Assembly (NCBI RefSeq): GCF_026210795.1
Contig: NC_089444.1
Location: 1,354,501 to 1,418,500, forward strand
Source: Rhizophagus irregularis
Lineage: Eukaryota; Glomeromycota; Glomeromycetes; Glomerales; Glomeraceae
Length of the DNA stretch: 64,000 nt
Direction of reading: 5' to 3'
Position 1 is the stretch's first letter. Every line of letters begins with the position of its first letter. The notes under the pieces are model-generated. The model saw nothing but the letters and a program-made list of their open reading frames with translations, had not been told where the DNA came from and did no database searches. Positions 1 to 64,000 of this stretch are shown piece after piece. Position numbers and translations under genes: made by a program.

Positions 1-644
1 ACTTAAAAAAAAAATTTATTTCATTTTTTTATTCTATATTTGGAACTTTACGTAATAAATGACAACCCACTAATGCACAAAATAAAATACTCCTAGAAAG
101 AAGAAATTTTAATCAGTGGAAATAGCTAAAATTTCTTAAAACTACACAAATTTTGTAATTGTGCAGCGCAATATTATATTTAGTTTAGGTGTATAAATTT
201 TTAAAGTATTTGTATTTACTGCGGTCTGGGATGACCTTAAACTATCATAAATTGGGTTTATTAGGGGATTAAACATCCGTAATGATGTAAAACTATTCTT
301 GTGTAATTATTTAATTTTATTTTATTATATTACTAGCATTACTAGCAGTTACTCGTTGCTTCGCACCGTGGACCAATGAGTTTGTTTAAATAGAAAATAT
401 TAGAATTAAAGACGGTTACAGCAGTTTTTTGTTTATAATTAAGTATGTATTAAATTATAATTATAATATTAGAATGATATAAATTATATTGAGAATTGGT
501 AAACTTCGCCTGGGTCTTCGATCACGCGGCAGATTTAATATTTTCGATTGGCCAGATTGGCGTCATGTTTTATCGAGGTTCGTTTCCTCAGTTCTTTCGG
601 TCTCGAGGTATTTTTCTTTCTTTTCTTTTATTTTTATTTCTAAC
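1..644. other. AT-rich intergenic sequence
   Basis: I see no supportable gene here. The only notable patch is a GC-richer motif at about 340-380 (GTTACTCGTTGCTTCGCACC) that resembles, loosely, a patch at about 63,312-63,345. The short open frame from 489 has no recognisable content and runs into the pyrimidine-rich repeat, so I do not call it a gene. Confidence 0.5.
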
Positions 645-1440
645 TTACATTGCTTCTTACTAACTCTATTTCATTATTTTTAGGTCTTTTATCCGATTCT
701 GCAATTAAGGTTCAGTTGTTTTTCACTTTATATTTCGTTTCTTATTTTTTATTTTTTTTATTTTGTTTCCGTTTCATATTTCGTTTTTCACTAATTTTAT
801 TTAGATTTTTTAGTTCTATCGGTTCTACAATTAATAAAGGCATGTTTTTATTTTTTATTTATCTTTTTATTTTGCTTCTATCTTATATTTCGTTTCTTAC
901 TAACTTCATTTTTTTTACTTTATTATTTATTTTTACTTGGTTTCCCTATAAAAAATTTTATCCGTTATTTCTGTAAAAACTCCGTAAAAATGAGCCTTTC
1001 ACGGATCCATTCATGGAAAATGTAAATAATTCGATAAATTCCATGATATAAAGTTATTAATTCCAGAAATATGAGCCTTTTACGGAAAAAAGATGGAATA
1101 AAAAAAAATGGATTACCTTTTTTTACAGGGTTTCCTATCATTATCTTTTGCTACATGATGATCATTTTTTTATTTTTTTGTCTCTCATAATTTTTCACTT
1201 CCTATTACTTCTCATTATTCCATTCTTTTCGTCTCCCATTATTTTCTATTTCTATTACATCCATTATTTCTTTTTCTCTCCTGTTTACTTCCCATCATTT
1301 CTTTTTGTCTCTCATCATTCCTTTTCGTTTCTCATCACTCCTCTTTATCTTCCCATCACTCCTTTTCATCTCCCATCACTCCTCTTCATCTTATAATCAC
1401 TTCTTTTCATTCCCATTTCTCCTCTACTCCCTTTCATCTT
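645..1440 (+). repeat. Pyrimidine-rich dispersed repeat, copy A
   Basis: This T/C-rich stretch matches 56,945-57,870 in the same orientation. Both copies contain a TTCTGCAATTA-GGTTCAGTTGTTTTCACTTTA segment, then a T-rich run with ATTAATAAAGG, then TACTTGGTTTCCTATCATTA, and end in reiterated CATCACTCCTCTTCATCTTCCC-type motifs. Copy A carries an extra 183 bp (946-1128) that copy B lacks. The open frames inside it are low-complexity artefacts of the repeat. Its class (part of a transposon, or a segmental duplication) is not clear from the sequence. Confidence 0.7.
946..1128. mobile_element. 183-bp MITE-like insertion in repeat copy A
   Basis: The insertion is flanked by GGTTTCC at 939-945 and again at 1129-1135. 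Copy B of the host repeat (around 57,198) has GGTTTCC once with no insertion, so copy B acts as an empty site. The ends form an imperfect inverted repeat: CTATAAAAAATTTTATCC at the left, and CTGTAAAAAAAGGTAATCC when the right end is read on the other strand. Inside is a direct repeat of ATGAGCCTTT(C/T)ACGGA. A small non-autonomous DNA transposon with a 7-bp target duplication fits best. Confidence 0.65.
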
Positions 1441-2111
1441 CAATTACTTTCCATTATTCCATTGTTATTTCATTTTTTTATTAGCATCTTTCTTCTTAAT
1501 CATTGTAATTTACTTAAACGAAATTAGAACAAAGTGAAGACGAAAAAAGAGAACAAGAAACAAGAACCCATCTGAAATTTCAAAGCACTGAAGTTGCCAA
1601 AGAGCTGAGATCTAAGATGAAACAAAATTAGAATGAAGTTAAAAAACGAAAAATTCCTTTCATTTAAAAAGAAATAAAAAAAATTTTTCATTTTAATCCT
1701 CCATTATTTAAAAAATTTTTTACCTTTTATTTTTTTCCCTCATCGGCCATTTCTTTCGTTAATTTAATAATATATTTTAAACACTAACTGTTAACGTAGA
1801 TACCGTAGTTAACAGGTGAATCCTAGTTTTATATAAAAATGAATGATAATCATTTCATTAGTGCTTAATAATTACCTAAGACGAAATGATTAACCAGTTA
1901 GTGCGATTTTGTAATAATTGATATACATTCCAGTTGTGCAAAATTTGTTTATCATATATGCAATGATGCAATGTTTTGTACTTGTGATCAACACTTTTGT
2001 ACATAATGCATTTTGCATAAATATTGTTACCGTATTTATTTATACTAATAAAGGCGTTTAATAATAAAGTAATACTTTATCTTTTCCAATTAGGGGGAAT
2101 TTGATATAGCA
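1441..2111. other. AT-rich region upstream of the microexon kinase gene
   Basis: No coding signal was found. The stretch next to the proposed start codon at 2112 would hold the promoter and 5' leader of the kinase gene, but I see no convincing TATA element at a fixed distance. Confidence 0.4.
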
Positions 2112-5100
2112 ATGGACAGTAAAGGTAAAGCATATAACATGAATAATAATATAAATTAGAATTATTCAAAATTTTTAAACAAACTTGCAACATAATAAAA
2201 CTAGTTTTGTGTGATACCAAAGAACCTGAAGGTAAATATAATATACAAAACGAAGTTGAAATATTAAGATTTTTATTTGTTAATAAAAAAACTTAATTGT
2301 AAATAATCAAATATAATTAAACCAAATTTGAAGAAGGTGATACCAAGGAATCTAAAGGTATATCAAACAAGATGAAGTATTATGTTTTATTTATAAGCAA
2401 TTCAAATACTACAAATATGATTTAGACTAACTATATTATATAAAATTATATTAAATATTTAGATTGTAAGTTAATATAATGAATTACTCATTATTTTTAT
2501 TATATTCTATATAACTAAATAATTTATTTAATGATTAATAATACTATAGTTGGTAAGTTATCAGTTATTTAAACCTTTAGTCCTTTACTTTATTTACTCT
2601 ACATAACATTCAAATAACTAAATTCTCTGTTTAAATAACTATTTAATAATCAACTATATTACAGATGGTAAGTTACAATATATATATTATATTTATTTGT
2701 TTAATAATTTATATGATTCAACTAATTATATTTTTAATTTAAATAACTAGATTGTAAGTAATATATATAGTTTTACAGTAAATACTTTTGTACTATCTTT
2801 ATATCTAACTAATTAATAATTAATAATAATTCAGGGTGTAAGTTATATGATGTCTGTATTTTATTATTTATATAATTTAAGCTAACTTATTTCATTATTT
2901 AAAAAATTATTAAATAATATAGGGCGTAAGTTATTTATTTAATTCTATTATTACTTATTGTTATAATATTTACATATAACTAATTTCTTTATTTAAAAAA
3001 TATTAATTAATATAGTTTGTAAGTTATTTATTTGATTCTATTATTACTTATTGTTATCTGTTATAATATTTACATTTAATTTAAACTAACTAATTTCTTT
3101 ATTTATTTAATAGATAGTAAGTTATAAGTTATTTATTTAATTCTATTATTACTTATTGTTATAATATTTACATATAATTTAAACTAACTAATTTCTTTAT
3201 TTATTTAATAGATCGTTAGTTACAAGTTATTTATTTAATTCTATTATTACTTATTGTTATAATATTTACATACAATTTAAACTCTTTATTTAAAAAATTA
3301 TTTTGTAATTTATTTAGTTGGTAAGTCATAATTTATTTATTTAATTCTATTATTACTTATTGTTATAATATTTACATATAATTTAAATTAACTAATTTCT
3401 TTATTTAAAAAATTATTAAATAATATAGAGGGTAAGTTATTTATTTAATTCTATTATTACTTATTGTTATAATATTTACATATAATTTAAACTAACTAAT
3501 TTCTTTATTTATTTAATAGATCGTAAGTTATAAGTTATTTATTTAATTCTATTGTTACTTATTATTGTTATAATATTTACATATAATTTAAACTAACTAA
3601 TTTCTTTATTTAAAAAATTATTAAATAATGTAGAGAGTAAGTTATTTATTTAATTCTATTATTACTTATTGTTATAATATTTACATGTAATTTAAACTAA
3701 CTAATTTCTTTATTAAAAAATTATTAAATAATTTAGGGTGTAAGTTATTTATTTAATTCTATTATTACTTATTGTTATAATATTTACATATAATTTAAAC
3801 TAACTAATTTCTTTATTTAAAAAATTATTTTGTAATTTATTTAGTTGGTAAGTCATAGTTTATTTATTTAATTCTATTATTACCTATTGTTATAATATTT
3901 ACATATAATTTAAACTAACTAATTTCTTTATTTAAAAAATTATTTTATAATTGATTTAGTTGGTAAGTCATAGTTTATTTATTTAATTCTATTATTACTT
4001 ATTGTTATAATATTTACATATAATTTAACTAACCAATTTCTTTATTTAAAAATTATTAAATAATATAGAGAGTAAGTTATTTATTTTTTAATTCTATTAT
4101 TACTTATTGTTATAATATTTACATGTAATTTAAACTAACTAATTTCTTTATTAAAAAAATTATTAAATAATATAGAGGGTTAGTTATTTATTTAATTCTA
4201 TTATTACTTATTGTTATAATATTTACATATAACTAATTTCCTTATTTAAAAAATCATTAAATAATATAGAGAGTAAGTTATTTATTTAATTCTATTATTA
4301 CTTATTGTTATAATATTTACATATAATTTAAATTAACTAATTTCTTTATTTAAAAAATTATTAAATTATATAGGGCGTAAGTTATTTATTTAATTCTATT
4401 ATTACTTATTGTTATAATATTTACTATAATTTAAACTAACTAATTTCTTTATTTAAAAATTATTAAATAATATAGAGAGTAAGTTATTTATTTAATTCTA
4501 TTATTACTTATCATTGTTATGATATTTATATATAATTTAAACTAACTAATTTCTTTATTTAAAAAATTATTAAATAATACAGGGCGTAAGTTATTTATTT
4601 AATTCTATTATTACTTATTGTTATAATATTTACATATAATTTAAATTAACTAATTTCTTTATTAAAAAATTATTAAATAATATAGAGAGTAAGTTATTTA
4701 TTTAATTCTATTATTACTTATTATAATATTTACATATAATTTAAACTAACTAATTTTCTTTTTTAAAAAATTATTAAATAATATAGAGTGTAAGTTATTT
4801 ATTTAATTCTATTATTACTTATTGTTATAATATTTACATATAACTAATTTCTTTATTTAAAAAATTATTAAATAATATAGGGGGTAAGTTATTTATTTAA
4901 TTCTATTATTACTTGTTGTTATAATATTTACATATAATTTAAACTAACTAATTTCTTTATTTAAAAAATTATTAAATAATGTAGGGTGTAAGTTATTTAT
5001 TTAATTCTATTATTACTTATTGTTATATAATATTTACATACTATTTAAACTCTTTATTAAAAAATATTAATTTATATAGTTTGTAAGTTATTTATTTAAT

Positions 5101-7411
5101 TCTATTATTACTTATTGTTATCTGTTATAATATTTACATATAATTTAAACTAACCAATTTCTTTATTTATTTAATAGATAGTAAGTTATAAGTTATTTAT
5201 TTAATTCTATTATTACTTATTGTTATAATATTTACCTATAATTTAAACTAACTAATTTCTTTATTTATTTAATAGATCGTAAGTTACAAGTTATTTATTT
5301 AATTCTATTATTACTTATTATTGTTATAATATTTACCTATAATTTAAACTAACTAATTTCTTTATTTAAAAAATTATTAAATAATGTAGGGAGTAAATTA
5401 TTTATTTAATTCTATTATTACTTATTGTTATAATATTTACATATAATTTAAACTAATTAACTAATTTATTTATTTATTTAATAGAGCGTAAGTTATAAGT
5501 TATTTATTTAATTCTATTATTACTTATTATTGTTATAATATTTACCTGTAATTTAAACTAACTAATTTCTTTATTTAAAAAATTATTAAATAATATAGAG
5601 GGTAAGTTATTTATTTAATTCTATTATTACTTATTGTTATAATATTTATGCATAATTTAAACTAACTAATTTCTTTATGTAAAAAACTATCTATGATATA
5701 GCTTGTAAGATATTTATATTTCTATTGTTATATATTTTATATAAGGAATATGTATATTATACTTATTTGTTAACTGAATTCTTTCATTTAAAAAATATCT
5801 GTTGCTTTAGTTGGTAAGTTGTAAATTATAGGTTATTATATATTTATCTAAAAACTAAGATTTATTACATCAAATTCTTTATTTAAATTTTAGAGTAAGT
5901 AATAATTTATTTTGGTGTAATTATAATACAAGCTATAATATAATTTTAACTATTTAAATTTATAGATTTGGAAAAAGTGAAAATGCAATTATAGATAATT
6001 TTATTTTTGAAAATGGATTAAAATGGATTCCTTATAACAAATTTAGAAATGTTGAATATTTTAATGAAGGAGGATTTGGTACTATATATAAAGCTACTTG
6101 GTTAAAGAATAATAGAGATAAAAAAGTAATTCTTAAATGTCATAAGGATTTAAATGAAAACTTAAATGAATTTTTAAAAGAAGTATGATAGTATATTATT
6201 TTTTATTTTAATTTAAGAATTATTTATATTAATAAGTTATTATTTTTTATAGTGGAAATATCATGCAAGTGTATTAAATTCAAATCATATTATATTTTTT
6301 TATGGATTTACAGAAGATCCAAATACTTCAAAATATATGGTAGTAATGGATTATGCAAATAAAGGTAATTTAAGAGAAAATTTAACAAGTATAGTTGAAA
6401 ATAATTGGAATCAAAAATTATATATGTTGTACGAAATTATTTCTGGACTTAATAAGATACATGAAGAAAATCTTATTCATTGTGATTTTCATGATGGTAA
6501 TATTTTAAATCATAATAATAAGGATAAGGATAAAATTTATATTAGTGATTTAGGATTATGTCAACATGTAAGATCGTTTTTGAAAGAGTATGATATTTAT
6601 GGTGTTATACCATTTATGGCTCCTGAAGTTTTAAGAGGCAAATCTTATACTCCAGCTAGTGATATATATAGTTTTTCTATGATTATGTGGGAGCTTACAT
6701 CTGGGATACCACCATTTAATAATAGAGCACATGATATTCAACTTAGTTTAGGTATTTGTAAAGGTGAACGTCCTGAAATTATTGAAAATACCCCACAATG
6801 TTATGTAGATTTAATGAAAAAATGTTGGAATGAAGATTCATCAAAAAGGCCATTTTCTAAAGAAGTATTAAATATTATTAAAAAATGGATTTTCCGTCCT
6901 GATGGTAATGAAGTCAGTGAAGAATTAGAAAGCAACATTATGGAATTTATAAATGCACCAATTGGGCGTAACAATATTGCTACTAAATCTCACTCTAAAG
7001 CATGTTATACAAGTCGCTTACTTGATTTTACTAGTAAAAAATTGAATGAAATTCTTGAAAGTAAAATTTTGAATGATTGTGTGATTAAAGATTTGAGGAC
7101 ATTGGGTATATACCATAATATATAAAAATTTAATCTTGCAAATTATTTATATGAATTAATTAATTTAATTATTAAAACAGATGAGAATACTAGTAAGTTG
7201 AATGAAATTCTTGAAAATGAAAATTCACAAGCCAGTGTAGAAGCAAATGAAATTCTAGTAAGTGAAGATTTGAATGATTATATAATTAAGAATTTAGGGT
7301 CATTAGGTATGTACTGTAATATATAAAAGAATTAATCTTGCAAATTATTTTATGTGAAATTAATTTTATTTAATATTTAATTATTTAGATATTAAAACAG
7401 ATGATAATTAA
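2112..7411 (+). CDS. TKL-like protein kinase encoded through a microexon array
   Basis: Proposed exons: 2112-2124, 2205-2231, 2334-2357 (or 2337-2357, a NAGNAG acceptor), 34 three-base exons between 2463 and 5813, one base at 5894, then 5966-6182, 6253-7105, 7181-7306 and 7401-7411. They sum to 1,374 nt, or 457 residues. Kinase motifs are visible: glycine loop EGGFGTIYKA (about residue 90), VILK lysine (113), HCDFH catalytic loop (Asp 206; the usual HRD arginine is Cys), DLG (227), a MAPE segment and SDIYSFSMIMWE. The kinase part from 5966 is certain; the 5' part rests on splice-site grammar and frame continuity. The upstream exons encode a duplicated DTKE(P/S) motif. The last exons may be optional: intron retention ends the frame at 7125. 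Likely a cytosolic signalling kinase; substrate unknown. Confidence 0.65.
2463..5900 (+). repeat. Tandem array of intron-like units with 3-nt exons
   Basis: Units of 84-115 bp each start with a donor and end with an AG acceptor. Most contain a TTAAACTAACTAATTTCTTT branch-site region and no AG between that branch site and the acceptor. Between each AG and the next donor lie exactly three bases. Their first bases are at 2463, 2550, 2665, 2751, 2835, 2923, 3016, 3114, 3212, 3318, 3429, 3530, 3634, 3737, 3845, 3960, 4069, 4176, 4270, 4374, 4476, 4583, 4686, 4787, 4881, 4985, 5080, 5178, 5276, 5390, 5485, 5599, 5702 and 5811. Thirty of the 34 donors are GTAAGT; the others are GTTAGT (3215, 4179), GTAAAT (5393) and GTAAGA (5705). 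A final one-base interval is at 5894. The intron bodies are near-identical while the triplets differ. Confidence 0.9.
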
Positions 7412-8868
7412 CTAATCATTGTTTGTTTTTAAAAAAATTTATAGTTTCTTTTAAGTGATATTTGATATTACACATTCAAAAGAAATTATTTTTTATTTTA
7501 TTCTTTTTAAATTTATTTAAACACTAAGGCTAGAGTAGTAAAATATTTTACAAGTTTCTTAGTTTGTAATTTAAATAATTCTTTTATTTTTAGCTTATAT
7601 ATTTATATTCACTTTTTTTTATTATACTTAAATTATTTAAACACTAAGATTAGAGTAGTAAATATTTTACAAGTTTCTTAGTTTGTAATTTAAATAAATC
7701 TTCTTTTTATAACTTTTCCAATTATGAGGTATAAATTATCAACCAATGATAATGTAAAGTTTTTATACTTATTTCAATAGCTGATTGTATTTAATCTATA
7801 TTTATTGACTTTTATTTTTCATATTATTTAAATATTTTGATAATAAACTACACCAAAGATATCTGCTGGATTATATAATGCATCAGTTATTTATTTTTCT
7901 TGATAAACTAAAGTCTTCTAACTTTATTCTATTTTGATATAGTACAAGTACAAATATACATGCTAAATGAATATATATATTAATTTATTGCTTAATGTAA
8001 TCAAATTAAAAAAATTCAAGTAAATTATTATATTACAAATCACAGTAAACAATTCACTTGTTGTATCCGAATAATTACATAGATTGACTTTAGGTTTTGA
8101 GTAATTTCAAAGTAATGTGGTATGTGAAAGTGTATATGTGATATGCTTGAACCTATAATATCAATGAACAAACACATAAAATTGTTAATCAAAACAAGTG
8201 TCTGATTTACCTTTCAGTCCATTTAAGTTCCAAGAAGTTGGTGCTGCTGGTATACCTAAAAAAGAAGAAATGTTAAAGCTTAGAACATTTCTTATTTACA
8301 TTTCTTAGTCTATAGCTCTATACTCTTCCCTTTTCTAATTTACTTAATGTTAATTATGAAGTTCATTCATTAAAGTTGTCAGGTATTCCCACAATAAGAA
8401 AAACATTTTTTTGGGCTAACTTAAAGGAGCGTTGTAAAAAAAGTATTTAAAAAAAGGCTGAAATAAAATGATTTTAAAAAGTTGATGATTTAAAAAAAAA
8501 GGCCAAAGTAGAATAACAAAAAAGAATGAAATAAAATTACATCAGTAATGTTTTAGGATTTAGGATCCACGTGGAATCCTTATTTTCTGTAATTAGTAAG
8601 GATACGCATAGATCCTTCCCACCTCAGCGGATCTTTAACATCAAAAAATCTGTAGAATCCTGAAGGATCTGAAATATTAGTTCAGGGATTCTTTAAAGAT
8701 TTTATTTATTAATTAAATATTATATTTAATATCGTATATACATTATTAAATTCATATTAGTAATTACTAATTACATAATACTTTACTTCTATTGTTTTAC
8801 ACGAAATAATAAAAATTACAATTTTATATTCCTATTACATGAATATATTATTTATTTCTTATTGATCA
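7412..8868. other. Intergenic; 120-bp direct duplication and a stray exon-like block
   Basis: A segment containing TTTACAAGTTTCTTAGTTTG occurs twice, at about 7518-7580 and 7635-7700, about 120 bp apart. On the minus strand about 8219-8258 is framed by TTTTTTAG and GTAAAT and could encode GIPAAPTSWNLNGLKG, perhaps an isolated relic exon. At about 8560-8690 there is an imperfect-repeat patch rich in GGATCC/GGATCT. No complete gene is visible. Confidence 0.4.
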
Positions 8869-10919
8869 ATATTGCCATCATTTTCGTATTGTTCTTTATC
8901 AGATTCATCTTGATTAATTATATTTTTATCACTATGAACATCACCCTCACTACCAGTATCATTATTACCCGAACTAACATATGAATCACCAAGTTCTTCA
9001 CGACTAATATCTTTGGTAATATCTGCTATTATCTCTTTTGAATTCTGTAAATATTCCTATAATAAATAATTATTAACAACTGTTGATTCATGCTCATAGA
9101 TTTGTAGTTATATTAATTTAACTTAACAAATATACATTAAAACGTCTATGAAGGGCATTATCACTAACTGAAATTTTTGGATGTCTTGGATTTAGAACAA
9201 TTTCACAAACAGCCAAAGTAAAGGTGGTACCCATCACTGTAGTTGTTTTCTTTCCCATGCCTTTTTTTGTATCACTATGACATATGTAAAGTTTTGTCAT
9301 CATCAACTTCAAATAAACAATAGAAAGCTTCTTTTGTTTTATGAGATCTTTTAAATTTTTGAATTGTGTCAGAATTTGCTGTAGTATTAATACGCATTAA
9401 ATGATTTTCACCAAATACGTCTAACATTGAAGCACGAATGTCTTTGACTCTATCACATCAATGACTTTTAATTACATCTAAGCACTAAATATGAAATAAA
9501 TTAGCAGTTAATATTAGTAATGCTATAATCATAATTAATGTTAAAATAAAAACACAATAAATGTATAATAATTATCACATTATATTTTAACACATGATTT
9601 TTTATTGAAACTTACTAAGGGATAGATGCATCCTGAATAAATATGAGTCCATTGTTCTCCTAGTTGTTCAATATACTGTATCTTGGTTTTTCTCATTCTA
9701 GGATAGTCTCAAATTAGAGGTCTGCAAACGGGACCCGGAACCCAGAAACCCTAACCCGGCCCGGACCCAGATCCGAGTTTGGGCCAGCAAATTTTCTTCA
9801 AAATTCACCCGGGCTGGGTCCGAGCTGGCACATGAATTTTCGTAAAACCGGATTTTCGTAATTCTGGCCAAAATCGTCTTAATTCCGGCCGAAATTAAAC
9901 TGGCCAAAATTAAGTTGGCCAATTTTTTTGTTTTTACAACCAAATAATATAATAAAAGTCTGAGTCCGGTCCGGGCCAGGTTTTTGATATTTTAAGTCCG
10001 GGTCGGGCCGGGCTGGACACTTTATGTTAATTTCCAAGTGCGGGCTGGGCTGGGTTGTAAAATAGTGGTCAATGCAGACCTCTATCTCAAATCCTTTTTT
10101 AAATTCCAAATCATCAGAATAAAGGCCTAGAAGAGGTAGTTGAACCTTGCACGTTTTTGATGCTAGATTCTATTAAACAATAAATAGATCAATAAATTAA
10201 TTCAAATTATAATAAATAAATAATATTTTATAATACCTTCCAATAAGAATCTTCAGGAGTGATTAATTGATCAACTTTTTCTAACATAATGTTTAATTTT
10301 TCATTGATCTCTTTTTGAAACACGTCTTGCAAAGCTTTGATTTTATGTATCGCTTAATATATACTTTTATTTTATCCTAAACACTTCTTCAGACCATTGA
10401 CTATTTGTAGGTAAAATACTGTATTATCAGCTAAAAAAAACCAAAATGTAAATAATTATCGTTAATATGTAATTATTAACAATACGTAAATTCAATACTT
10501 ATTAATACCTGTTGGAACTTTTTCCATTGATCTTGATATATTTACATCAAGTGGTAATATATTGGTATTAAAAGTATCATGAACCATTGAATAATTCAAA
10601 GCAAATTCTTGATCTTGTATAATTAAGTTTCATGGTCTTGTACAATTGAAGTTTCATAAATTCTACTGTTATTTGTCATAATTGGTAGTGGAACTGATGG
10701 AATTACTATTTCAATACTTGCTTCTCTTTGTTTTTGTTGAACTGATGGTGCTACTATAGTAGAATTAGCTGGATGAAAATTATAAGATCATTATATTATA
10801 TAAACCCACCTCTGACAGCTGCTAAACATGCAGCAATTCTATTTACTTCACTTGTTATTGTCTTAGAAGAAGTGGACTGAAAACTTTTGTTTCTTGTGGT
10901 ATTTTAAGTAAAAACTATA
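8869..10919 (-). pseudogene. Decayed multi-exon gene of unknown function
   Basis: On the minus strand exon-like blocks with splice sites read: a segment ending RIAACLAAVR (about 10,810), a QQKQREASIEIVIPSVPL block, KIKALQDVFQKEINEKLN, then QLPLLGLYSDDLEFKKGFE, IEQLGEQWTHIYSGC, VKDIRASMLDVFGENHLMR, TLAVCEIVLNPRHP and an acidic tail ending DGNIDQ at 8869. It is broken in several places: a TGA where VIKSH*CDRVK expects a residue (about 9465), a frameshift near 9295-9300, frameshifts near 10,630 and 9,700, and a hAT-like MITE inserted at 9715. A mariner-like element truncates its 5' side at 10,922. I do not recognise the family with certainty; the C-terminal block is vaguely reminiscent of BEN-type fragments. 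Confidence 0.55.
9715..10084. mobile_element. hAT-like MITE, 370 bp, GC-rich
   Basis: Perfect 12-bp terminal inverted repeats TAGAGGTCTGCA (9715-9726) and TGCAGACCTCTA (10,073-10,084) are flanked by a perfect 8-bp target duplication TCTCAAAT (9707-9714 and 10,085-10,092). An 8-bp duplication and TAG-type termini are typical of hAT transposons. The interior is unusually GC-rich for this window, with repeated CCCGGC/CCGGGT motifs, and has no transposase. It sits inside the decayed gene at 8869-10,919, so that gene was already dispensable or was killed by this insertion. Confidence 0.85.
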
Positions 10920-11086
10920 TACAGTCGACTCTGGTTATAACGAACCTCTTTGTACCGAAACCTCGTTATACCGAATCATAATTTCCAGAACCGATTTTTT
11001 ATAAATAATTTCACTGGATATGACGAACTTTTATAATAAAACACTATATAACGCATCCGAACCAAACTTAACCAGCCCCTATATAT

Positions 11087-13786
11087 TTATTTATTTATTT
11101 ATTTTATTTTATGTAAAGTCGGAAGAACTATTCTAAGAGAGCATTTATCCTTAGGAATGTGCCCAACATTTAGTCCATCATCTATCCCGAGGGGCAGACC
11201 CTACCTAATTATTATATATAATAGACTGCTCTGACAACACGACCGATGAAGGAGCAGGTAAAAGGAAACAGGGAACTAGAGAACCAAAGAAGTGAGAACA
11301 TCTATCTAATGGCTACATTATTATGGTGAATTATCATCTAAATAAAATATCTTATGTATAAAAATTAAGTGTGGCAAAACTATACATTATAAAATAAACA
11401 AATGTTTGAAGATGAAGGAGAATTATAATTAATAGTATCATTAGCTTCTAAATGTGTAAAAAGAGAACCACTATGTAAAAAATCAAACTTCTATAAAGGG
11501 TGAGAAGTCCCATATTTTTCTTTCGCCTAAAAAGGCGCCAACTGTAAATACTGTCAGAGTTGGAATGGTTCACACTATTCTAAATTGTTTTTTGGTTACG
11601 CAAATTGGGTGTAAATAATAAAACAAAATAAGATGTAGAAATAAACTACTGCTAAGTAGAAAAAATTTTGACTCAAAAAAAAAAAAAAAAAAATTATAAA
11701 TGTTTAATATCAATGAATCTTCACTCCAGTTGAGTCGTCCATAACGGCAGGAGAGAGACGTCTACGTTTGAATCTATCTGTGTTATCAATTGATGGGTAA
11801 AGGTTAGTAGTATGCGAAGAAAATCTTCATTTTTTAGGTCTGAGTTCGAGCTCTTTAGCATCGTCGGAAGTGTCCACTGGCACTCCGAACATGTTAAGGT
11901 GTGATTGGTTGCCATAGCGTATGTGCTTGTTAGATCTAATATTATCATCTTCAAATATGTTGGTACAATAATTACTCATAGTCTTATAAACTTTTGATTT
12001 AGTAATTTCGTTGTCAGTTTCCAAGTATTGGGTTGTCAACTTCGTCATTTTATCGTGAACACGCTCACAAAATGTACTCAACCTATCCTTCAAAAATTGT
12101 CGTGGTTTAACCCGATGGACTGAAGTCCCTTGCATAATTGCATTTTCTTGATTCAATCTAAAATGAGCAATACGCTCATTCTCACGTTGTAACGCACGAC
12201 GTTGTGCTTTTGTAAGTGGTGGGGGCAAATTGTTGTGTAAATTATACATATAAGTAAACCACTCTCTAGAACCTGGAACTATATATACACCCTCCTCTGT
12301 GTAAAGCGGTTCCTTAGGAATTATATTTCTGTATTTGTGAGGAATAAACATATTAGGGGTTGGATTGTAGGGCGCTACTGTATACGTAATAAGGGGTAAT
12401 GATGGTGGAGTATCGTTAATCGTGGTAGTCATAAATCTTTTACCAGGGCGTCCAAAAAAGGGCGTCCAAAATTTATAATTTCCGTGATGGAGGCCTTGGT
12501 TGTAAAGAAGATGTTTGATGGGTTTAAGAACAAATTGTGTTTCTGAAAACAGAAATCGATATCTTTGTGCCGTAGCATATTTATGCTGTATAAGGTCCAT
12601 ATGATTATGTTCTTTTGTGTTGAAAATGCGTCGTTTAGCCCTATCAAAACGAGTCTCTTGAGCCTTGCTCACGCGAGGGTTGTGACTACGTCGGATACTT
12701 AAATTGCAAAGTTTTTTCCTATATATATGTTTATTATTAAGGTGTGTAATGGAGTGGCGATCACGAGCATGGATCGTTTCTTCATAAGAAATTCCCAATC
12801 TTCGAGAATAAATTCTTTTAGTTCTATGTGTATTCCAGTGAGTGTATAAAAGATTAGCATGAAAAATCTTTGGTTTTAAAGAAGGATTTGTTGAATCAAC
12901 ATTAAGTTCTTTTTTAACATTTTTAATATGTATAAACACATCATTTTTAAAGAATAAGGGTTGGTGAAGGACGCAAGCTCTTCTAAAATCTGACATTATG
13001 AATGGTGTCGGTACTTTACAAATGGTTTTTGGAGGAGTGAATCCAGGAAATCCAGGGGTAATGTAATCATGAGAACAAGGAATATATATTCCAAAGTGAA
13101 AACGATATCGTTTGTAAGAGAAATTAAAAAAGTTTTTGGTGGTTGTGTTACGTGAATCAATTTTACTAGCACGTGACATGATGATCGCCTTTCTTTGTAA
13201 TAATTTATCTCGGATAAAATTAAAAAATTTTTGTTGAATACGCCTGGGTAAAACTCTTTGTAAAGAAAAAAAATGTGTGAGCATAACACTAATCTGGTAT
13301 TTGTCATTAGGGAGTTTACTTGTGTTAGGATAACTAATTGGGGTTGTTTTCATGTGATAATCATTTGTGTGTATTTTAAGATGAATTTCATTGGTGTCTG
13401 TAGAATGATCGACTAACTCAAAAAAGAAACTTTTTGATCTACTGATGTCATAAATTTTGTTGTAACCAGCTCGATTAGGACGAGTCACGTGAAATTTGGA
13501 AAAAGAAATGTCAAGGGGATATTTTTTCTCAAGGGAAGGTAAAATGTTTAAAGACTTTGAAGATGACATAACTATAAAAATTTTGGTGTACTATAATGAA
13601 AAAACTACTTCCAAAAGCAACGGGATATATAAGGAGTACTTTCCGTCGAGGCCACCAAGTGGTCCTCACTCCTTTTTTACCAACGTAAAGGGTTAAAAAT
13701 TATTTTTTATTTTAAAAAAAATGTGTATACTGCGGATTTCTATGAAATCTGACGGAAAGGGGAAGAGTTTTTTTTTTTTTTTTTTT
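11087..13786 (-). mobile_element. LINE-like insertion with (TAAA)n tail
   Basis: The mariner-like MITE is split between TTAACCAGCCCCTATATAT (11,068-11,086) and TTAACCAGCTCCTATATAT (13,785-13,803), a 19-bp duplication with one mismatch. Read on the minus strand the insert starts with an A-run then CTCTTCCCC and ends in a (TAAA)n-type tail at about 11,087-11,115. A variable-length target duplication plus a simple-repeat 3' tail fits target-primed reverse transcription. It contains a single 580-codon ORF and no visible reverse transcriptase or endonuclease, so it would need enzymes in trans or be a truncated lineage. Confidence 0.65.
11827..13569 (-). CDS. 580-residue ORF of unknown function in a LINE-like element
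   Basis: This intact single-exon frame begins MSSSKSLNILPSLEKKYPLD and ends DDAKELELRPKK. It is strongly basic, with many Arg, Lys and His, and has few cysteines. I see no signal peptide, membrane segment, reverse transcriptase YxDD, integrase or helicase motif. Its codon composition is less AT-extreme than neighbouring genes. The start is preceded at about 55-60 bp by a TATATA run (minus strand, near 13,625-13,632). It fills most of the inserted element, so a role as a nucleic-acid-binding ORF1-type protein is possible, but that is inference only. An unrelated host gene captured by the element is the alternative. Confidence 0.7.
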   Translation of the reverse strand: MSSSKSLNILPSLEKKYPLDISFSKFHVTRPNRAGYNKIYDISRSKSFFFELVDHSTDTNEIHLKIHTNDYHMKTTPISYPNTSKLPNDKYQISVMLTHFFSLQRVLPRRIQQKFFNFIRDKLLQRKAIIMSRASKIDSRNTTTKNFFNFSYKRYRFHFGIYIPCSHDYITPGFPGFTPPKTICKVPTPFIMSDFRRACVLHQPLFFKNDVFIHIKNVKKELNVDSTNPSLKPKIFHANLLYTHWNTHRTKRIYSRRLGISYEETIHARDRHSITHLNNKHIYRKKLCNLSIRRSHNPRVSKAQETRFDRAKRRIFNTKEHNHMDLIQHKYATAQRYRFLFSETQFVLKPIKHLLYNQGLHHGNYKFWTPFFGRPGKRFMTTTINDTPPSLPLITYTVAPYNPTPNMFIPHKYRNIIPKEPLYTEEGVYIVPGSREWFTYMYNLHNNLPPPLTKAQRRALQRENERIAHFRLNQENAIMQGTSVHRVKPRQFLKDRLSTFCERVHDKMTKLTTQYLETDNEITKSKVYKTMSNYCTNIFEDDNIRSNKHIRYGNQSHLNMFGVPVDTSDDAKELELRPKK

Positions 13787-14059
13787 AACCAGCTCCTATA
13801 TATCAGCTATATAATAACTTTATACTTTCTATAACGAACGGTCATGTGACTATATAGTAGTCCAGATAGTGCTGGCCAGAATTACTAGTAATTTTTTCAA
13901 AAATTTATGTTAAAAGAAATTATAATTTTGGCCAGCATTACAAATTTGGCCTAAATTACCTATAAAGAAAACTAGTTCGGTATATTATATAACGAATTCA
14001 CTATATACCGAACCAAACCTCCTGGAACGGAAGGTTCGTTATATCCAGAGTTGACTGTA

Positions 14060-15703
14060 TATAGTTATAAACAGAATATGAATAATGATTAAAACTACTT
14101 GCTAAAAATTTGTGCATATCTTAAATATCTCTTTTTTTACCCATGATAGAAATTATGGATATAGTTGTTATAATTTTAGAGTAAATAAAAATTTGGTTAG
14201 TAAATTAAAACTTGAGGGGGAAAAGTTTAAGATGATATGAAATCTTGGATATTTTTGATAAGCTATATGTAAATAAAGTTTATTATAAAGTTAATATATA
14301 AACTATATTTCACGCTGTAACCCTAGATATTAAGATAATCACTTGATCAGAAGAATAACTACCCGAAGGATGAATAATATACCGAATGGAATATGGATAA
14401 ACATTCAGCCAATGGAAGAATATTTAACCGAAATAATCAGAAAATACATTATTATAGTTGTACAATAGTTAGTTATTTATAGTAATATTTATTTATAGTT
14501 CAGTTATTTATAATTATTTATATTATTAGATTAGTTATTATTAGTTTAGTATAAATAGATTATTATTACTTTAATGAAATGATATAATATTAGGAAGACC
14601 TTGACAATTTAATTTATGGAATGGACAATTTACAGACAATAACAATTATGGACAGTCTGGACAAATTATGGATAATACCAAATTATGATGGACAGTTTGG
14701 ACAAAGTCATGGACAATGATAAATTGTAATGGAAAATGATAAATTATGATGGGAAATGTTGAGTTTTAGATGGATAATCGAGAGATAATCAATTTATTAG
14801 TGTAACTTGAAAAGATATTTAAGATCGAGGTTTTGGAGTTGATTGAACTTTACCAATCTTTGGATTGGAGTTGGAATTATTAATGGTTAAAAACCAATCT
14901 TCAGATTGGAACTGGAATAATTAATGATTAATAGTTAATACCAAGTTTTGACTTGGAATTGGGAATAATATTGGGGATCTAGGAAAATATAATGATAATT
15001 AATAATTGTATTAGTTGTTAATATAGATTTACTAATATGGCTTCATATTAGAAAATGTTTAATAACTAATTGATAAAATTAATATTTAAAATAAAATTAA
15101 TAAAACAAAAATAATGATGTTATGAAAGTATTAAGGGAAATTATCGCAGTTTGAGATTTTGAATAAATTAAAAGAATAAAATCTAAACCAAGCAAGGATA
15201 TATATATTTATAAATATTAGGATTTCATCTATCGGTATGTAGCAGATGCCGGTGACATTATGGTGCATGCTCTGAGAAGAAAATGATCAGCAATCATGTG
15301 AAAGGTTATAACTAGCAATTATGCGAAAGGTTATGATTAACAACTATGCAAAAGGTCATTTTGATCATTCCCATATGATCAAGTACCTGTAAAGGTATTC
15401 CTGAGAATCTGAACTCGAGGTATTCATATTAATAAAACTTTAGAATATTTGGAATTAAATTAAAACAGTTAATAATGATGATAAATGAATTTTGCATTTT
15501 AATGAAAGACTCATAGACAAATAAAAAATATATGGGTTGAGTAAAGTTTACTAAAAATTTAAAAATGGTAAACGAATTTTATATTTTTAATGAAAGATTC
15601 ATAAAATAAAATAAAATGGATTTATTACAAGAGAGAATTTCTGTGTATTGTAATGGATCACTCTTGAATATCAAAAATTTCCATTTTTATTTTTCTCTTG
15701 CAT
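14060..15703. other. AT-rich region with decayed repeats
   Basis: No intact gene is visible. About 14,590-14,760 reiterates ATTATGGACAGTTTGGACAA-type motifs, and 14,840-14,960 has three imperfect copies of a unit containing CCAATCTTYRGATTGGA. A patch at about 15,235-15,300 on the plus strand reads RYVADAGDIMVHALRRK before a stop. This is weakly like the end of a retrotransposon RNase H region, but too short to call. About 15,290-15,370 carries three copies of an AT(T)ATG(C/T)(G/A)AAAGGTTAT motif. Confidence 0.35.
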
Positions 15704-16390
15704 TCATGACTTTTCATTGGTGTTGTTGGGTGTGTTGCTTTTGTGTGGATGTGAGGTATTGTTAAAATTCTGATATCTCATCTTCAATTGCTCTTCAATA
15801 TTCAAGTCGTCACTAGATGTATTGCTAGTAATTTCCCACAGGTTGCTTTCGTTGGAGTCATCGCTTTTCTCATAGTCTTTTTCAACCATTTCTTTGCACT
15901 TCTTCAGCTTCTCTATTCTTATTCTATCTTCTGAGTCTACTGTGCTTAGTTCTGTTTGTATTTGGTGTGCTTTTATTGTTGTATTTTTGAAGTAATATTC
16001 TTCTTTGAGTTTCCATTGTTCTTCTTTTTGTCAAATTGTTTTGTTCATTTCTGTATGCATTTGTTTCAGCATTTCATTGTTTGAGTTTCTGTATTCTTCT
16101 ATGTATTTTTCAAAATCCTTGTTTCTGTTGGTGTTGTTGAGGTCTATACATATTGTGATAATTCCTCTAATAAAGGCGCCTAGTGTTTCATCTTCTGAAC
16201 CTAAAAATTGTGCTATGTTTTTATCAATTGTGGTTATTTCCATTCCTGCGCTGCTTATAATTGCTTTGCGTTCCTCATCTGTTTTGTTTGCATATCCTTC
16301 CAGGGCGGCGAAGTCTTCTTTCAATGGTGTTATACCCATTTTGCTTCTAAAATTATTTTTACTGCAGATTCCTATATAAAATTTGATCAT
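15704..16390 (-). pseudogene. LINE-like element ORF with one in-frame stop
   Basis: A single frame from 16,390 to 15,704 is broken only by TGA at 16,031-16,033; both halves are in the same phase. The probable real start is Met at 16,339 (MGITPLKEDFAALEGYAN), because the sequence upstream of it resembles the 5' leader of the insertion at 11,087-13,786. The product is hydrophilic and predicted helical: IDKNIAQFLGSEDETLGAF, a Glu/Lys-rich middle (EDRIRIEKLKKCKEMVEKD) and a Ser/Asn/Thr-rich tail ending NTNEKS. No domain is recognised. The coiled-coil character would fit an ORF1-type protein, which is inference. Confidence 0.55.
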
Positions 16391-17460
16391 CAGGGAGAGT
16401 TTTTTTTTTCAAGCAATTCATTTTTGAATATTTTTTAAAAAAACTAATATATACGGAAAAAATTTAATCATGTGGAATGTGTACAGAATTTTTAAACTTA
16501 ATATTTTTAGAAGATAATTTTACAAAAATTCCATATCATAACACAAGATAATGTGATTGTTTATTGATTTGTTATGATACGTTATTTGTTTTTATAAAAA
16601 CCCTTACTTTGATGGGTTTGATCTTCCGATCTTCTTTTCTATCTTTCCTTTCCTTTCTCTTTTCTCTTGTCTTATTTTTGTTATTTTTTCTAAATTTTCT
16701 TCTTTCTTCGTCACCCCTTTTAAAAAAAAAGTTTTTTTTTTCATACCTCACTTTAAAAAAGTTTTTTTTTATCACTTTCCTTTAAAAGAAAATTTTTTTT
16801 CATCACTCCCTTAAAAAAAAATTTTTTTTGATTTTATTCTTTTATTTCCACTCTTTTTTTTTAAAAAAAAAATTTTCTTCTTTCTATTTTCTCTTTCTAA
16901 AAAATTTTTTATTTTTCTAACTTTGACGTCCTTCCTTTAAAAAAAATTTTTTTAACTTTTCTAACTTTGTTACCTCTCTTTTTAAAAAAATATTTTTTTT
17001 GATTTATTCTTTATTCCCCTTTCTTTTTTATTTATATTTATCTCTTTTTTTATTTTATAGGCCAACAGATTTTTTTTTGTAAGAAGATTCAGTTTTCTTT
17101 TTTCTTTTTTGTAGATCAGTTTGGGAGTCCTTTCCTTTTTGTAGGATGGTTCAGGATTTTTTCTTTTTTTAGGTCAGTTCAAATTTTCTTTTTTTTTTTT
17201 GTAAGTTGGGTTCAGATTCTTTTTTTTTTGTAGGTTGTTTCAGTTTTGTTGCTTCAGAGTTTTTTGTTGTTTTGGTTTCTTTTTTATCAGATGCTTCATA
17301 ATTCTTTTTTTTTATGTAGGTCAGACATTCTGGAGGTTTCTTTCTTTTTTTGTAGAAATGCTAACCTTTGGTGACTTGGATGATTGCAGATACTATATGA
17401 GGGGGGATTTTGTTTCCAATTAAGTTAGATGTTCTCATGTTTTTTTTTTTGTTTTTTTAG
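16391..17460. repeat. Low-complexity A/T hairpin and poly-pyrimidine tract
   Basis: From about 16,710 to 16,990 the sequence reiterates runs of A followed by runs of T, joined by short TCACTCCC or AACTTTG spacers, so each unit can fold on itself. From 17,050 to 17,460 there are about eight units of a long T-run ending in (G)TAG followed by GTCAGTTCAG-like sequence, resembling repeated 3' splice sites without donors. The open frames in this stretch are low-complexity artefacts. Confidence 0.6.
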
Positions 17461-18682
17461 GTTGTTTAACTCCAAATGAACCTGAACTTATAGATAATTT
17501 TGGTTGCAATAGGTGGTTTTAATAAGGAGGGATTTTTCATAATGTATTTGTATTTTGTTTATTATTTTTTTTTTATTTATTGCTGTTTTCTAATTACTGT
17601 GATCTAGCATTATTTAATAAAAAAAAATTTTTGAGAAAACATGTGAAAATAAAAATTTTATTGCATTTTCAAATAAAGGAGGTATTGATTATAAGCTAAA
17701 AATTATAATTTTAAGAAAAAATTTTCAATCTTTAAATAAGTTTACTTACTATAAGTAACTTTTTAAATTTTGTGTAACAAATCGTTTTTAAAAAAGTTCG
17801 CGATAGTATACTTTTAATGTGATAGTTATTGATGATCACTTTCCAAATAAATGTACTTTTTCGCTTAATTTGGTATTTGTTGTGCGATCTTCAAGTATTT
17901 TTTCAGAAATTTGGAAGTGTGCAACGCGAACTTTAGAGTTCAAATTTATATATATATAAATATGCATATGCATATTCGCAATTTCAATAGTAATACATTA
18001 TTTAATACTAATATTTCAAAAAATATTGCTATATGCAAATATTGCTTCTTTTGACATCATTAGAATAAAATCATAAATTGGGCACTTCTGTGATACTCTT
18101 ATTGCTTGTTAAGTTTAATTATCAAATAATAAACTTTTGTAAAAAAAAAAATTTTGTTGATCACCTTTTTTCTTTGATCATCTAAATAAAAAAAAATTTA
18201 AAAAAAATTAAAAAATGAAAAAACAATTAAATTTAATTAACATTTAAGGGACCAATCGCGACTCAATAGGTGAAATTTATTAATTACGATTTATGCAAAT
18301 CTTTACCGAAAATGGCTAAAACTCCTATTTTACCAGATCGTCGTCTCATCATGTGATATAATATGCAAATTTTAAATACAGTAATTAATAATGTCGATCC
18401 TAACTAAGCCACTTGAAGAGTTTGAAGTCGCCAGAGTTCCACGTCTTCGATTTTACTATGGAAGAACGTAAGATTCCGACCATATATTTTTGGCTATTTC
18501 AAGCTTTAAATAAATTATTTTTGAGCAATTTTAACCAAAATCGGTTAGTTTTAGATTTTTTTTTTGGGTTTAACCCTATATATAGTTTATTTAGGCATCG
18601 TTCCTTTATTTTATTTTTTTTTAAAACATACTGAGCGGTGTTTAATCATAAACATTTACTTTCTACCAGTTTATTTATTATA
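17461..18682. other. AT-rich intergenic; inverted paralogue of 25.83-26.38 kb
   Basis: About 17,575-17,745 is closely similar, in inverted orientation, to about 25,835-25,991 plus 26,361-26,380, including CTAATTACTGTGATCTAGCA and TATAAGCTAAAAATTATAAT. It lacks the 369-bp MITE found in the other copy and so serves as that element's empty site. No gene is supported; the short open frame at 18,413-18,634 has no recognisable content. Confidence 0.5.
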
Positions 18683-21600
18683 TTATAGTGCGTTATTTAC
18701 CATATTTTCTGTAGCTTGTTCCTTGAACGTTCGTGCATAAGCTGAGATCCAATTTTGTATTGTTGTTATCTTAGGGAAGTCTTCAGCTTTCAATTCACCA
18801 GATTCAACAAATGTCAGCAGTTCATTATACATATCTTTTGCTGACATCTTATCCTTTTGATTAAGATTTCCATTCAAAAAAAAACTTTTCAACAACTCCT
18901 TTACCTGCTTTGTCATTCTTTTTCCCTTTCCTTTTCCCCCTACTTTTTGATTGCTTTTTAGCGCCCATCCCATAGGAAATTGAAAATTCATGTCAACAGA
19001 ACTAATTCAATACAAATCATGTAGGTTTATAATTTGAATTATGTTTGTTTAAGTTTCACATCTATTTACCTTACATCTTCTAATTCACCATCACCATTAT
19101 TATTATTATCCATGAATTCTGGTATGCTAGGTGTATCTATATATAGAAAATTATTAGTCAAATGTTATGATGAAAAAATTTTATTTCAATCAATCACCTA
19201 ACAGAGGAATTGTCCAAGTTAATTCAGGTTCAGTTTGTTCAGAAATCTTTGGATGGGGACGAATAATTGGTTTGGTGCATAGTTTGGCAATTGCAGCAGG
19301 AGAAAAATTATTCCATGGACCAAAATGTGGAAGTGATCGGGCACATACATAACCTGTCATTTCGCCAGAAATTGGCCATTTCCAGTAAAACAAATTTGAA
19401 ATACCTTTTATAGTTTTGACATTGGGCTTTGAATTTTGTTCTTTTTTGCTAATATTATATATTTTTTCATCTTCAGGTTCAAATTGACTTCGATTTGGTT
19501 CTAAATTTGCCAGTGATGTACCAGCTAAATGTTTAGCTGCTTCCACTATATCCAATCCGAATATATCGTTTGATTGAATGGGAAATCTAAAAAGAAAAGG
19601 TAATTTTAATATGAAATTTATTGCAATGACTATAACAATAATACTTACTGCAGCATGATGCGAATCAATAGTTGTTTTAGCTTCACCTGGTTCAAGAAAT
19701 TGCCAATCACGAACCTCAATTTGATACCACTCATTCCAATGTGTAACTATAGCCATAAGTTCTGATGAATGGTAATGTGCCCCATTATCTGAAATTACTC
19801 TAATCCACTTTGGTTTATGTTTTATTGTTTCAAAAACAGCTTCAAATGAAGAGGCTGTGAACCAAGCATCCTGTTTGGTATCAGTTGACCAGTGATCGTA
19901 GGCCCTTACATCTAACTCTTTGCAATCTTTTTTTTTTGTAAAAACCAGAATTGTATGAAGAGTCCATCCACGTTTTCCAAAAAATTCTGCTTTAGTTTCC
20001 CGAGCAGATCTTGGCAAAATTCTCATCTTATAATCAACAATAAATAATGCACCATTCTCATCAAGACTGGCCAACGTAGCTTTAAATTGAACATTCAAGT
20101 ATATCTTTCGTGTTGTATGGGCTAAAAAATATTGCAAGTGTTCCTTTATTTCGTCTAAAGAAGCAACTTGATCCTCCATTATATGTAGGTGCATAAATTC
20201 AAAAAATTCAAAAAATTTATCACATTCTGAGCACCGTGAAGTATGTTTTTCAGAACACTTTCCAAAAGCATATGGCAAACAATGGGAAATACAGGGATTA
20301 TGTATTGTTGTACCATCAGCATTAACCACTAATTCTCTTTCATAACCACGACGCAGATGACGCTTTAAATCATCAATTTTTCGCAATACATTATCCTAAA
20401 GATATTTAGAAAAGGTAAATTATAATATAATCAAACTAAATAATTTATTTATCAAAATAGATTCCACTTACTAATTGCTCCTTTTGCAAAAATGTATTGC
20501 GTGCAATAGCTGTTAAAGATTCAAATGGAGTATAGCCATATTCATTACAAGTAAGACAAAGTCCACCCATATCATCCCGATATTTAATGTTACTACAGTT
20601 TGCTAATCGGCCCATAAATGATGTCTTTTTCATACCGTTAGGAAAGGTTTCTTCAAATTTTTTCCACAATTTGATTTTTTGATCACGCATATATAATATT
20701 GGGGATCCATTTTTATCCACCTGGTAGGAACTTTGTGCAACTACACTTCGATCCTGAAAAAAAATTAGAAATTGTCTTTCTTTAATTTCAGACATCCGTT
20801 TAACAATTCTTTTTGGCTTTATTAGGCTTGATGCACCTGGTCCATTAAGTCTTGCATGTTTTCGTGCAGAATTAATTATATCACTTCCTATCTGTAATAA
20901 TTTAGATTTTTTAAGATTTATTTTATAATGAATTCAATATGAATTTTATCTTTACCTTAAACTTTTCTTTGAGTTTTTTGTATGTAAAATTTTCGGCAAT
21001 TATTGAAAGAATCCTAACATTTCCATCAATTCCTCTTTTATTTGTTTCTAAAGCTTTTTGTAAACTTTTCCAAAATGTTTCACTTTCATTATCAGGTTGA
21101 GAAAAAGATTTATTTTCTATTACTAATAACATTCCTGATTCAAAGAGTTTTGCTAGATTTTCCCTATCAGATGAAGGATCTGGTGCTTTTGTCCAAAATT
21201 CAATCAAATGCCATTTTTTCATAAATGGTGTAATATTTGTACAACCAGAAGCGCAAAACATTGCTCGCCATGCACCTAATTCTTTTTCTTGAAATTGATA
21301 ATTTTTTGGATAAATCTGATATAAAATTGTAGGAAATTGAATTATTGTATTAGTTTGATCGTACCAGTTTGTGAATAATTTTGACCAACTTGAAAATGTG
21401 TTGGCAATTTTACGTTTTTTTATATTTTGTTCGAATATAAGATTCAATATATCAATGTTTTTCCAATTATCACTCGTACAAGTAATTAAATTTTTACTCT
21501 TTTCTAATTTATTCAATTCTGTCAATATTTGTTGAATGTTATAATCAGTAATTCCAAATAAAGTCGCACCATCATATTTTTTAAGAATACCGATAGTTTC

Positions 21601-22230
21601 CCAAATTTTATTAGGTGTAGTATCCTTATTATGATATAATTTTATACCTTCGTTATAAATATCTAAACTGCATTCATCTTCTATAGATTGTACAAAAAGT
21701 GAACGTTTGTCTGCATATTTTGTTATAAGTGTAGAAAGATATCCAGGACCAGCACCATAACATCCTTCACGAGATGAAACACCAATTTTACTAACTACAA
21801 TTAATATCTGATCTAAGCGAATAAATATTGGAATAAATGAAATATCAGCTACTAACTCATGAACAATTGCTTCATTATCAAATCCCATTACAGCTAATCC
21901 TGAATACTTTGTTTTATTACTAAAAATTTGGCTATACGTGTTATTAATAGCTGCAGTAGCTGTTAGTTGAGTTCCGGAATCTTTACCATCACAAATACAA
22001 CGAAAACATGGGTTATGTGTTTGCTCATCATTAAGAACTGTTATTGCAAAGTTCTTACCGTTAAGACAACAATTAACAGACATAAATAGTCGATAAGGTA
22101 TTGGATTTATGCAGTTTTCGTTAAATTTGCACGGTTCCCACCAATTTCGTGCATATATTCCATAATGCAAGTCTTCTGAAATAATTCCTTTAGCTAAAAG
22201 AGTTACTATATACTGTTTTTTTTTGCTCAT
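18683..22230 (-). CDS. Six-exon transposase-like gene with a frameshift
   Basis: Exons fit at 22,230-20,956, 20,891-20,472, 20,395-19,649 and 19,586 to about 19,201, then a small exon (DTPSIPEFM...) near 19,137-19,070, then about 18,998-18,683; phases agree except in exon 4. The middle holds a Cys-rich patch (CISHCLPYAFGKCSEK...CSEC) and a probable RNase H-like DDE core: FIVDYKMR, then RVISDNGAHYHSSELM, then EPGEAKTTIDSHHAA. The end contains SAKDMYNELL and KITTIQNWISAYA. If intron 3 (19,648-19,587, 62 nt) is spliced, the frame gives SHSIKRYIRIG and then stops; the rest continues in the +1 frame, so a 1-nt indel lies near 19,552. Retaining the intron keeps one long frame. The likely origin is a DNA transposon or a domesticated derivative; I cannot name the superfamily. 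Confidence 0.65.
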
Positions 22231-22499
22231 TGTAAAAGTTTTTATAACAAAGAAACCGAAATTCCAAAAAAAGTTTTTTTATTAATAACGAAACCCGTAA
22301 AATTAATTATAGATTGTCGATCATTTTATCCTATCGAGTTCCGATCTGTCACTTAATTAAATAATGAAGTTTTTACTAAAATTTATTAAATAAAAATAAT
22401 ATATTGTTTTAATTATTTTATCCATTACAATATAATTTTTGTATTAAAAAATTAAACCAATAATACTAGTGCGTTGATCATTTCAATGATCAAAATACT
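22231..22499. other. Upstream region of the transposase-like gene
   Basis: AT-rich sequence without coding signal. It would contain the promoter of the minus-strand gene starting at 22,230. No clear element is seen. Confidence 0.3.
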
Positions 22500-22731
22500 A
22501 AAGCTCCGAACAGTTCCAATTTTCAATTCTTTTTTAATTGGTCAGAATCGTTTTGACATAATAACTCACCATCCAGTGATCGTAGAAAGACGATTAAGAG
22601 CTCATTAGAATCCTCTTATCGAGAGCTTTCAAATGATGCCAAAATCATCATTTTAGCATCGATAGATGGCGAGTTAATTTGACACATTATCAAAAAAAAT
22701 AAAAATTGGAACCATTTGGTCGGGAGCTTTA
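22500..22731. mobile_element. MITE-like fold-back element, about 232 bp
   Basis: The left end TAAAGCTCCGAACAGTTCCA and the inverted right end TAAAGCTCCCGACCAAATGG share TAAAGCTCC and, after a small gap, GTTCCAATTTT. Further inside, ACTCACCATC on the left pairs with GATGGCGAGT on the right, so most of the element can fold. No convincing target-site duplication is visible, so boundaries are approximate and the superfamily is unassigned. Confidence 0.55.
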
Positions 22732-24270
22732 AACAATATGCAAAATAATATTATGTACTGATTATTGACATTTACTGAACATTATTCACTCAAGAATTGC
22801 TCATTGTATTTTTCAATGCTATATTATTTTTTGTAGAATTATTTTACTTTTTATTCAATACTTATCAATTTTTAAGCTTCACAAAAAATTTTAATACATA
22901 TCAAAGGTCATCTGATTTAACTTCAAGAAACTTTCAGTTAGTAAAGTTAACACAAAATTAAATTTTTCATAAAATTTTATCCATTTAACTTTTACAAACC
23001 TAAATTAAATATGTGTTATATGTTTGGATAATCCAAATTTATCAGAAAATAAAAAAAGTTTTTTTTATTATATTCAAAAACAAAGATAATAACCAATTCT
23101 TTTTCAATCACTTTTCAATCACTTTTTTGTTAAAAAATTAATAAATATATAAAGTGGTTATTTTAAACAGTAAGTAAAAAAAAAATTATTTTTCATAAGA
23201 AAAAATTATTTTTTATTTGTTTTAACTTCAGTTCCCTACTTTTTTTTATATAAAATATTAAAAATATAAGCTATAATATAAGATTTTTGATTTTTTTTAA
23301 GTTAATAAGATTCTAAAATTTTTTTTTTTGATAAGAAATGATAACTTTATGTCAGTTTATGCAATTAACAAGTTCATTAATATCTTGGCATTCACATATG
23401 CTAATCAAATAATTTTAAACTCATTTGAAAGGTAAGAATGTACTTTATTTTAGCATTACTAGGCATGGTGATATCAACAATCAAAGATAAAAATTAAAAA
23501 AAAAAATATATTGAATGCATTTGCTCAACAACCAGTGAATCAATTCATTTGTTTTTGGATTCATTAGATATGTCTTAATTTTCTCTTTTGGATGAATATA
23601 AATTCATCCATTTATCTTACATAATCAAGTTATTTGCAATTTTGTTCCAAGAATTTTATTCTGATTATTTAAATTTTAATAATGGTGTTTTAAAAAAAGT
23701 ATGAACAATTTTATTCATATCAGCTGATGTAGATTATTATTTTGTGCAACTGGTAATTTGGTAAAGTTTGTTTTTAAAATCAAAAAGCACTAATTCCAAA
23801 AATTGGCATATATGAACAAATGATATGCTTGGGGGACGAAGTCCTCCAAATTCTAGTTGTATTTAATTTTTTGATCGTTATTGATTTTCAAAGAGTTAAA
23901 AAAATTAAGATGATCATGCAGATCTTGTGATAATCAATTAAAAAAGTGTTAGACGAAATTTTTTTTCAAAAATTTAAATTTTTTCTTTTTTTATAAAATT
24001 TTTTTTACATTTTTTTTTATTTGTAAGATTAAATATTTGGATATTACATAATTACAAATTAAATTATAAGTATATTTTTTTTAAAAAATACTGTGATATT
24101 TCATAAAAAATATTTTTTTTACTATTTTTATTTTTAAACTACTTGAATTTATAATTAATGAAAGAATTAATTTAAAATTCATGTTATTTCAAATTTTTGT
24201 CAACTCAGTTCTTAATTTTTATATTACATTTTTTTTTATATAAAATTTTTTTAAATTAAACTTCTTTTTC
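22732..24270. other. AT-rich intergenic with one hairpin
   Basis: I find no gene. The main feature is a hairpin GGGGGACGAAGTCCTCC at about 23,831-23,847 followed by AAATTCTAG and T. It is nearly repeated at 25,786-25,821 and is listed there as a possible Helitron 3' end. Confidence 0.35.
23827..23857 (+). mobile_element. Possible Helitron-type 3' end, copy 1
   Basis: A GC-rich hairpin (GGGGGACGAAGTCCTCC) in AT-rich sequence is followed by a short spacer and TTCTAG before a T. Helitrons end with a hairpin and a CTRR terminus, usually before a T. The second copy near 25,786 has the same hairpin and ends TTCTAGTT. No 5' end or Rep/helicase gene was located. Confidence 0.3.
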
Positions 24271-24284
24271 CAAACACACTATAA

Positions 24285-25245
24285 TCTCCACTTTGGACAA
24301 ATGAAATCAACTTTATTTATTAATTGAAAGTTGTTCAGGTGGGTTGATTCTACTTGAATATTAATTTTCATGAATATAGGTGTAGTGCTTAGAGAAGATT
24401 GCATTTTTCTTGATGATATTAACTCTCTTTTCTGTTTTTTTTTTAATTTAGAGCGTAATATCTCCACTTTAGACAAATGAAATCAACTTCATTTATTAAT
24501 TGAAAGTTGTTCAGGTGGGTTGATTCTACTTGAATATTAATTTTCACGAACATAGGTGTAGTGCTTAGAGAAGATTGCATTTTTCTTAATGATATTAACT
24601 CTCTTTTCTTTTTTTTTTAATTTAGAGCGTAATATCTCCACTTTGGACAAATGAAATCAACTTCATTTATTAATTAAAAATTGTTCAGGCGGGTTGATTC
24701 TACTTGAATATTAATTTTCATGAATATAGGTGTAGTGCTTAGAGAAGATTGCATTTTTCTTGATGATATTAACTCTCTTTCCTGTTTTTTTAATTTAGAG
24801 CATAATATCTCCACTTTGGACAAATGAAATCAACTTCATTTATTAATTGAAAGTTGTTCAGGTGGGTTGAAATCACTTGAATATTAATTTTCACGAACAT
24901 AGGTGTAGTGCTTAGAGAAGATTGCATTTTTCTTAATGATATTAACTCTCTTTTCTGTTTTTTTTAATTTAGAGCGTAATATCTCTACTTTGGACAAATG
25001 AAATCAACTTTATTTATTAATTGAAAGTTGTTCAGGTGGGTTGAAATCACTTGAATATTAATTTTCATAAATGTAGGTGTAGTGCTTAAAGAAAATTGCA
25101 TTTTTCTTAATGATATTAACTCTCTTTTCTGTTTTTTTTTTAATTTAGAGCGTAATATATCTACTTTGGACAAATGAAATCAACTTCATTTATTAATTAA
25201 AAGTTGTTCAGGCAGGTTGATTCTACTTGAATATTAATTTTCATA
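24285..25245. repeat. Tandem repeat, about 174-bp unit, 5.5 copies
   Basis: Units start with TCTCCACTTTGGACAAATG near 24,285, 24,461, 24,635, 24,808, 24,982 and 25,159, a period of 173-176 bp, and differ by few substitutions. Each unit ends in a strong pyrimidine tract and AATTTAG, followed on the plus strand by AGC and GTAATA (ATAATA in one unit). That repeats the acceptor, three bases, donor layout of the large array, but I see no flanking exons. The minus strand has short open frames (MSKVEILRSKLKKKQKRELI) that are not preserved across unit junctions, so I treat it as non-coding. Confidence 0.85.
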
Positions 25246-25784
25246 AGATTTCATTTTTTCGTAGCTGTATTAACTTTAAAACACTTATTACAACTTACAT
25301 CATTATTTTAAATCATAAGAATTAATTTATATTATTGGCTAATTATAATCACATTGATACTAAGGATTTTTTTTATTTTTATATTTGATTTAATAATTTA
25401 ATAAAATATTATTAAAATAAAATTCATATAAATGCAACTAATATTAATAATTGTAATTTAAGCAGTAAATTCATTAACCAAATCATGTAAATTCTATGCT
25501 TAAATTATGTAATTTTTGTGATCAAATCAATATAAATTCAGCATAAATTATGGTCAAATCATGCAAATGATGCATTTTGTAATATGGAATTGTGCATTTT
25601 CCGTATTCCTATATAGATTAGAAACATTATTTTTAAGAAAAAATTGGATAAAACCTTATTAAAAACATGATTTTTTATAAGGTCTAATTATAATAAAATT
25701 TTATTATTCAGTAATATTTTAGTGATTTTACATACAATTCAATTTATTTATATCAAAGAATTTTTTTAATTATAAATGTTATGT
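25246..25784. other. AT-rich intergenic sequence
   Basis: Nothing supportable is seen here beyond short reiterations of AAATCATGTAAATTC-like phrases at about 25,480-25,570, which recur near 26,490-26,530. Confidence 0.3.
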
Positions 25785-25821
25785 TTGGGGGACGAAGTCC
25801 CCCAGCAAATCACATATTCTA
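25785..25821 (+). mobile_element. Possible Helitron-type 3' end, copy 2
   Basis: The perfect hairpin TGGGGGACGAAGTCCCCCA is followed 13-18 nt later by TTCTAG and T. It matches the candidate at 23,827-23,857 in hairpin and terminus. The spacer is longer than typical, and no matching 5' end was identified. Confidence 0.3.
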
Positions 25822-25991
25822 GTTATTTATAAGCAAACTTATTTAAAGATTGAAAATTTTTTCTTAAAATTATAATTTTTAGCTTATAATCATACCTCCT
25901 TTATTTGAAAATGCAATAAAATTTTTATTTTCACATGTTTTTCAAAAAATTTTTTTTTTATTAAAAAATGCTAGATCACAGTAATTAGAAA

Positions 25992-26360
25992 TAAAGCTCT
26001 ACATGAGCCAGCTCTTGGCTCAGCTTGGCTTGTTCCAAAAGCTCACAAGCTGGCTCATTTTCAAAATCATATAAAATTTATTAAAACTAAAGTTTCAAAA
26101 CGTGATAACTTCGCCAATATTGCTCCAAATTTAATGATTTTACTACCATTAGATTCGTCTTATCAAGAGAAATCGAATGGTAGTAAATTCATTAAATTTG
26201 GAGCAATATTGGCGAAGTTATCACGTTTTGAAACTTTAGTTTTAATTTTCAATAAATCGAGCCAAGCCAACACCAAGCCAAGCTATAACTGCAGCTTGGT
26301 TTGACTTGGCTTGGCTCAGCTTAAAAGCTCACGAGCTGGCTTGGCTCATGTAGAGCACTA
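25992..26360. mobile_element. hAT-like fold-back MITE, 369 bp
   Basis: Terminal inverted repeats TAAAGCTCTACATGAGCC and, inverted, TAGTGCTCTACATGAGCC are flanked by a perfect 8-bp duplication ATTAGAAA (25,984-25,991 and 26,361-26,368). The inverted paralogue near 17,590 carries ATTAGAAA once with no insertion, confirming both boundaries. Inside is a long near-perfect palindrome: 26,081-26,150 pairs with 26,175-26,245 (shared core ATAACTTCGCCAATATTGCT). The outer arms are rich in GCTTGGCT and GAGCCAGC motifs. There is no coding capacity. Confidence 0.85.
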
Positions 26361-26368
26361 ATTAGAAA

Positions 26369-27393
26369 ACAGCAATAATTTAATAAAGTAAAATTAGATT
26401 TATGGAAATACAATTATAGTAAACTGTAATACAAATAGTAAATTCAGTGACCAAGTCGTATAAATTTCGTGATAAAATCAGTGATCAAATCATGTAAATT
26501 CCATATGAATCCCATGCAAATTCCATATCCAAACCATATTTTTAGTTATATGGAATTGTGCATTTTTCTGTATCCTATTATGATATATTATGTCTAAGGA
26601 AAAAAATCATATATAATATATTATAAACTTTATAAAAAACGTATCCAATTTTTTTATGGGGGTATTCTTCAATTTTTGAACCAGATTTTTTGTATAAGAC
26701 CCAGGTACTATATACAGTGCTAGACGGTATTACGTATCTTCATACATGAACCCGCTATATTATAGGTAAAATTTAAGTAAGTGGAATAATTATAAGATTA
26801 TAAATTCCATGAAGAATCCAGAACTATATAAAAATATGTGAAGTTCTTCAGATTTTGCATACTTACAATAAATCATGTAATGCCTAAAAATTATGCCATG
26901 AATTTTTTTGGGAATAAAAACAACTTATGTTGGAATGTTGACCAACAAAGAAACTATTTTAAACTTCTTTCAATAAAATAATAACATTGTAAATTAAAGA
27001 TAAAGAATGTGAAAATATATAGTGAGTATATAAGCGAGTAATACAGTATATGAATATATTATTAATTCTGATAACATAAGGAGTTAGGAAGTTCACCTAC
27101 GGTTTTATCACCCTCACAGATTTTGAATAATAAATAACTTTAAAATCAATCATGATAATATCTTTTTTTATCAAATTTTATATCACTGATTGATATAATC
27201 AAGTACTTAACTCAGTTCAACTTGACTCGTTCAGAGCTTTAAAGTAACTATTATCAGTAATAACGATTCATTACTAGTATGTAAATAATTATTAATCACC
27301 TACAGACTTACGACTGTAAGAGATCATCATTTAGAAAATAATAAATGTGATACAAATACTTCTCTTATCGCTTATTATTACAATATTATACTT
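26369..27393. other. AT-rich intergenic sequence
   Basis: No gene is visible; only scattered short repeats such as AAATCATGTAAATTCCAT. The stretch ends at an F-box gene relic. Confidence 0.3.
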
Positions 27394-27560
27394 AAAAATA
27401 TTTTCAGATGATTTGCCCGAATTAACTTGTGGAATCATAAAATTTTTCAGAATGATTTTCAACTTTACATACATGCATTTTAGTCAATAGATTATGATAT
27501 CATTTAGCGATTCCATTATTATGCCATTTTCAATTCCTGTCTGGAACTATAATTCTTTGA
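27394..27560 (+). pseudogene. Truncated F-box gene relic
   Basis: This stretch matches the first about 150 bp of the intact F-box gene (27,943 onward) with many substitutions and small indels. It includes AAAATATTTTCAG, a degenerate GATTTGCC(C/T)GAATTAAC, and CGATTCCATTATTATG. It then diverges. It lies about 550 bp upstream in the same orientation, so it is probably the remnant of a tandem duplication. Confidence 0.65.
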
Positions 27561-27942
27561 AATTTTAAAAAATATTTGTGTTACGTTTAGATCATCTATA
27601 TAAATAAATTCTAATTGTGTAACCTTACTTCCATTGGTCATTTATTACGTGATGACGAGACGTCGTGATGTCGTGACATTAAACAAAAAAAGCGGATTTA
27701 TATGCCGATCATATAATCCGGCTAGCGTTATAAAATAATTCGATTGAAGTTACATGTACTGTCACACAAAAACTTGATTAAATCCTTTATGCCGCTATAA
27801 TTAGTTAAAGTTGCGCCTAATTATTGAAACATGTTACACATAATTAGCCAACATTAATTGTATGAATATCGGAATCATTGCTCCGAAAATCTAATAAAAA
27901 TTTTTGATACTTTTCACCTTTTCACTTTTCAAAATTACAAAT
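27561..27942. other. Intergenic, upstream of the F-box gene
   Basis: No coding signal. About 27,655-27,690 has an imperfect palindromic patch (ACGAGACGTCGTGATGTCGT). The rest is AT-rich and would include the F-box gene promoter. Confidence 0.3.
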
Positions 27943-29487
27943 ATGTCATGTTCAAAAATATTTTCAGGAGATTTACCTGAATTAACATATGATGTTATAA
28001 AATATTTTCAGAAAGATATTTCAACTTTATATTCATGTATTTTAGTAAACAGATTATGGTGTCGTTTAGCAATTCCATTATTATGGGAAAATCCATTTTT
28101 GATTCCTATTCCTAACAAAAGTCATAAAATTATTAATATTATTGAAATTTACTTGAATAATTTAAATGATGAATTTAAAATGAAATTATATGAATATAAA
28201 ATTATTAATAATTCATTACCTTCAAAGAATATGTTGTTATTTGATTATCTTAAATTTTTAAAATATTTGAATACACATAAATTTATCTTCTTTGTTGAAA
28301 CATGGATAAGTATTGCTATTAATAATTTGAAACCCGAAAATATATTATATGATACTGAAAATTTTAAGAGATTAGTTCATATGTCATTATTTAAAATTTT
28401 TATTGAAAATGAAGTAAATTTAAATACTCTTGAAATTGAAATTTCAGGTAGTTATTGTGATACATATCTTGATAATAATCTTGAATTAATTTTACAAAAT
28501 CAAAATTTTATTCAAAACGTTATAAATATGAAACTTTATATTAACAATTATGAAGAAAATACGATAATTAATAATCATATATCACAAATAATTCATTCAC
28601 ATCAAAATCTTAAGAAAATTTTCTTAATTAATTTAAGTAGCGATTATTTAATATCTTTATATCAAACATTATTATTATCAAAAGATTATAATTGTTCAAA
28701 TACTTTAAATACAATAGTTTTATATCAAATCAAATTTGAATTAGTGAATAATCTTGATAAAATATTTGAACAATTAAATGTTTTAGAATCTATTCATATT
28801 ATTTATTGTTCATTTTTGAATAGTAATTTTATTCAACAAATTAATAATTTAACTAAACCATTTAAATTAAAATCTTTAATTTTAAATGAGGTACCACAAT
28901 TTGAATCATTACAACAATTATTATTAAAATCTGGTGATTATTTAGAAAATTTCGGTGGGTGTAAAATGAATTATTATAATCATGATATATCACGATTATT
29001 AAAATATAATAATATCAATTTTCTTTATTTTGTTGGGCATGAAAGTAGTAGTTCTACTTATCAAAAAATCAGGATAATTGAAAATATTAATCAAAGTCTC
29101 AATTATCTTTCAATCAATATATATTCACCAATTAATAGTTCAATCATATTAAAAAATCTAGGACAAATTCTCCCTTCTAAATTAGATTACATAAGTTTGG
29201 AATTAACTATTGAAGAAAGGGATTTTGGAGTATTCTTAGAAAATTCTCAATATAGTTTAATTAATATGTTGTTAATACTACAATTTGGTAATGATGATAT
29301 TTTACATAACATAAAGGACTATTATATTATGAAGAAAAAAAGAGTCAAGTGTTTAGCTATTAAGGATGATAAGAAAGAATTGTTTGATTTGAAAGACGAA
29401 GTGAGGGAATTGGAGTTACATGATATTAAAGTTCGAAGACATAGTGATTTAAATATTAAAATTTATGACTTTATAAAAGAATATTGA
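27943..29487 (+). CDS. F-box protein
   Basis: The single-exon frame is 514 residues from Met 27,943. I choose this start because MSCSKIFSGDLPELTYDVI is the characteristic opening of this fungal F-box family, although the frame stays open back to 27,904. The N-terminal F-box (about residues 8-50) shows LPELTYDVIKYF, TLYSCILVNRLWCRLAIPLL and WENPF. Such a motif binds Skp1 in SCF ubiquitin ligases. The remainder is Asn/Ile/Leu-rich with irregular leucine-rich stretches (for example LKSLILNEVPQFESL) that could recruit substrates; no distinct second domain is visible. A decayed partial copy lies just upstream. Target and regulation are unknown. Confidence 0.88.
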   Translation: MSCSKIFSGDLPELTYDVIKYFQKDISTLYSCILVNRLWCRLAIPLLWENPFLIPIPNKSHKIINIIEIYLNNLNDEFKMKLYEYKIINNSLPSKNMLLFDYLKFLKYLNTHKFIFFVETWISIAINNLKPENILYDTENFKRLVHMSLFKIFIENEVNLNTLEIEISGSYCDTYLDNNLELILQNQNFIQNVINMKLYINNYEENTIINNHISQIIHSHQNLKKIFLINLSSDYLISLYQTLLLSKDYNCSNTLNTIVLYQIKFELVNNLDKIFEQLNVLESIHIIYCSFLNSNFIQQINNLTKPFKLKSLILNEVPQFESLQQLLLKSGDYLENFGGCKMNYYNHDISRLLKYNNINFLYFVGHESSSSTYQKIRIIENINQSLNYLSINIYSPINSSIILKNLGQILPSKLDYISLELTIEERDFGVFLENSQYSLINMLLILQFGNDDILHNIKDYYIMKKKRVKCLAIKDDKKELFDLKDEVRELELHDIKVRRHSDLNIKIYDFIKEY

Positions 29488-32350
29488 TTAGTTAAAGAAT
29501 ATTTGATTGGTTATAATGGTATGATATGGCGCGATTTATAAATATTCAATCATTTTTAGAAATGAACCTAATCCACTGGTTTTTCAGACATTTGTTTACT
29601 ACGTATAACTTTTTTATCATCCTGGACACGGAAATATAGTTCACCATATAAAATAAACTATTTTAGACTTTTGTGTATTTGCGTATTTGTCAGCTTGACG
29701 AACCTTTTTTTTTCTTCGTGACTCCTGAAGGAATGAAAGTTCGTATCACTAATTGTAATGTAGTTATAAATATTAGTAAAAACTGAACGTGAGTGTATTA
29801 AGATGTATTATAATAATAGCAAACCAATAAAAATCAATAAACTATTAAACTAGCTTATCATACTTACTGGTCATGCTTTTTGTGGAAATAAAATTACTTA
29901 CCATTTTGAGATTTTCTTTTATTAGGAAAAAAATGATTATTCAAAATCAGAATATTTCAATTTGTTGCTTGCTTTGACACGTGGTGTTAGTAATTGATCA
30001 AGCAGAGAATCTTAAATGCATAAATTTACGATATGGTCAATTTCGGGGCGATTCTACCAATAATAATATTAATATTAATTAATCATTTTTTCTCAGTAAA
30101 AAAGTTGTTTGGAATAAAAATATTTTCGGTTAAAGGCAGGAGGATTATCATAACTTTCATAATGAGCAGATATAATTGTTCCAGCAAGCAGCAAGTAGAG
30201 AATCAATTTTAGCCAGTTGCGCGATTTCACGCCGATCATATAAAATAATATTACTGTGTGATAATTAATAGTTATTCGCACGAAATGCCGAATAAGTGAT
30301 TTATCCGGTATCACGTGATTTGAATACGCCTGATTTGTACAGTCGTTTCACGATTTATTATAGCCAAATTTTGAACATGAAAATCGGCTCTTTTTTTATA
30401 TTCAAAATAATATTCTCCTTTTATATCCTAAACCTTATTTAAACTATTTGGTTTGTTCCTCATCCTTCAACTGATTTGTGCGCCAACTATACTTTCACAA
30501 TTTAAAAGATAATCTCTCAGTAGATAAAAGACCAACATAATTATATTTTGGGCCATCACCATGCACGTGTTTTCTTGAAAATGATCATTTATGAATATTT
30601 TTCAAATACATCTATATAAGAAAGACATTTTTTTTTTATTTACTATTTCTGGGTTATCACATCGTATATTCATTTAAATTTTATTAATTTTAACTTAAAT
30701 AAAAATTATCATATTTTTAAAAAACATTTTAGAATTTTTTTAACGGAAAATATCTCAAATTTTAAGGCGTTCTCATAAATTCAAAAAAAAACACGTGAAA
30801 CGTAAGCCTCAATAAGTTAAAAAGCGGAGAACAATAAGAAAACGAGGTATAATTTAAACAATGATTTTCTATATGAATGTTTTAAAAAATATCCTTTCAA
30901 TGATTCAATCATATTCCTTTTTTTTGTAACACTGATAATTTGCTATTTTTCATAATCAATTTTTTTTTATGTTTAATTTTATAATAAAAAAATGATCCCA
31001 AGTAAATATAAAATGTGACGGACTTTAATACTACTTTAATGATTACCGTTTTCCTAGTTAAAAATTCTTCTATTAATTACTTAAAAGATTGTAAGTTTTT
31101 TAAAAAAAAAAATTTTTTTAAACTCAAAATAAAATATGATATTAAAGTAGTTCCCAACTTCTAATTCGAGGAAATTTCAAATGAGTAAATTTAATTCTAT
31201 CTTTTCTAATAAAACAAATTTTTTTTTTTTAACATGAGATTTAGTTGTTTATTTTTTATTTTATAACTTTTAACACTGACATTTGAGGTTCACATATTTT
31301 TTGTTTTATTCGTGATCCACGAGTCAAAACTGCAAACGATCTAAACGATCTGCAGAAAATGGGAATCTGGCGTGGCGTCAAATAAAAGTAAAAAATTATG
31401 TGAAAAATTTATTGTAAAAAACAAACTATTTGAAATTTTGGGATAAATATTATATATTATGTATTAAAATATGTTGAGTTCACGTAAGAGCATTATTTAA
31501 ATCGGGTATCAGAAAAAAATTACTAATGACCGACAATAAATTTGCACCGAAATCATTTATGAATTTTTTTGCAGTTGATTCACGTTAAAAAACGTTATAC
31601 TCATCTTATATTCTCTAAAAATGTGATACCTAGTGACTTTACATTACGTTATTGTTAACTAATAATTATTGATCGCTATGATTAAATCACGTTAAACGAT
31701 TATAATCGATTAGTTTTTTTACTATTGTATTAAAGATATATCAATATTAAATATTAAAAAAAGAATAATTATATATTTACTACCCTTTTGAATTGTTTTT
31801 AATTTGGAATTTTTTCGTTTCTTAGTATTGTATAAACCATCATTAGGACAAATCTTAATTTCGGTCGATGGTCGACATTATGAATTTGCTAAATTTGCTT
31901 GAATTATTCTAACAAATTTCAATTTTTCAATTTTTTTAAAATTTGAAAATTGTAAAATTATTTTTTTTGGAAATTGTATACAATAAATTCATTATTTTAA
32001 ATACGAAAATTAGTATACGTTATACCTTAAGTACTATCGATTTGCATCAATGTCTCTGTTGGACTATTGATTGAATAGACTTCTAATTGGACACCCAATT
32101 GGATATAGGTAAGACGAATAGTAGTATAGTATTGGTTGTCTATTGAGTATTGTATGACGTAATAACTGATGTTGAGTATAGTGTATGAAATTTACTATAC
32201 TCCGTTGTATGTATGTAACATTTAAAACATGTATTGATTGTGTTAATTAATTTGCAGTATAAAATGCGGATTTCATTTTTATTTAATTAATGAAAATTTT
32301 TACTTTTATAATTTACTATTGATAAAGCTATTCTAACTTCAATAAAACTA
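29488..32350. other. Long AT-rich intergenic region
   Basis: I find no supportable gene in almost 2.9 kb. The 73-codon minus-strand frame at 30,093-30,314 has no recognisable content. Several short A/T hairpins and scattered ATCACGTGA-like phrases occur, but no transposon ends could be paired. Confidence 0.35.
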
Positions 32351-32351
32351 T

Positions 32352-32756
32352 TCTAACTTCTAATGTAACTTTAACTCCTGCTCCTTCTCAAGGTTGGACA
32401 GTTCCATTACATGAACTTTTGCTTCACATTCTCTTAATAAAATTTCACGTTCTTTTAGAGCTAGTTCCCTCTCTTGATATTCAAGCTCATTGAAATTTAA
32501 GTTAAATTTTCTTTATTATTATTATCATCACAATTATCATCGGAATCAGAAATTGTGACAATTGTTTTGGTTTTCTTGTTAGAATTTGCGCGTCTACATT
32601 TCACAGTTGATTTTGTAATGTTTGATTTTTTAACCTGTGCATTAGCTAATGTATAAAAAAAATTAATAAAATAAATCATAATTAAATAAAGTCGTAATTT
32701 TAATTACCTTTATGTTTGTTAGACTGAACATTGCGAATTATGGGTCCTTGGTCTCA
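32352..32756 (-). pseudogene. Fragment of a coiled-coil protein C-terminus, frameshifted
   Basis: Minus-strand blocks read DQGPIIRNVQSNKHK, an intron (donor GTAATT near 32,710, acceptor TTAG near 32,650), ANAQVKKSNITKSTVKCRR, then VTISDSDDNCDDNNNKENLT and a stop. In a shifted frame the next block gives FNELEYQERELALKEREI and ends LEKEQELKLH near 32,370. The acidic-serine patch followed by a Glu/Lys-rich coiled coil is typical of the C-terminus of fungal and plant Myb/SANT-like transposon-associated proteins, by resemblance only. The 5' part is missing. Confidence 0.45.
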
Positions 32757-33759
32757 CCCTCTATTGGGTATATTGTATGTTTTATGAATTTTTTTATTAT
32801 ATTATAGTTGTAATATTTCTAAAATCATATTAAGTTATCTCTAAAATAAGGTTTTCTTCATAAATAGTGTCTTCTTCATTAATAAAATTGTTATCCATAA
32901 TTTGAAATTGAAAAAGAAAGTAAAGGTTCCACAGGTCGAAAAGTGAAAAATCAGGCATCAATCAGTCACCGATTCAAAATTATATATTAAAATTCGTTAG
33001 CTTTACAAATTACACAAAAAAACATCATTAGTCAAACAATTGCTAAAATTTTATATTCAGTTTGAAAATTTACCAGAGGTTGAAAAATTTTTTAATGATA
33101 AAAATAATGGATTGAAATGAAGAACAAAATCTTCAATTTATGGAAACAGGGGAAACAATCATTTATGGATAAATAGTTAATATTGATGATATTGATAATT
33201 TATTTGAACCAAATTTTTCTATGATGACATGTCCAATAAGTAATGATCTTGAATTTTCTTTTTCATATTATTTTCAAATTAATTATTATAAAAGTATTAT
33301 TATGAAGAATTGGATATATTAAACAAGATTCAGAAAATATCAATAATAATAATGAATTATATAATGAATTAGTTGAAAGTCATATTGAAGATTTTAAGAA
33401 TAACTAGGGATTATTTGGTGACTATATTTTTAACAAAAAATTTTTTTTTTAATAAATATCTCATTGTGTTAAAACCACCTCATTATTCATGATTTTTTAA
33501 TAATGTATACTTACTGTATATCTGGAATATTTAATAAATACATTTTCTAATTGTTTATTTTGTTTTCATTCTTTTATACAAATTGATAAGGAATCCTGAT
33601 ATCATTACATCATTACAGATTATTTTTTTAAGTTAATATTTTGATTGACTTAATTAAACAAATTTGCATCCATTTTTTTTTTTTATCATTACAAATAAAA
33701 TTTGTTTAAAGTTTTTATGAATCAATAAATAAAGTCATTATAAAAATTTATATTTAAAT
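32757..33759. other. Intergenic with weak coding relics
   Basis: On the plus strand about 33,145-33,275 reads IDDIDNLFEPNFSMMTCP and about 33,305-33,410 reads a frame ending YNELVESHIEDFKNN before TAG, with stops and shifts between them. These look like the eroded 3' end of a gene, but the family is not recognised. The rest is AT-rich. Confidence 0.3.
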
Positions 33760-36700
33760 TTAAATTATACAATCCAAACACTCAGAATTATTTTGATATA
33801 AAATTTCAGTAAGCAAGCGGCTTGCATAATATGCTTGTGGATGAGTTTGTAAAACAGAAATATTAGCTTGTTTTTGTGTCAAAACTCTATTTGCATTAAT
33901 AAATTCATACATATCATTTTTTAATTGATTATCAATATTAGGAACGACATATCTTTGTTCATCTTGTTCATCTTCACCATTATATATATAATATTCATTA
34001 ATACTTCTAAGCCATTCAGATATAGTATTTTCAATAATTACTATATTTGGTCTTTTGGAAGGATCTGAACCCCAGCACTTTTTCATCAAATCTATATAAC
34101 ATTTTGGAGTATTTTTTATAATTTCAGGGCGATCTCCTTCACAAATACTTAAAATAAGTTCAACATCATGTGCTTTATTATTAAATGGAGGAATACCTGA
34201 TGTAAATTCCCACATTATCATTGAAAAGCTATAAATATCACTTGCTGGAATATAGGGTTCTTTTCTTAATATTTCAGGCGCCATGTAGGGTAAAACTCCA
34301 TAAACTTCATCAATTTTATCATCAGAATTTTGTATAGGTTTGCATAATCCTAAATCAATAATATATATTTCATTATAATCATCTGATATTAAGATATTAC
34401 CATCATGAAAATCACAATGAATAAGTTCTGATTCATGTATTACTTTAAGTCCTAAAATAATTTTTTTTAATAATTGCAATTTAGTTTGCCATTTAAATTT
34501 AACTATATTAGATAAACATTTTTTCAAACTTCCTTTTTTTGCATAACTCATTATTATCATATAATTTAAATTATTTGGATCTTGGGAAATTCCAAAGAAT
34601 TGAATAAATTTTGAAAAAGACTTTTTCTGACAATTATAATGATGTTTCCACTATATATAGTAAATATTTAAAATTATTAATTTATAAGATAAAATAAAAT
34701 ATACAATTAGTATCTAATAAGTAAAAATACTATACCTCATCTAAAAATTTATCACTTAAACTTGATGAATTATTAAGATTTTTAAGAATAACTTCATATT
34801 CAGTCCATCTATTCCATTGTTGTTCATCAAAGTTCCAACTATCAATAGGTCCATCTAACCAGATAGCTCTATAAATTTCGCTAAATCCTCCTTTATCATA
34901 ATAATTAATATTATTTAATTTATTATAAGGTATCCATTCTAAAACTTCATAATTACTTTTAGCATTTAGTTGTGCTTCTTGAATAAATTTATCAATAAAT
35001 TTATTTTTACTAGTCCATTTTGAAAAATCTTGCTGAAATTGTTTAATATTACATTGTTGGCACCATTTGTAATCAATATATAATTGATTGCATTCCTTAC
35101 ATAAGTTGTTAATTTTAAAATTATCTGGAGCCATTTTGTGCCAATAAAATGCTTTTTCCAAATTCTTCTCTATCCCTTCACCATTTTCATAACATAAGAC
35201 AAGACCATGCATTGACCTTTCATAGCTCTTCTCTGCCGCTTTCTGATACCATTGAAAGGCCATTCCCAAGTCCTTCTCTGTCCCTTCACCATTTTCATAA
35301 CATAAGGCAAGACTGTGCATTGACCTTTTATAGCCCTTCTCTGCTGCTTTATGATACCAGTGAAAGGCCATTCCCAAGTCCTTCTCTGTCCCTTCACCAC
35401 TGTAGTATTGTAGGGCAAGACCATGCATTGATCCTTCATAGCCCTTCTCTTCTGCTTTCTGATACCAGTGAAAGGCCATTCCCAAGTCCTTCTCTATCCC
35501 TTCACCATTGTAGTATCGTAAGGCAAGACTGTGCATTGACCCTTCATAGCCCTTCTCTGCTGCTTTCTGATACCAGTGAAAGGCCATTCCCAAGTCCTTC
35601 TCTGTCCCTTCACCATAGTAGTATTGTAAAGCAAGATTGTGCATTGACTTTTCATTACCCTTCTCTGCTGCTTTCTGATACCAGTGAAAGGCCATTTCCA
35701 AGTCCTTCTCTGTTCCATCACCATTTTCATAACATAAGGCAAGACTGTGCATTGACCTTTCATAGCCCTTTTCTACTGCTTTCTGAAACCAGTAAAAGGC
35801 CATTCCCAAGTCCTTTTCTGTCCCTTCACCATTGTAATATTGTAAGGCAAGACCATGCATTGACCCTTCATAGCTTTTCTCTGCTGCTTTCTGATACCAG
35901 TGAAAGGCCATTCCCAAGTCCTTCTCTGTCCCTTTACCATTTTCATAATACAAGGCAAGGCCATGCATTGATTCTTCATAGCCCTTCTCTGCTGTTTTCT
36001 GATACCAGTGAAAGGCCATTTCCAAGTCCTTCTCTGTCCCATCACCATTTTCATAACATAAGGCAAGACTGTGCATTGACCCTTCATAACCCTTCTCTGC
36101 TGCTTTATGAAACCAGTGAAAGGCCATTCCCAAGTCCTTCTCTGTCCCTTCACCACTGTAGTATTGTAAGGCAAGACCATGCATTGACCCTTCATAGCCC
36201 TTCTCTGCTGCTTTCTGATACCAGTAAAAGGCCATTCCCAAGTCCTTCTCTATCCCTTCACCATTGTAGTATCGTAAGGCAAGACTATGCATTGACCCTT
36301 CATAGCCCTTTTCTACTGCTTTCTGAAACCAGTGAAAGGCCATTCTCAAGTCCTTCTCTGTCCCTTCACCATTGTAGTATTGTAAGGCAAGATTGTGCAT
36401 TGACTCTTCATGGCCCTTCTCTGCTGCTTTCTGATACCAGTGAAAGGCCATTCCCAGGTCTTTTTCTGTCCCTTCACTATTGTCATAACATAAGGCAAGA
36501 CTGTGCATTGACTCTTCATAGCCCTTCTCTGCTGCTTTCTGAAACCAGTGAAAGGCTATTTCCAAGTCCTTTTCTGTTCCTTCACCATTGTAGTATTGTA
36601 AAGCAAGACCATGCATTGACCCTTCATAGCCCTTCTCTGCTGCTTTCTGATACCAGTGAAAGGCCATTTCCAAGTCCTTCTCTGTCCAATCACCATTTTC

Positions 36701-37240
36701 ATAATATAAGGCAAGACCATGCATTGATTCTTCATAGCCCTTCTCTGCTGCTTTCTGAAACCAGTGAAAGGCCATTTCCAAGTTTTTTTCTGTCCCTTCA
36801 CCATTGTTATAACATAAGGCAAGACCATGCATTGACCCTTCATAGCCCTTCTCTGCCACTTTCTGATACCAGTGAAAGGCCATTTCCAAGTCCTTCTCTG
36901 TCCCTTCACCATTGTAGTATTGTAAAGCAAGATTGTGCATTGACTTTTCATAACCCTTTTCTGCTGCTTTCTGATACCAGTGAAAGGCCATTTCCAAGTC
37001 CTTCTCTGTCCCATCACCATTTTCATAACATAAGGCAAGACTGTGCATTGACCTTTCATAGCCCTTTTCTACTGCTTTCTGAAACCAGTGAAAGGCCATT
37101 CCCAAGTCCTTTTCTGTCCCTTCACCATTATAGTATCGTAAGGCAAGATTGTGCATTGACCCTTCATCACCCTTCTCTGCTGATTTTTCTAACCAATTAA
37201 TGTTATTACTTGAATCTTTGATATTAGTGGAAGTTGACAT
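33760..37240 (-). CDS. Sel1-repeat TKL-like protein kinase
   Basis: Two exons, 37,240-34,736 and 34,650-33,760 (donor GTATAG, acceptor TATAG), give 1,131 residues; Met 37,249 is an alternative start. Residues about 25-710 are 19 Sel1-like repeats of 36 residues (consensus GSMHxLALxYxNGEGTEKDL and AFHWYQKAAEKGYE), a TPR-like solenoid for protein binding. A short zinc-ribbon-like CKEC...CQQC module (about 714-733) and the kinase domain follow: GGFSEIYRA (784), VILK (Lys 820), HCDFH (Asp 915, with Cys for the HRD arginine), IDLG (Asp 934), MAPE and SDIYSFSMIMWE. The repeats are nearly identical at DNA level, suggesting recent amplification. Probably a signalling kinase with a scaffold-binding arm; substrate unknown. 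Confidence 0.92.
34745..37165 (-). repeat. 108-bp tandem repeat encoding 19 Sel1 units
   Basis: The Sel1 array proper spans roughly 35,120-37,165 at a fixed 108-bp period without indels. Protein units 2-3 resemble 14-15, and 9-11 resemble 16-18, so growth probably occurred in blocks of several units. Because 108 is a multiple of three and the repeat lacks stops on the other strand, a 683-codon antisense frame exists (35,149-37,200), which I regard as a by-product. Confidence 0.85.
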
Positions 37241-37249
37241 TATTAACAA

Positions 37250-38131
37250 ATAATTTTATTTATAATTTAAAAAATTTAAATTCCTAAATGATGCATTCCA
37301 AAAAGGAAGGGCACTTTTTTTTTTAAATATTGTATGCTATGTTTCACTGCACTGTTGTACATTCACCGCATTTCACTGCATTGCAGTTCATTATAACAAA
37401 ATCATGTCCATTGCAAATCAATTTTTTACGAATAACGGTTGTTTACATAAAGATTTGGAAAAATTGGATGATGATTTATGTACAGTATAATCCGAATTGA
37501 CAATTGCATAATAAAAATTTCTAGCATGCATACTTAAACAAAGTAGGACTTTAATAAATATAACTTCAAATCTTTTGGTTTAGGTAATAATTTATACATA
37601 TGGAAATAATACTAATTTAAGTATAATTTAATTACCTATCAATGAATAAGCCGATTCTCAGCCAGAGTGACGGAACTGAAAAAGAAAGAAAAAATTTATT
37701 AATAACTTAATATTACTAATCCTCCGACGCCAAAGGAAACTGAAGCTATTTAACGTAATACCGCAGCAGTAATCGCAGCAATGAACTGATCCTAAAAAAG
37801 AAAAATCCCATTAATTTTATGGCTAATAGTGATTAATTGTACCATAGTAACCACATTTTGAGACAATCATATTTAAGAAAAAGGGGAGTATAGGATAATA
37901 TCATATACCCGGGTACACGTTAAGGATCCCATTTTTTTTTGCTTAATAACTCGGCTAACAAATAATTCGACCAATAAAATTACTTCACGTGATTTGATTT
38001 GTATCAATTTTAATTTTGACCAGTAATCTTTGAAAAAAGTTATTTCCATGTCTTCATAATAAAAATAAAATAAAAAATACAAAAAAGCTAAAAAAGGTAT
38101 CAGTTTTTTTTAAAAAAACATTATTTTTAAA
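37250..38131. other. Intergenic between kinase and ATPase genes
   Basis: No gene is visible. About 37,325-37,395 reiterates TTTCACTGCA/TTGCAGTTCA phrases. The rest is AT-rich; the short minus-strand frame at 37,873-38,082 is not convincing. Confidence 0.3.
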
Positions 38132-38199
38132 TAGGGATGCCAACGGTCGGTCATCGATCGGTCATAACCGGTTAATAACCGTGACTGTTGCCATCCCTA
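38132..38199. mobile_element. Tiny hAT-like fold-back element, 68 bp
   Basis: The ends are inverted repeats: TAGGGATGCCAAC on the left and TAGGGATGGCAAC read inward from the right, with a CGGTCGGTCATCGATCGGTC interior that also folds. TAGGGATGGCAAC-type termini are common in hAT MITEs. I see no clear 8-bp duplication, so it may be a deleted remnant. Confidence 0.5.
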
Positions 38200-38397
38200 G
38201 TCATATGTAATCAGAACTATTGTTATAGCGTCACTACATTTTTATAGTAAGCGTGAAAATGTGAAAAATATTACGTATTTAACCAGACAAAAAATTTCTT
38301 TATTTGATAAATATAAGTTAGATAAATGAAATACAGTTTGTTAATTCTAATTACTTTGTTATTCTAAAAAAAAAATCCTCTCCAAAATTACATCAAA

Positions 38398-41300
38398 TTA
38401 CAACCATTCTTTAAAGAGTTTAATGTATACCCACTTAATAAAACTGGTGAGAAACCAATAGGTAACGAGCACTCCTAAAAGGTACGAATAATAAAGTCCG
38501 GGTAATGGAACCATGCCTAGATATTTATTTAATGGTGTAAAAGGAATTATAATTGCAGCGCTCATGACAGCAAGGGTGGACAAACAAACAGGTAAAGAAG
38601 CAGTTGATTGTAAAAAAGGGAATTTGGGAGTTCGAATCATATGGACAATTAATGTTTGCGTAATCAACCCTTCAACAAACCAACCCGTCTCTATATAATA
38701 AAATAGTAATTGGGGTTAAAAAAAAAATTATAATTAATATATTTGATGCTTCCAAAACAAAATACTGTGATTTACTTACGAAATAGGCGAACTTTATAAA
38801 CATCATGAGGATCTTGGCATTTATAGTAGTAGAACATGAAAGCAAATGTGGTCATGTCAAAGATACTATTCCAAGGTCCAGTAAAAATCATGAATTTAAC
38901 AATACTTCTTGCAGACCATCGTTTGGGATGAGTCAAAAATTCAGGATCCTGCAATAATCGAAAGTTTAATAATAAGTTCTGAATTTTACATATTTACTCC
39001 GAAAATAAGTATGGACCTACCATTCTATCCCATGGAATTGCAATTTGAGAAAGATCATACAACAGATTTTGCAATATAAGTTGAAGTGCTTCCATTGGTA
39101 GGAAAGGAAGCCAGGCAGAAGCAATTAAAACGCTAAAGACATTACCAAAATTCGAAGAAATTGCCATTTTAATATACTTGATTGTATTGCCATAAGTGAT
39201 TCTTCCACGGATTATACCATCAGCAAGTACCATAAGACTTTTTTCGAGTAAAATGATGTCCGCAGATTCCTTGGCAATATCTGTTCCCTCATCTACACTA
39301 ATACCACAATCACTTTCACGGATTGCTGGAGCGTCATTAATTCCATCACCCAAAAAGCCAACAATGTGGTTACGTCTTTTCAATGCTTTTACAATATTTG
39401 CCTTTTGAAGAGGAGTTAACTTTGCAAATATTGTACCACTTTCGGCAATTTCTTCTAGTTTAGCATCATCAATACCTTCAAGTTCAGTAGTAGTGATAAT
39501 AGATTTAACTGGAAGATTAATTTCTTCACATACTTTGCGGCAAACAGCAGGTGAGTCTCCAGTAAGTACTTTAACCTCCACATTATATTTAAATAGTTCT
39601 TGAAGAGCAGGTTTAGTGCTTGGTTTTGGTGGATCCAAGAATGCGCAAACACCAACTAAAGTCAATTCGCTCTCGTGAGCTACAGTAAATTCGGAACATT
39701 TTTTCATATCTTTAAATGCAACTGCTATAACTCGTAGACCATCATTATTAAGACTTTCATTCAAATTCTTCATGTTTTTTAGAATTTCAGTTGTAATAGG
39801 AATGATGTCACTTGTTGGAAAAATTTCATTCGATGAAACATTATCCTTACCAACATAAATATTAGTGCAACAAGTTAACATTTCATCGACTGCTCCCTTT
39901 GAGATCAAGAAACGGCAATCATCATCTTTGCTGGATTCTAAGATGACAGACATTCTTCTTCTGACAAAATCGAATGGAATTTCATCAACTTTGAAAAAAT
40001 TTTGAGAAATATAAGCTCCATCAACATTTTCACTATTAAAATATTCAATAACAGCCACGTCCAAGAGGTTTTTAAGTCCAGTTTGAAAGTAACTATTAAG
40101 ATATCCCAGATACAAAGGAAGTTTGGAAACGTTTCCCAAATGGTCAAAATGATTTATGAGAACGACTTTGTTACAAGTTAAGGTTCCTAAAAAAAAAATA
40201 AAAAAATAAATTAAAAATTTAATTTTTTTTTTAAAAAAAATAAATGTAAATAATGATCAATTAATACATACCCGTTTTATCCGTACATAAAATATCTATA
40301 CCACCGAGATTGATAATAGAATCAAGTTTCTTTACGATACATTTTTTCTTTGACAAGTTAATAGCACCACGTGCCAGATTTGCATTCACGATCATTGGCT
40401 ATATTAAATAAGACATTTATTATTACTTATAAAAATCTTTTAATAAAAAATAAAATATTTGATAAAATAATTTACCAGCATTTCAGGAGTGAGACCAACT
40501 GCAACAGCAGCAGCAAACAATACTGCATCCTTCCAACCTCCCTTTAAAAAACCTTGAATCAATAATACCGGAGGCATCATCGCTAACATGATGCAAACAA
40601 ACATGTAACTGACACGGCGAATACCTTTTTGAAAAGCATTAGGAGTTCTTTTAACAGAAAGTTGTTTGGCCATTCCTCCAAAGAAAGTATTAGGACCCGT
40701 TTTTAGAACAACAGCAGTTGCAGTACCACTAACAACGGAAGTACCCATGAAACATAGATTAGGTTGATCAAGCTCAGAATAATTTAGTTTTGCATTATTT
40801 GTATTAATTGGTAAATAATCAGGTATAATAGGAGGTTGCTGTTGTAAAATTGTAAATTTTTCAACTGGAATGGATTCACCAGTTAATGAAGCTTGAGAGA
40901 CAAAAAGATCCTTGGAAGAAATCAATTGGACATCACCCGGAATTAGATCACCAGCACTAAGTCTAACCCAATCACCTGGTACTATATCTTCTAATGGGAT
41001 ATCCATTTCAACCGTTTCACCTCGATCCATCATCTCTATATCTTCATAACTTGGATCACTATAGTAAAAGAAATTAAAATATTATCATAAAAAAGTTTTT
41101 TCTTTCAAATAATTTTATTTAATTTTTTCCTTAAAATAATTACCGATTGTCAGGTGGTGAATATAAACGGATTACAGTTGCATTGTTATTAACCATTTTT
41201 TTTAGTTCTTGAGTTGCAACTTCACTCTTATATTCTTGAACGAAACGAATTCCAACGGACAGAAAAACCATTATTAATAAGATTACCAACGAGGAGTAAT

Positions 41301-41672
41301 CCTCCTCCGTAGCACCACTAAAAATGGCGAGGAAAATCAAAATGACATTGAATGGATGAACCGTTGAGTGGTAAAGGACAATATACCTATAAAAGTAGAA
41401 TAAATGAAAACGTTAAATTGTTCAACGCATTTTGTTCAAATCTCAACAATTTTAATGATACGATACCATGTCAGAGGTTTATATGTTGAGATAATATTCT
41501 TGCCATAAGATTCTAATCTCCTTGTAACATTTTCACGAGAGAGAGGACGAATGTTATCTAATATGATTGGAGGTTGCAAAGATTGCGATAGGCCACCTTT
41601 TTGAGTGTAGTTATCAGACACCGTGATGGTAAGATCATCATCATTCAAGTTTTTACTAGTAGATGATGTCAT
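38398..41672 (-). CDS. Magnesium-type P-type ATPase (P3B, MgtA-like)
   Basis: Seven exons join in phase: 41,672-41,467, 41,386-41,144, 41,058-40,476, 40,398-40,272, 40,186-39,021, 38,948-38,780 and 38,690-38,398, totalling 928 codons plus stop, the normal size for MgtA proteins. Landmarks are membrane helices 1-2 ([15 protein letters not shown]), actuator LTGES (about 209-212), the helix-4 motif [19 protein letters not shown], the phosphorylated Asp 384 in DKTGTLT (split by intron 4), and GDGINDAPA (about 666). C-terminal helices include [20 protein letters not shown], highly typical of P3B enzymes. These pumps bring Mg2+ into the cytosol at the expense of ATP. A TATATATA run near 41,849-41,857 lies about 180 bp upstream. 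The gene looks intact. Confidence 0.93.
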
Positions 41673-42269
41673 GGTGGCTCAAATATCTGGATTTCTAAAT
41701 TTAATAAACTATAGAATTTGCGTAGTAAAAGACCATTTAATGGTAATAAAGAAAAAAGTGATAAGGGATCATATAGTCAACACGAATTCATTTCTATATG
41801 AAGTTGTGAAATGATGAAATTTTTTTTTTTCTTGAATTTTGGCAGCTTATATATACATTAGATGAAAATCAAAATCGATTGAAAAATCGTACGTGTCACC
41901 CGTACGATCATCCAACCATCCCATTGACGCATACATTACTGCATTAGGTGCATTGTAACCAAAATAAATTTTCAGGACTAATACTTTTTTGTTTAATTTT
42001 TAATTTTTTTTTACTGTGGATTATCAAGGGTTGAAATTTCCATTTTTTCTTGGCATTTGATTATTTTGAAAAGTACTTCGAGGATAGAATTCTAAAGTAG
42101 AAGATTGACATAGATAAGAGAAATTTTATATTGTTGAAGAGATAATATTATTGGATTTGATTAAAAGTACGCCAAATATATAACTTTTTTTTTTTTTAAC
42201 GTATGGTAAAATGATATGAACATAATCGTTTAGATCATTTAAAAATTACACTTCTTTTCAGAAAGAAAG
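41673..42269. promoter_or_regulatory. Upstream region of the P-type ATPase gene
   Basis: The region contains the TTATATATAC element (about 41,848-41,857) that could act as a TATA box for the minus-strand ATPase, and a run ATCGTACGTGTCACCCGTACGAT (41,886-41,908) that is an imperfect palindrome. No gene is visible. Confidence 0.3.
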
Positions 42270-42960
42270 AAAGAAAAAATGATGTCGCATAATTTAGTAC
42301 AAAGTCGAACAAAAATCGATATAATTTAGTAGGAACTTTCTCATGGAATATTTATCGATTATCAAATAAAAGAAAATATATCAATACAACGTGAAGAATT
42401 ATTATGTCAAACAATATCATTATATGAAATTGTACAAAAAAAATTTATACGAGCATTTCTATTTTTTTTAATAATATAAAAAACAATTTATCTCCCGATT
42501 TCATGATAAACCGTTAATTATATAAACTATCAATTTATTATTAGAAAAACTCAAATATCAAATTATATCAAATATATATTGTACGTTAAAATATGATTTT
42601 AATATACGAACATTTATTTATTCAAATAGATCAGATTAGATAATTTATTAATACTGTATAAGAAAATATTGACAATGATTCTTTTACGGTAATTCCGTTA
42701 CGCGGTTGACACACGTTAAAATTATCACCGAAGAACATGATGCTGAACCGTATTATTTAATAACATATAAAATATTATTAAAAAAATTCGTCGATTTATC
42801 GGTTGTTAATAAAATCGAGTTTTTTTACAACTTTTAAGAAATTTGCTTATTTTCGACTCTCTTCAACGTTATATGAAAGTTAGTGGACCAAGTTCGCGGC
42901 CGTTAATTAAACAATTATTCATAAAAATGATAATAAATTTTTATCTGAATAAAGTTCATA
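42270..42960 (+). pseudogene. Weak coding relic of unknown family
   Basis: Discontinuous plus-strand frames with coding-like composition read HGIFIDYQIKENISIQREEL and YEIVQKKFIRAF near 42,340-42,460, ENIDNDSFTVIPLRG near 42,665, VKIITEEHDAEPYY near 42,720, and DSLQRYMKVSGPSSRPLIKQ near 42,855. Stops and frame changes separate them, several of the kind expected from CAA/CAG to TAA/TAG changes. I do not recognise the ancestor. Confidence 0.3.
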
Positions 42961-44464
42961 ATGTGAATTACATCATTTTGTCATTTGTTCCTTAAAATGA
43001 TTGACATTTTTAAATTATGTTACTTTCAATTTTCTTAAAATAGCAATAAACAACCGGATTTTCCCATTCGAATGGAAAATTCTCGTACTACGAAAAATGA
43101 TTTTAAGAAGTTTCTATGCATATTATTTCAAAAAAGAAAAAAAAAAAAGACATTTTTTTTTAAACGCCATAAATAAATAAAATAATATTTGTTTATACTA
43201 AATTTAGAAAAAGATTCTTTGTTTAAATTTTTTTAAAGAAATTTTATCAATGATTTAATTGGACGAAAAAAAAAATCTGTATATTAACTGAATATCTTAG
43301 TATGTATTAGTATGTATTCCGCACTTTTGTAAATCCTTTAAAACGTTTTTATTATATTTTTATTTATACATGATTTATAAATAATTATTTGATATCATCT
43401 GTCATCAAGATAATTTTTTTTTTACATTTAATCTCAGTTATAAAAAAATTTCGATGTTCTATTTATGTTGGAAAACTCTCCATCTTCCCCCTTATAGCTG
43501 AGAAAAAATTATCATGCAATTTTTTTTTTTGTGATACGCTTGGCATGTAGAGTGTTGTTTCGCAATATTCTCGAGAGGCTAAAATTGAAGTTAAAGCTAC
43601 ACATTTTGCTGAGTAATATACATAATATATTAATATATTGTCTGCTAACATAATTTCTGAACTTTAAATCGGTAAATTCAATCTCGTTCGTTTGTGCGTT
43701 ACGCTGTATAAATTTATTACAGTATAAAAAAACCTAGATTTTACGGTATGTCGGGATGCTTCAATTTTCACGCTCTTCTACAGTTACGTTATCACCAGAG
43801 TTACTAATCATCTTAATTTACTTGTTGCAAGTAAAAGGAGCCGTTTACTCAAAGACAATAAATTAAATTGCATGTGCATTAATTATAGTGTTTACTATTT
43901 TATCCCAACATATGACTTTATTATTATTATTATTATTATTATTCTAACATTAAATTTGTTATTTAATCATTCTTTTTTAATAAATATAATAATAATAAAT
44001 CAACTTAAGAAATTTAAGAACTTCCTTCGTACGAGTGGATTGATCAATCATACCAATTTGAAGCATTAAAAAATTATTATTTCCAATTGATGAATAAAAA
44101 TACTTAATAATTTTAACTTGCTTTATAATATAAAATTACTATATTTATAATTAAGAAATCGCATTCTATAGTAAATTTAACAATAAATCTCAGTCCGATT
44201 TTTATAATTTTTTGTTAACTATTTTAAAAACAATGTTAATTAACCTCTTTTCAACTAACAAATCTGAATTTTTTTTCAATATGTACGATGATGCAATTCA
44301 CTGACGTTGTACGACAGGACAATTCTCATATATATTCATCAGCTTTTTTTTTTTACCACAAAATAATCCTTTCGGAACTTCGGAACATAGCCTATTTTTG
44401 TCCGGGTTTAAGGCCTATATCCACTTCTACAGGTCTACAAGTGAATATTATTTTTAATATACAG
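42961..44464. other. AT-rich intergenic with an ATT microsatellite
   Basis: The only defined feature is a (TTA)n microsatellite at about 43,919-43,945. The short frames at 43,463-43,651 and 43,872-44,069 have no recognisable content. Confidence 0.35.
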
Positions 44465-45330
44465 TAGTAAAAAACTGTCGCCACCGAGACCTTTCGTTTT
44501 TTGAAAGTGCATAAAACCTTCGACGATATAAATACTCTGCAAGAAAAAATTATCGGTAAAGATTTTCTTGAGCTAATCGAAGAAGTATATGAATTATAAG
44601 AAGTGGTACTCTATTATAAGACTTGTGAAAGAGTTCAAGGTCCTCAAGGATAAACCGAATCCTCGTATACAAATTGAGAGAGGTATTATCGAATATGGAG
44701 TTTGTGTTTTAACTTTCAACAGCACGGAATATATAATAATTCATTTTGAATAGTGAATGTTTTATTAAAGCTGGAAAGTAATGAGGCTTTGGTTCTAAAG
44801 TAGTAGTTAAGCAATTTAGAATCCATGTGAAATGAATATGTTTTGACAATAATCCGCACATCATTCATATCGTTAGGGTTGATTACATAAGAAAGAAATT
44901 TTCTGCATGAGGTCTGAATTGGGTATCATTGGTAGCGATAGAGGTATAATTTACCTAAATTACCTTGAAGGACGACATTTTCTTTACTGAATAAGAGAAG
45001 CATTCCGGTTTTCTACGACTGATGATTCATCGTTATTTAGGAGAACAAGAAATGGAAGCGTTTTTGGAAAATGGCGCACAACTTTCTGGCAATAAGAATA
45101 TGTATGTGGTGGAATACCTCCCATCTGCTTATTCAGCTTTAGCATTTGGGACGACAACTATATTTCTGGACAACAATAAAACATTTTTTGATTAGGGACA
45201 TGTGATCTTTTTTGCGGCGATATAAAAAAGCTTCGAGTCTAAGAACTGGACTTATATGCATGATGTCAATGTTTGCGGATGTACTTAAAAGATGATCGAG
45301 GAACATAAAGAAAGAATCCACCAGTAAGTT
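44465..45330 (+). pseudogene. Decayed gene, unknown function, part 1
   Basis: Plus-strand blocks with good coding composition are interrupted by stops and shifts: TETFRFLKVHKTFDDINTLQ then KIIGKDFLELIEEVYEL (about 44,480-44,600), LMIHRYLGEQEMEAFLENGA then QLSGNKNMYVVEYLPSAYSA (about 45,015-45,140), TCDLFCGDIKKLRV and KNWTYMHDVNVCGCT (about 45,190-45,290). This is clearly a former gene, GC-richer than its surroundings. The family is not identified, and it may belong with the relic that starts near 46,467. Confidence 0.45.
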
Positions 45331-46466
45331 TATTCTTTACTATTAATAGTATGTTGCCAAATGTGCATTCCTAACATACATTGCGTTATTAAGTATTAAA
45401 TGGAGTCCGAGAAAAATAAGAATGAGTGGTTAGAGCTTCTACCAACAATACCTTTATGAGATATTCAGTATATTTTCCTAACTTAGATAAAAATGCCACT
45501 ACTACACTGCTCTCCCGTAAAGCTTTGGAATTCATCTAAAACCAGTTTATGTGAATAGGAATGATATAGATTTTGGAGATGAGTTAGTTGGTTCAGAAAT
45601 CTCATGTTTATAGAAAAAGATTAGGAGATGCGAGATTTCTTGTAGTTAGTGATGGAAACAAATTAGCCGTAAAAATTTGTGAAAGCAATGATGCCAGGAC
45701 TCGCGTTAAATGGCCTAGGATTCATATAGTACTCCGTCCCTCCCTATTTGATAAATCATAAATTTCACTCGCTCCTCCACATTTTTTTATCTGAAAAACT
45801 AACAAAGTTACTGTATGCGAGTCTGTGAGATCAAATAAATCATGAGATTTTTAAAAGTTTCATTTTATTGCAGGATTTATTGTATTATACAGACATCTAA
45901 CTCAAAAGATATATTTTTTTCTTATGGAATTATGTGACGACGGAATGGCTTGATAATATTGGTCATTGATTCGATTTCTTATTTTTTTCCGCCATGACTT
46001 TTATTTAATCATGTATAACAGCAGTAATCCAAATAGATAGTTTCGCTTGATGCAGTTACTTGTATCCAAAAATAACAAAAATAAAAAAATATTTGTTTAG
46101 GGTTATTTATTATTCAAGTTCGTGGCTACAAATAATTACCAAAATATTTTTGGGTTCATGAATACAATAATCTCCATCCAGGGCCATTTTATTTTCCCAT
46201 CTTTCCCATTCTTCATTAATAACCATCTTAAAATTTTGCGAGACCAGACTCGTTTAACGAACCCAAAACTACTAAGGTTGAGATTTTGTTAAACTTTACC
46301 ATCTGATGTAGGGATGAGAACCGGCGATTCAAACTGCAGTTCAGTCAACTCAGTGATAATACGCATTTTGTATACACGCATATCGATTTATTTTATTTAT
46401 TTTTTTTTTGTCCTTTGAGAAATGTCACGTGTAGTTACGCAATGGTGAAAATCACCAGACACATCT
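45331..46466. other. Intergenic with faint coding remnants
   Basis: Short plus-strand fragments such as RLGDARFLVVSDGNKLAVKI (about 45,625-45,685) suggest the relic upstream may extend here, but there is no continuous frame. The remainder is AT-rich. Confidence 0.3.
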
Positions 46467-47590
46467 GTGCGACATAAAAAACCTATATTATCCCCCGATT
46501 GTTTTTTCACAGAAAAAATTTTAATCTACAGTCTTACTCCGAACGTAACACATAATTCCGAGCCAAAAAGCATCATGTATGTAACCAAACACACTTCCAC
46601 CTCCGTTACAGCAATTAGAAATGAGTCGGTCACGCTAGTGGAGGAAATAAAAAATAATATAAACCGGTTGAACTTATCTCGTTCTTTGCAGGGACAGGAC
46701 TTGGAACTTAATGAGAAGGTTCTCGAAATTTTAGAAACTCCTCAAGACGAGCATGGAGGAGTTTCTTAGTTGTGGAATACCTGGTGACCCTGCGAAGAGG
46801 CTTTCGGAATTTGCCAAGGAGTGTAGGAGAAGTTGTTGAAGGCCTTCTTCTCGTCCAAAAGCTTGAGTGAAGTAGCGAAATATAGCATTGGCGGTAACGG
46901 TATAGACGCAATTCGCCAATTTCTCCTAGTAAGTTTTAAGTGCAGTTATTCTTGTCTTGGACTAAGCTAACCCTTTTTTCCATTCCGCGCTCTAAGGAAC
47001 CTATCCGTTCAAAGACGATAACGAGGAGTTGCAACAATATGTAAGGGAAATAAAGTGCAGGTTGGGAAATATGGGGACTTGCTGATAGTAACAAGGTGGA
47101 TATAGGTCATTCTCCATTCTTCGCTCCATATCGTCAAAAGAATAACCAATAAAGAGCTCTAGCTTGAAGTTGTTGGCGAAGAAAGTACTGGTCGGTTGAC
47201 TATGCAACCAAGGTCCTCGAGGAATTTTATTTACATCACGGAAGGAAAGCTACGTCAAGTAGCCATGTGCTTTGTTTAGGATTTGGTCCAAACGTCCAAT
47301 GCGAAAGTGCATTAGAAAGTGTAAGTCGGGTGTGAAGATGACTTCGATTATATTTATGAAATCGTTACAACGGTCACGGATTAGTATTTTAACTTATATA
47401 CTTCAGATGGAATTTCATGCTTGACGAGCAAAGATCCTCTCAACATCCGGTTTTCTGATTCCGTTTTAAAGGAAGTGTTTGGAAGTAAAGAAGTTGTATA
47501 AAAACGTGAAACGGGTGATGGAGATCATTGTTGGGTTATTGAAAAATAGGGTAGGAGCTGAGGCAACGGGTTCAAGGGTATTTCGAAAGA
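46467..47590 (+). pseudogene. Decayed gene with restriction-nuclease-like C-terminal block
   Basis: The first 100 codons are open (MRHKKPILSPDCFFTEK, with IKNNINRLNLSRSLQGQDLE and EKVLEILETPQDEHG), then frames shift. Later blocks read MEEFLSCGIPGDPAKRLSEF, VAKYSIGGNGIDAIRQFL, EVVGEESTGR, IYITEGKLRQVAM, DDFDYIYEIVTTVTD and YTSDGISC with KDPLNIRFSDSVLK. From memory these resemble the C-terminal half of a large mycorrhizal-fungus family (Crinkler-associated or similar) that carries a GRVDYA...ITEGK motif, reminiscent of PD-(D/E)XK nucleases. Here the Asp is lost through a 1-nt deletion (about 47,192) and a stop follows TVTD. Family assignment is tentative. Confidence 0.45.
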
Positions 47591-47879
47591 TTAATCATGT
47601 ACATTAGCGTAGAAACGTCATCATGTACTGTATCACTTCGATCATATTAATAAAATAACTCTTTTATTCTAGTCATTTACTGCATAATACATTCACTATA
47701 TAGCACAAAAAAAAAAATTCTGAAGATAAAAAATGGGCATTCCTATTCACTTTTACGATGTACTACTTTAACAATAAGATTAGATGCAGATGTAAACTTT
47801 ATTTATTAATTAGTTTGTAAAATAAAAAGAGTAAACCATGATTTATACGAAGTTGTAATAACCACATTTCAGAGCCTCA

Positions 47880-49092
47880 AGCTTTTAGCTTTTTCAAATT
47901 GAGCTTCTAAAGCGATTCGCTGGATCCGGTACAAGTCAATAATAAAATTGGTACCAATTATGTTTGCAGTAGAAGGAATTGCTGGAGTATATGCAAGTGG
48001 GGTAGAAGACAATGGGTCCCAAATAAATCACTTATAGGAATAATGATTTGAAAAGCTGGCAAGTTTGGCGCATTGTAACCGGGAGAATCATTGACAGGAA
48101 CACGTGAATTTTTTGTAATGTTCCCGAAATCCCACCGTTGTGCTGGCATTCCTTGACGGTAAAGTTTGGCCTAATATTTAAAAAACAGACCAATCAGATA
48201 TGAAACTACATATTTAACTTGTATTATTGAACAGTAAGTAAGATATACCGTCATTGTTCTATAAAAATAACCAGTTGTGGGTTTCTCGTATGTTTAGTCT
48301 TGGATCTAAAATCTTGATACTAATGGCAGCACGGACATATTGTTCTTACATCCAAGATAAGCACTTTTGTTTCAATTCACCAACACTTTGGCCCAAAGCT
48401 ACTTCACACATTATCCGTGCATGAGGCATATAAAACAAAATACTATTTAATAAACATCAAATTGAATATACACATGTATCACTGGGAGGACGAGATATTA
48501 CAGCGGAAATGGCAGGTCTTGGAACAAATGCTATATCTGGTCTAACAACATCATCAGGAGCTGCTTCAATCCCATTTCCACCGGGCTTATAGTAAACTAT
48601 ATGAAAAGACTTTAAGGATATTGAAAATTCAATAAAAAGAAGCAAACTAGAATGGATTCTCTTACGAATTTGTCCAGAGACACTTATTGGGGCACCATCA
48701 ACAACGTCATTATTAGGAACTTTGAAAAAATCTTGAAGTCGGCTAACAACATACATATTCATATACAGCTGAGGCCATACCAATTATGTACGCTTTGCCA
48801 GCATTATTGTCACCGTTTAATCAAACCGAAACTTGTATCCACTTGATCCGTAATGATGATGGAAGGTGTTATAATCTTTGATAGTTACTTTTGAGCCTAT
48901 TTTGAAAAACAAATTGCATTCCATACAAAGTCAACATTAAGTGGTACTTAATTAATAAAGTAATACACTCATACACCCACCCACCTGCTTTCTGGTACCG
49001 AGTTTTTTGGTAATTTTGGATAGTTATGTAAAAACTCATCAAGTCTATCAAAAATCCTTGCCCACCAAATATCGTCTGAAGTACGAAACATC
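47880..49092 (-). pseudogene. Decayed multi-exon gene of unknown function
   Basis: Minus-strand blocks read MFRTSDDIWWARIFDRLDEF (from about 49,092) and HNYPKLPKNSVPES, then GSKVTIKDYNTFHHHYG, YMNMYVVSRLQDFFKVPNND, DGAPISVSGQIRKRIHS, YKPGGNGIEAAPDDVVRPD, QGMPAQRWDFGNITKNSRVP, and finally a shifted block IIGTNFIIDLYRIQRIALEA ending near 47,880. Introns with GT..AG ends can be placed between some blocks, but a stop (FRFD*TVTI) and frameshifts intervene. I do not recognise the family. Confidence 0.45.
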
Positions 49093-52000
49093 TTTAAAGG
49101 AAAAGGGGAAATATAGAGAATAATTGATTGATCAATTTTAAGAAAAAAAAGAGAATATAGAATAATTAGTACGTCAATTTAAGAGAAAATACTGAATGAT
49201 AATTTATGCACCATTAGTGGACTAAATCGGACCTGGTATTTATTGGATTGGGTAAAAATAACGGTCGCTGAACAGGTCTTTGAGGATGTAGGTGGGATTG
49301 TTGAAAGGATAGGTATTTATTAATAAAGAATCGCAACTAAGAGGCGTTGCGCGAGTAAAATTAGGCGGGCATAACTAATCTTCGTCATGTATCAGAGATG
49401 ATGTGATTACAGTGAAAAAAAAAGTAAAAAAAAGTTGATTTATCAGTAAAATATGCGAAAAGATTTTATCAAGGTAATAAGGAAACGCTTATCAACATCA
49501 TCACAATTATTTGTATGACAATTATTGACAAATATTCGAAAAGGGGGAAATTTTAAATCTCTTAAATAATTGTTTTTAATTGTTATAATTGTTAAATAAA
49601 AATGGAAATATTAATAATCGCTTTTTATTTATTTTGTTATTGTAATACAGTTAGTAATTTAATTTTTTTATCGATAAATAATTTTTAATAACAAAGATCA
49701 CGCGATTGCGATTAATTTTTTCGCATAATTTTACCAATAAAACTATTAACAGTTAATAGATCACGCGGTTACGATTTTTACTATTATTCTTTCTCATTTA
49801 CTATTAATAGATCGCCTATTATCATTAATTTGATTGTGAAAATCGGATCAGAACAAAGCTGTATTACCTTTTAAGTAAAACAAGCTATTAGAATACATCA
49901 CGGTAAATCGTATTCTTTCATGATTGCTCGTAACACGGATTGTTCGTAATCAAATCTTACCACATTAAAAATTTCTTTTGAGCACAATAATGAGTATTTT
50001 TATTTGATATAGGGGATCATGCTGGAATGTAACGAGGCAAAATCAAAGGATGCTTTTTTTTAAATACCTTTATTGAAAAAAAAAGGAAAACCAATACAAA
50101 TTTAAATTAATTAAAAAAAAAAAATCGGCGTAATGGCGTAAATACATCAAGTCATTGATCATAAAATTTGGTCTTATAAATTTGAAATTAGATGGGACTA
50201 AACTGCGTAAGTCAATCATTTTGATAATGTGAATTAGTAAATTTTTCGTTGATTCCCATTTCACTTTTCAAATTTTAACATTAAATAACGAAATTTCATT
50301 ATTATTATTTTTGAAGCAATTAAAAAACTTCTATTATTGAAGTGTCCTTTTATTGTTCCGGTTGCAGATAAGATTAATAAGAACTAATATAAAGTTATTG
50401 CGTTTTAATAAAAATTCTTATAAATATTTAATATTTATTACTGAAAATTTTTTAAATGGTAATTTATGTGAGAAAATTTACTAAAATATGTTCAAAAAAA
50501 ATCATTTTTACGCATTGCGCAGGATTAAAAAAAAAAAGAAAAATCTAATTCGAAACATTTTTAAGGATTAAGGGGATATACAGTATGTTAATACCAAAAC
50601 ATCATAAATACATGACCACAAAATCGTCCATTTTTACCGTATATTCTAATTTAAATGACGTTTTAAGATTACTACGACATTAAAAATTTTCTTGAGAAAA
50701 ACAATTTCAAAAAAGAAAACCTGTACAAACTTTAATAATTTAAATTATACAATACAGCTATCTAAAAATAATTTTTATTATATTAGAAAAAAAGGGGTTT
50801 AATAATCTTTTTTAAACAAATTGAATGTTTACTTCCGACTATACCTAAAACGGTTCAGAAATCTTATTAATAGAGTCCTAATTGTTTGATTAAAACACTA
50901 AAAGGCTTGTTGGCTGCCGTTCATATTAAAAGAAAATGCGAGAGCAAGGTCTAGGATCCGCTTCTCTGATTAGCAAATTATTAATAAAGTTTCACCAAAT
51001 TCGGCTAAGTTTTCAAAAATTTTCAAAATCTATTTTAAAAAAAATGTTAACTATTTTAATTTTTGTAGAATTCACTCGCTAACGTTAAATTTAGGCTTTG
51101 AATGCAGACTAGTTTGGACGGAATGTATGTAAGATGTTACATTCTGATGTATAAATAGAATTATATTAATACTTAATAATGTATAGTTAGTGTTGCAATG
51201 TAATATAGCATTATTTATTTTATTAAATATATATAATTAAAGTATGTTTACAACGTTGTAAATAAATAATTGTATATTGACTGTATATTCGCAATAGTGA
51301 AATGGGTATAGTGAATTCGTTGTTGCAGTAAATTAAAAAAGCATAGTGGCGATACATTTTCTCACTTTTACAATGCGTCGTATGACGTTCAATAAAACAA
51401 CGGCTTAACACGTGATTTTGGCGTAGTACAACGTTGTTTAAAAATATGATGTTTCTGCAATGAATTTAATAATGTAATAATGTGAACTCTTAAAACTTCA
51501 AAGATTATTAAAATTAATTTTAACCCTTACAATTTAAGGGATAGTTAAATAAATTATAATGTTTAAAAGCTCACTAACTTGTACTTAATTACCCTAGTTG
51601 ATAAGATAATTAAGATTTTTTTTCAATTAAATTGAACGCTGGATAAATAGTTTGATTTTCAAATTCATAAAAATCAAAAAAAATTAATATTTTTACAATA
51701 TTTTATAATTAATTAATTAAAGAAATTGTTGATTTAATAATAGACTATTATAACTGAATCCATATCCAGAATTCTCTAAATAATCACCAGATTTTTGAAT
51801 AAAGATTTTAATTCAAATGATTTAGTTAAATTAATAATTTATTCAAGTAAAATGAGTATCAAAAGAATAATAATAAATGAAATGAACAAATTCTAATACA
51901 TTTAATCGTTCAAATACTTTTCCCAAGTTGGTTATAAGTTTAAGATTGACGTAATATAAAATAATAAGAAATAATTATAAAATATTTTATAATTTAATTA

Positions 52001-52318
52001 ATAAAAATATTTTGTAGTATTTTTTTTTGACAACATGGCAACATTCTAATGTTTAACAATTAAATGAAAAAACTATGGCAAGCCGAGTTGGACTAAACTA
52101 TCAGGCATTGGGCGGGTGAAAAATCAAGCATGGATTGACAAAATGTTACACCGTGTCTGATATTTGACCTGTATTACCTGTTATTAAATCTAATCTACAA
52201 TTTTGCCGGACTGAGAGATATCTACAAAATCCGCAGATTCCGCAGTAAAATGCACATGACTGTACCGCGAGTAAGGATATACTCATTTACAAATACAAAC
52301 AATTGTTTTCTACGACGA
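49093..52318. other. Long AT-rich region without supported genes
   Basis: About 3.2 kb without a recognisable gene. Frames at 50,070-50,264 and 51,223-51,411 are short and featureless. Several stretches repeat phrases such as ATCACGCGATTGCGATTA (49,697-49,715) and ATCACGCGGTTACGATTT (49,760-49,778), but no element ends could be paired. Confidence 0.35.
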
Positions 52319-54806
52319 TTATTCAGCTTCTGGGGTAATAACCGAAATTCAATAATTAATTTAACTAGTTTTAATACGTTTTCCTACTTTAAAAATTTTA
52401 GATTTGGTTAAAATAAAATATACATACAAAAAATCAAAATATACACCGACAAAGATTGATATTTACCACTATTGTCATCGGTTTCAAGATTTAATTCTTC
52501 AATGTTTCGCTTTTTAAAAGAGCTTGAAGTACTTTGAATTTTTAAACTTAAATTTTGTGATGATGAACTAAATAATAAATTAGTGTCAATTAATTAATTA
52601 GTAAACATCGTACTACCATTTACAATGAAAATACCTTTCAATGTCTATATCAAGCTCTTGTTCTTCCGAAACATAAATATAATTAGAATCTAAAGAAGAT
52701 AACGTGTGTTTTAACTTTTAAGATTAAGTAGTATTTTTATTTACAATAAATATTTTTTTACCTTTTTTATTACCAATTGAAATTGATGATGAATTTGTGG
52801 ATAAACATTTAGAAATTAAAGCGCTTAGTGGCCTACTTATATAAATGGCTTCTGAATGTCGTTTTTCAGCAAATTCTGGTCCAAGCTTCTTTGATTGTAT
52901 AAGTTCCATTCTTTTTGTTTCAGCTTGAATAAATTCTGCTTTATTTTTACTTTTAAAAGTCCATCTACCAAAAGTTAAACGAATATCTTTTATAGAAGGT
53001 CTTTTTGTTGGATCAGGATTCCAACAACTTTTCATTAAATTAGCATAACATTCTGGTGTATCTTCTGTAATTTTGGGTCGTTCACCATCAAGAATGTTAT
53101 AAATAAGATTATGATCATGTTTAACATTATCAAAAGGTTTACAACCTGTTGTAAGTTCCCACATAACCATACCCAAACTATAGATATCAGATTTTTTAGA
53201 AAATGAAGACCCCTTAAATATTTCCGGTGCAATATAAGGTATAATTCCATATATCTCATTATTTGATGATTCATTATTTATTTCTTGTGATAATCCTAGA
53301 TCCCCAATTTTCCATTGATAATTTTTACCTGCACTGATATTTAAATCAAATAACATATTTCCGCTATGAAAATCTCGATGTATGAATTTATTTTTATGAA
53401 TATGTTCAAGTCTATATAAAAAAAGTTAATATAGTAACTTAAATTAAGAATATAATGAATACATTTTAAAATATACATACCCCTCTGAAATTTGCCACAA
53501 TATACGTAGTTTTTGATAATTCCATGTAATATTTGTAAATTCCTTTTGTAAATATTTATGTAAATCTCCTTCTGTTGCATATTTCATAACTAATACATAA
53601 TCCCCTAATTCAGGATCTTTTGTAAAGCCATAAATTTTAATTATATGATTATGAAAATTTCTACTATAACAATGCTGACTTGATTTTAACTATTAAATTT
53701 AAAAAGTTTAATTAAAAAATCAAATATTAAATTAAGTTAATAAAAATTATTCAAGAAAATATGTAAAAGTAGTAATTCACCTCATTTAAGAAATATTTAT
53801 TATTATTTTTAGAATTTTCAAATCTTTTTAAAATGACTGTTTCATTATTACTTAACCAAGTTGCTTTATATATAATACCATATCCTCCTTTTGTCATTTC
53901 TTTTACATCTTTAAATTGAGAATATGGTATCCACCTAATTGGTATTATAATATTTTTTCCAAACAAAGCATCTAATATGTCCACATGCATATAATATTTA
54001 TCAAGTTTATTTACAATATTTTCAAACTTAGCTAAGTTATCACATAAAATAATATTATTTAAAAGAGAATCATCTAGACAACTGATAAATGATATTCTTT
54101 TACATTTTTTACATTGAGTTTGACTTGTAGGACCAAAAATAATATTTGTTGTTAAACAATATCTGCATCCAACATAAAATATATAACAATTTGAACAATA
54201 CTTTTGACAGTCTGATGTAAATATTAATGTTGAATAACAGGCATCACACTTATAAGCAGTATGCCACCGTGGTATGTAAAAAATTGAAATTTCTTTTTTA
54301 ACCAAAGATGATTCTATACGTTCAGTAAAAATTAAATAACAATCTGAACAAAATATTAATTCTTTTGTAATATATGTTTCTCGATGTAATAATGATTTCC
54401 CACATAATTTACAATATTTTTCACTTTTATACACTTTATCATATTTACTGCCAAAAGTTGAATGATCGTCTAATATTTGTTTAAATGATAAAATTTTCAA
54501 GTCTCCACAGCATTCTTGAATACTTTGTGGTACTTTTGTCTTATTTATTTCATGATCACTACATTCTAAGTCTACTAATACGTCCAAATACATATTATAA
54601 TCAGTTGTATCGTTAATATAACTTGATAAACATTTTTTACATTATTTTTGGTTATAACTTAGAAGTGGTTGAATGTATTTTTCTCCACAACAGATACAAT
54701 TTTCATCACCCTCATTAAAAGAAATAAATTTAATCGGTATAGGACTAGATTTTAATCTTGGTGTTGGGTCAAAAGAATTTTCGTCGATTGTATTTACAGG
54801 CTCCAT
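52319..54806 (-). pseudogene. TKL-like protein kinase with an early nonsense codon
   Basis: Exons 54,806-53,781, 53,689-53,481, 53,411-52,762, 52,689-52,635, 52,567-52,467 and 52,329-52,319 join in phase to 683 codons, broken only by TAA at codon 55 (54,644-54,642), where SYNQK*CKKC would expect an aromatic residue. Translation could restart at Met 54,593. The N-terminal half carries many CxxC pairs (CICC, CKLCGKSL, CSDC, CKKCK), probably zinc-binding. The kinase shows GGYGIIYKA (307), VILK (Lys 327), a canonical HRDFH (Asp 425), GDLG (Asp 449), APEIFKG and SDIYSLGMVMWE. A TATATAAAAA motif lies about 50 bp upstream. It may be a pseudogene, a recent null allele, or a gene using the internal start. 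Confidence 0.75.
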
Positions 54807-56944
54807 TTTGTTATATTAATTAATAAATGTAACAATAACGATAAGAATTTGGAAGTTTTTATATACATATCAGAATGATACATTATTAAATAACTTTCCA
54901 TTTGGAATTTTAGAAAGCCCGTTTTAAATTTAAAAGTACTACTCTATCGAAGAGCAAATATGCATAATGATATGTAATTGATGTATCGGCTTTATTATTT
55001 TACTTGATTAGTTGAGAAGCATATGATCAACTAGCAGAATTATCTTTTAATTATTGGCGAAAAATAATTTTGTACGACCAACCTTCTGTTAGTGATACGG
55101 AAGTATTCCTTGATCGTCTCATGGGATTTTAGAATTATTATGGAAAGTCCGTTTTAAATTTAGATGTAATAATGTAATTGATGCATTGGCTTTATTATTT
55201 TAGTTGAGACGCATGTGATAAACTAGCAGAAATATTTTTTTATTATTGGAGTAATTATTAAACATTTCATCATAAAGGATAATGATGAAACGAAATTAAC
55301 ACAAATTAAGAAAGGGAACAAATAAAAAGTGAAAAAAATTAATATTTGAAAAATGATGATTTTGAATAATAATGAATAAAGAAAAAAAAATCTGTCTAAA
55401 TATAAACAAGTAAACATTTAAAAAAACGGGAACTTCTGACTAATAATTAATAATATACTTATATAATCGCAAAACAAAGTACATTATTTTGTGGTTATCA
55501 ATTTTTATTAAATATATTTATTATTTTATTAATTAAATTTCCAGTTGTTAATCAGATAATATATAATACCTTATTTGGTTAATTACCATTAAGGCAAGCG
55601 GTAATGCTCATGTGTAATAAATGTAATAAATGTCTAAAAAATCTTAATTTTGTTTTTTTTATAATAAGACATAAATGTGCTTTTTTAGACGTTTCTTACA
55701 CACGAACACAAATATAAAACATTTCGTTTTTATGGGGGAAACCGTTTGAATTTTTAAATGTATTAAGTAAGCATGACTAAATGATGATCAACATCCAAAA
55801 AAGGAATCCCGACGTTTGTTGTTTAACGTTAGTCTACTTAAGAAGTGATTAGCCGATCAATCAATGGACCAATAGTTTCGCTGGTACACGTTACACCAAC
55901 CATCATAAAGTTAAATTTATATTGTATCATTTTTTTATGACAAGAAAATCATAAAAACTAGATAATATAAATAAAATATTAAATATTGATAGATAATTTA
56001 ACTAAATTTAAAATTATTGATAATTTATTAATTTAACAATATTATTTTTTTTTTACATTATTGAACAAAAATTTTAATTGTTTTATCATGATTATCATAA
56101 TGAAAATTTATGTTTCTATCGTAATGATCATAATAAAAAATTAATTGTTTAAAATCATTAAAAGATTCTTAATTATCACAATAAAAATAGATCTAGATAA
56201 ATATTTAATTATTATATTGTAATAAAAGAAAAATTGAACAAAAATTTGATTGTTTTATCATGATTTAATTGCCATAATAAATATTGATATTTTTATCATG
56301 ATTATCATAATAAAAAATGGATTTAGATAATTATTAATCACATAATAATAAATAATAAATAATAATGATAATAATAAAATACCTTCTACAATATCATTTG
56401 TTGTGTCATATATAGTCAAATGAGTAAGTTGAAGGATTTGTCAATGGATTAACAAAATATATAGTTTAAGAAAATAAATTTAAAATATTATTTCCTTTTT
56501 AACTGTTGAAATCACTACATTTTTTGAATTACAGAAAGTTACAAAAAAACACACTGAAGGAAAATGGGAAACTTGCGCAATATCTCTGTATCCTAAGTAA
56601 TTAATGATTATGTCACTGGTATAAAATCCGCTATGAAAATTTCAAGAATTACATTTCTAACCAAAAAAGTTGTTTTATAAAGGTTTTTAAATTCATTTCA
56701 ATTTATTTAAAAGGTACTACTTATTTATGTTTTTTGCTTCTAAATATAAAATTTCTAATAATACAAACCTGCATGTATTATGTATGTTCATTTTGTCAGA
56801 CTGTCATTAAATAAAAATACCATTTGCAACTGCATACAATACTTTCAAAAATAATACCCACCATGATTAAGACCATTATACATGACATAAAATTCATAAT
56901 TCTAATAAATAATTTTATAAAAAAAATGGGTTTCATGCACTTTG
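54807..56944. other. AT-rich intergenic with a diverged direct duplication
   Basis: About 54,895-55,060 and 55,130-55,250 share CCGTTTTAAATTTA, GTAATTGATG(T/C)AT, GGCTTTATTATTTTA and AACTAGCAGAA in the same order, so they are two diverged copies of one segment. Around 56,060-56,330 the phrases TTATCATGATTATCATAATA and AAAATTGAACAAAAATTT are reiterated. No gene is seen. Confidence 0.4.
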
Positions 56945-57870
56945 TTTCTTACTATCACTATTTCATTATTTTTTATTTTTTAGATCCTTTAGTCCTTCAA
57001 GTTCTGCAATTACGGTTCAGTTGTTTTCACTTTACGTTTTGTTTTTTACTTATTTTTTTATTTTTTTTATATCTTTCAGTTTTTTTGATTCTATAATTAA
57101 TAAAGGTATATTTTTTATTGTTTATTTATTTTTTTTATTTCATTTCTATCTTATATACTAACTTTGTTTTTTTTTTACTTCATGGTTTTATTTTTACTTG
57201 GTTTCCTATCATTACTATCCAACCTCCTATCATAATCATTTTTTTATTTTTTGTCTCTCATCATTTTTCACCTCCTATTACTTTTCATTATTCTATACTA
57301 TTCATCTCCCATTAATTTCTATTACATCTTTTCATTTTCCATTATCTCTTTCTCTCCTGTTTAATTCCCATCATTTCTTTTTGTCTCTCATCGCTCCTTT
57401 TCGTCTCCCATCACTCCTCTTCATCTTCCCATCACTTCTTTTCGTCTCCCATCATGCCTCTTTATCTTCTCATCACTCTTTTTTGTCTCCCATCACTCCT
57501 TTTCGTCTCCTATCACTCCTTTTCGTCTCCCATCATTCCTTTCATCCCCCATCACTCCTTTTCATCCCCAATACTCCTCTTCATCTTCTCATCACTCCTT
57601 TTCATCTCCCATCACGCCTCTTTATCTCCCATCACACCTCTTTATCTTCTCATCACTCCTTTTCATATCCCATCACTCCTCTTCGTCTCCCATCTGTCTC
57701 CTATCGCTCCTTTTCGTCTCCCATCACTTCTTTTCGTCTCCCATCATTCTTTTTCGTCCCCATCACTCCTCTTCATCTTTTCATCACTCCTTTTCGTCTC
57801 CCATCACCCCTCTTCATCTTCTCATCACTCCTTTTCGTCTCCCATCACTCCTCTTCATCTACCATCATGC
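56945..57870 (+). repeat. Pyrimidine-rich dispersed repeat, copy B
   Basis: This is the second copy of the repeat at 645-1440, without the 183-bp insertion. Its 3' two thirds (about 57,370-57,870) are a degenerate minisatellite of CATCACTCCTTTTCGTCTCC and CATCACTCCTCTTCATCTTC units. The 242- and 145-codon overlapping frames here encode only reiterated Ser-Pro-Leu-Phe-His peptides and are artefacts of the satellite. Confidence 0.75.
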
Positions 57871-59181
57871 CATATTTCTCCTTCTTGTTAAAGGAGAGAT
57901 CAACAATTTGTATATTTATAAATTGAAGTCATTTTTTTTTACAATAACTTTCACTTAAAAGATCTTTTAAAAGTATGTCAAACTCCCCCATGAAAATGAC
58001 CTCTTGTTATTAATAGATAAATATCAATTGTATATATTTTTTTAAACTTAAAAAAAATAAAAAAAATTTTTAATCATTTAATTGTTTGCATAAATATTTT
58101 TTAATCAATCATCTTTCAATCATTTTTTAATCATTTTTTTAATTCTTATAATTTATTTTAATAATTTTTATTTGAAATGACTAGTAGAGATGATGTTTTT
58201 TTTTAGATCTAGTTTATAAAAAAAAGAATTTTTTTTTTAATATTATTGTTTTATGTATTTTCGAATTCTATAACTTTACGCTGGATCTACCGTCTATCGC
58301 TATAAAAAAAAATCATCAAATAAATGGAAACGAAAAAAAAATTTTCAAAAATTTTCAAGTTTTTATGAGAATTTACATTTATTTATTCTATATTATTATA
58401 ATAATAATCAATAGAAAGATTTAATATAATTATTATATAAAAAATTTTTTAAGTTTTTAAACTTTTATTATGATACAAATAATTTTTATAGAGAGAGATA
58501 ACGTAAAATTTTCGCCATCCATAAAAAAAAAATAAAACTGAGCACATTAAATTATCCTATACCAATTGATTTAAATTTCTTTTTTTTTATTTTTGAAAAA
58601 GGTACAGTACATACTTTTAAAATCTTTAATATAAAATAGCTATATAAGAGATACTGTACATGTGAATCAAAATAATTTTATATAACTATTTTGAAATTAA
58701 AACAATTGAAATTTTTATAAGCATTACCTACTTTAATGACGAATTATATTATAACTGAATTTATTCATTAATATGAATTTCCTTCATATAATAATGGTAA
58801 AATATTTCCTTTTAGTTTTATGCAACTATAATACATTTTTTTAAAATTTTTTAACCTAAAATTTTAACATGATTCTAATTATAAGTATAATTGTACTAAA
58901 TAATATTTTTGTGTTGGATGATCGACAAAGCTTTTTTTTTTTGTGAAACAAGTATTTTGTTTGGGATTTATAAAAAAGGAAATTCTTAATAATCTGTGAT
59001 TTTTGTGATCATCAGCTGACTTATTGAACATTTTATTGTTTTGACCTAAATAAAAATGATTTTGTCAATCGCTGCTGTGTAACTGTAATACGTTTTAAAA
59101 GGCGTTTTTTTTTTCTAAAAAAAAAAAAATCTTTTTTTTCTGTCTAAACGTAAAAATTGAAGTCACATTTATTAATCCAAT
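57871..59181. other. AT-rich intergenic sequence
   Basis: Dominated by A- and T-runs, including TTTTTTTTCTAAAAAAAAAAAAA hairpins near 59,108-59,130. A phrase at about 58,705-58,805 (ACTTTAATGACGAATTATATTATAACTGAATT...) recurs near 61,585-61,685, flanking the kinase gene as a diverged direct repeat. No gene is seen. Confidence 0.35.
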
Positions 59182-60921
59182 ATGGAAGAATTTATACTTA
59201 CTGATGATATATTTGAGCAAATAAAAGATTTTGATCATGAGAACCTAACTAAAAAACAAATTTTGTTAATTGATAAGTTAATATTAAATAAAAAATTAAA
59301 AATACGTTATATAAAAAATGGTTTATGCATAGGATGTAAGCAGCCTAATACTGCTTATACGAGTAAATTTAGTAGTTGGTGTATGTCATGTAATGCTAAG
59401 ACTTTTCAGCAAAATTTTAAAAATTGGACTAGTGGAAATCATAAAATTGATAAGTTTATTCAAAAAGTACAACTTATAGCTAAAAATGATAGGGGAGTTT
59501 TAGAATGGATTGAATATGATAGATTTGAAAATGTTGAATACTTGACAAAAGGAGGATTTGGAACTATTTATAAAGCAATTTGGAAAGATGGATTTATAGA
59601 AAGTTGGGATTTTGAAAATAATAAATGGATAAGATTTAAATATTATTGTAGGCAATATGAGAATTTTCCAGTTATTTTAAAATGTTTAGATAATTCTCAA
59701 GATATTACATCCGATTTTATAAGAGAAGTAAGTTACTTATTTTGTATATAATTTCAAGATATTGTCCTATTATAAATGTTAAACTATCTATTAATTATTG
59801 TTATTATGGATTCTTTTTTAGATTGGAACACATGTTTTTTTTTCAAAAGAGGATTATGGTAAAATTAGTTTAACATCACGGTGTTTTGGCATTACTAAAG
59901 ATCCAGAATCTAAAAATTTTATGATGGTAATGGGATATGCAAAAGATGGTAGTTTAAGACAACATTTAAATAATAGTTTTAAAACAACAAAATGGTTTGA
60001 AAAGTTTGATATTTTAAAAAAAATTGCAAAAGGCCTTGAGGTTATTCATCAAAAAGGGTTAATTCATCGTGATTTTCATTGTGGTAATATATTAAAAGAT
60101 GAAGATTATACTTTCATTACTGATTTGGGATTATCTCGACCAGTGAATGTAAAATCATCCCAAAATGAATGTAAAGAATTATATGGAGTATTACCCTATG
60201 TAGCACCAGAAGTTCTAAGAGGAAAAGAATATACTCAAGAAAGCGATATTTATGGATTTGGAATTATTGTGTATGAAGTTTGTACAGGGCTCCCTCCTTA
60301 CCATGATATTGTTCATGATAAATTTTTAGCTATTAGCATTTGTCAAGGACTTAGGCCAAAATCAAATTATAAAATTCCTCAATTAATTCTAAACATAATT
60401 AAACAATGTTGGGATGCTGATCCTTTAAAACGACCTAAAGCAAAAAAATTATCAAGTTTATTACACAATTTATGGGAAGGATCATATTATGATGATGAAA
60501 CTGAAATCAAAAAGCAAATTGAAGAAGTAGATAAAATTAATGAGAAGTTAACTTCTTCTTCATTATTATATAATGGACCTACTCTTTCATATACTACAAA
60601 TCCTCAAGCAGTTTACACGAGTAGACTTTTAGATTTTAAAAATCTTCCAAAACCAAAAAATGCTATTGATAACAAGGATGATGATAATTCATTTGGAGAA
60701 TATTCAGGTAATTAATTTCCAAATTTAACTTTACAAAAGCATTCTTTAAATATTTTATTTGATGTATATACTTATTTTTATATATATTATAGAATCAATA
60801 GAAGCAATAGATTTTACCAAACTAGACCTAGGTACTTATATACAGTAACCTTTTATATGATTTATTTTATTAATAATATTATTTAATAATTTATTTTTCA
60901 CTTATAGATAAAAGTAACTGA
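59182..60921 (+). CDS. TKL-like protein kinase
   Basis: Exons 59,182-59,727, 59,822-60,707, 60,793-60,831 and 60,908-60,921 join in phase to 494 residues. The N-terminus has a zinc-ribbon-like motif (Cys 49, 52, 67 and 70: CIGC...CMSC) followed by FQQNFKNWTSGNHKIDKFIQ, a conserved linker in this family. The kinase follows: GGFGTIYKA (124), VILK (Lys 167), a canonical HRDFH (Asp 266), TDLG (Asp 283), APEVLRGKEYT and ESDIYGFGIIVYE. The small last exons give an ending ESIEAIDFTKLDLDKSN; without splicing the frame would stop at 60,714. All catalytic residues are present, so activity is likely. Probable cytosolic serine/threonine or dual-specificity signalling kinase; partners unknown. Confidence 0.92.
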
Positions 60922-62227
60922 ATTGAAGAAAGGAAAGGGATCTTGGGTATAAATTTCTTTATTATTTACTACTATTTATTTTCTTTAACATTACTACAGT
61001 ATGATATTTTATTGGAATATATTTTTTATGATTAAATAAAGTATTTATAATTATATGAAAAATAAATATAATGAATTGCATGTATGATGTTTTAAAATTC
61101 TAACAAAGTAAAAAATTACATTATATTTTATGTTAATCTTATTATAAAGTTATCAAACTCAAAGGGAGGCCAAAAACCTATTAAGAAAAATGATTATAGG
61201 GTCAGTGAAATAATTGTCAGTAAAATGAATGCGACCCATTAGTAAGGAAAAAGTAAACGATCATTGGGAAAAATAATATAAATAAATTTGAAGTGAATAT
61301 AGAAAATTCGTTTAACGTGTTTGAGCTGGAGCTTGTAACAATTGAAGCAGTGGTAATTATAAGATAATTACAGTATCTTTGAGCATAACTACTTTTGACG
61401 TTATTAAATTATTATATTCTTAAATTTTTAAGAAAATATTTAATATGTCATTAATAACAATTTGTTTTATAATAAAATTTCTTTTTATTAGGAAAAATGA
61501 TATTAAAATAGATGGAAATTTTAATAATCTATTGTTTTATCATAATAATTATTTTTTTTATTTACAAGCAGGTTGAACTTTTTATTAATATTACCTATTT
61601 TAATGATGAATTATATTACAACTAATTATATTACAACTGAATTCATTCATTAATATGAATTTCCTTAATATAATAATGGTGAAATATTTCTTTCAGTTTT
61701 ATATAGATAGATTTAAAGCAACTAAACTAATTGGATAATAATAAAATTTTTTAATCTAACAATTTTAACATGATTCTAATTATAGCACATTGTTACTGAT
61801 AATGATATGATCGATTTATATATAAAAAGGAAAAGTCCGAATGTAAGACAATAGAAAAAGAAAATCAGTATTTTTCTTTTTTGTGAAATTGTGAGATAGT
61901 GAATTTAAACTATCTTTAATAAGTTAGTTAAATGAAATAACTAAAAACAATTGTAATTTATTATTATTGTATATTTTTTTTTTAAAAAAAAAATTATCTA
62001 AAATTTTTTTTTCATTTTCATCATAAAATTACGTTAATATGACTATCAATTATACTAAAAATAATCATGGAATTTTTTTTCAATACACAATTACTTTGCA
62101 TAATCTTTATTAACTAAATTAAGTAATTAAATAAAAGTATTTTATTATTAAAATTCCAATTTAACTAAACCAGAAAAAGATAGTATGAGTTCTCTTTTTA
62201 AAAATTTGTAATCCGATGCTTATTGAC
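60922..62227. other. AT-rich intergenic sequence
   Basis: No gene is supported. About 61,585-61,790 is a diverged copy of sequence near 58,705-58,880 (shared ATGAATTATATTA, TCATTAATATGAATTTCCTT and TTTTAACATGATTCTAATTATA), so the kinase gene sits between two direct repeats. Confidence 0.4.
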
Positions 62228-62969
62228 GAGCATCCTTATCCTGGGCCACGGTCCAGATGCTTATCCTGGACCAGCAAATCTAATTGGATGAGATTGTTTT
62301 GTGTAACATTTGTCTTGGAAAAAAAAACAATTCGCGTTTTTTTTAAAAAAAAAGTTACGAAATGCCTTTTTTTAAAGCATTTAATACTACCGTTTTAAAG
62401 TAATATGTTATTTAAAATTTGTATTTTGGTATGCATTTTATTAAACTTTATTAATAAATAAGTAAAATTGCATATATAACTTTATAAAAAAGGTCTTTAC
62501 ATTATTTTTTACTGTAATTTTATTATTAAAATTATTTTAACGTTAATATCAAAACAAAAGTACAAAGTAATAGTATTATATTAGCTTTAAAAGTTTTGTT
62601 ATAAATGTGTAATTTACAACCTTTTTTGAACAACTTTGCTTAACCCCAAAACTTAAAAAAAAAACACTTGATTTCCAGAATAATATCAATATATCATAAA
62701 ACTCTTCAAAAAGAAAATAAAAAACATTTAGTATTATCATAAAACTACAATAAATACAATTAAAATTAAAATATACAAACTGAAATGAAATATGAAATAC
62801 TAAGTACCAACATACCACAAAAAAGAATAGAGAAAGAGTGAAAGATAGGAAGAGTAAGAGATAAAATAAATTATGCCGGAGTTATGTAATAAAAGGGCTG
62901 ATTAGCCAATCAAAAGTTGACTGGTCCAGAATAAGCATCTGGACCGGTGGATCAGGTTAAGGATGGCCC
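62228..62969. mobile_element. hAT-like MITE, 742 bp
   Basis: A perfect 8-bp duplication TTATTGAC flanks the element (62,220-62,227 and 62,970-62,977). The ends are inverted repeats: GCATCCTTATCCTGGGCCAC and, inverted from the right, CCATCCTTAACCTGATCCAC, both followed by CGGTCCAGATGCTTAT(C/T)CTGG. Each end holds two GTCCAGATGC/GTCCAGGATAAGC-type subterminal motifs, as hAT transposase-binding sites often do. The interior is AT-rich with no transposase; its short open frames are not genes. Confidence 0.85.
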
Positions 62970-62977
62970 TTATTGAC

Positions 62978-64000
62978 ACCATATACAGATCACGCTATAT
63001 AGTTAATGATATCAGGTGATCTTCATTTTAATAGTGATATTTCTTGTAATTGGTTGTTATGCTAATCGTGCTATCCTGGAAAGGAAGGAAAATTTTACTA
63101 ATTTGGTTAGCTCTCATGCGCTAAGTATAGGGTACATTTTTTATATTATTGATATTGATATTGAATTGATTGAAAATTAAATTATATATTATATTACCAA
63201 TACTTTTGTTTCTGCAAATAAGTGGTAAAATTTATGGTATATATCATACTCTTAGTAAAGGCCGGTCACTGGCCGGCCCTAGGGTATGACTCTAGTTAAT
63301 ATTATAGAAAACTAGGCGTAACCGTCGCGCTGCGCTGGGGATGAGACTATGAGAGTAATAATGAACACACTTATATTTATTTGCCATGCAGTGTGAATAG
63401 GTCTAGTTTTTACTATTATTATGATGGTATTAGTAGGAAATAAATATAATAAATTACACAATTTATATGATTATACAAATAACAATGAATTGTGTGCACA
63501 GTGTATGAAATACAAAGATAATTTTGTATAAGTAGTTTATTGTTACATTGTTACAAAAAAATCTCTTTTTTTTATCTTAAAAAAATTTTCATTGTAGCAT
63601 TAAAAAAAATTACATCTGCTACTGAAAAAAATACATATATTTTGTTATTATATCTCAAAGAAATTCATTATAGCAATCTATTGTTATAGAAAAAACATTA
63701 TCTCACTAATTATTAAATATGAAAAAAAATTCTGAAAAACTTCTATTGTCATGAAAAAAAAAAAATTCCCAGAAATATTAATTATAACGATCGAACTTGA
63801 TACAGCCTAAAAAATATTAATAAGAATCGGGAATTGTAAAAAAGTTTTGTTACTCTTCTAATACTAAAATTAATCGCCGTTGCGCCGCAGCATCGACCCA
63901 AACCTAAATGGTGAAAGAATGTATTTGGGAAAAAAAATTTGGAAAAAAAAGCCAAACCGAAAAAGGAAAAGGGAAAAAAAATTCGGATTGGAACTGGAAA
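62978..64000. other. Intergenic; GC-rich hairpin and low-complexity sequence
   Basis: About 63,260-63,285 (GGCCGGTCACTGGCCGGCCC) is a strong GC hairpin followed by CTAGGG. About 63,312-63,345 (GGCGTAACCGTCGCGCTGCG) resembles the motif at 340-380. Both could be ends of unidentified elements. About 63,560-63,780 reiterates AAAAAA-CTATTGT-TAGAAAA phrases. No gene is seen before the window ends. Confidence 0.35.

Follow-up and report, generated by a model that had tools for sequence, protein, structure and literature searches.

Can a gene spell out a stretch of protein with one codon per exon, and are such codons all joined in its mRNA? The question is raised by a Rhizophagus irregularis kinase gene in the window, the 64,000-nucleotide stretch of DNA analysed here, for which an earlier note had claimed an array of 34 three-nucleotide exons. 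We consider it very likely (probability about 0.86) that the segment ahead of the kinase consists of 34 constitutively spliced single-codon exons followed by a one-nucleotide exon, and that it diversifies residue by residue. This reading is drawn from comparison, without RNA or protein data, and function is untested.

Exon layout of the window gene

Raw AG-NNN-GT matches between positions 2401 and 6000 numbered 42, and 34 were left after removal of 7 four-nucleotide shifts within GTAAGT and of the match at 5896, which belongs to the one-nucleotide exon (Table 1). The units are spaced by 84-115 nt, which sets the intron lengths, and the donor is GTAAGT in 30 of the 34, with exceptions at 3212, 4176, 5390 and 5702. 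Exon number, donors and introns of 81-112 nt, as claimed in the earlier note, thus held upon recount, and so did its stop-free reading of 34 residues: when the triplets are translated as a phase-1 continuation of exon 3, the peptide is DFDDWWLYNLEDQRFVEKERQRQKWGFYNRKQAF, with 0 stops. Its exon set was incomplete, however, missing the one-nucleotide exon that the kinase frame needs. Exon 3 was assigned by eye, having been missed by the exon-model script, and extra small 3' exons after the second kinase exon remain possible.

Table 1. Features of the window gene (positions in the window)
Feature	Position	Strand	Details
Exon 1	2112..2124	+	ATGGACAGTAAAG; phase 1 at its end; paralogues have exon 1 at the matching place with the same end phase (MDSK, MGQCIGK, MDQRIE types)
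Exon 2	2205..2231	+	27 nt; phase 1 to phase 1; also in several paralogues with a long N-terminus
Exon 3	2334..2357	+	24 nt; a start at 2337 would give 21 nt and likewise keep the frame; phase 1 to phase 1
Array	2463..5813	+	34 three-nucleotide exons with 33 intervening introns (81-112 nt), every one in phase 1; tandem repeat of ~104 bp
Array exon starts, part 1	2463, 2550, 2665, 2751, 2835, 2923, 3016, 3114, 3212, 3318, 3429, 3520	+	AG-NNN-GT
Array exon starts, part 2	3634, 3737, 3845, 3960, 4069, 4176, 4270, 4374, 4476, 4583, 4686	+	AG-NNN-GT
Array exon starts, part 3	4787, 4881, 4985, 5080, 5178, 5276, 5390, 5485, 5599, 5702, 5811	+	AG-NNN-GT
One-nucleotide exon (A)	5894..5894	+	acceptor AG 5892-5893, donor GT 5895-5896; finishes a GAA codon and moves the frame from phase 1 to phase 2
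First kinase exon	5966..6182	+	phase 2 at entry; starts FGKSENAIIDNFIFENGLKWIPYNKF...
Second kinase exon	6253..7125	+	HCDFHDGN catalytic loop and DLG motif; runs to a stop codon

The encoded domain matches Pfam PF07714 (6.1e-42) and PF00069 (9.2e-38), and with its kinase fold, glycine loop (GGFGTIY), catalytic Lys (VILK), HxD..N (HCDFHDGN) and DxG (DLG) it meets the criteria for a protein kinase. It matches 2,447 distinct solved-structure sequences, with EGFR at the top and CTR1 and MAP3Ks among the best; on hits such as the latter, we take it to be a TKL-type kinase. A scan of the whole 64 kb, on either strand, for chains of at least 3 units spaced 60-240 nt apart revealed just one further chain, made up of 5 identical AGA units, which belongs to a 174-bp satellite (24424-25123).

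Full inclusion would join the triplets of the window gene as ATTTTGATGATTGGTGGCTTTATAATCTTGAGGATCAGAGGTTTGTTGAGAAGGAGAGGCAGAGGCAGAAGTGGGGGTTTTATAATCGGAAGCAGGCTTTTG, then A, then ATTTGGAAAAAGTG. By contrast, array skipping would join the end of exon 3, ...GAATCTAAAG, to AATTTGG (via the one-nucleotide exon) or to ATTTGG.

A one-nucleotide exon restores the kinase frame

Directly after the array, the sequence TTTTAG-A-GTAAGT delimits the exon at 5894, which is required because exon 3 and the 34 triplets end in phase 1 while the kinase exon at 5966 needs phase 2. It was found in 42 of the 43 loci read, L042 being rearranged, with T as its base in L007 and C in L028. A genome search placed 67 of 69 such motifs upstream of an array-type kinase exon. 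TTTAG and GTAAG were preset by the pattern used to find the exon, and their conservation of 1.00 is therefore no evidence.

A family of array-bearing kinase genes

Genome comparison revealed a large gene family around the window gene, of which the earlier note had said nothing. Arrays are present in 27 related and 15 held-out loci, which together with the window gene form the 43-locus pool, and the stretches fetched contain 7 to 73 canonical triplets; held-out stretches often start within the array, which makes their unit counts minimum values. Exact copies of one unit subclass number 1,458 in the genome. Along the loci the frame runs in one order, from N-terminal exons ending in phase 1 through a phase-1 array and the one-nucleotide exon to a kinase in phase 2. 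In 25 of 28 loci the N-terminal exons, as modelled, finish in phase 1; among the other three, no exon 1 could be located in L021 or L024, and L025 lacks an N-terminal model. Predicted N-termini (MDSK, MGQCIGK, MDQRIE and similar) show no signal peptide obvious by eye, without a predictor, and the MGQCIGK start of some members is an acylation-like motif. Array peptides span 14-74 residues.

The earlier note had also described a branch site with no AG between it and the acceptor. Not counted for the window array alone, this pattern is supported by the pool of 28 loci, in which a branch-like motif lies 12-70 nt from the 3' end in 822 of 917 introns, with no AG in between in 818 of the 822.

Larger gaps or inserted stretches interrupt several arrays, reaching 1.3 kb in L025. 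L043-L047 were considered as array-less relatives, and L044-L047 were rejected as such, having arrays of 17, 9, 14 and 14 canonical triplets. In L043, only scattered triplets precede a kinase without a glycine loop, which we read as a probable decayed array. Among the isolated unit copies, L051-L054 appear to be lone fragments. L048-L050 appear to represent another, divergent subfamily of arrays, and at L049 and L050 the sequence leads into kinases of another clade. A processed retrocopy with joined last exons, one-nucleotide exon and kinase exon was not found: the 3 matches all had TTTAG before ATTTGG, as an ordinary acceptor, and a follow-up pattern was too short for specificity (92 matches versus 39 in a reversed control).

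Stop codons are absent only when every triplet is joined in order

The triplets could instead belong to a noncoding tandem satellite in one large intron, with exon 3 spliced to the one-nucleotide or kinase exon and AG-NNN-GT a by-product of the repeat. In favor of this, the array is repeat DNA with a period of ~104 bp and 84% matches, and skipping all of it to the one-nucleotide exon would keep the frame. In the pool of 43 loci, however, adjacent phase-1 junctions (lag 1) formed 0 stops in 1,218, against 34.4 expected from shuffled order, whereas joining every second triplet (lag 2) formed 24 in 1057 against 29.7, and lags 3-8 were at chance. The absence was seen in the first set (0/838 versus 23.1; the lowest of 2000 shuffles gave 11), also when each pair type was taken once (0 versus 13.0; shuffle minimum 7), and in the 15 held-out loci (0/380 versus 10.9; shuffle minimum 3). 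In phase 2, by contrast, the first set had 117 stops and the second 62. For the first-set counts we dropped AG-NNN-GT matches less than 20 nt from the previous match, the initial match in L009 and any junction with a spacing above 125 nt; the 20-nt and 125-nt rules were applied to the held-out counts too, and L043-L056 were excluded from the held-out, pooled and codon-specific counts.

All three stop codons were at zero (TAG, TGA and TAA; 24.8, 5.1 and 4.6 expected), but codons with the same last two bases were not: AAG occurred 56 times against 39.0 expected, CAG 25 against 24.5, GAG 38 against 29.7, CGA 6 against 4.7 and CAA 4 against 3.3. Other codons with at least 5 expected ranged from 0.53 (ACT, GTT) to 1.54 of expectation. 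Exon length is similarly strict: a TAG or CAG lies within 12 nt of 1,355 GTAAGT donors in the arrays, and the exon in between measures exactly 3 nt in 1,336 of these cases and 6 or 9 nt in 7. Neither the loss confined to adjacent junctions, nor its restriction to stop codons, nor the fixed length is predicted by a satellite, which we therefore regard as very unlikely. Given that lag-1 stops are absent, lag 2 is near chance and phase 2 is rich in stops, we infer that selection acts on an mRNA containing every one-codon exon in order. The claim that the triplets are coding one-codon exons is thus supported by paralogues, with no RNA to confirm it.

Some departures were observed. Ten of the 1,355 exons have intact signals but a length of 2 or 4 nt, so that their use would disrupt the frame; several lie in G runs, and the matching published assembly is nanopore-based. 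Another 23 GTAAGT donors in the arrays have no TAG or CAG within 12 nt, and 3 stops among 982 positions remain in the models of L001 and L005, where gaps contain an unresolved unit. That AG and GT never vary at the units follows from the search pattern and is no evidence.

The same counts bear on combinatorial splicing, in which exons would be skipped in many combinations, all in frame, to give many kinases per gene. Any 3-nt exon is frame-neutral, and some units have non-canonical donors (GC, GTATGT, GTAAGC), both of which favor it. Skip junctions, however, form stops near the shuffled rate, indicating that skipped isoforms are not protected by selection. Combinatorial splicing is therefore very unlikely as the general explanation, although a few skipped isoforms may still exist.

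Triplets vary within constant introns

The suggestion that triplets and introns are under different constraint was supported as well. Among units with identical 70-nt flanks, 118 units from 20 loci carry 20 triplets, and with zero flank changes the three exon positions have variabilities of 0.256, 0.113 and 0.239. The lesser change at the middle base may have a cause other than codon degeneracy. Diversity is not universal, one set of 12 flank-identical units being all ATG and another of 9 all TTG.

Single triplet changes read in phase 1 were synonymous in 6 of 83 cases against 19.4 expected (simulated P 0.00025), compared with 34 against 23.2 in phase 0 and 21 against 20.0 in phase 2; the held-out loci gave 4 against 9.4 among 40 directed edges. 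Codon-context neighbours were unfiltered for gaps in the main test and filtered in the held-out test. A nonsynonymous lean restricted to phase 1 is thus likely, with the main test resting on 83 edges, and a noncoding satellite would not predict an excess confined to one phase. Alternatively, the exon could be a mutational hot spot or a site of short-tract exchange, either of which would produce the variation without diversifying selection, in line with the excess of all three positions, the middle one included, over the flanks. We consider this unlikely, since the changes track phase-1 codon structure, which a hot spot with stop filtering alone does not predict, the evidence again being the 83-edge test.

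Kinase genes about 98% identical right after the array carry unrelated array peptides. On the 3' side of the array, L001 shares 97.9% identity with the window gene across 620 bp, and FDDWW is the longest array peptide common to the two; for L012 and L013 the identity is 97.6% and the longest common peptide DW. Near-identical introns adjoining different codons at many chromosomal places could suggest mobile introns (introner-like elements) inserted between the codons of a formerly continuous exon. Half-introns, however, correlate in similarity across the triplet (rho 0.37) and barely inside one intron (0.10), and the triplets themselves show linkage with each flank (0.36 and 0.27). Moreover, insertion would not be expected to give strict phase 1 at each codon, and close paralogues differ in array length and residues. 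Insertion of mobile introns is thus very unlikely, and membership among introner-like elements is not met because linkage centers on the exon rather than the intron.

Proposed mechanism and significance

Under the constitutive single-codon reading, each ~100-nt intron would be recognized individually and the codons joined one by one, presumably sequentially because a 3-nt exon is too small for two spliceosomes; this step is inferred. Triplets starting with AG create a tandem acceptor (AGAG), at which mis-splicing is possible. At the DNA level, the data support a repeat unit made of an exon with its two adjoining half-introns. Exchange within introns may then duplicate or remove units in tandem, each adding or removing one residue with the frame unchanged, while selection would purge stop-forming neighbours as residues diversify; the data also support these steps. 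The predicted outcome is a hypervariable segment, usually of some 15-70 residues, on kinases otherwise very alike.

That this segment serves an intracellular kinase as a rapidly changing part for binding or recognition is an inference to which we give slightly less than even odds, its function being untested. Equally tentative is a bolder reading as a genome-wide, frame-safe diversity generator, in which residues of a recognition segment would be cassettes, independently duplicable and replaceable between recombinogenic introns, for partner, host or non-self discrimination. It would comprise, by extrapolation, ~3,300-4,800 single-codon exons spread over dozens of kinase genes, perhaps more than 100.

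Isolated 1-nt and 3-nt exons are known curiosities. What appears new, inferred from sequence comparison with no RNA, is a gene family spelling tens of consecutive residues with one exon each, probably thousands of times per genome. If true, this would alter limits thought to hold for the spliceosome and provide a novel route to a hypervariable protein segment, through a repeat with constant intron and variable codon. Standard gene finders and spliced aligners likely overlook such exons, and therefore these kinases are probably misannotated, which is unchecked. R. irregularis being a soil fungus living in plant roots, the arrays supply candidate recognition genes of a plant symbiont.

Comparison with known systems

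The open-access PMC literature searched (preprints and subscription papers were outside its scope) yielded no paper describing microexon arrays in Rhizophagus or one-codon exons in series, and the relevant sections of PMC8786786 and PMC13149111 contained nothing on one-codon exon arrays. Within the window, related kinases lie at 59176-60715 (+) and 33760-37255 (-). WTSGN..ID.FI of the former (WTSKN in the latter) aligns with GKSEN..ID.FI directly after the array, and in both the corresponding, CxxC-containing region lies in one ordinary exon, behind Sel1 repeats in 33760-37255.

Single-nucleotide exons with RNA support are those of Arabidopsis APC11 (PMC4674806), plant VPS55 (PMC8831610) and Fusarium CYP621A (PMC12940212). 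As in our genes, the exon is needed for the reading frame; unlike these single cases, the R. irregularis exon is one conserved motif by 67 kinase exons, beside 3-nt arrays and without RNA support.

Schistosoma micro-exon genes have 10-20 microexons each (6-81 bp in the text of the report and 3-81 in its abstract, mostly 15 bp and mostly multiples of three), introns of 0.1-5 kb and secreted products (PMC10526429). Their products evolve fast. Many consecutive tiny exons are common to both systems, but the R. irregularis arrays have one codon per exon, up to ~70 in succession, introns of ~100 nt and a kinase domain afterwards. In a schistosome-type gene most of the coding sequence lies in multi-residue symmetric microexons; the window gene, with 3-nt exons and its kinase in two large exons, does not qualify.

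Single-phase microexons and rapid divergence are shared with the aphid bicycle and megacycle genes, in which many microexons (>100 in megacycle) are nearly all in one phase and gene structure is conserved; characterised bicycle genes average ~17 exons and encode putative secreted effectors (PMC9168663). Bicycle exons encode several residues each. No near-identical tandem introns are reported for bicycle genes in the relevant sections of that paper.

Fungal NLR repeats with high internal conservation consist of similar tandem units with a few positively selected variable positions, length polymorphism and concerted evolution within and between genes (PMC4986451). The arrays meet the criterion of homogenised units with positively selected variable positions. 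They do not meet the protein-motif criterion (at least 85% identity over 100 residues), given peptides of 14-74 residues, an intronic repeat and no repeated motif by eye; they work alike without being members. The conserved part is protein in the NLR repeats and intron in the R. irregularis arrays, where the variable part is a lone codon.

Structure of the array gene

Thirty-four three-base exons (AG-NNN-GT) precede the kinase exons of the window gene, 30 of them with a GTAAGT donor and all separated by introns of 81-112 nt. The encoded kinase matches Pfam PF07714 (6.1e-42). The 34 exons reported in the earlier note were confirmed, and a one-nucleotide exon was found that it had missed. The array exits in phase 1 while the first kinase exon requires entry in phase 2, indicating that one base is missing between them, and the one-nucleotide exon provides it.

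Features of the window (window positions)
Feature	Position	Strand	Remark
Upstream exons of the array gene	2112-2124, 2205-2231, 2334-2357		
Array of three-base exons	2463-5813		n = 34
One-nucleotide exon	5894		A, between TTTTAG and GTAAGT
Kinase exons of the array gene	5966-6182, 6253-7125		downstream of the array
Ordinary-exon kinase	59176-59751	+	WCMSCNAKTFQQNFKNWTSGN in the region matching the array
Array-less relative of the array kinase	59176-60715	+	CxxC segment then WTSGN in an ordinary exon; useful comparison
Sel1-repeat kinase	34730-37255	-	corresponding region in an ordinary exon, behind Sel1 repeats
Sel1 repeats and kinase	34730-37255, 33760-34650	-	about 19 Sel1 repeats before the kinase, their coding DNA a tandem array of near-identical 108-bp repeats
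Shared 20-bp minisatellite	57354-57867, 1278-1425		pyrimidine-rich, TCCCATCACTCC...
174-bp satellite	24284-25243		5.5 copies, 93% matches; apparently without relation to the array
Open frames	38994-41081	-	resemble, by motif, P-type cation ATPase exons
587-codon open frame	11827-13590	-	unidentified

Stop codons at triplet junctions

Inclusion of the triplets in mRNA makes a prediction that needs no RNA data: with adjacent splicing in phase 1, a triplet ending in T should never precede one starting with AA, AG or GA. Across 28 loci (27 chosen around BLASTN matches, plus the window gene), none of 838 adjacent junctions formed a stop, against a mean of 23.1 and a minimum of 11 in 2,000 within-locus shuffles; reading in phase 2 gave 117 stops (97.8 expected) and in phase 0 gave 2. 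Tandem copying makes junctions non-independent; with each pair type counted once, there were still 0 stops against 13.0 (minimum 7 in 1,000 shuffles). Fifteen held-out loci gave the same result (0 of 380 against 10.9, minimum 3 in 2,000 shuffles; 62 stops in phase 2). With all 43 loci pooled, triplets joined to their next neighbour formed 0 stops in 1,218 junctions (34.4 ± 4.6 in shuffles), while those joined to the second next formed 24 in 1,057 (29.7 ± 4.5), lags 3 to 8 were at chance level, and neighbours read in reversed order formed 42.

Only stop codons reached zero (TAG 0 against 24.8 expected, TGA 0 against 5.1, TAA 0 against 4.6). Codons ending in the same two bases persisted (AAG 56 against 39.0, CAG 25 against 24.5, GAG 38 against 29.7), and the remaining codons with at least 5 expected ranged from 0.53 (ACT 10 against 19.0, GTT 36 against 67.4) to 1.54 of expectation, a spread that local copying of units would produce. 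To our knowledge, no splicing or mutational cause would give zero at exactly TAG, TGA and TAA. We therefore infer, by sequence comparison and without RNA evidence, that the mRNA under selection very likely includes every one-codon exon in order (probability about 0.86 for the whole reading). The coding interpretation of the earlier note is thus well supported.

Some results fit less well. In five gaps of the 28 loci (two each in L001 and L005, one in L018), skipping a non-canonical unit would create a stop. A three-nucleotide unit with another donor removes it in one L001 gap and in L018; the L005 gaps contain such a unit plus a four-nucleotide unit, and the other L001 gap has a two-nucleotide exon, which is why the automatic gene models retain 3 stops among 982 positions. 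Before 1,355 GTAAGT donors with TAG or CAG within 12 nt (another 23 lacked such an acceptor), exon length was 3 nt in 1,336, 6 nt in six, 9 nt in one, zero in two and 2 or 4 nt in ten. Some of these ten lie in G runs and could be assembly errors; the others may be copies in decay or exons that are skipped. Insertions, a few hundred bases long and reaching 1.3 kb in L025, interrupt several arrays.

Extent of the gene family

The 32 contigs of the genome searched total 146,748,485 bases; for R. irregularis DAOM197198, the published assembly, from nanopore reads with Illumina polishing (Q36), has 146,773,001 bases in 32 scaffolds (PMC10234402). The query had at least 72 BLASTN matches (30 candidates scored) and the kinase exon at least 151; since only 150 candidates were scored in the latter search, further copies exist. 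The 28 loci hold 944 canonical triplets, or 985 units with non-canonical donors counted, at 15-74 per locus except in the rearranged L025 (14 modelled). Array ends are similar in many loci (for example, start CTT TTG ATG ATT GGT, end CTT TTG) and interiors differ. Kinases from another, divergent clade also have arrays 5' of them (L049+L055, L050+L056).

Searching with a 29-nt pattern that spans the one-nucleotide exon (up to 2 mismatches) gave 69 hits, with none in the reversed control. For 67 of the 69, a kinase exon from the list of 150 followed within 700 bp on the same strand, and in 65 cases the distance was 51-76 nt. The exon was found in 42 of 43 loci, L042 being rearranged there. Exact genome matches to one unit subclass number 1,458 (0 in the reversed control). 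From its share of units (438/985 in the first loci, 138/458 in the held-out loci), extrapolation suggests that the genome may contain some 3,300 to 4,800 single-codon exons.

Among variant loci, L007 (oriented about 5026-5180) has a zero-length penultimate exon in which TAG directly abuts GTAAGT, resembling a recursive splice site, and its one-nucleotide exon is T instead of A. Exon 1 of L002, L004, L018 and L020 encodes MGQCIGK, which we take to resemble a dual acylation motif; other paralogues begin MDQRIE or MDSK. L043 retains scattered array remnants 5' of a kinase without the glycine loop, and array and kinase may decay together.

Evolution of the triplets

In an exon-anchored alignment, where constancy of AG and GT is imposed by the search pattern, exon bases 1 and 3 varied more than any other position in the stretch shown (1.87 and 1.97 bits). 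Twenty different triplets occurred among 118 units (20 loci) whose flanks were identical over 30 nt on the upstream side and 40 nt on the downstream side; other flank-identical clusters were less varied (ATG 12/12, TTG 9/9). The triplet differed in 36% of 777 flank-identical pairs within loci and 86% of 6,744 between loci. Minimum spanning trees gave triplets 8.4 times the per-site change rate of flanks (496 edges; 6.9 times in held-out loci, 95 edges). Synonymous changes among single triplet changes in phase 1 numbered 6 of 83 against 19.4 expected (simulated P 0.00025), compared with 34 against 23.2 in phase 0 and 21 against 20.0 in phase 2; held-out loci pointed the same way in a small set (4 against 9.4, 40 directed edges). 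Array peptides were unrelated between loci near-identical across the 620 bp after the array, and the first kinase exon had a mean pN of 0.096 and a mean pS of 0.109 (378 pairs). Half-intron similarity correlated across the exon (rho 0.37) but barely inside an intron (0.10); the copied unit is thus the exon together with its splice-site surroundings, with breakpoints inside introns.

Products and possible role

Array peptides are basic in L026 (RRNKKRRRRRRRRNPF), acidic aromatic in L016, aliphatic in L008 and charged in L001. The segment directly 3' of the array aligns to WTSGN/WTSKN..ID.FI of both other window kinases, and the array therefore sits where relatives carry a short Cys-containing segment or a repeat domain beside the kinase. 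The Sel1 repeats are another repeat-built N-terminal module on a kinase related to the array kinases. Placement, diversification and the precedent of hypervariable repeats in fungal NLRs (PMC4986451) suggest a recognition role, an inference by analogy that we hold with slightly more doubt than belief; function is untested.

Comparison with known microexons

The finding is broader than the earlier note claimed, and existing reads should yield direct RNA evidence, the main gap. Neither the relevant sections of the microexon papers cited here nor the open-access literature searched contained runs of one-codon exons. Single-nucleotide exons have been reported in Arabidopsis APC11 (PMC4674806), plant VPS55 (PMC8831610) and Fusarium CYP621A, the last described as the first such exon from a fungus (PMC12940212). 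In MEGs, exons measure 6-81 bp, most of them 15 bp (PMC10526429), and bicycle genes have numerous microexons in a single phase (PMC9168663).
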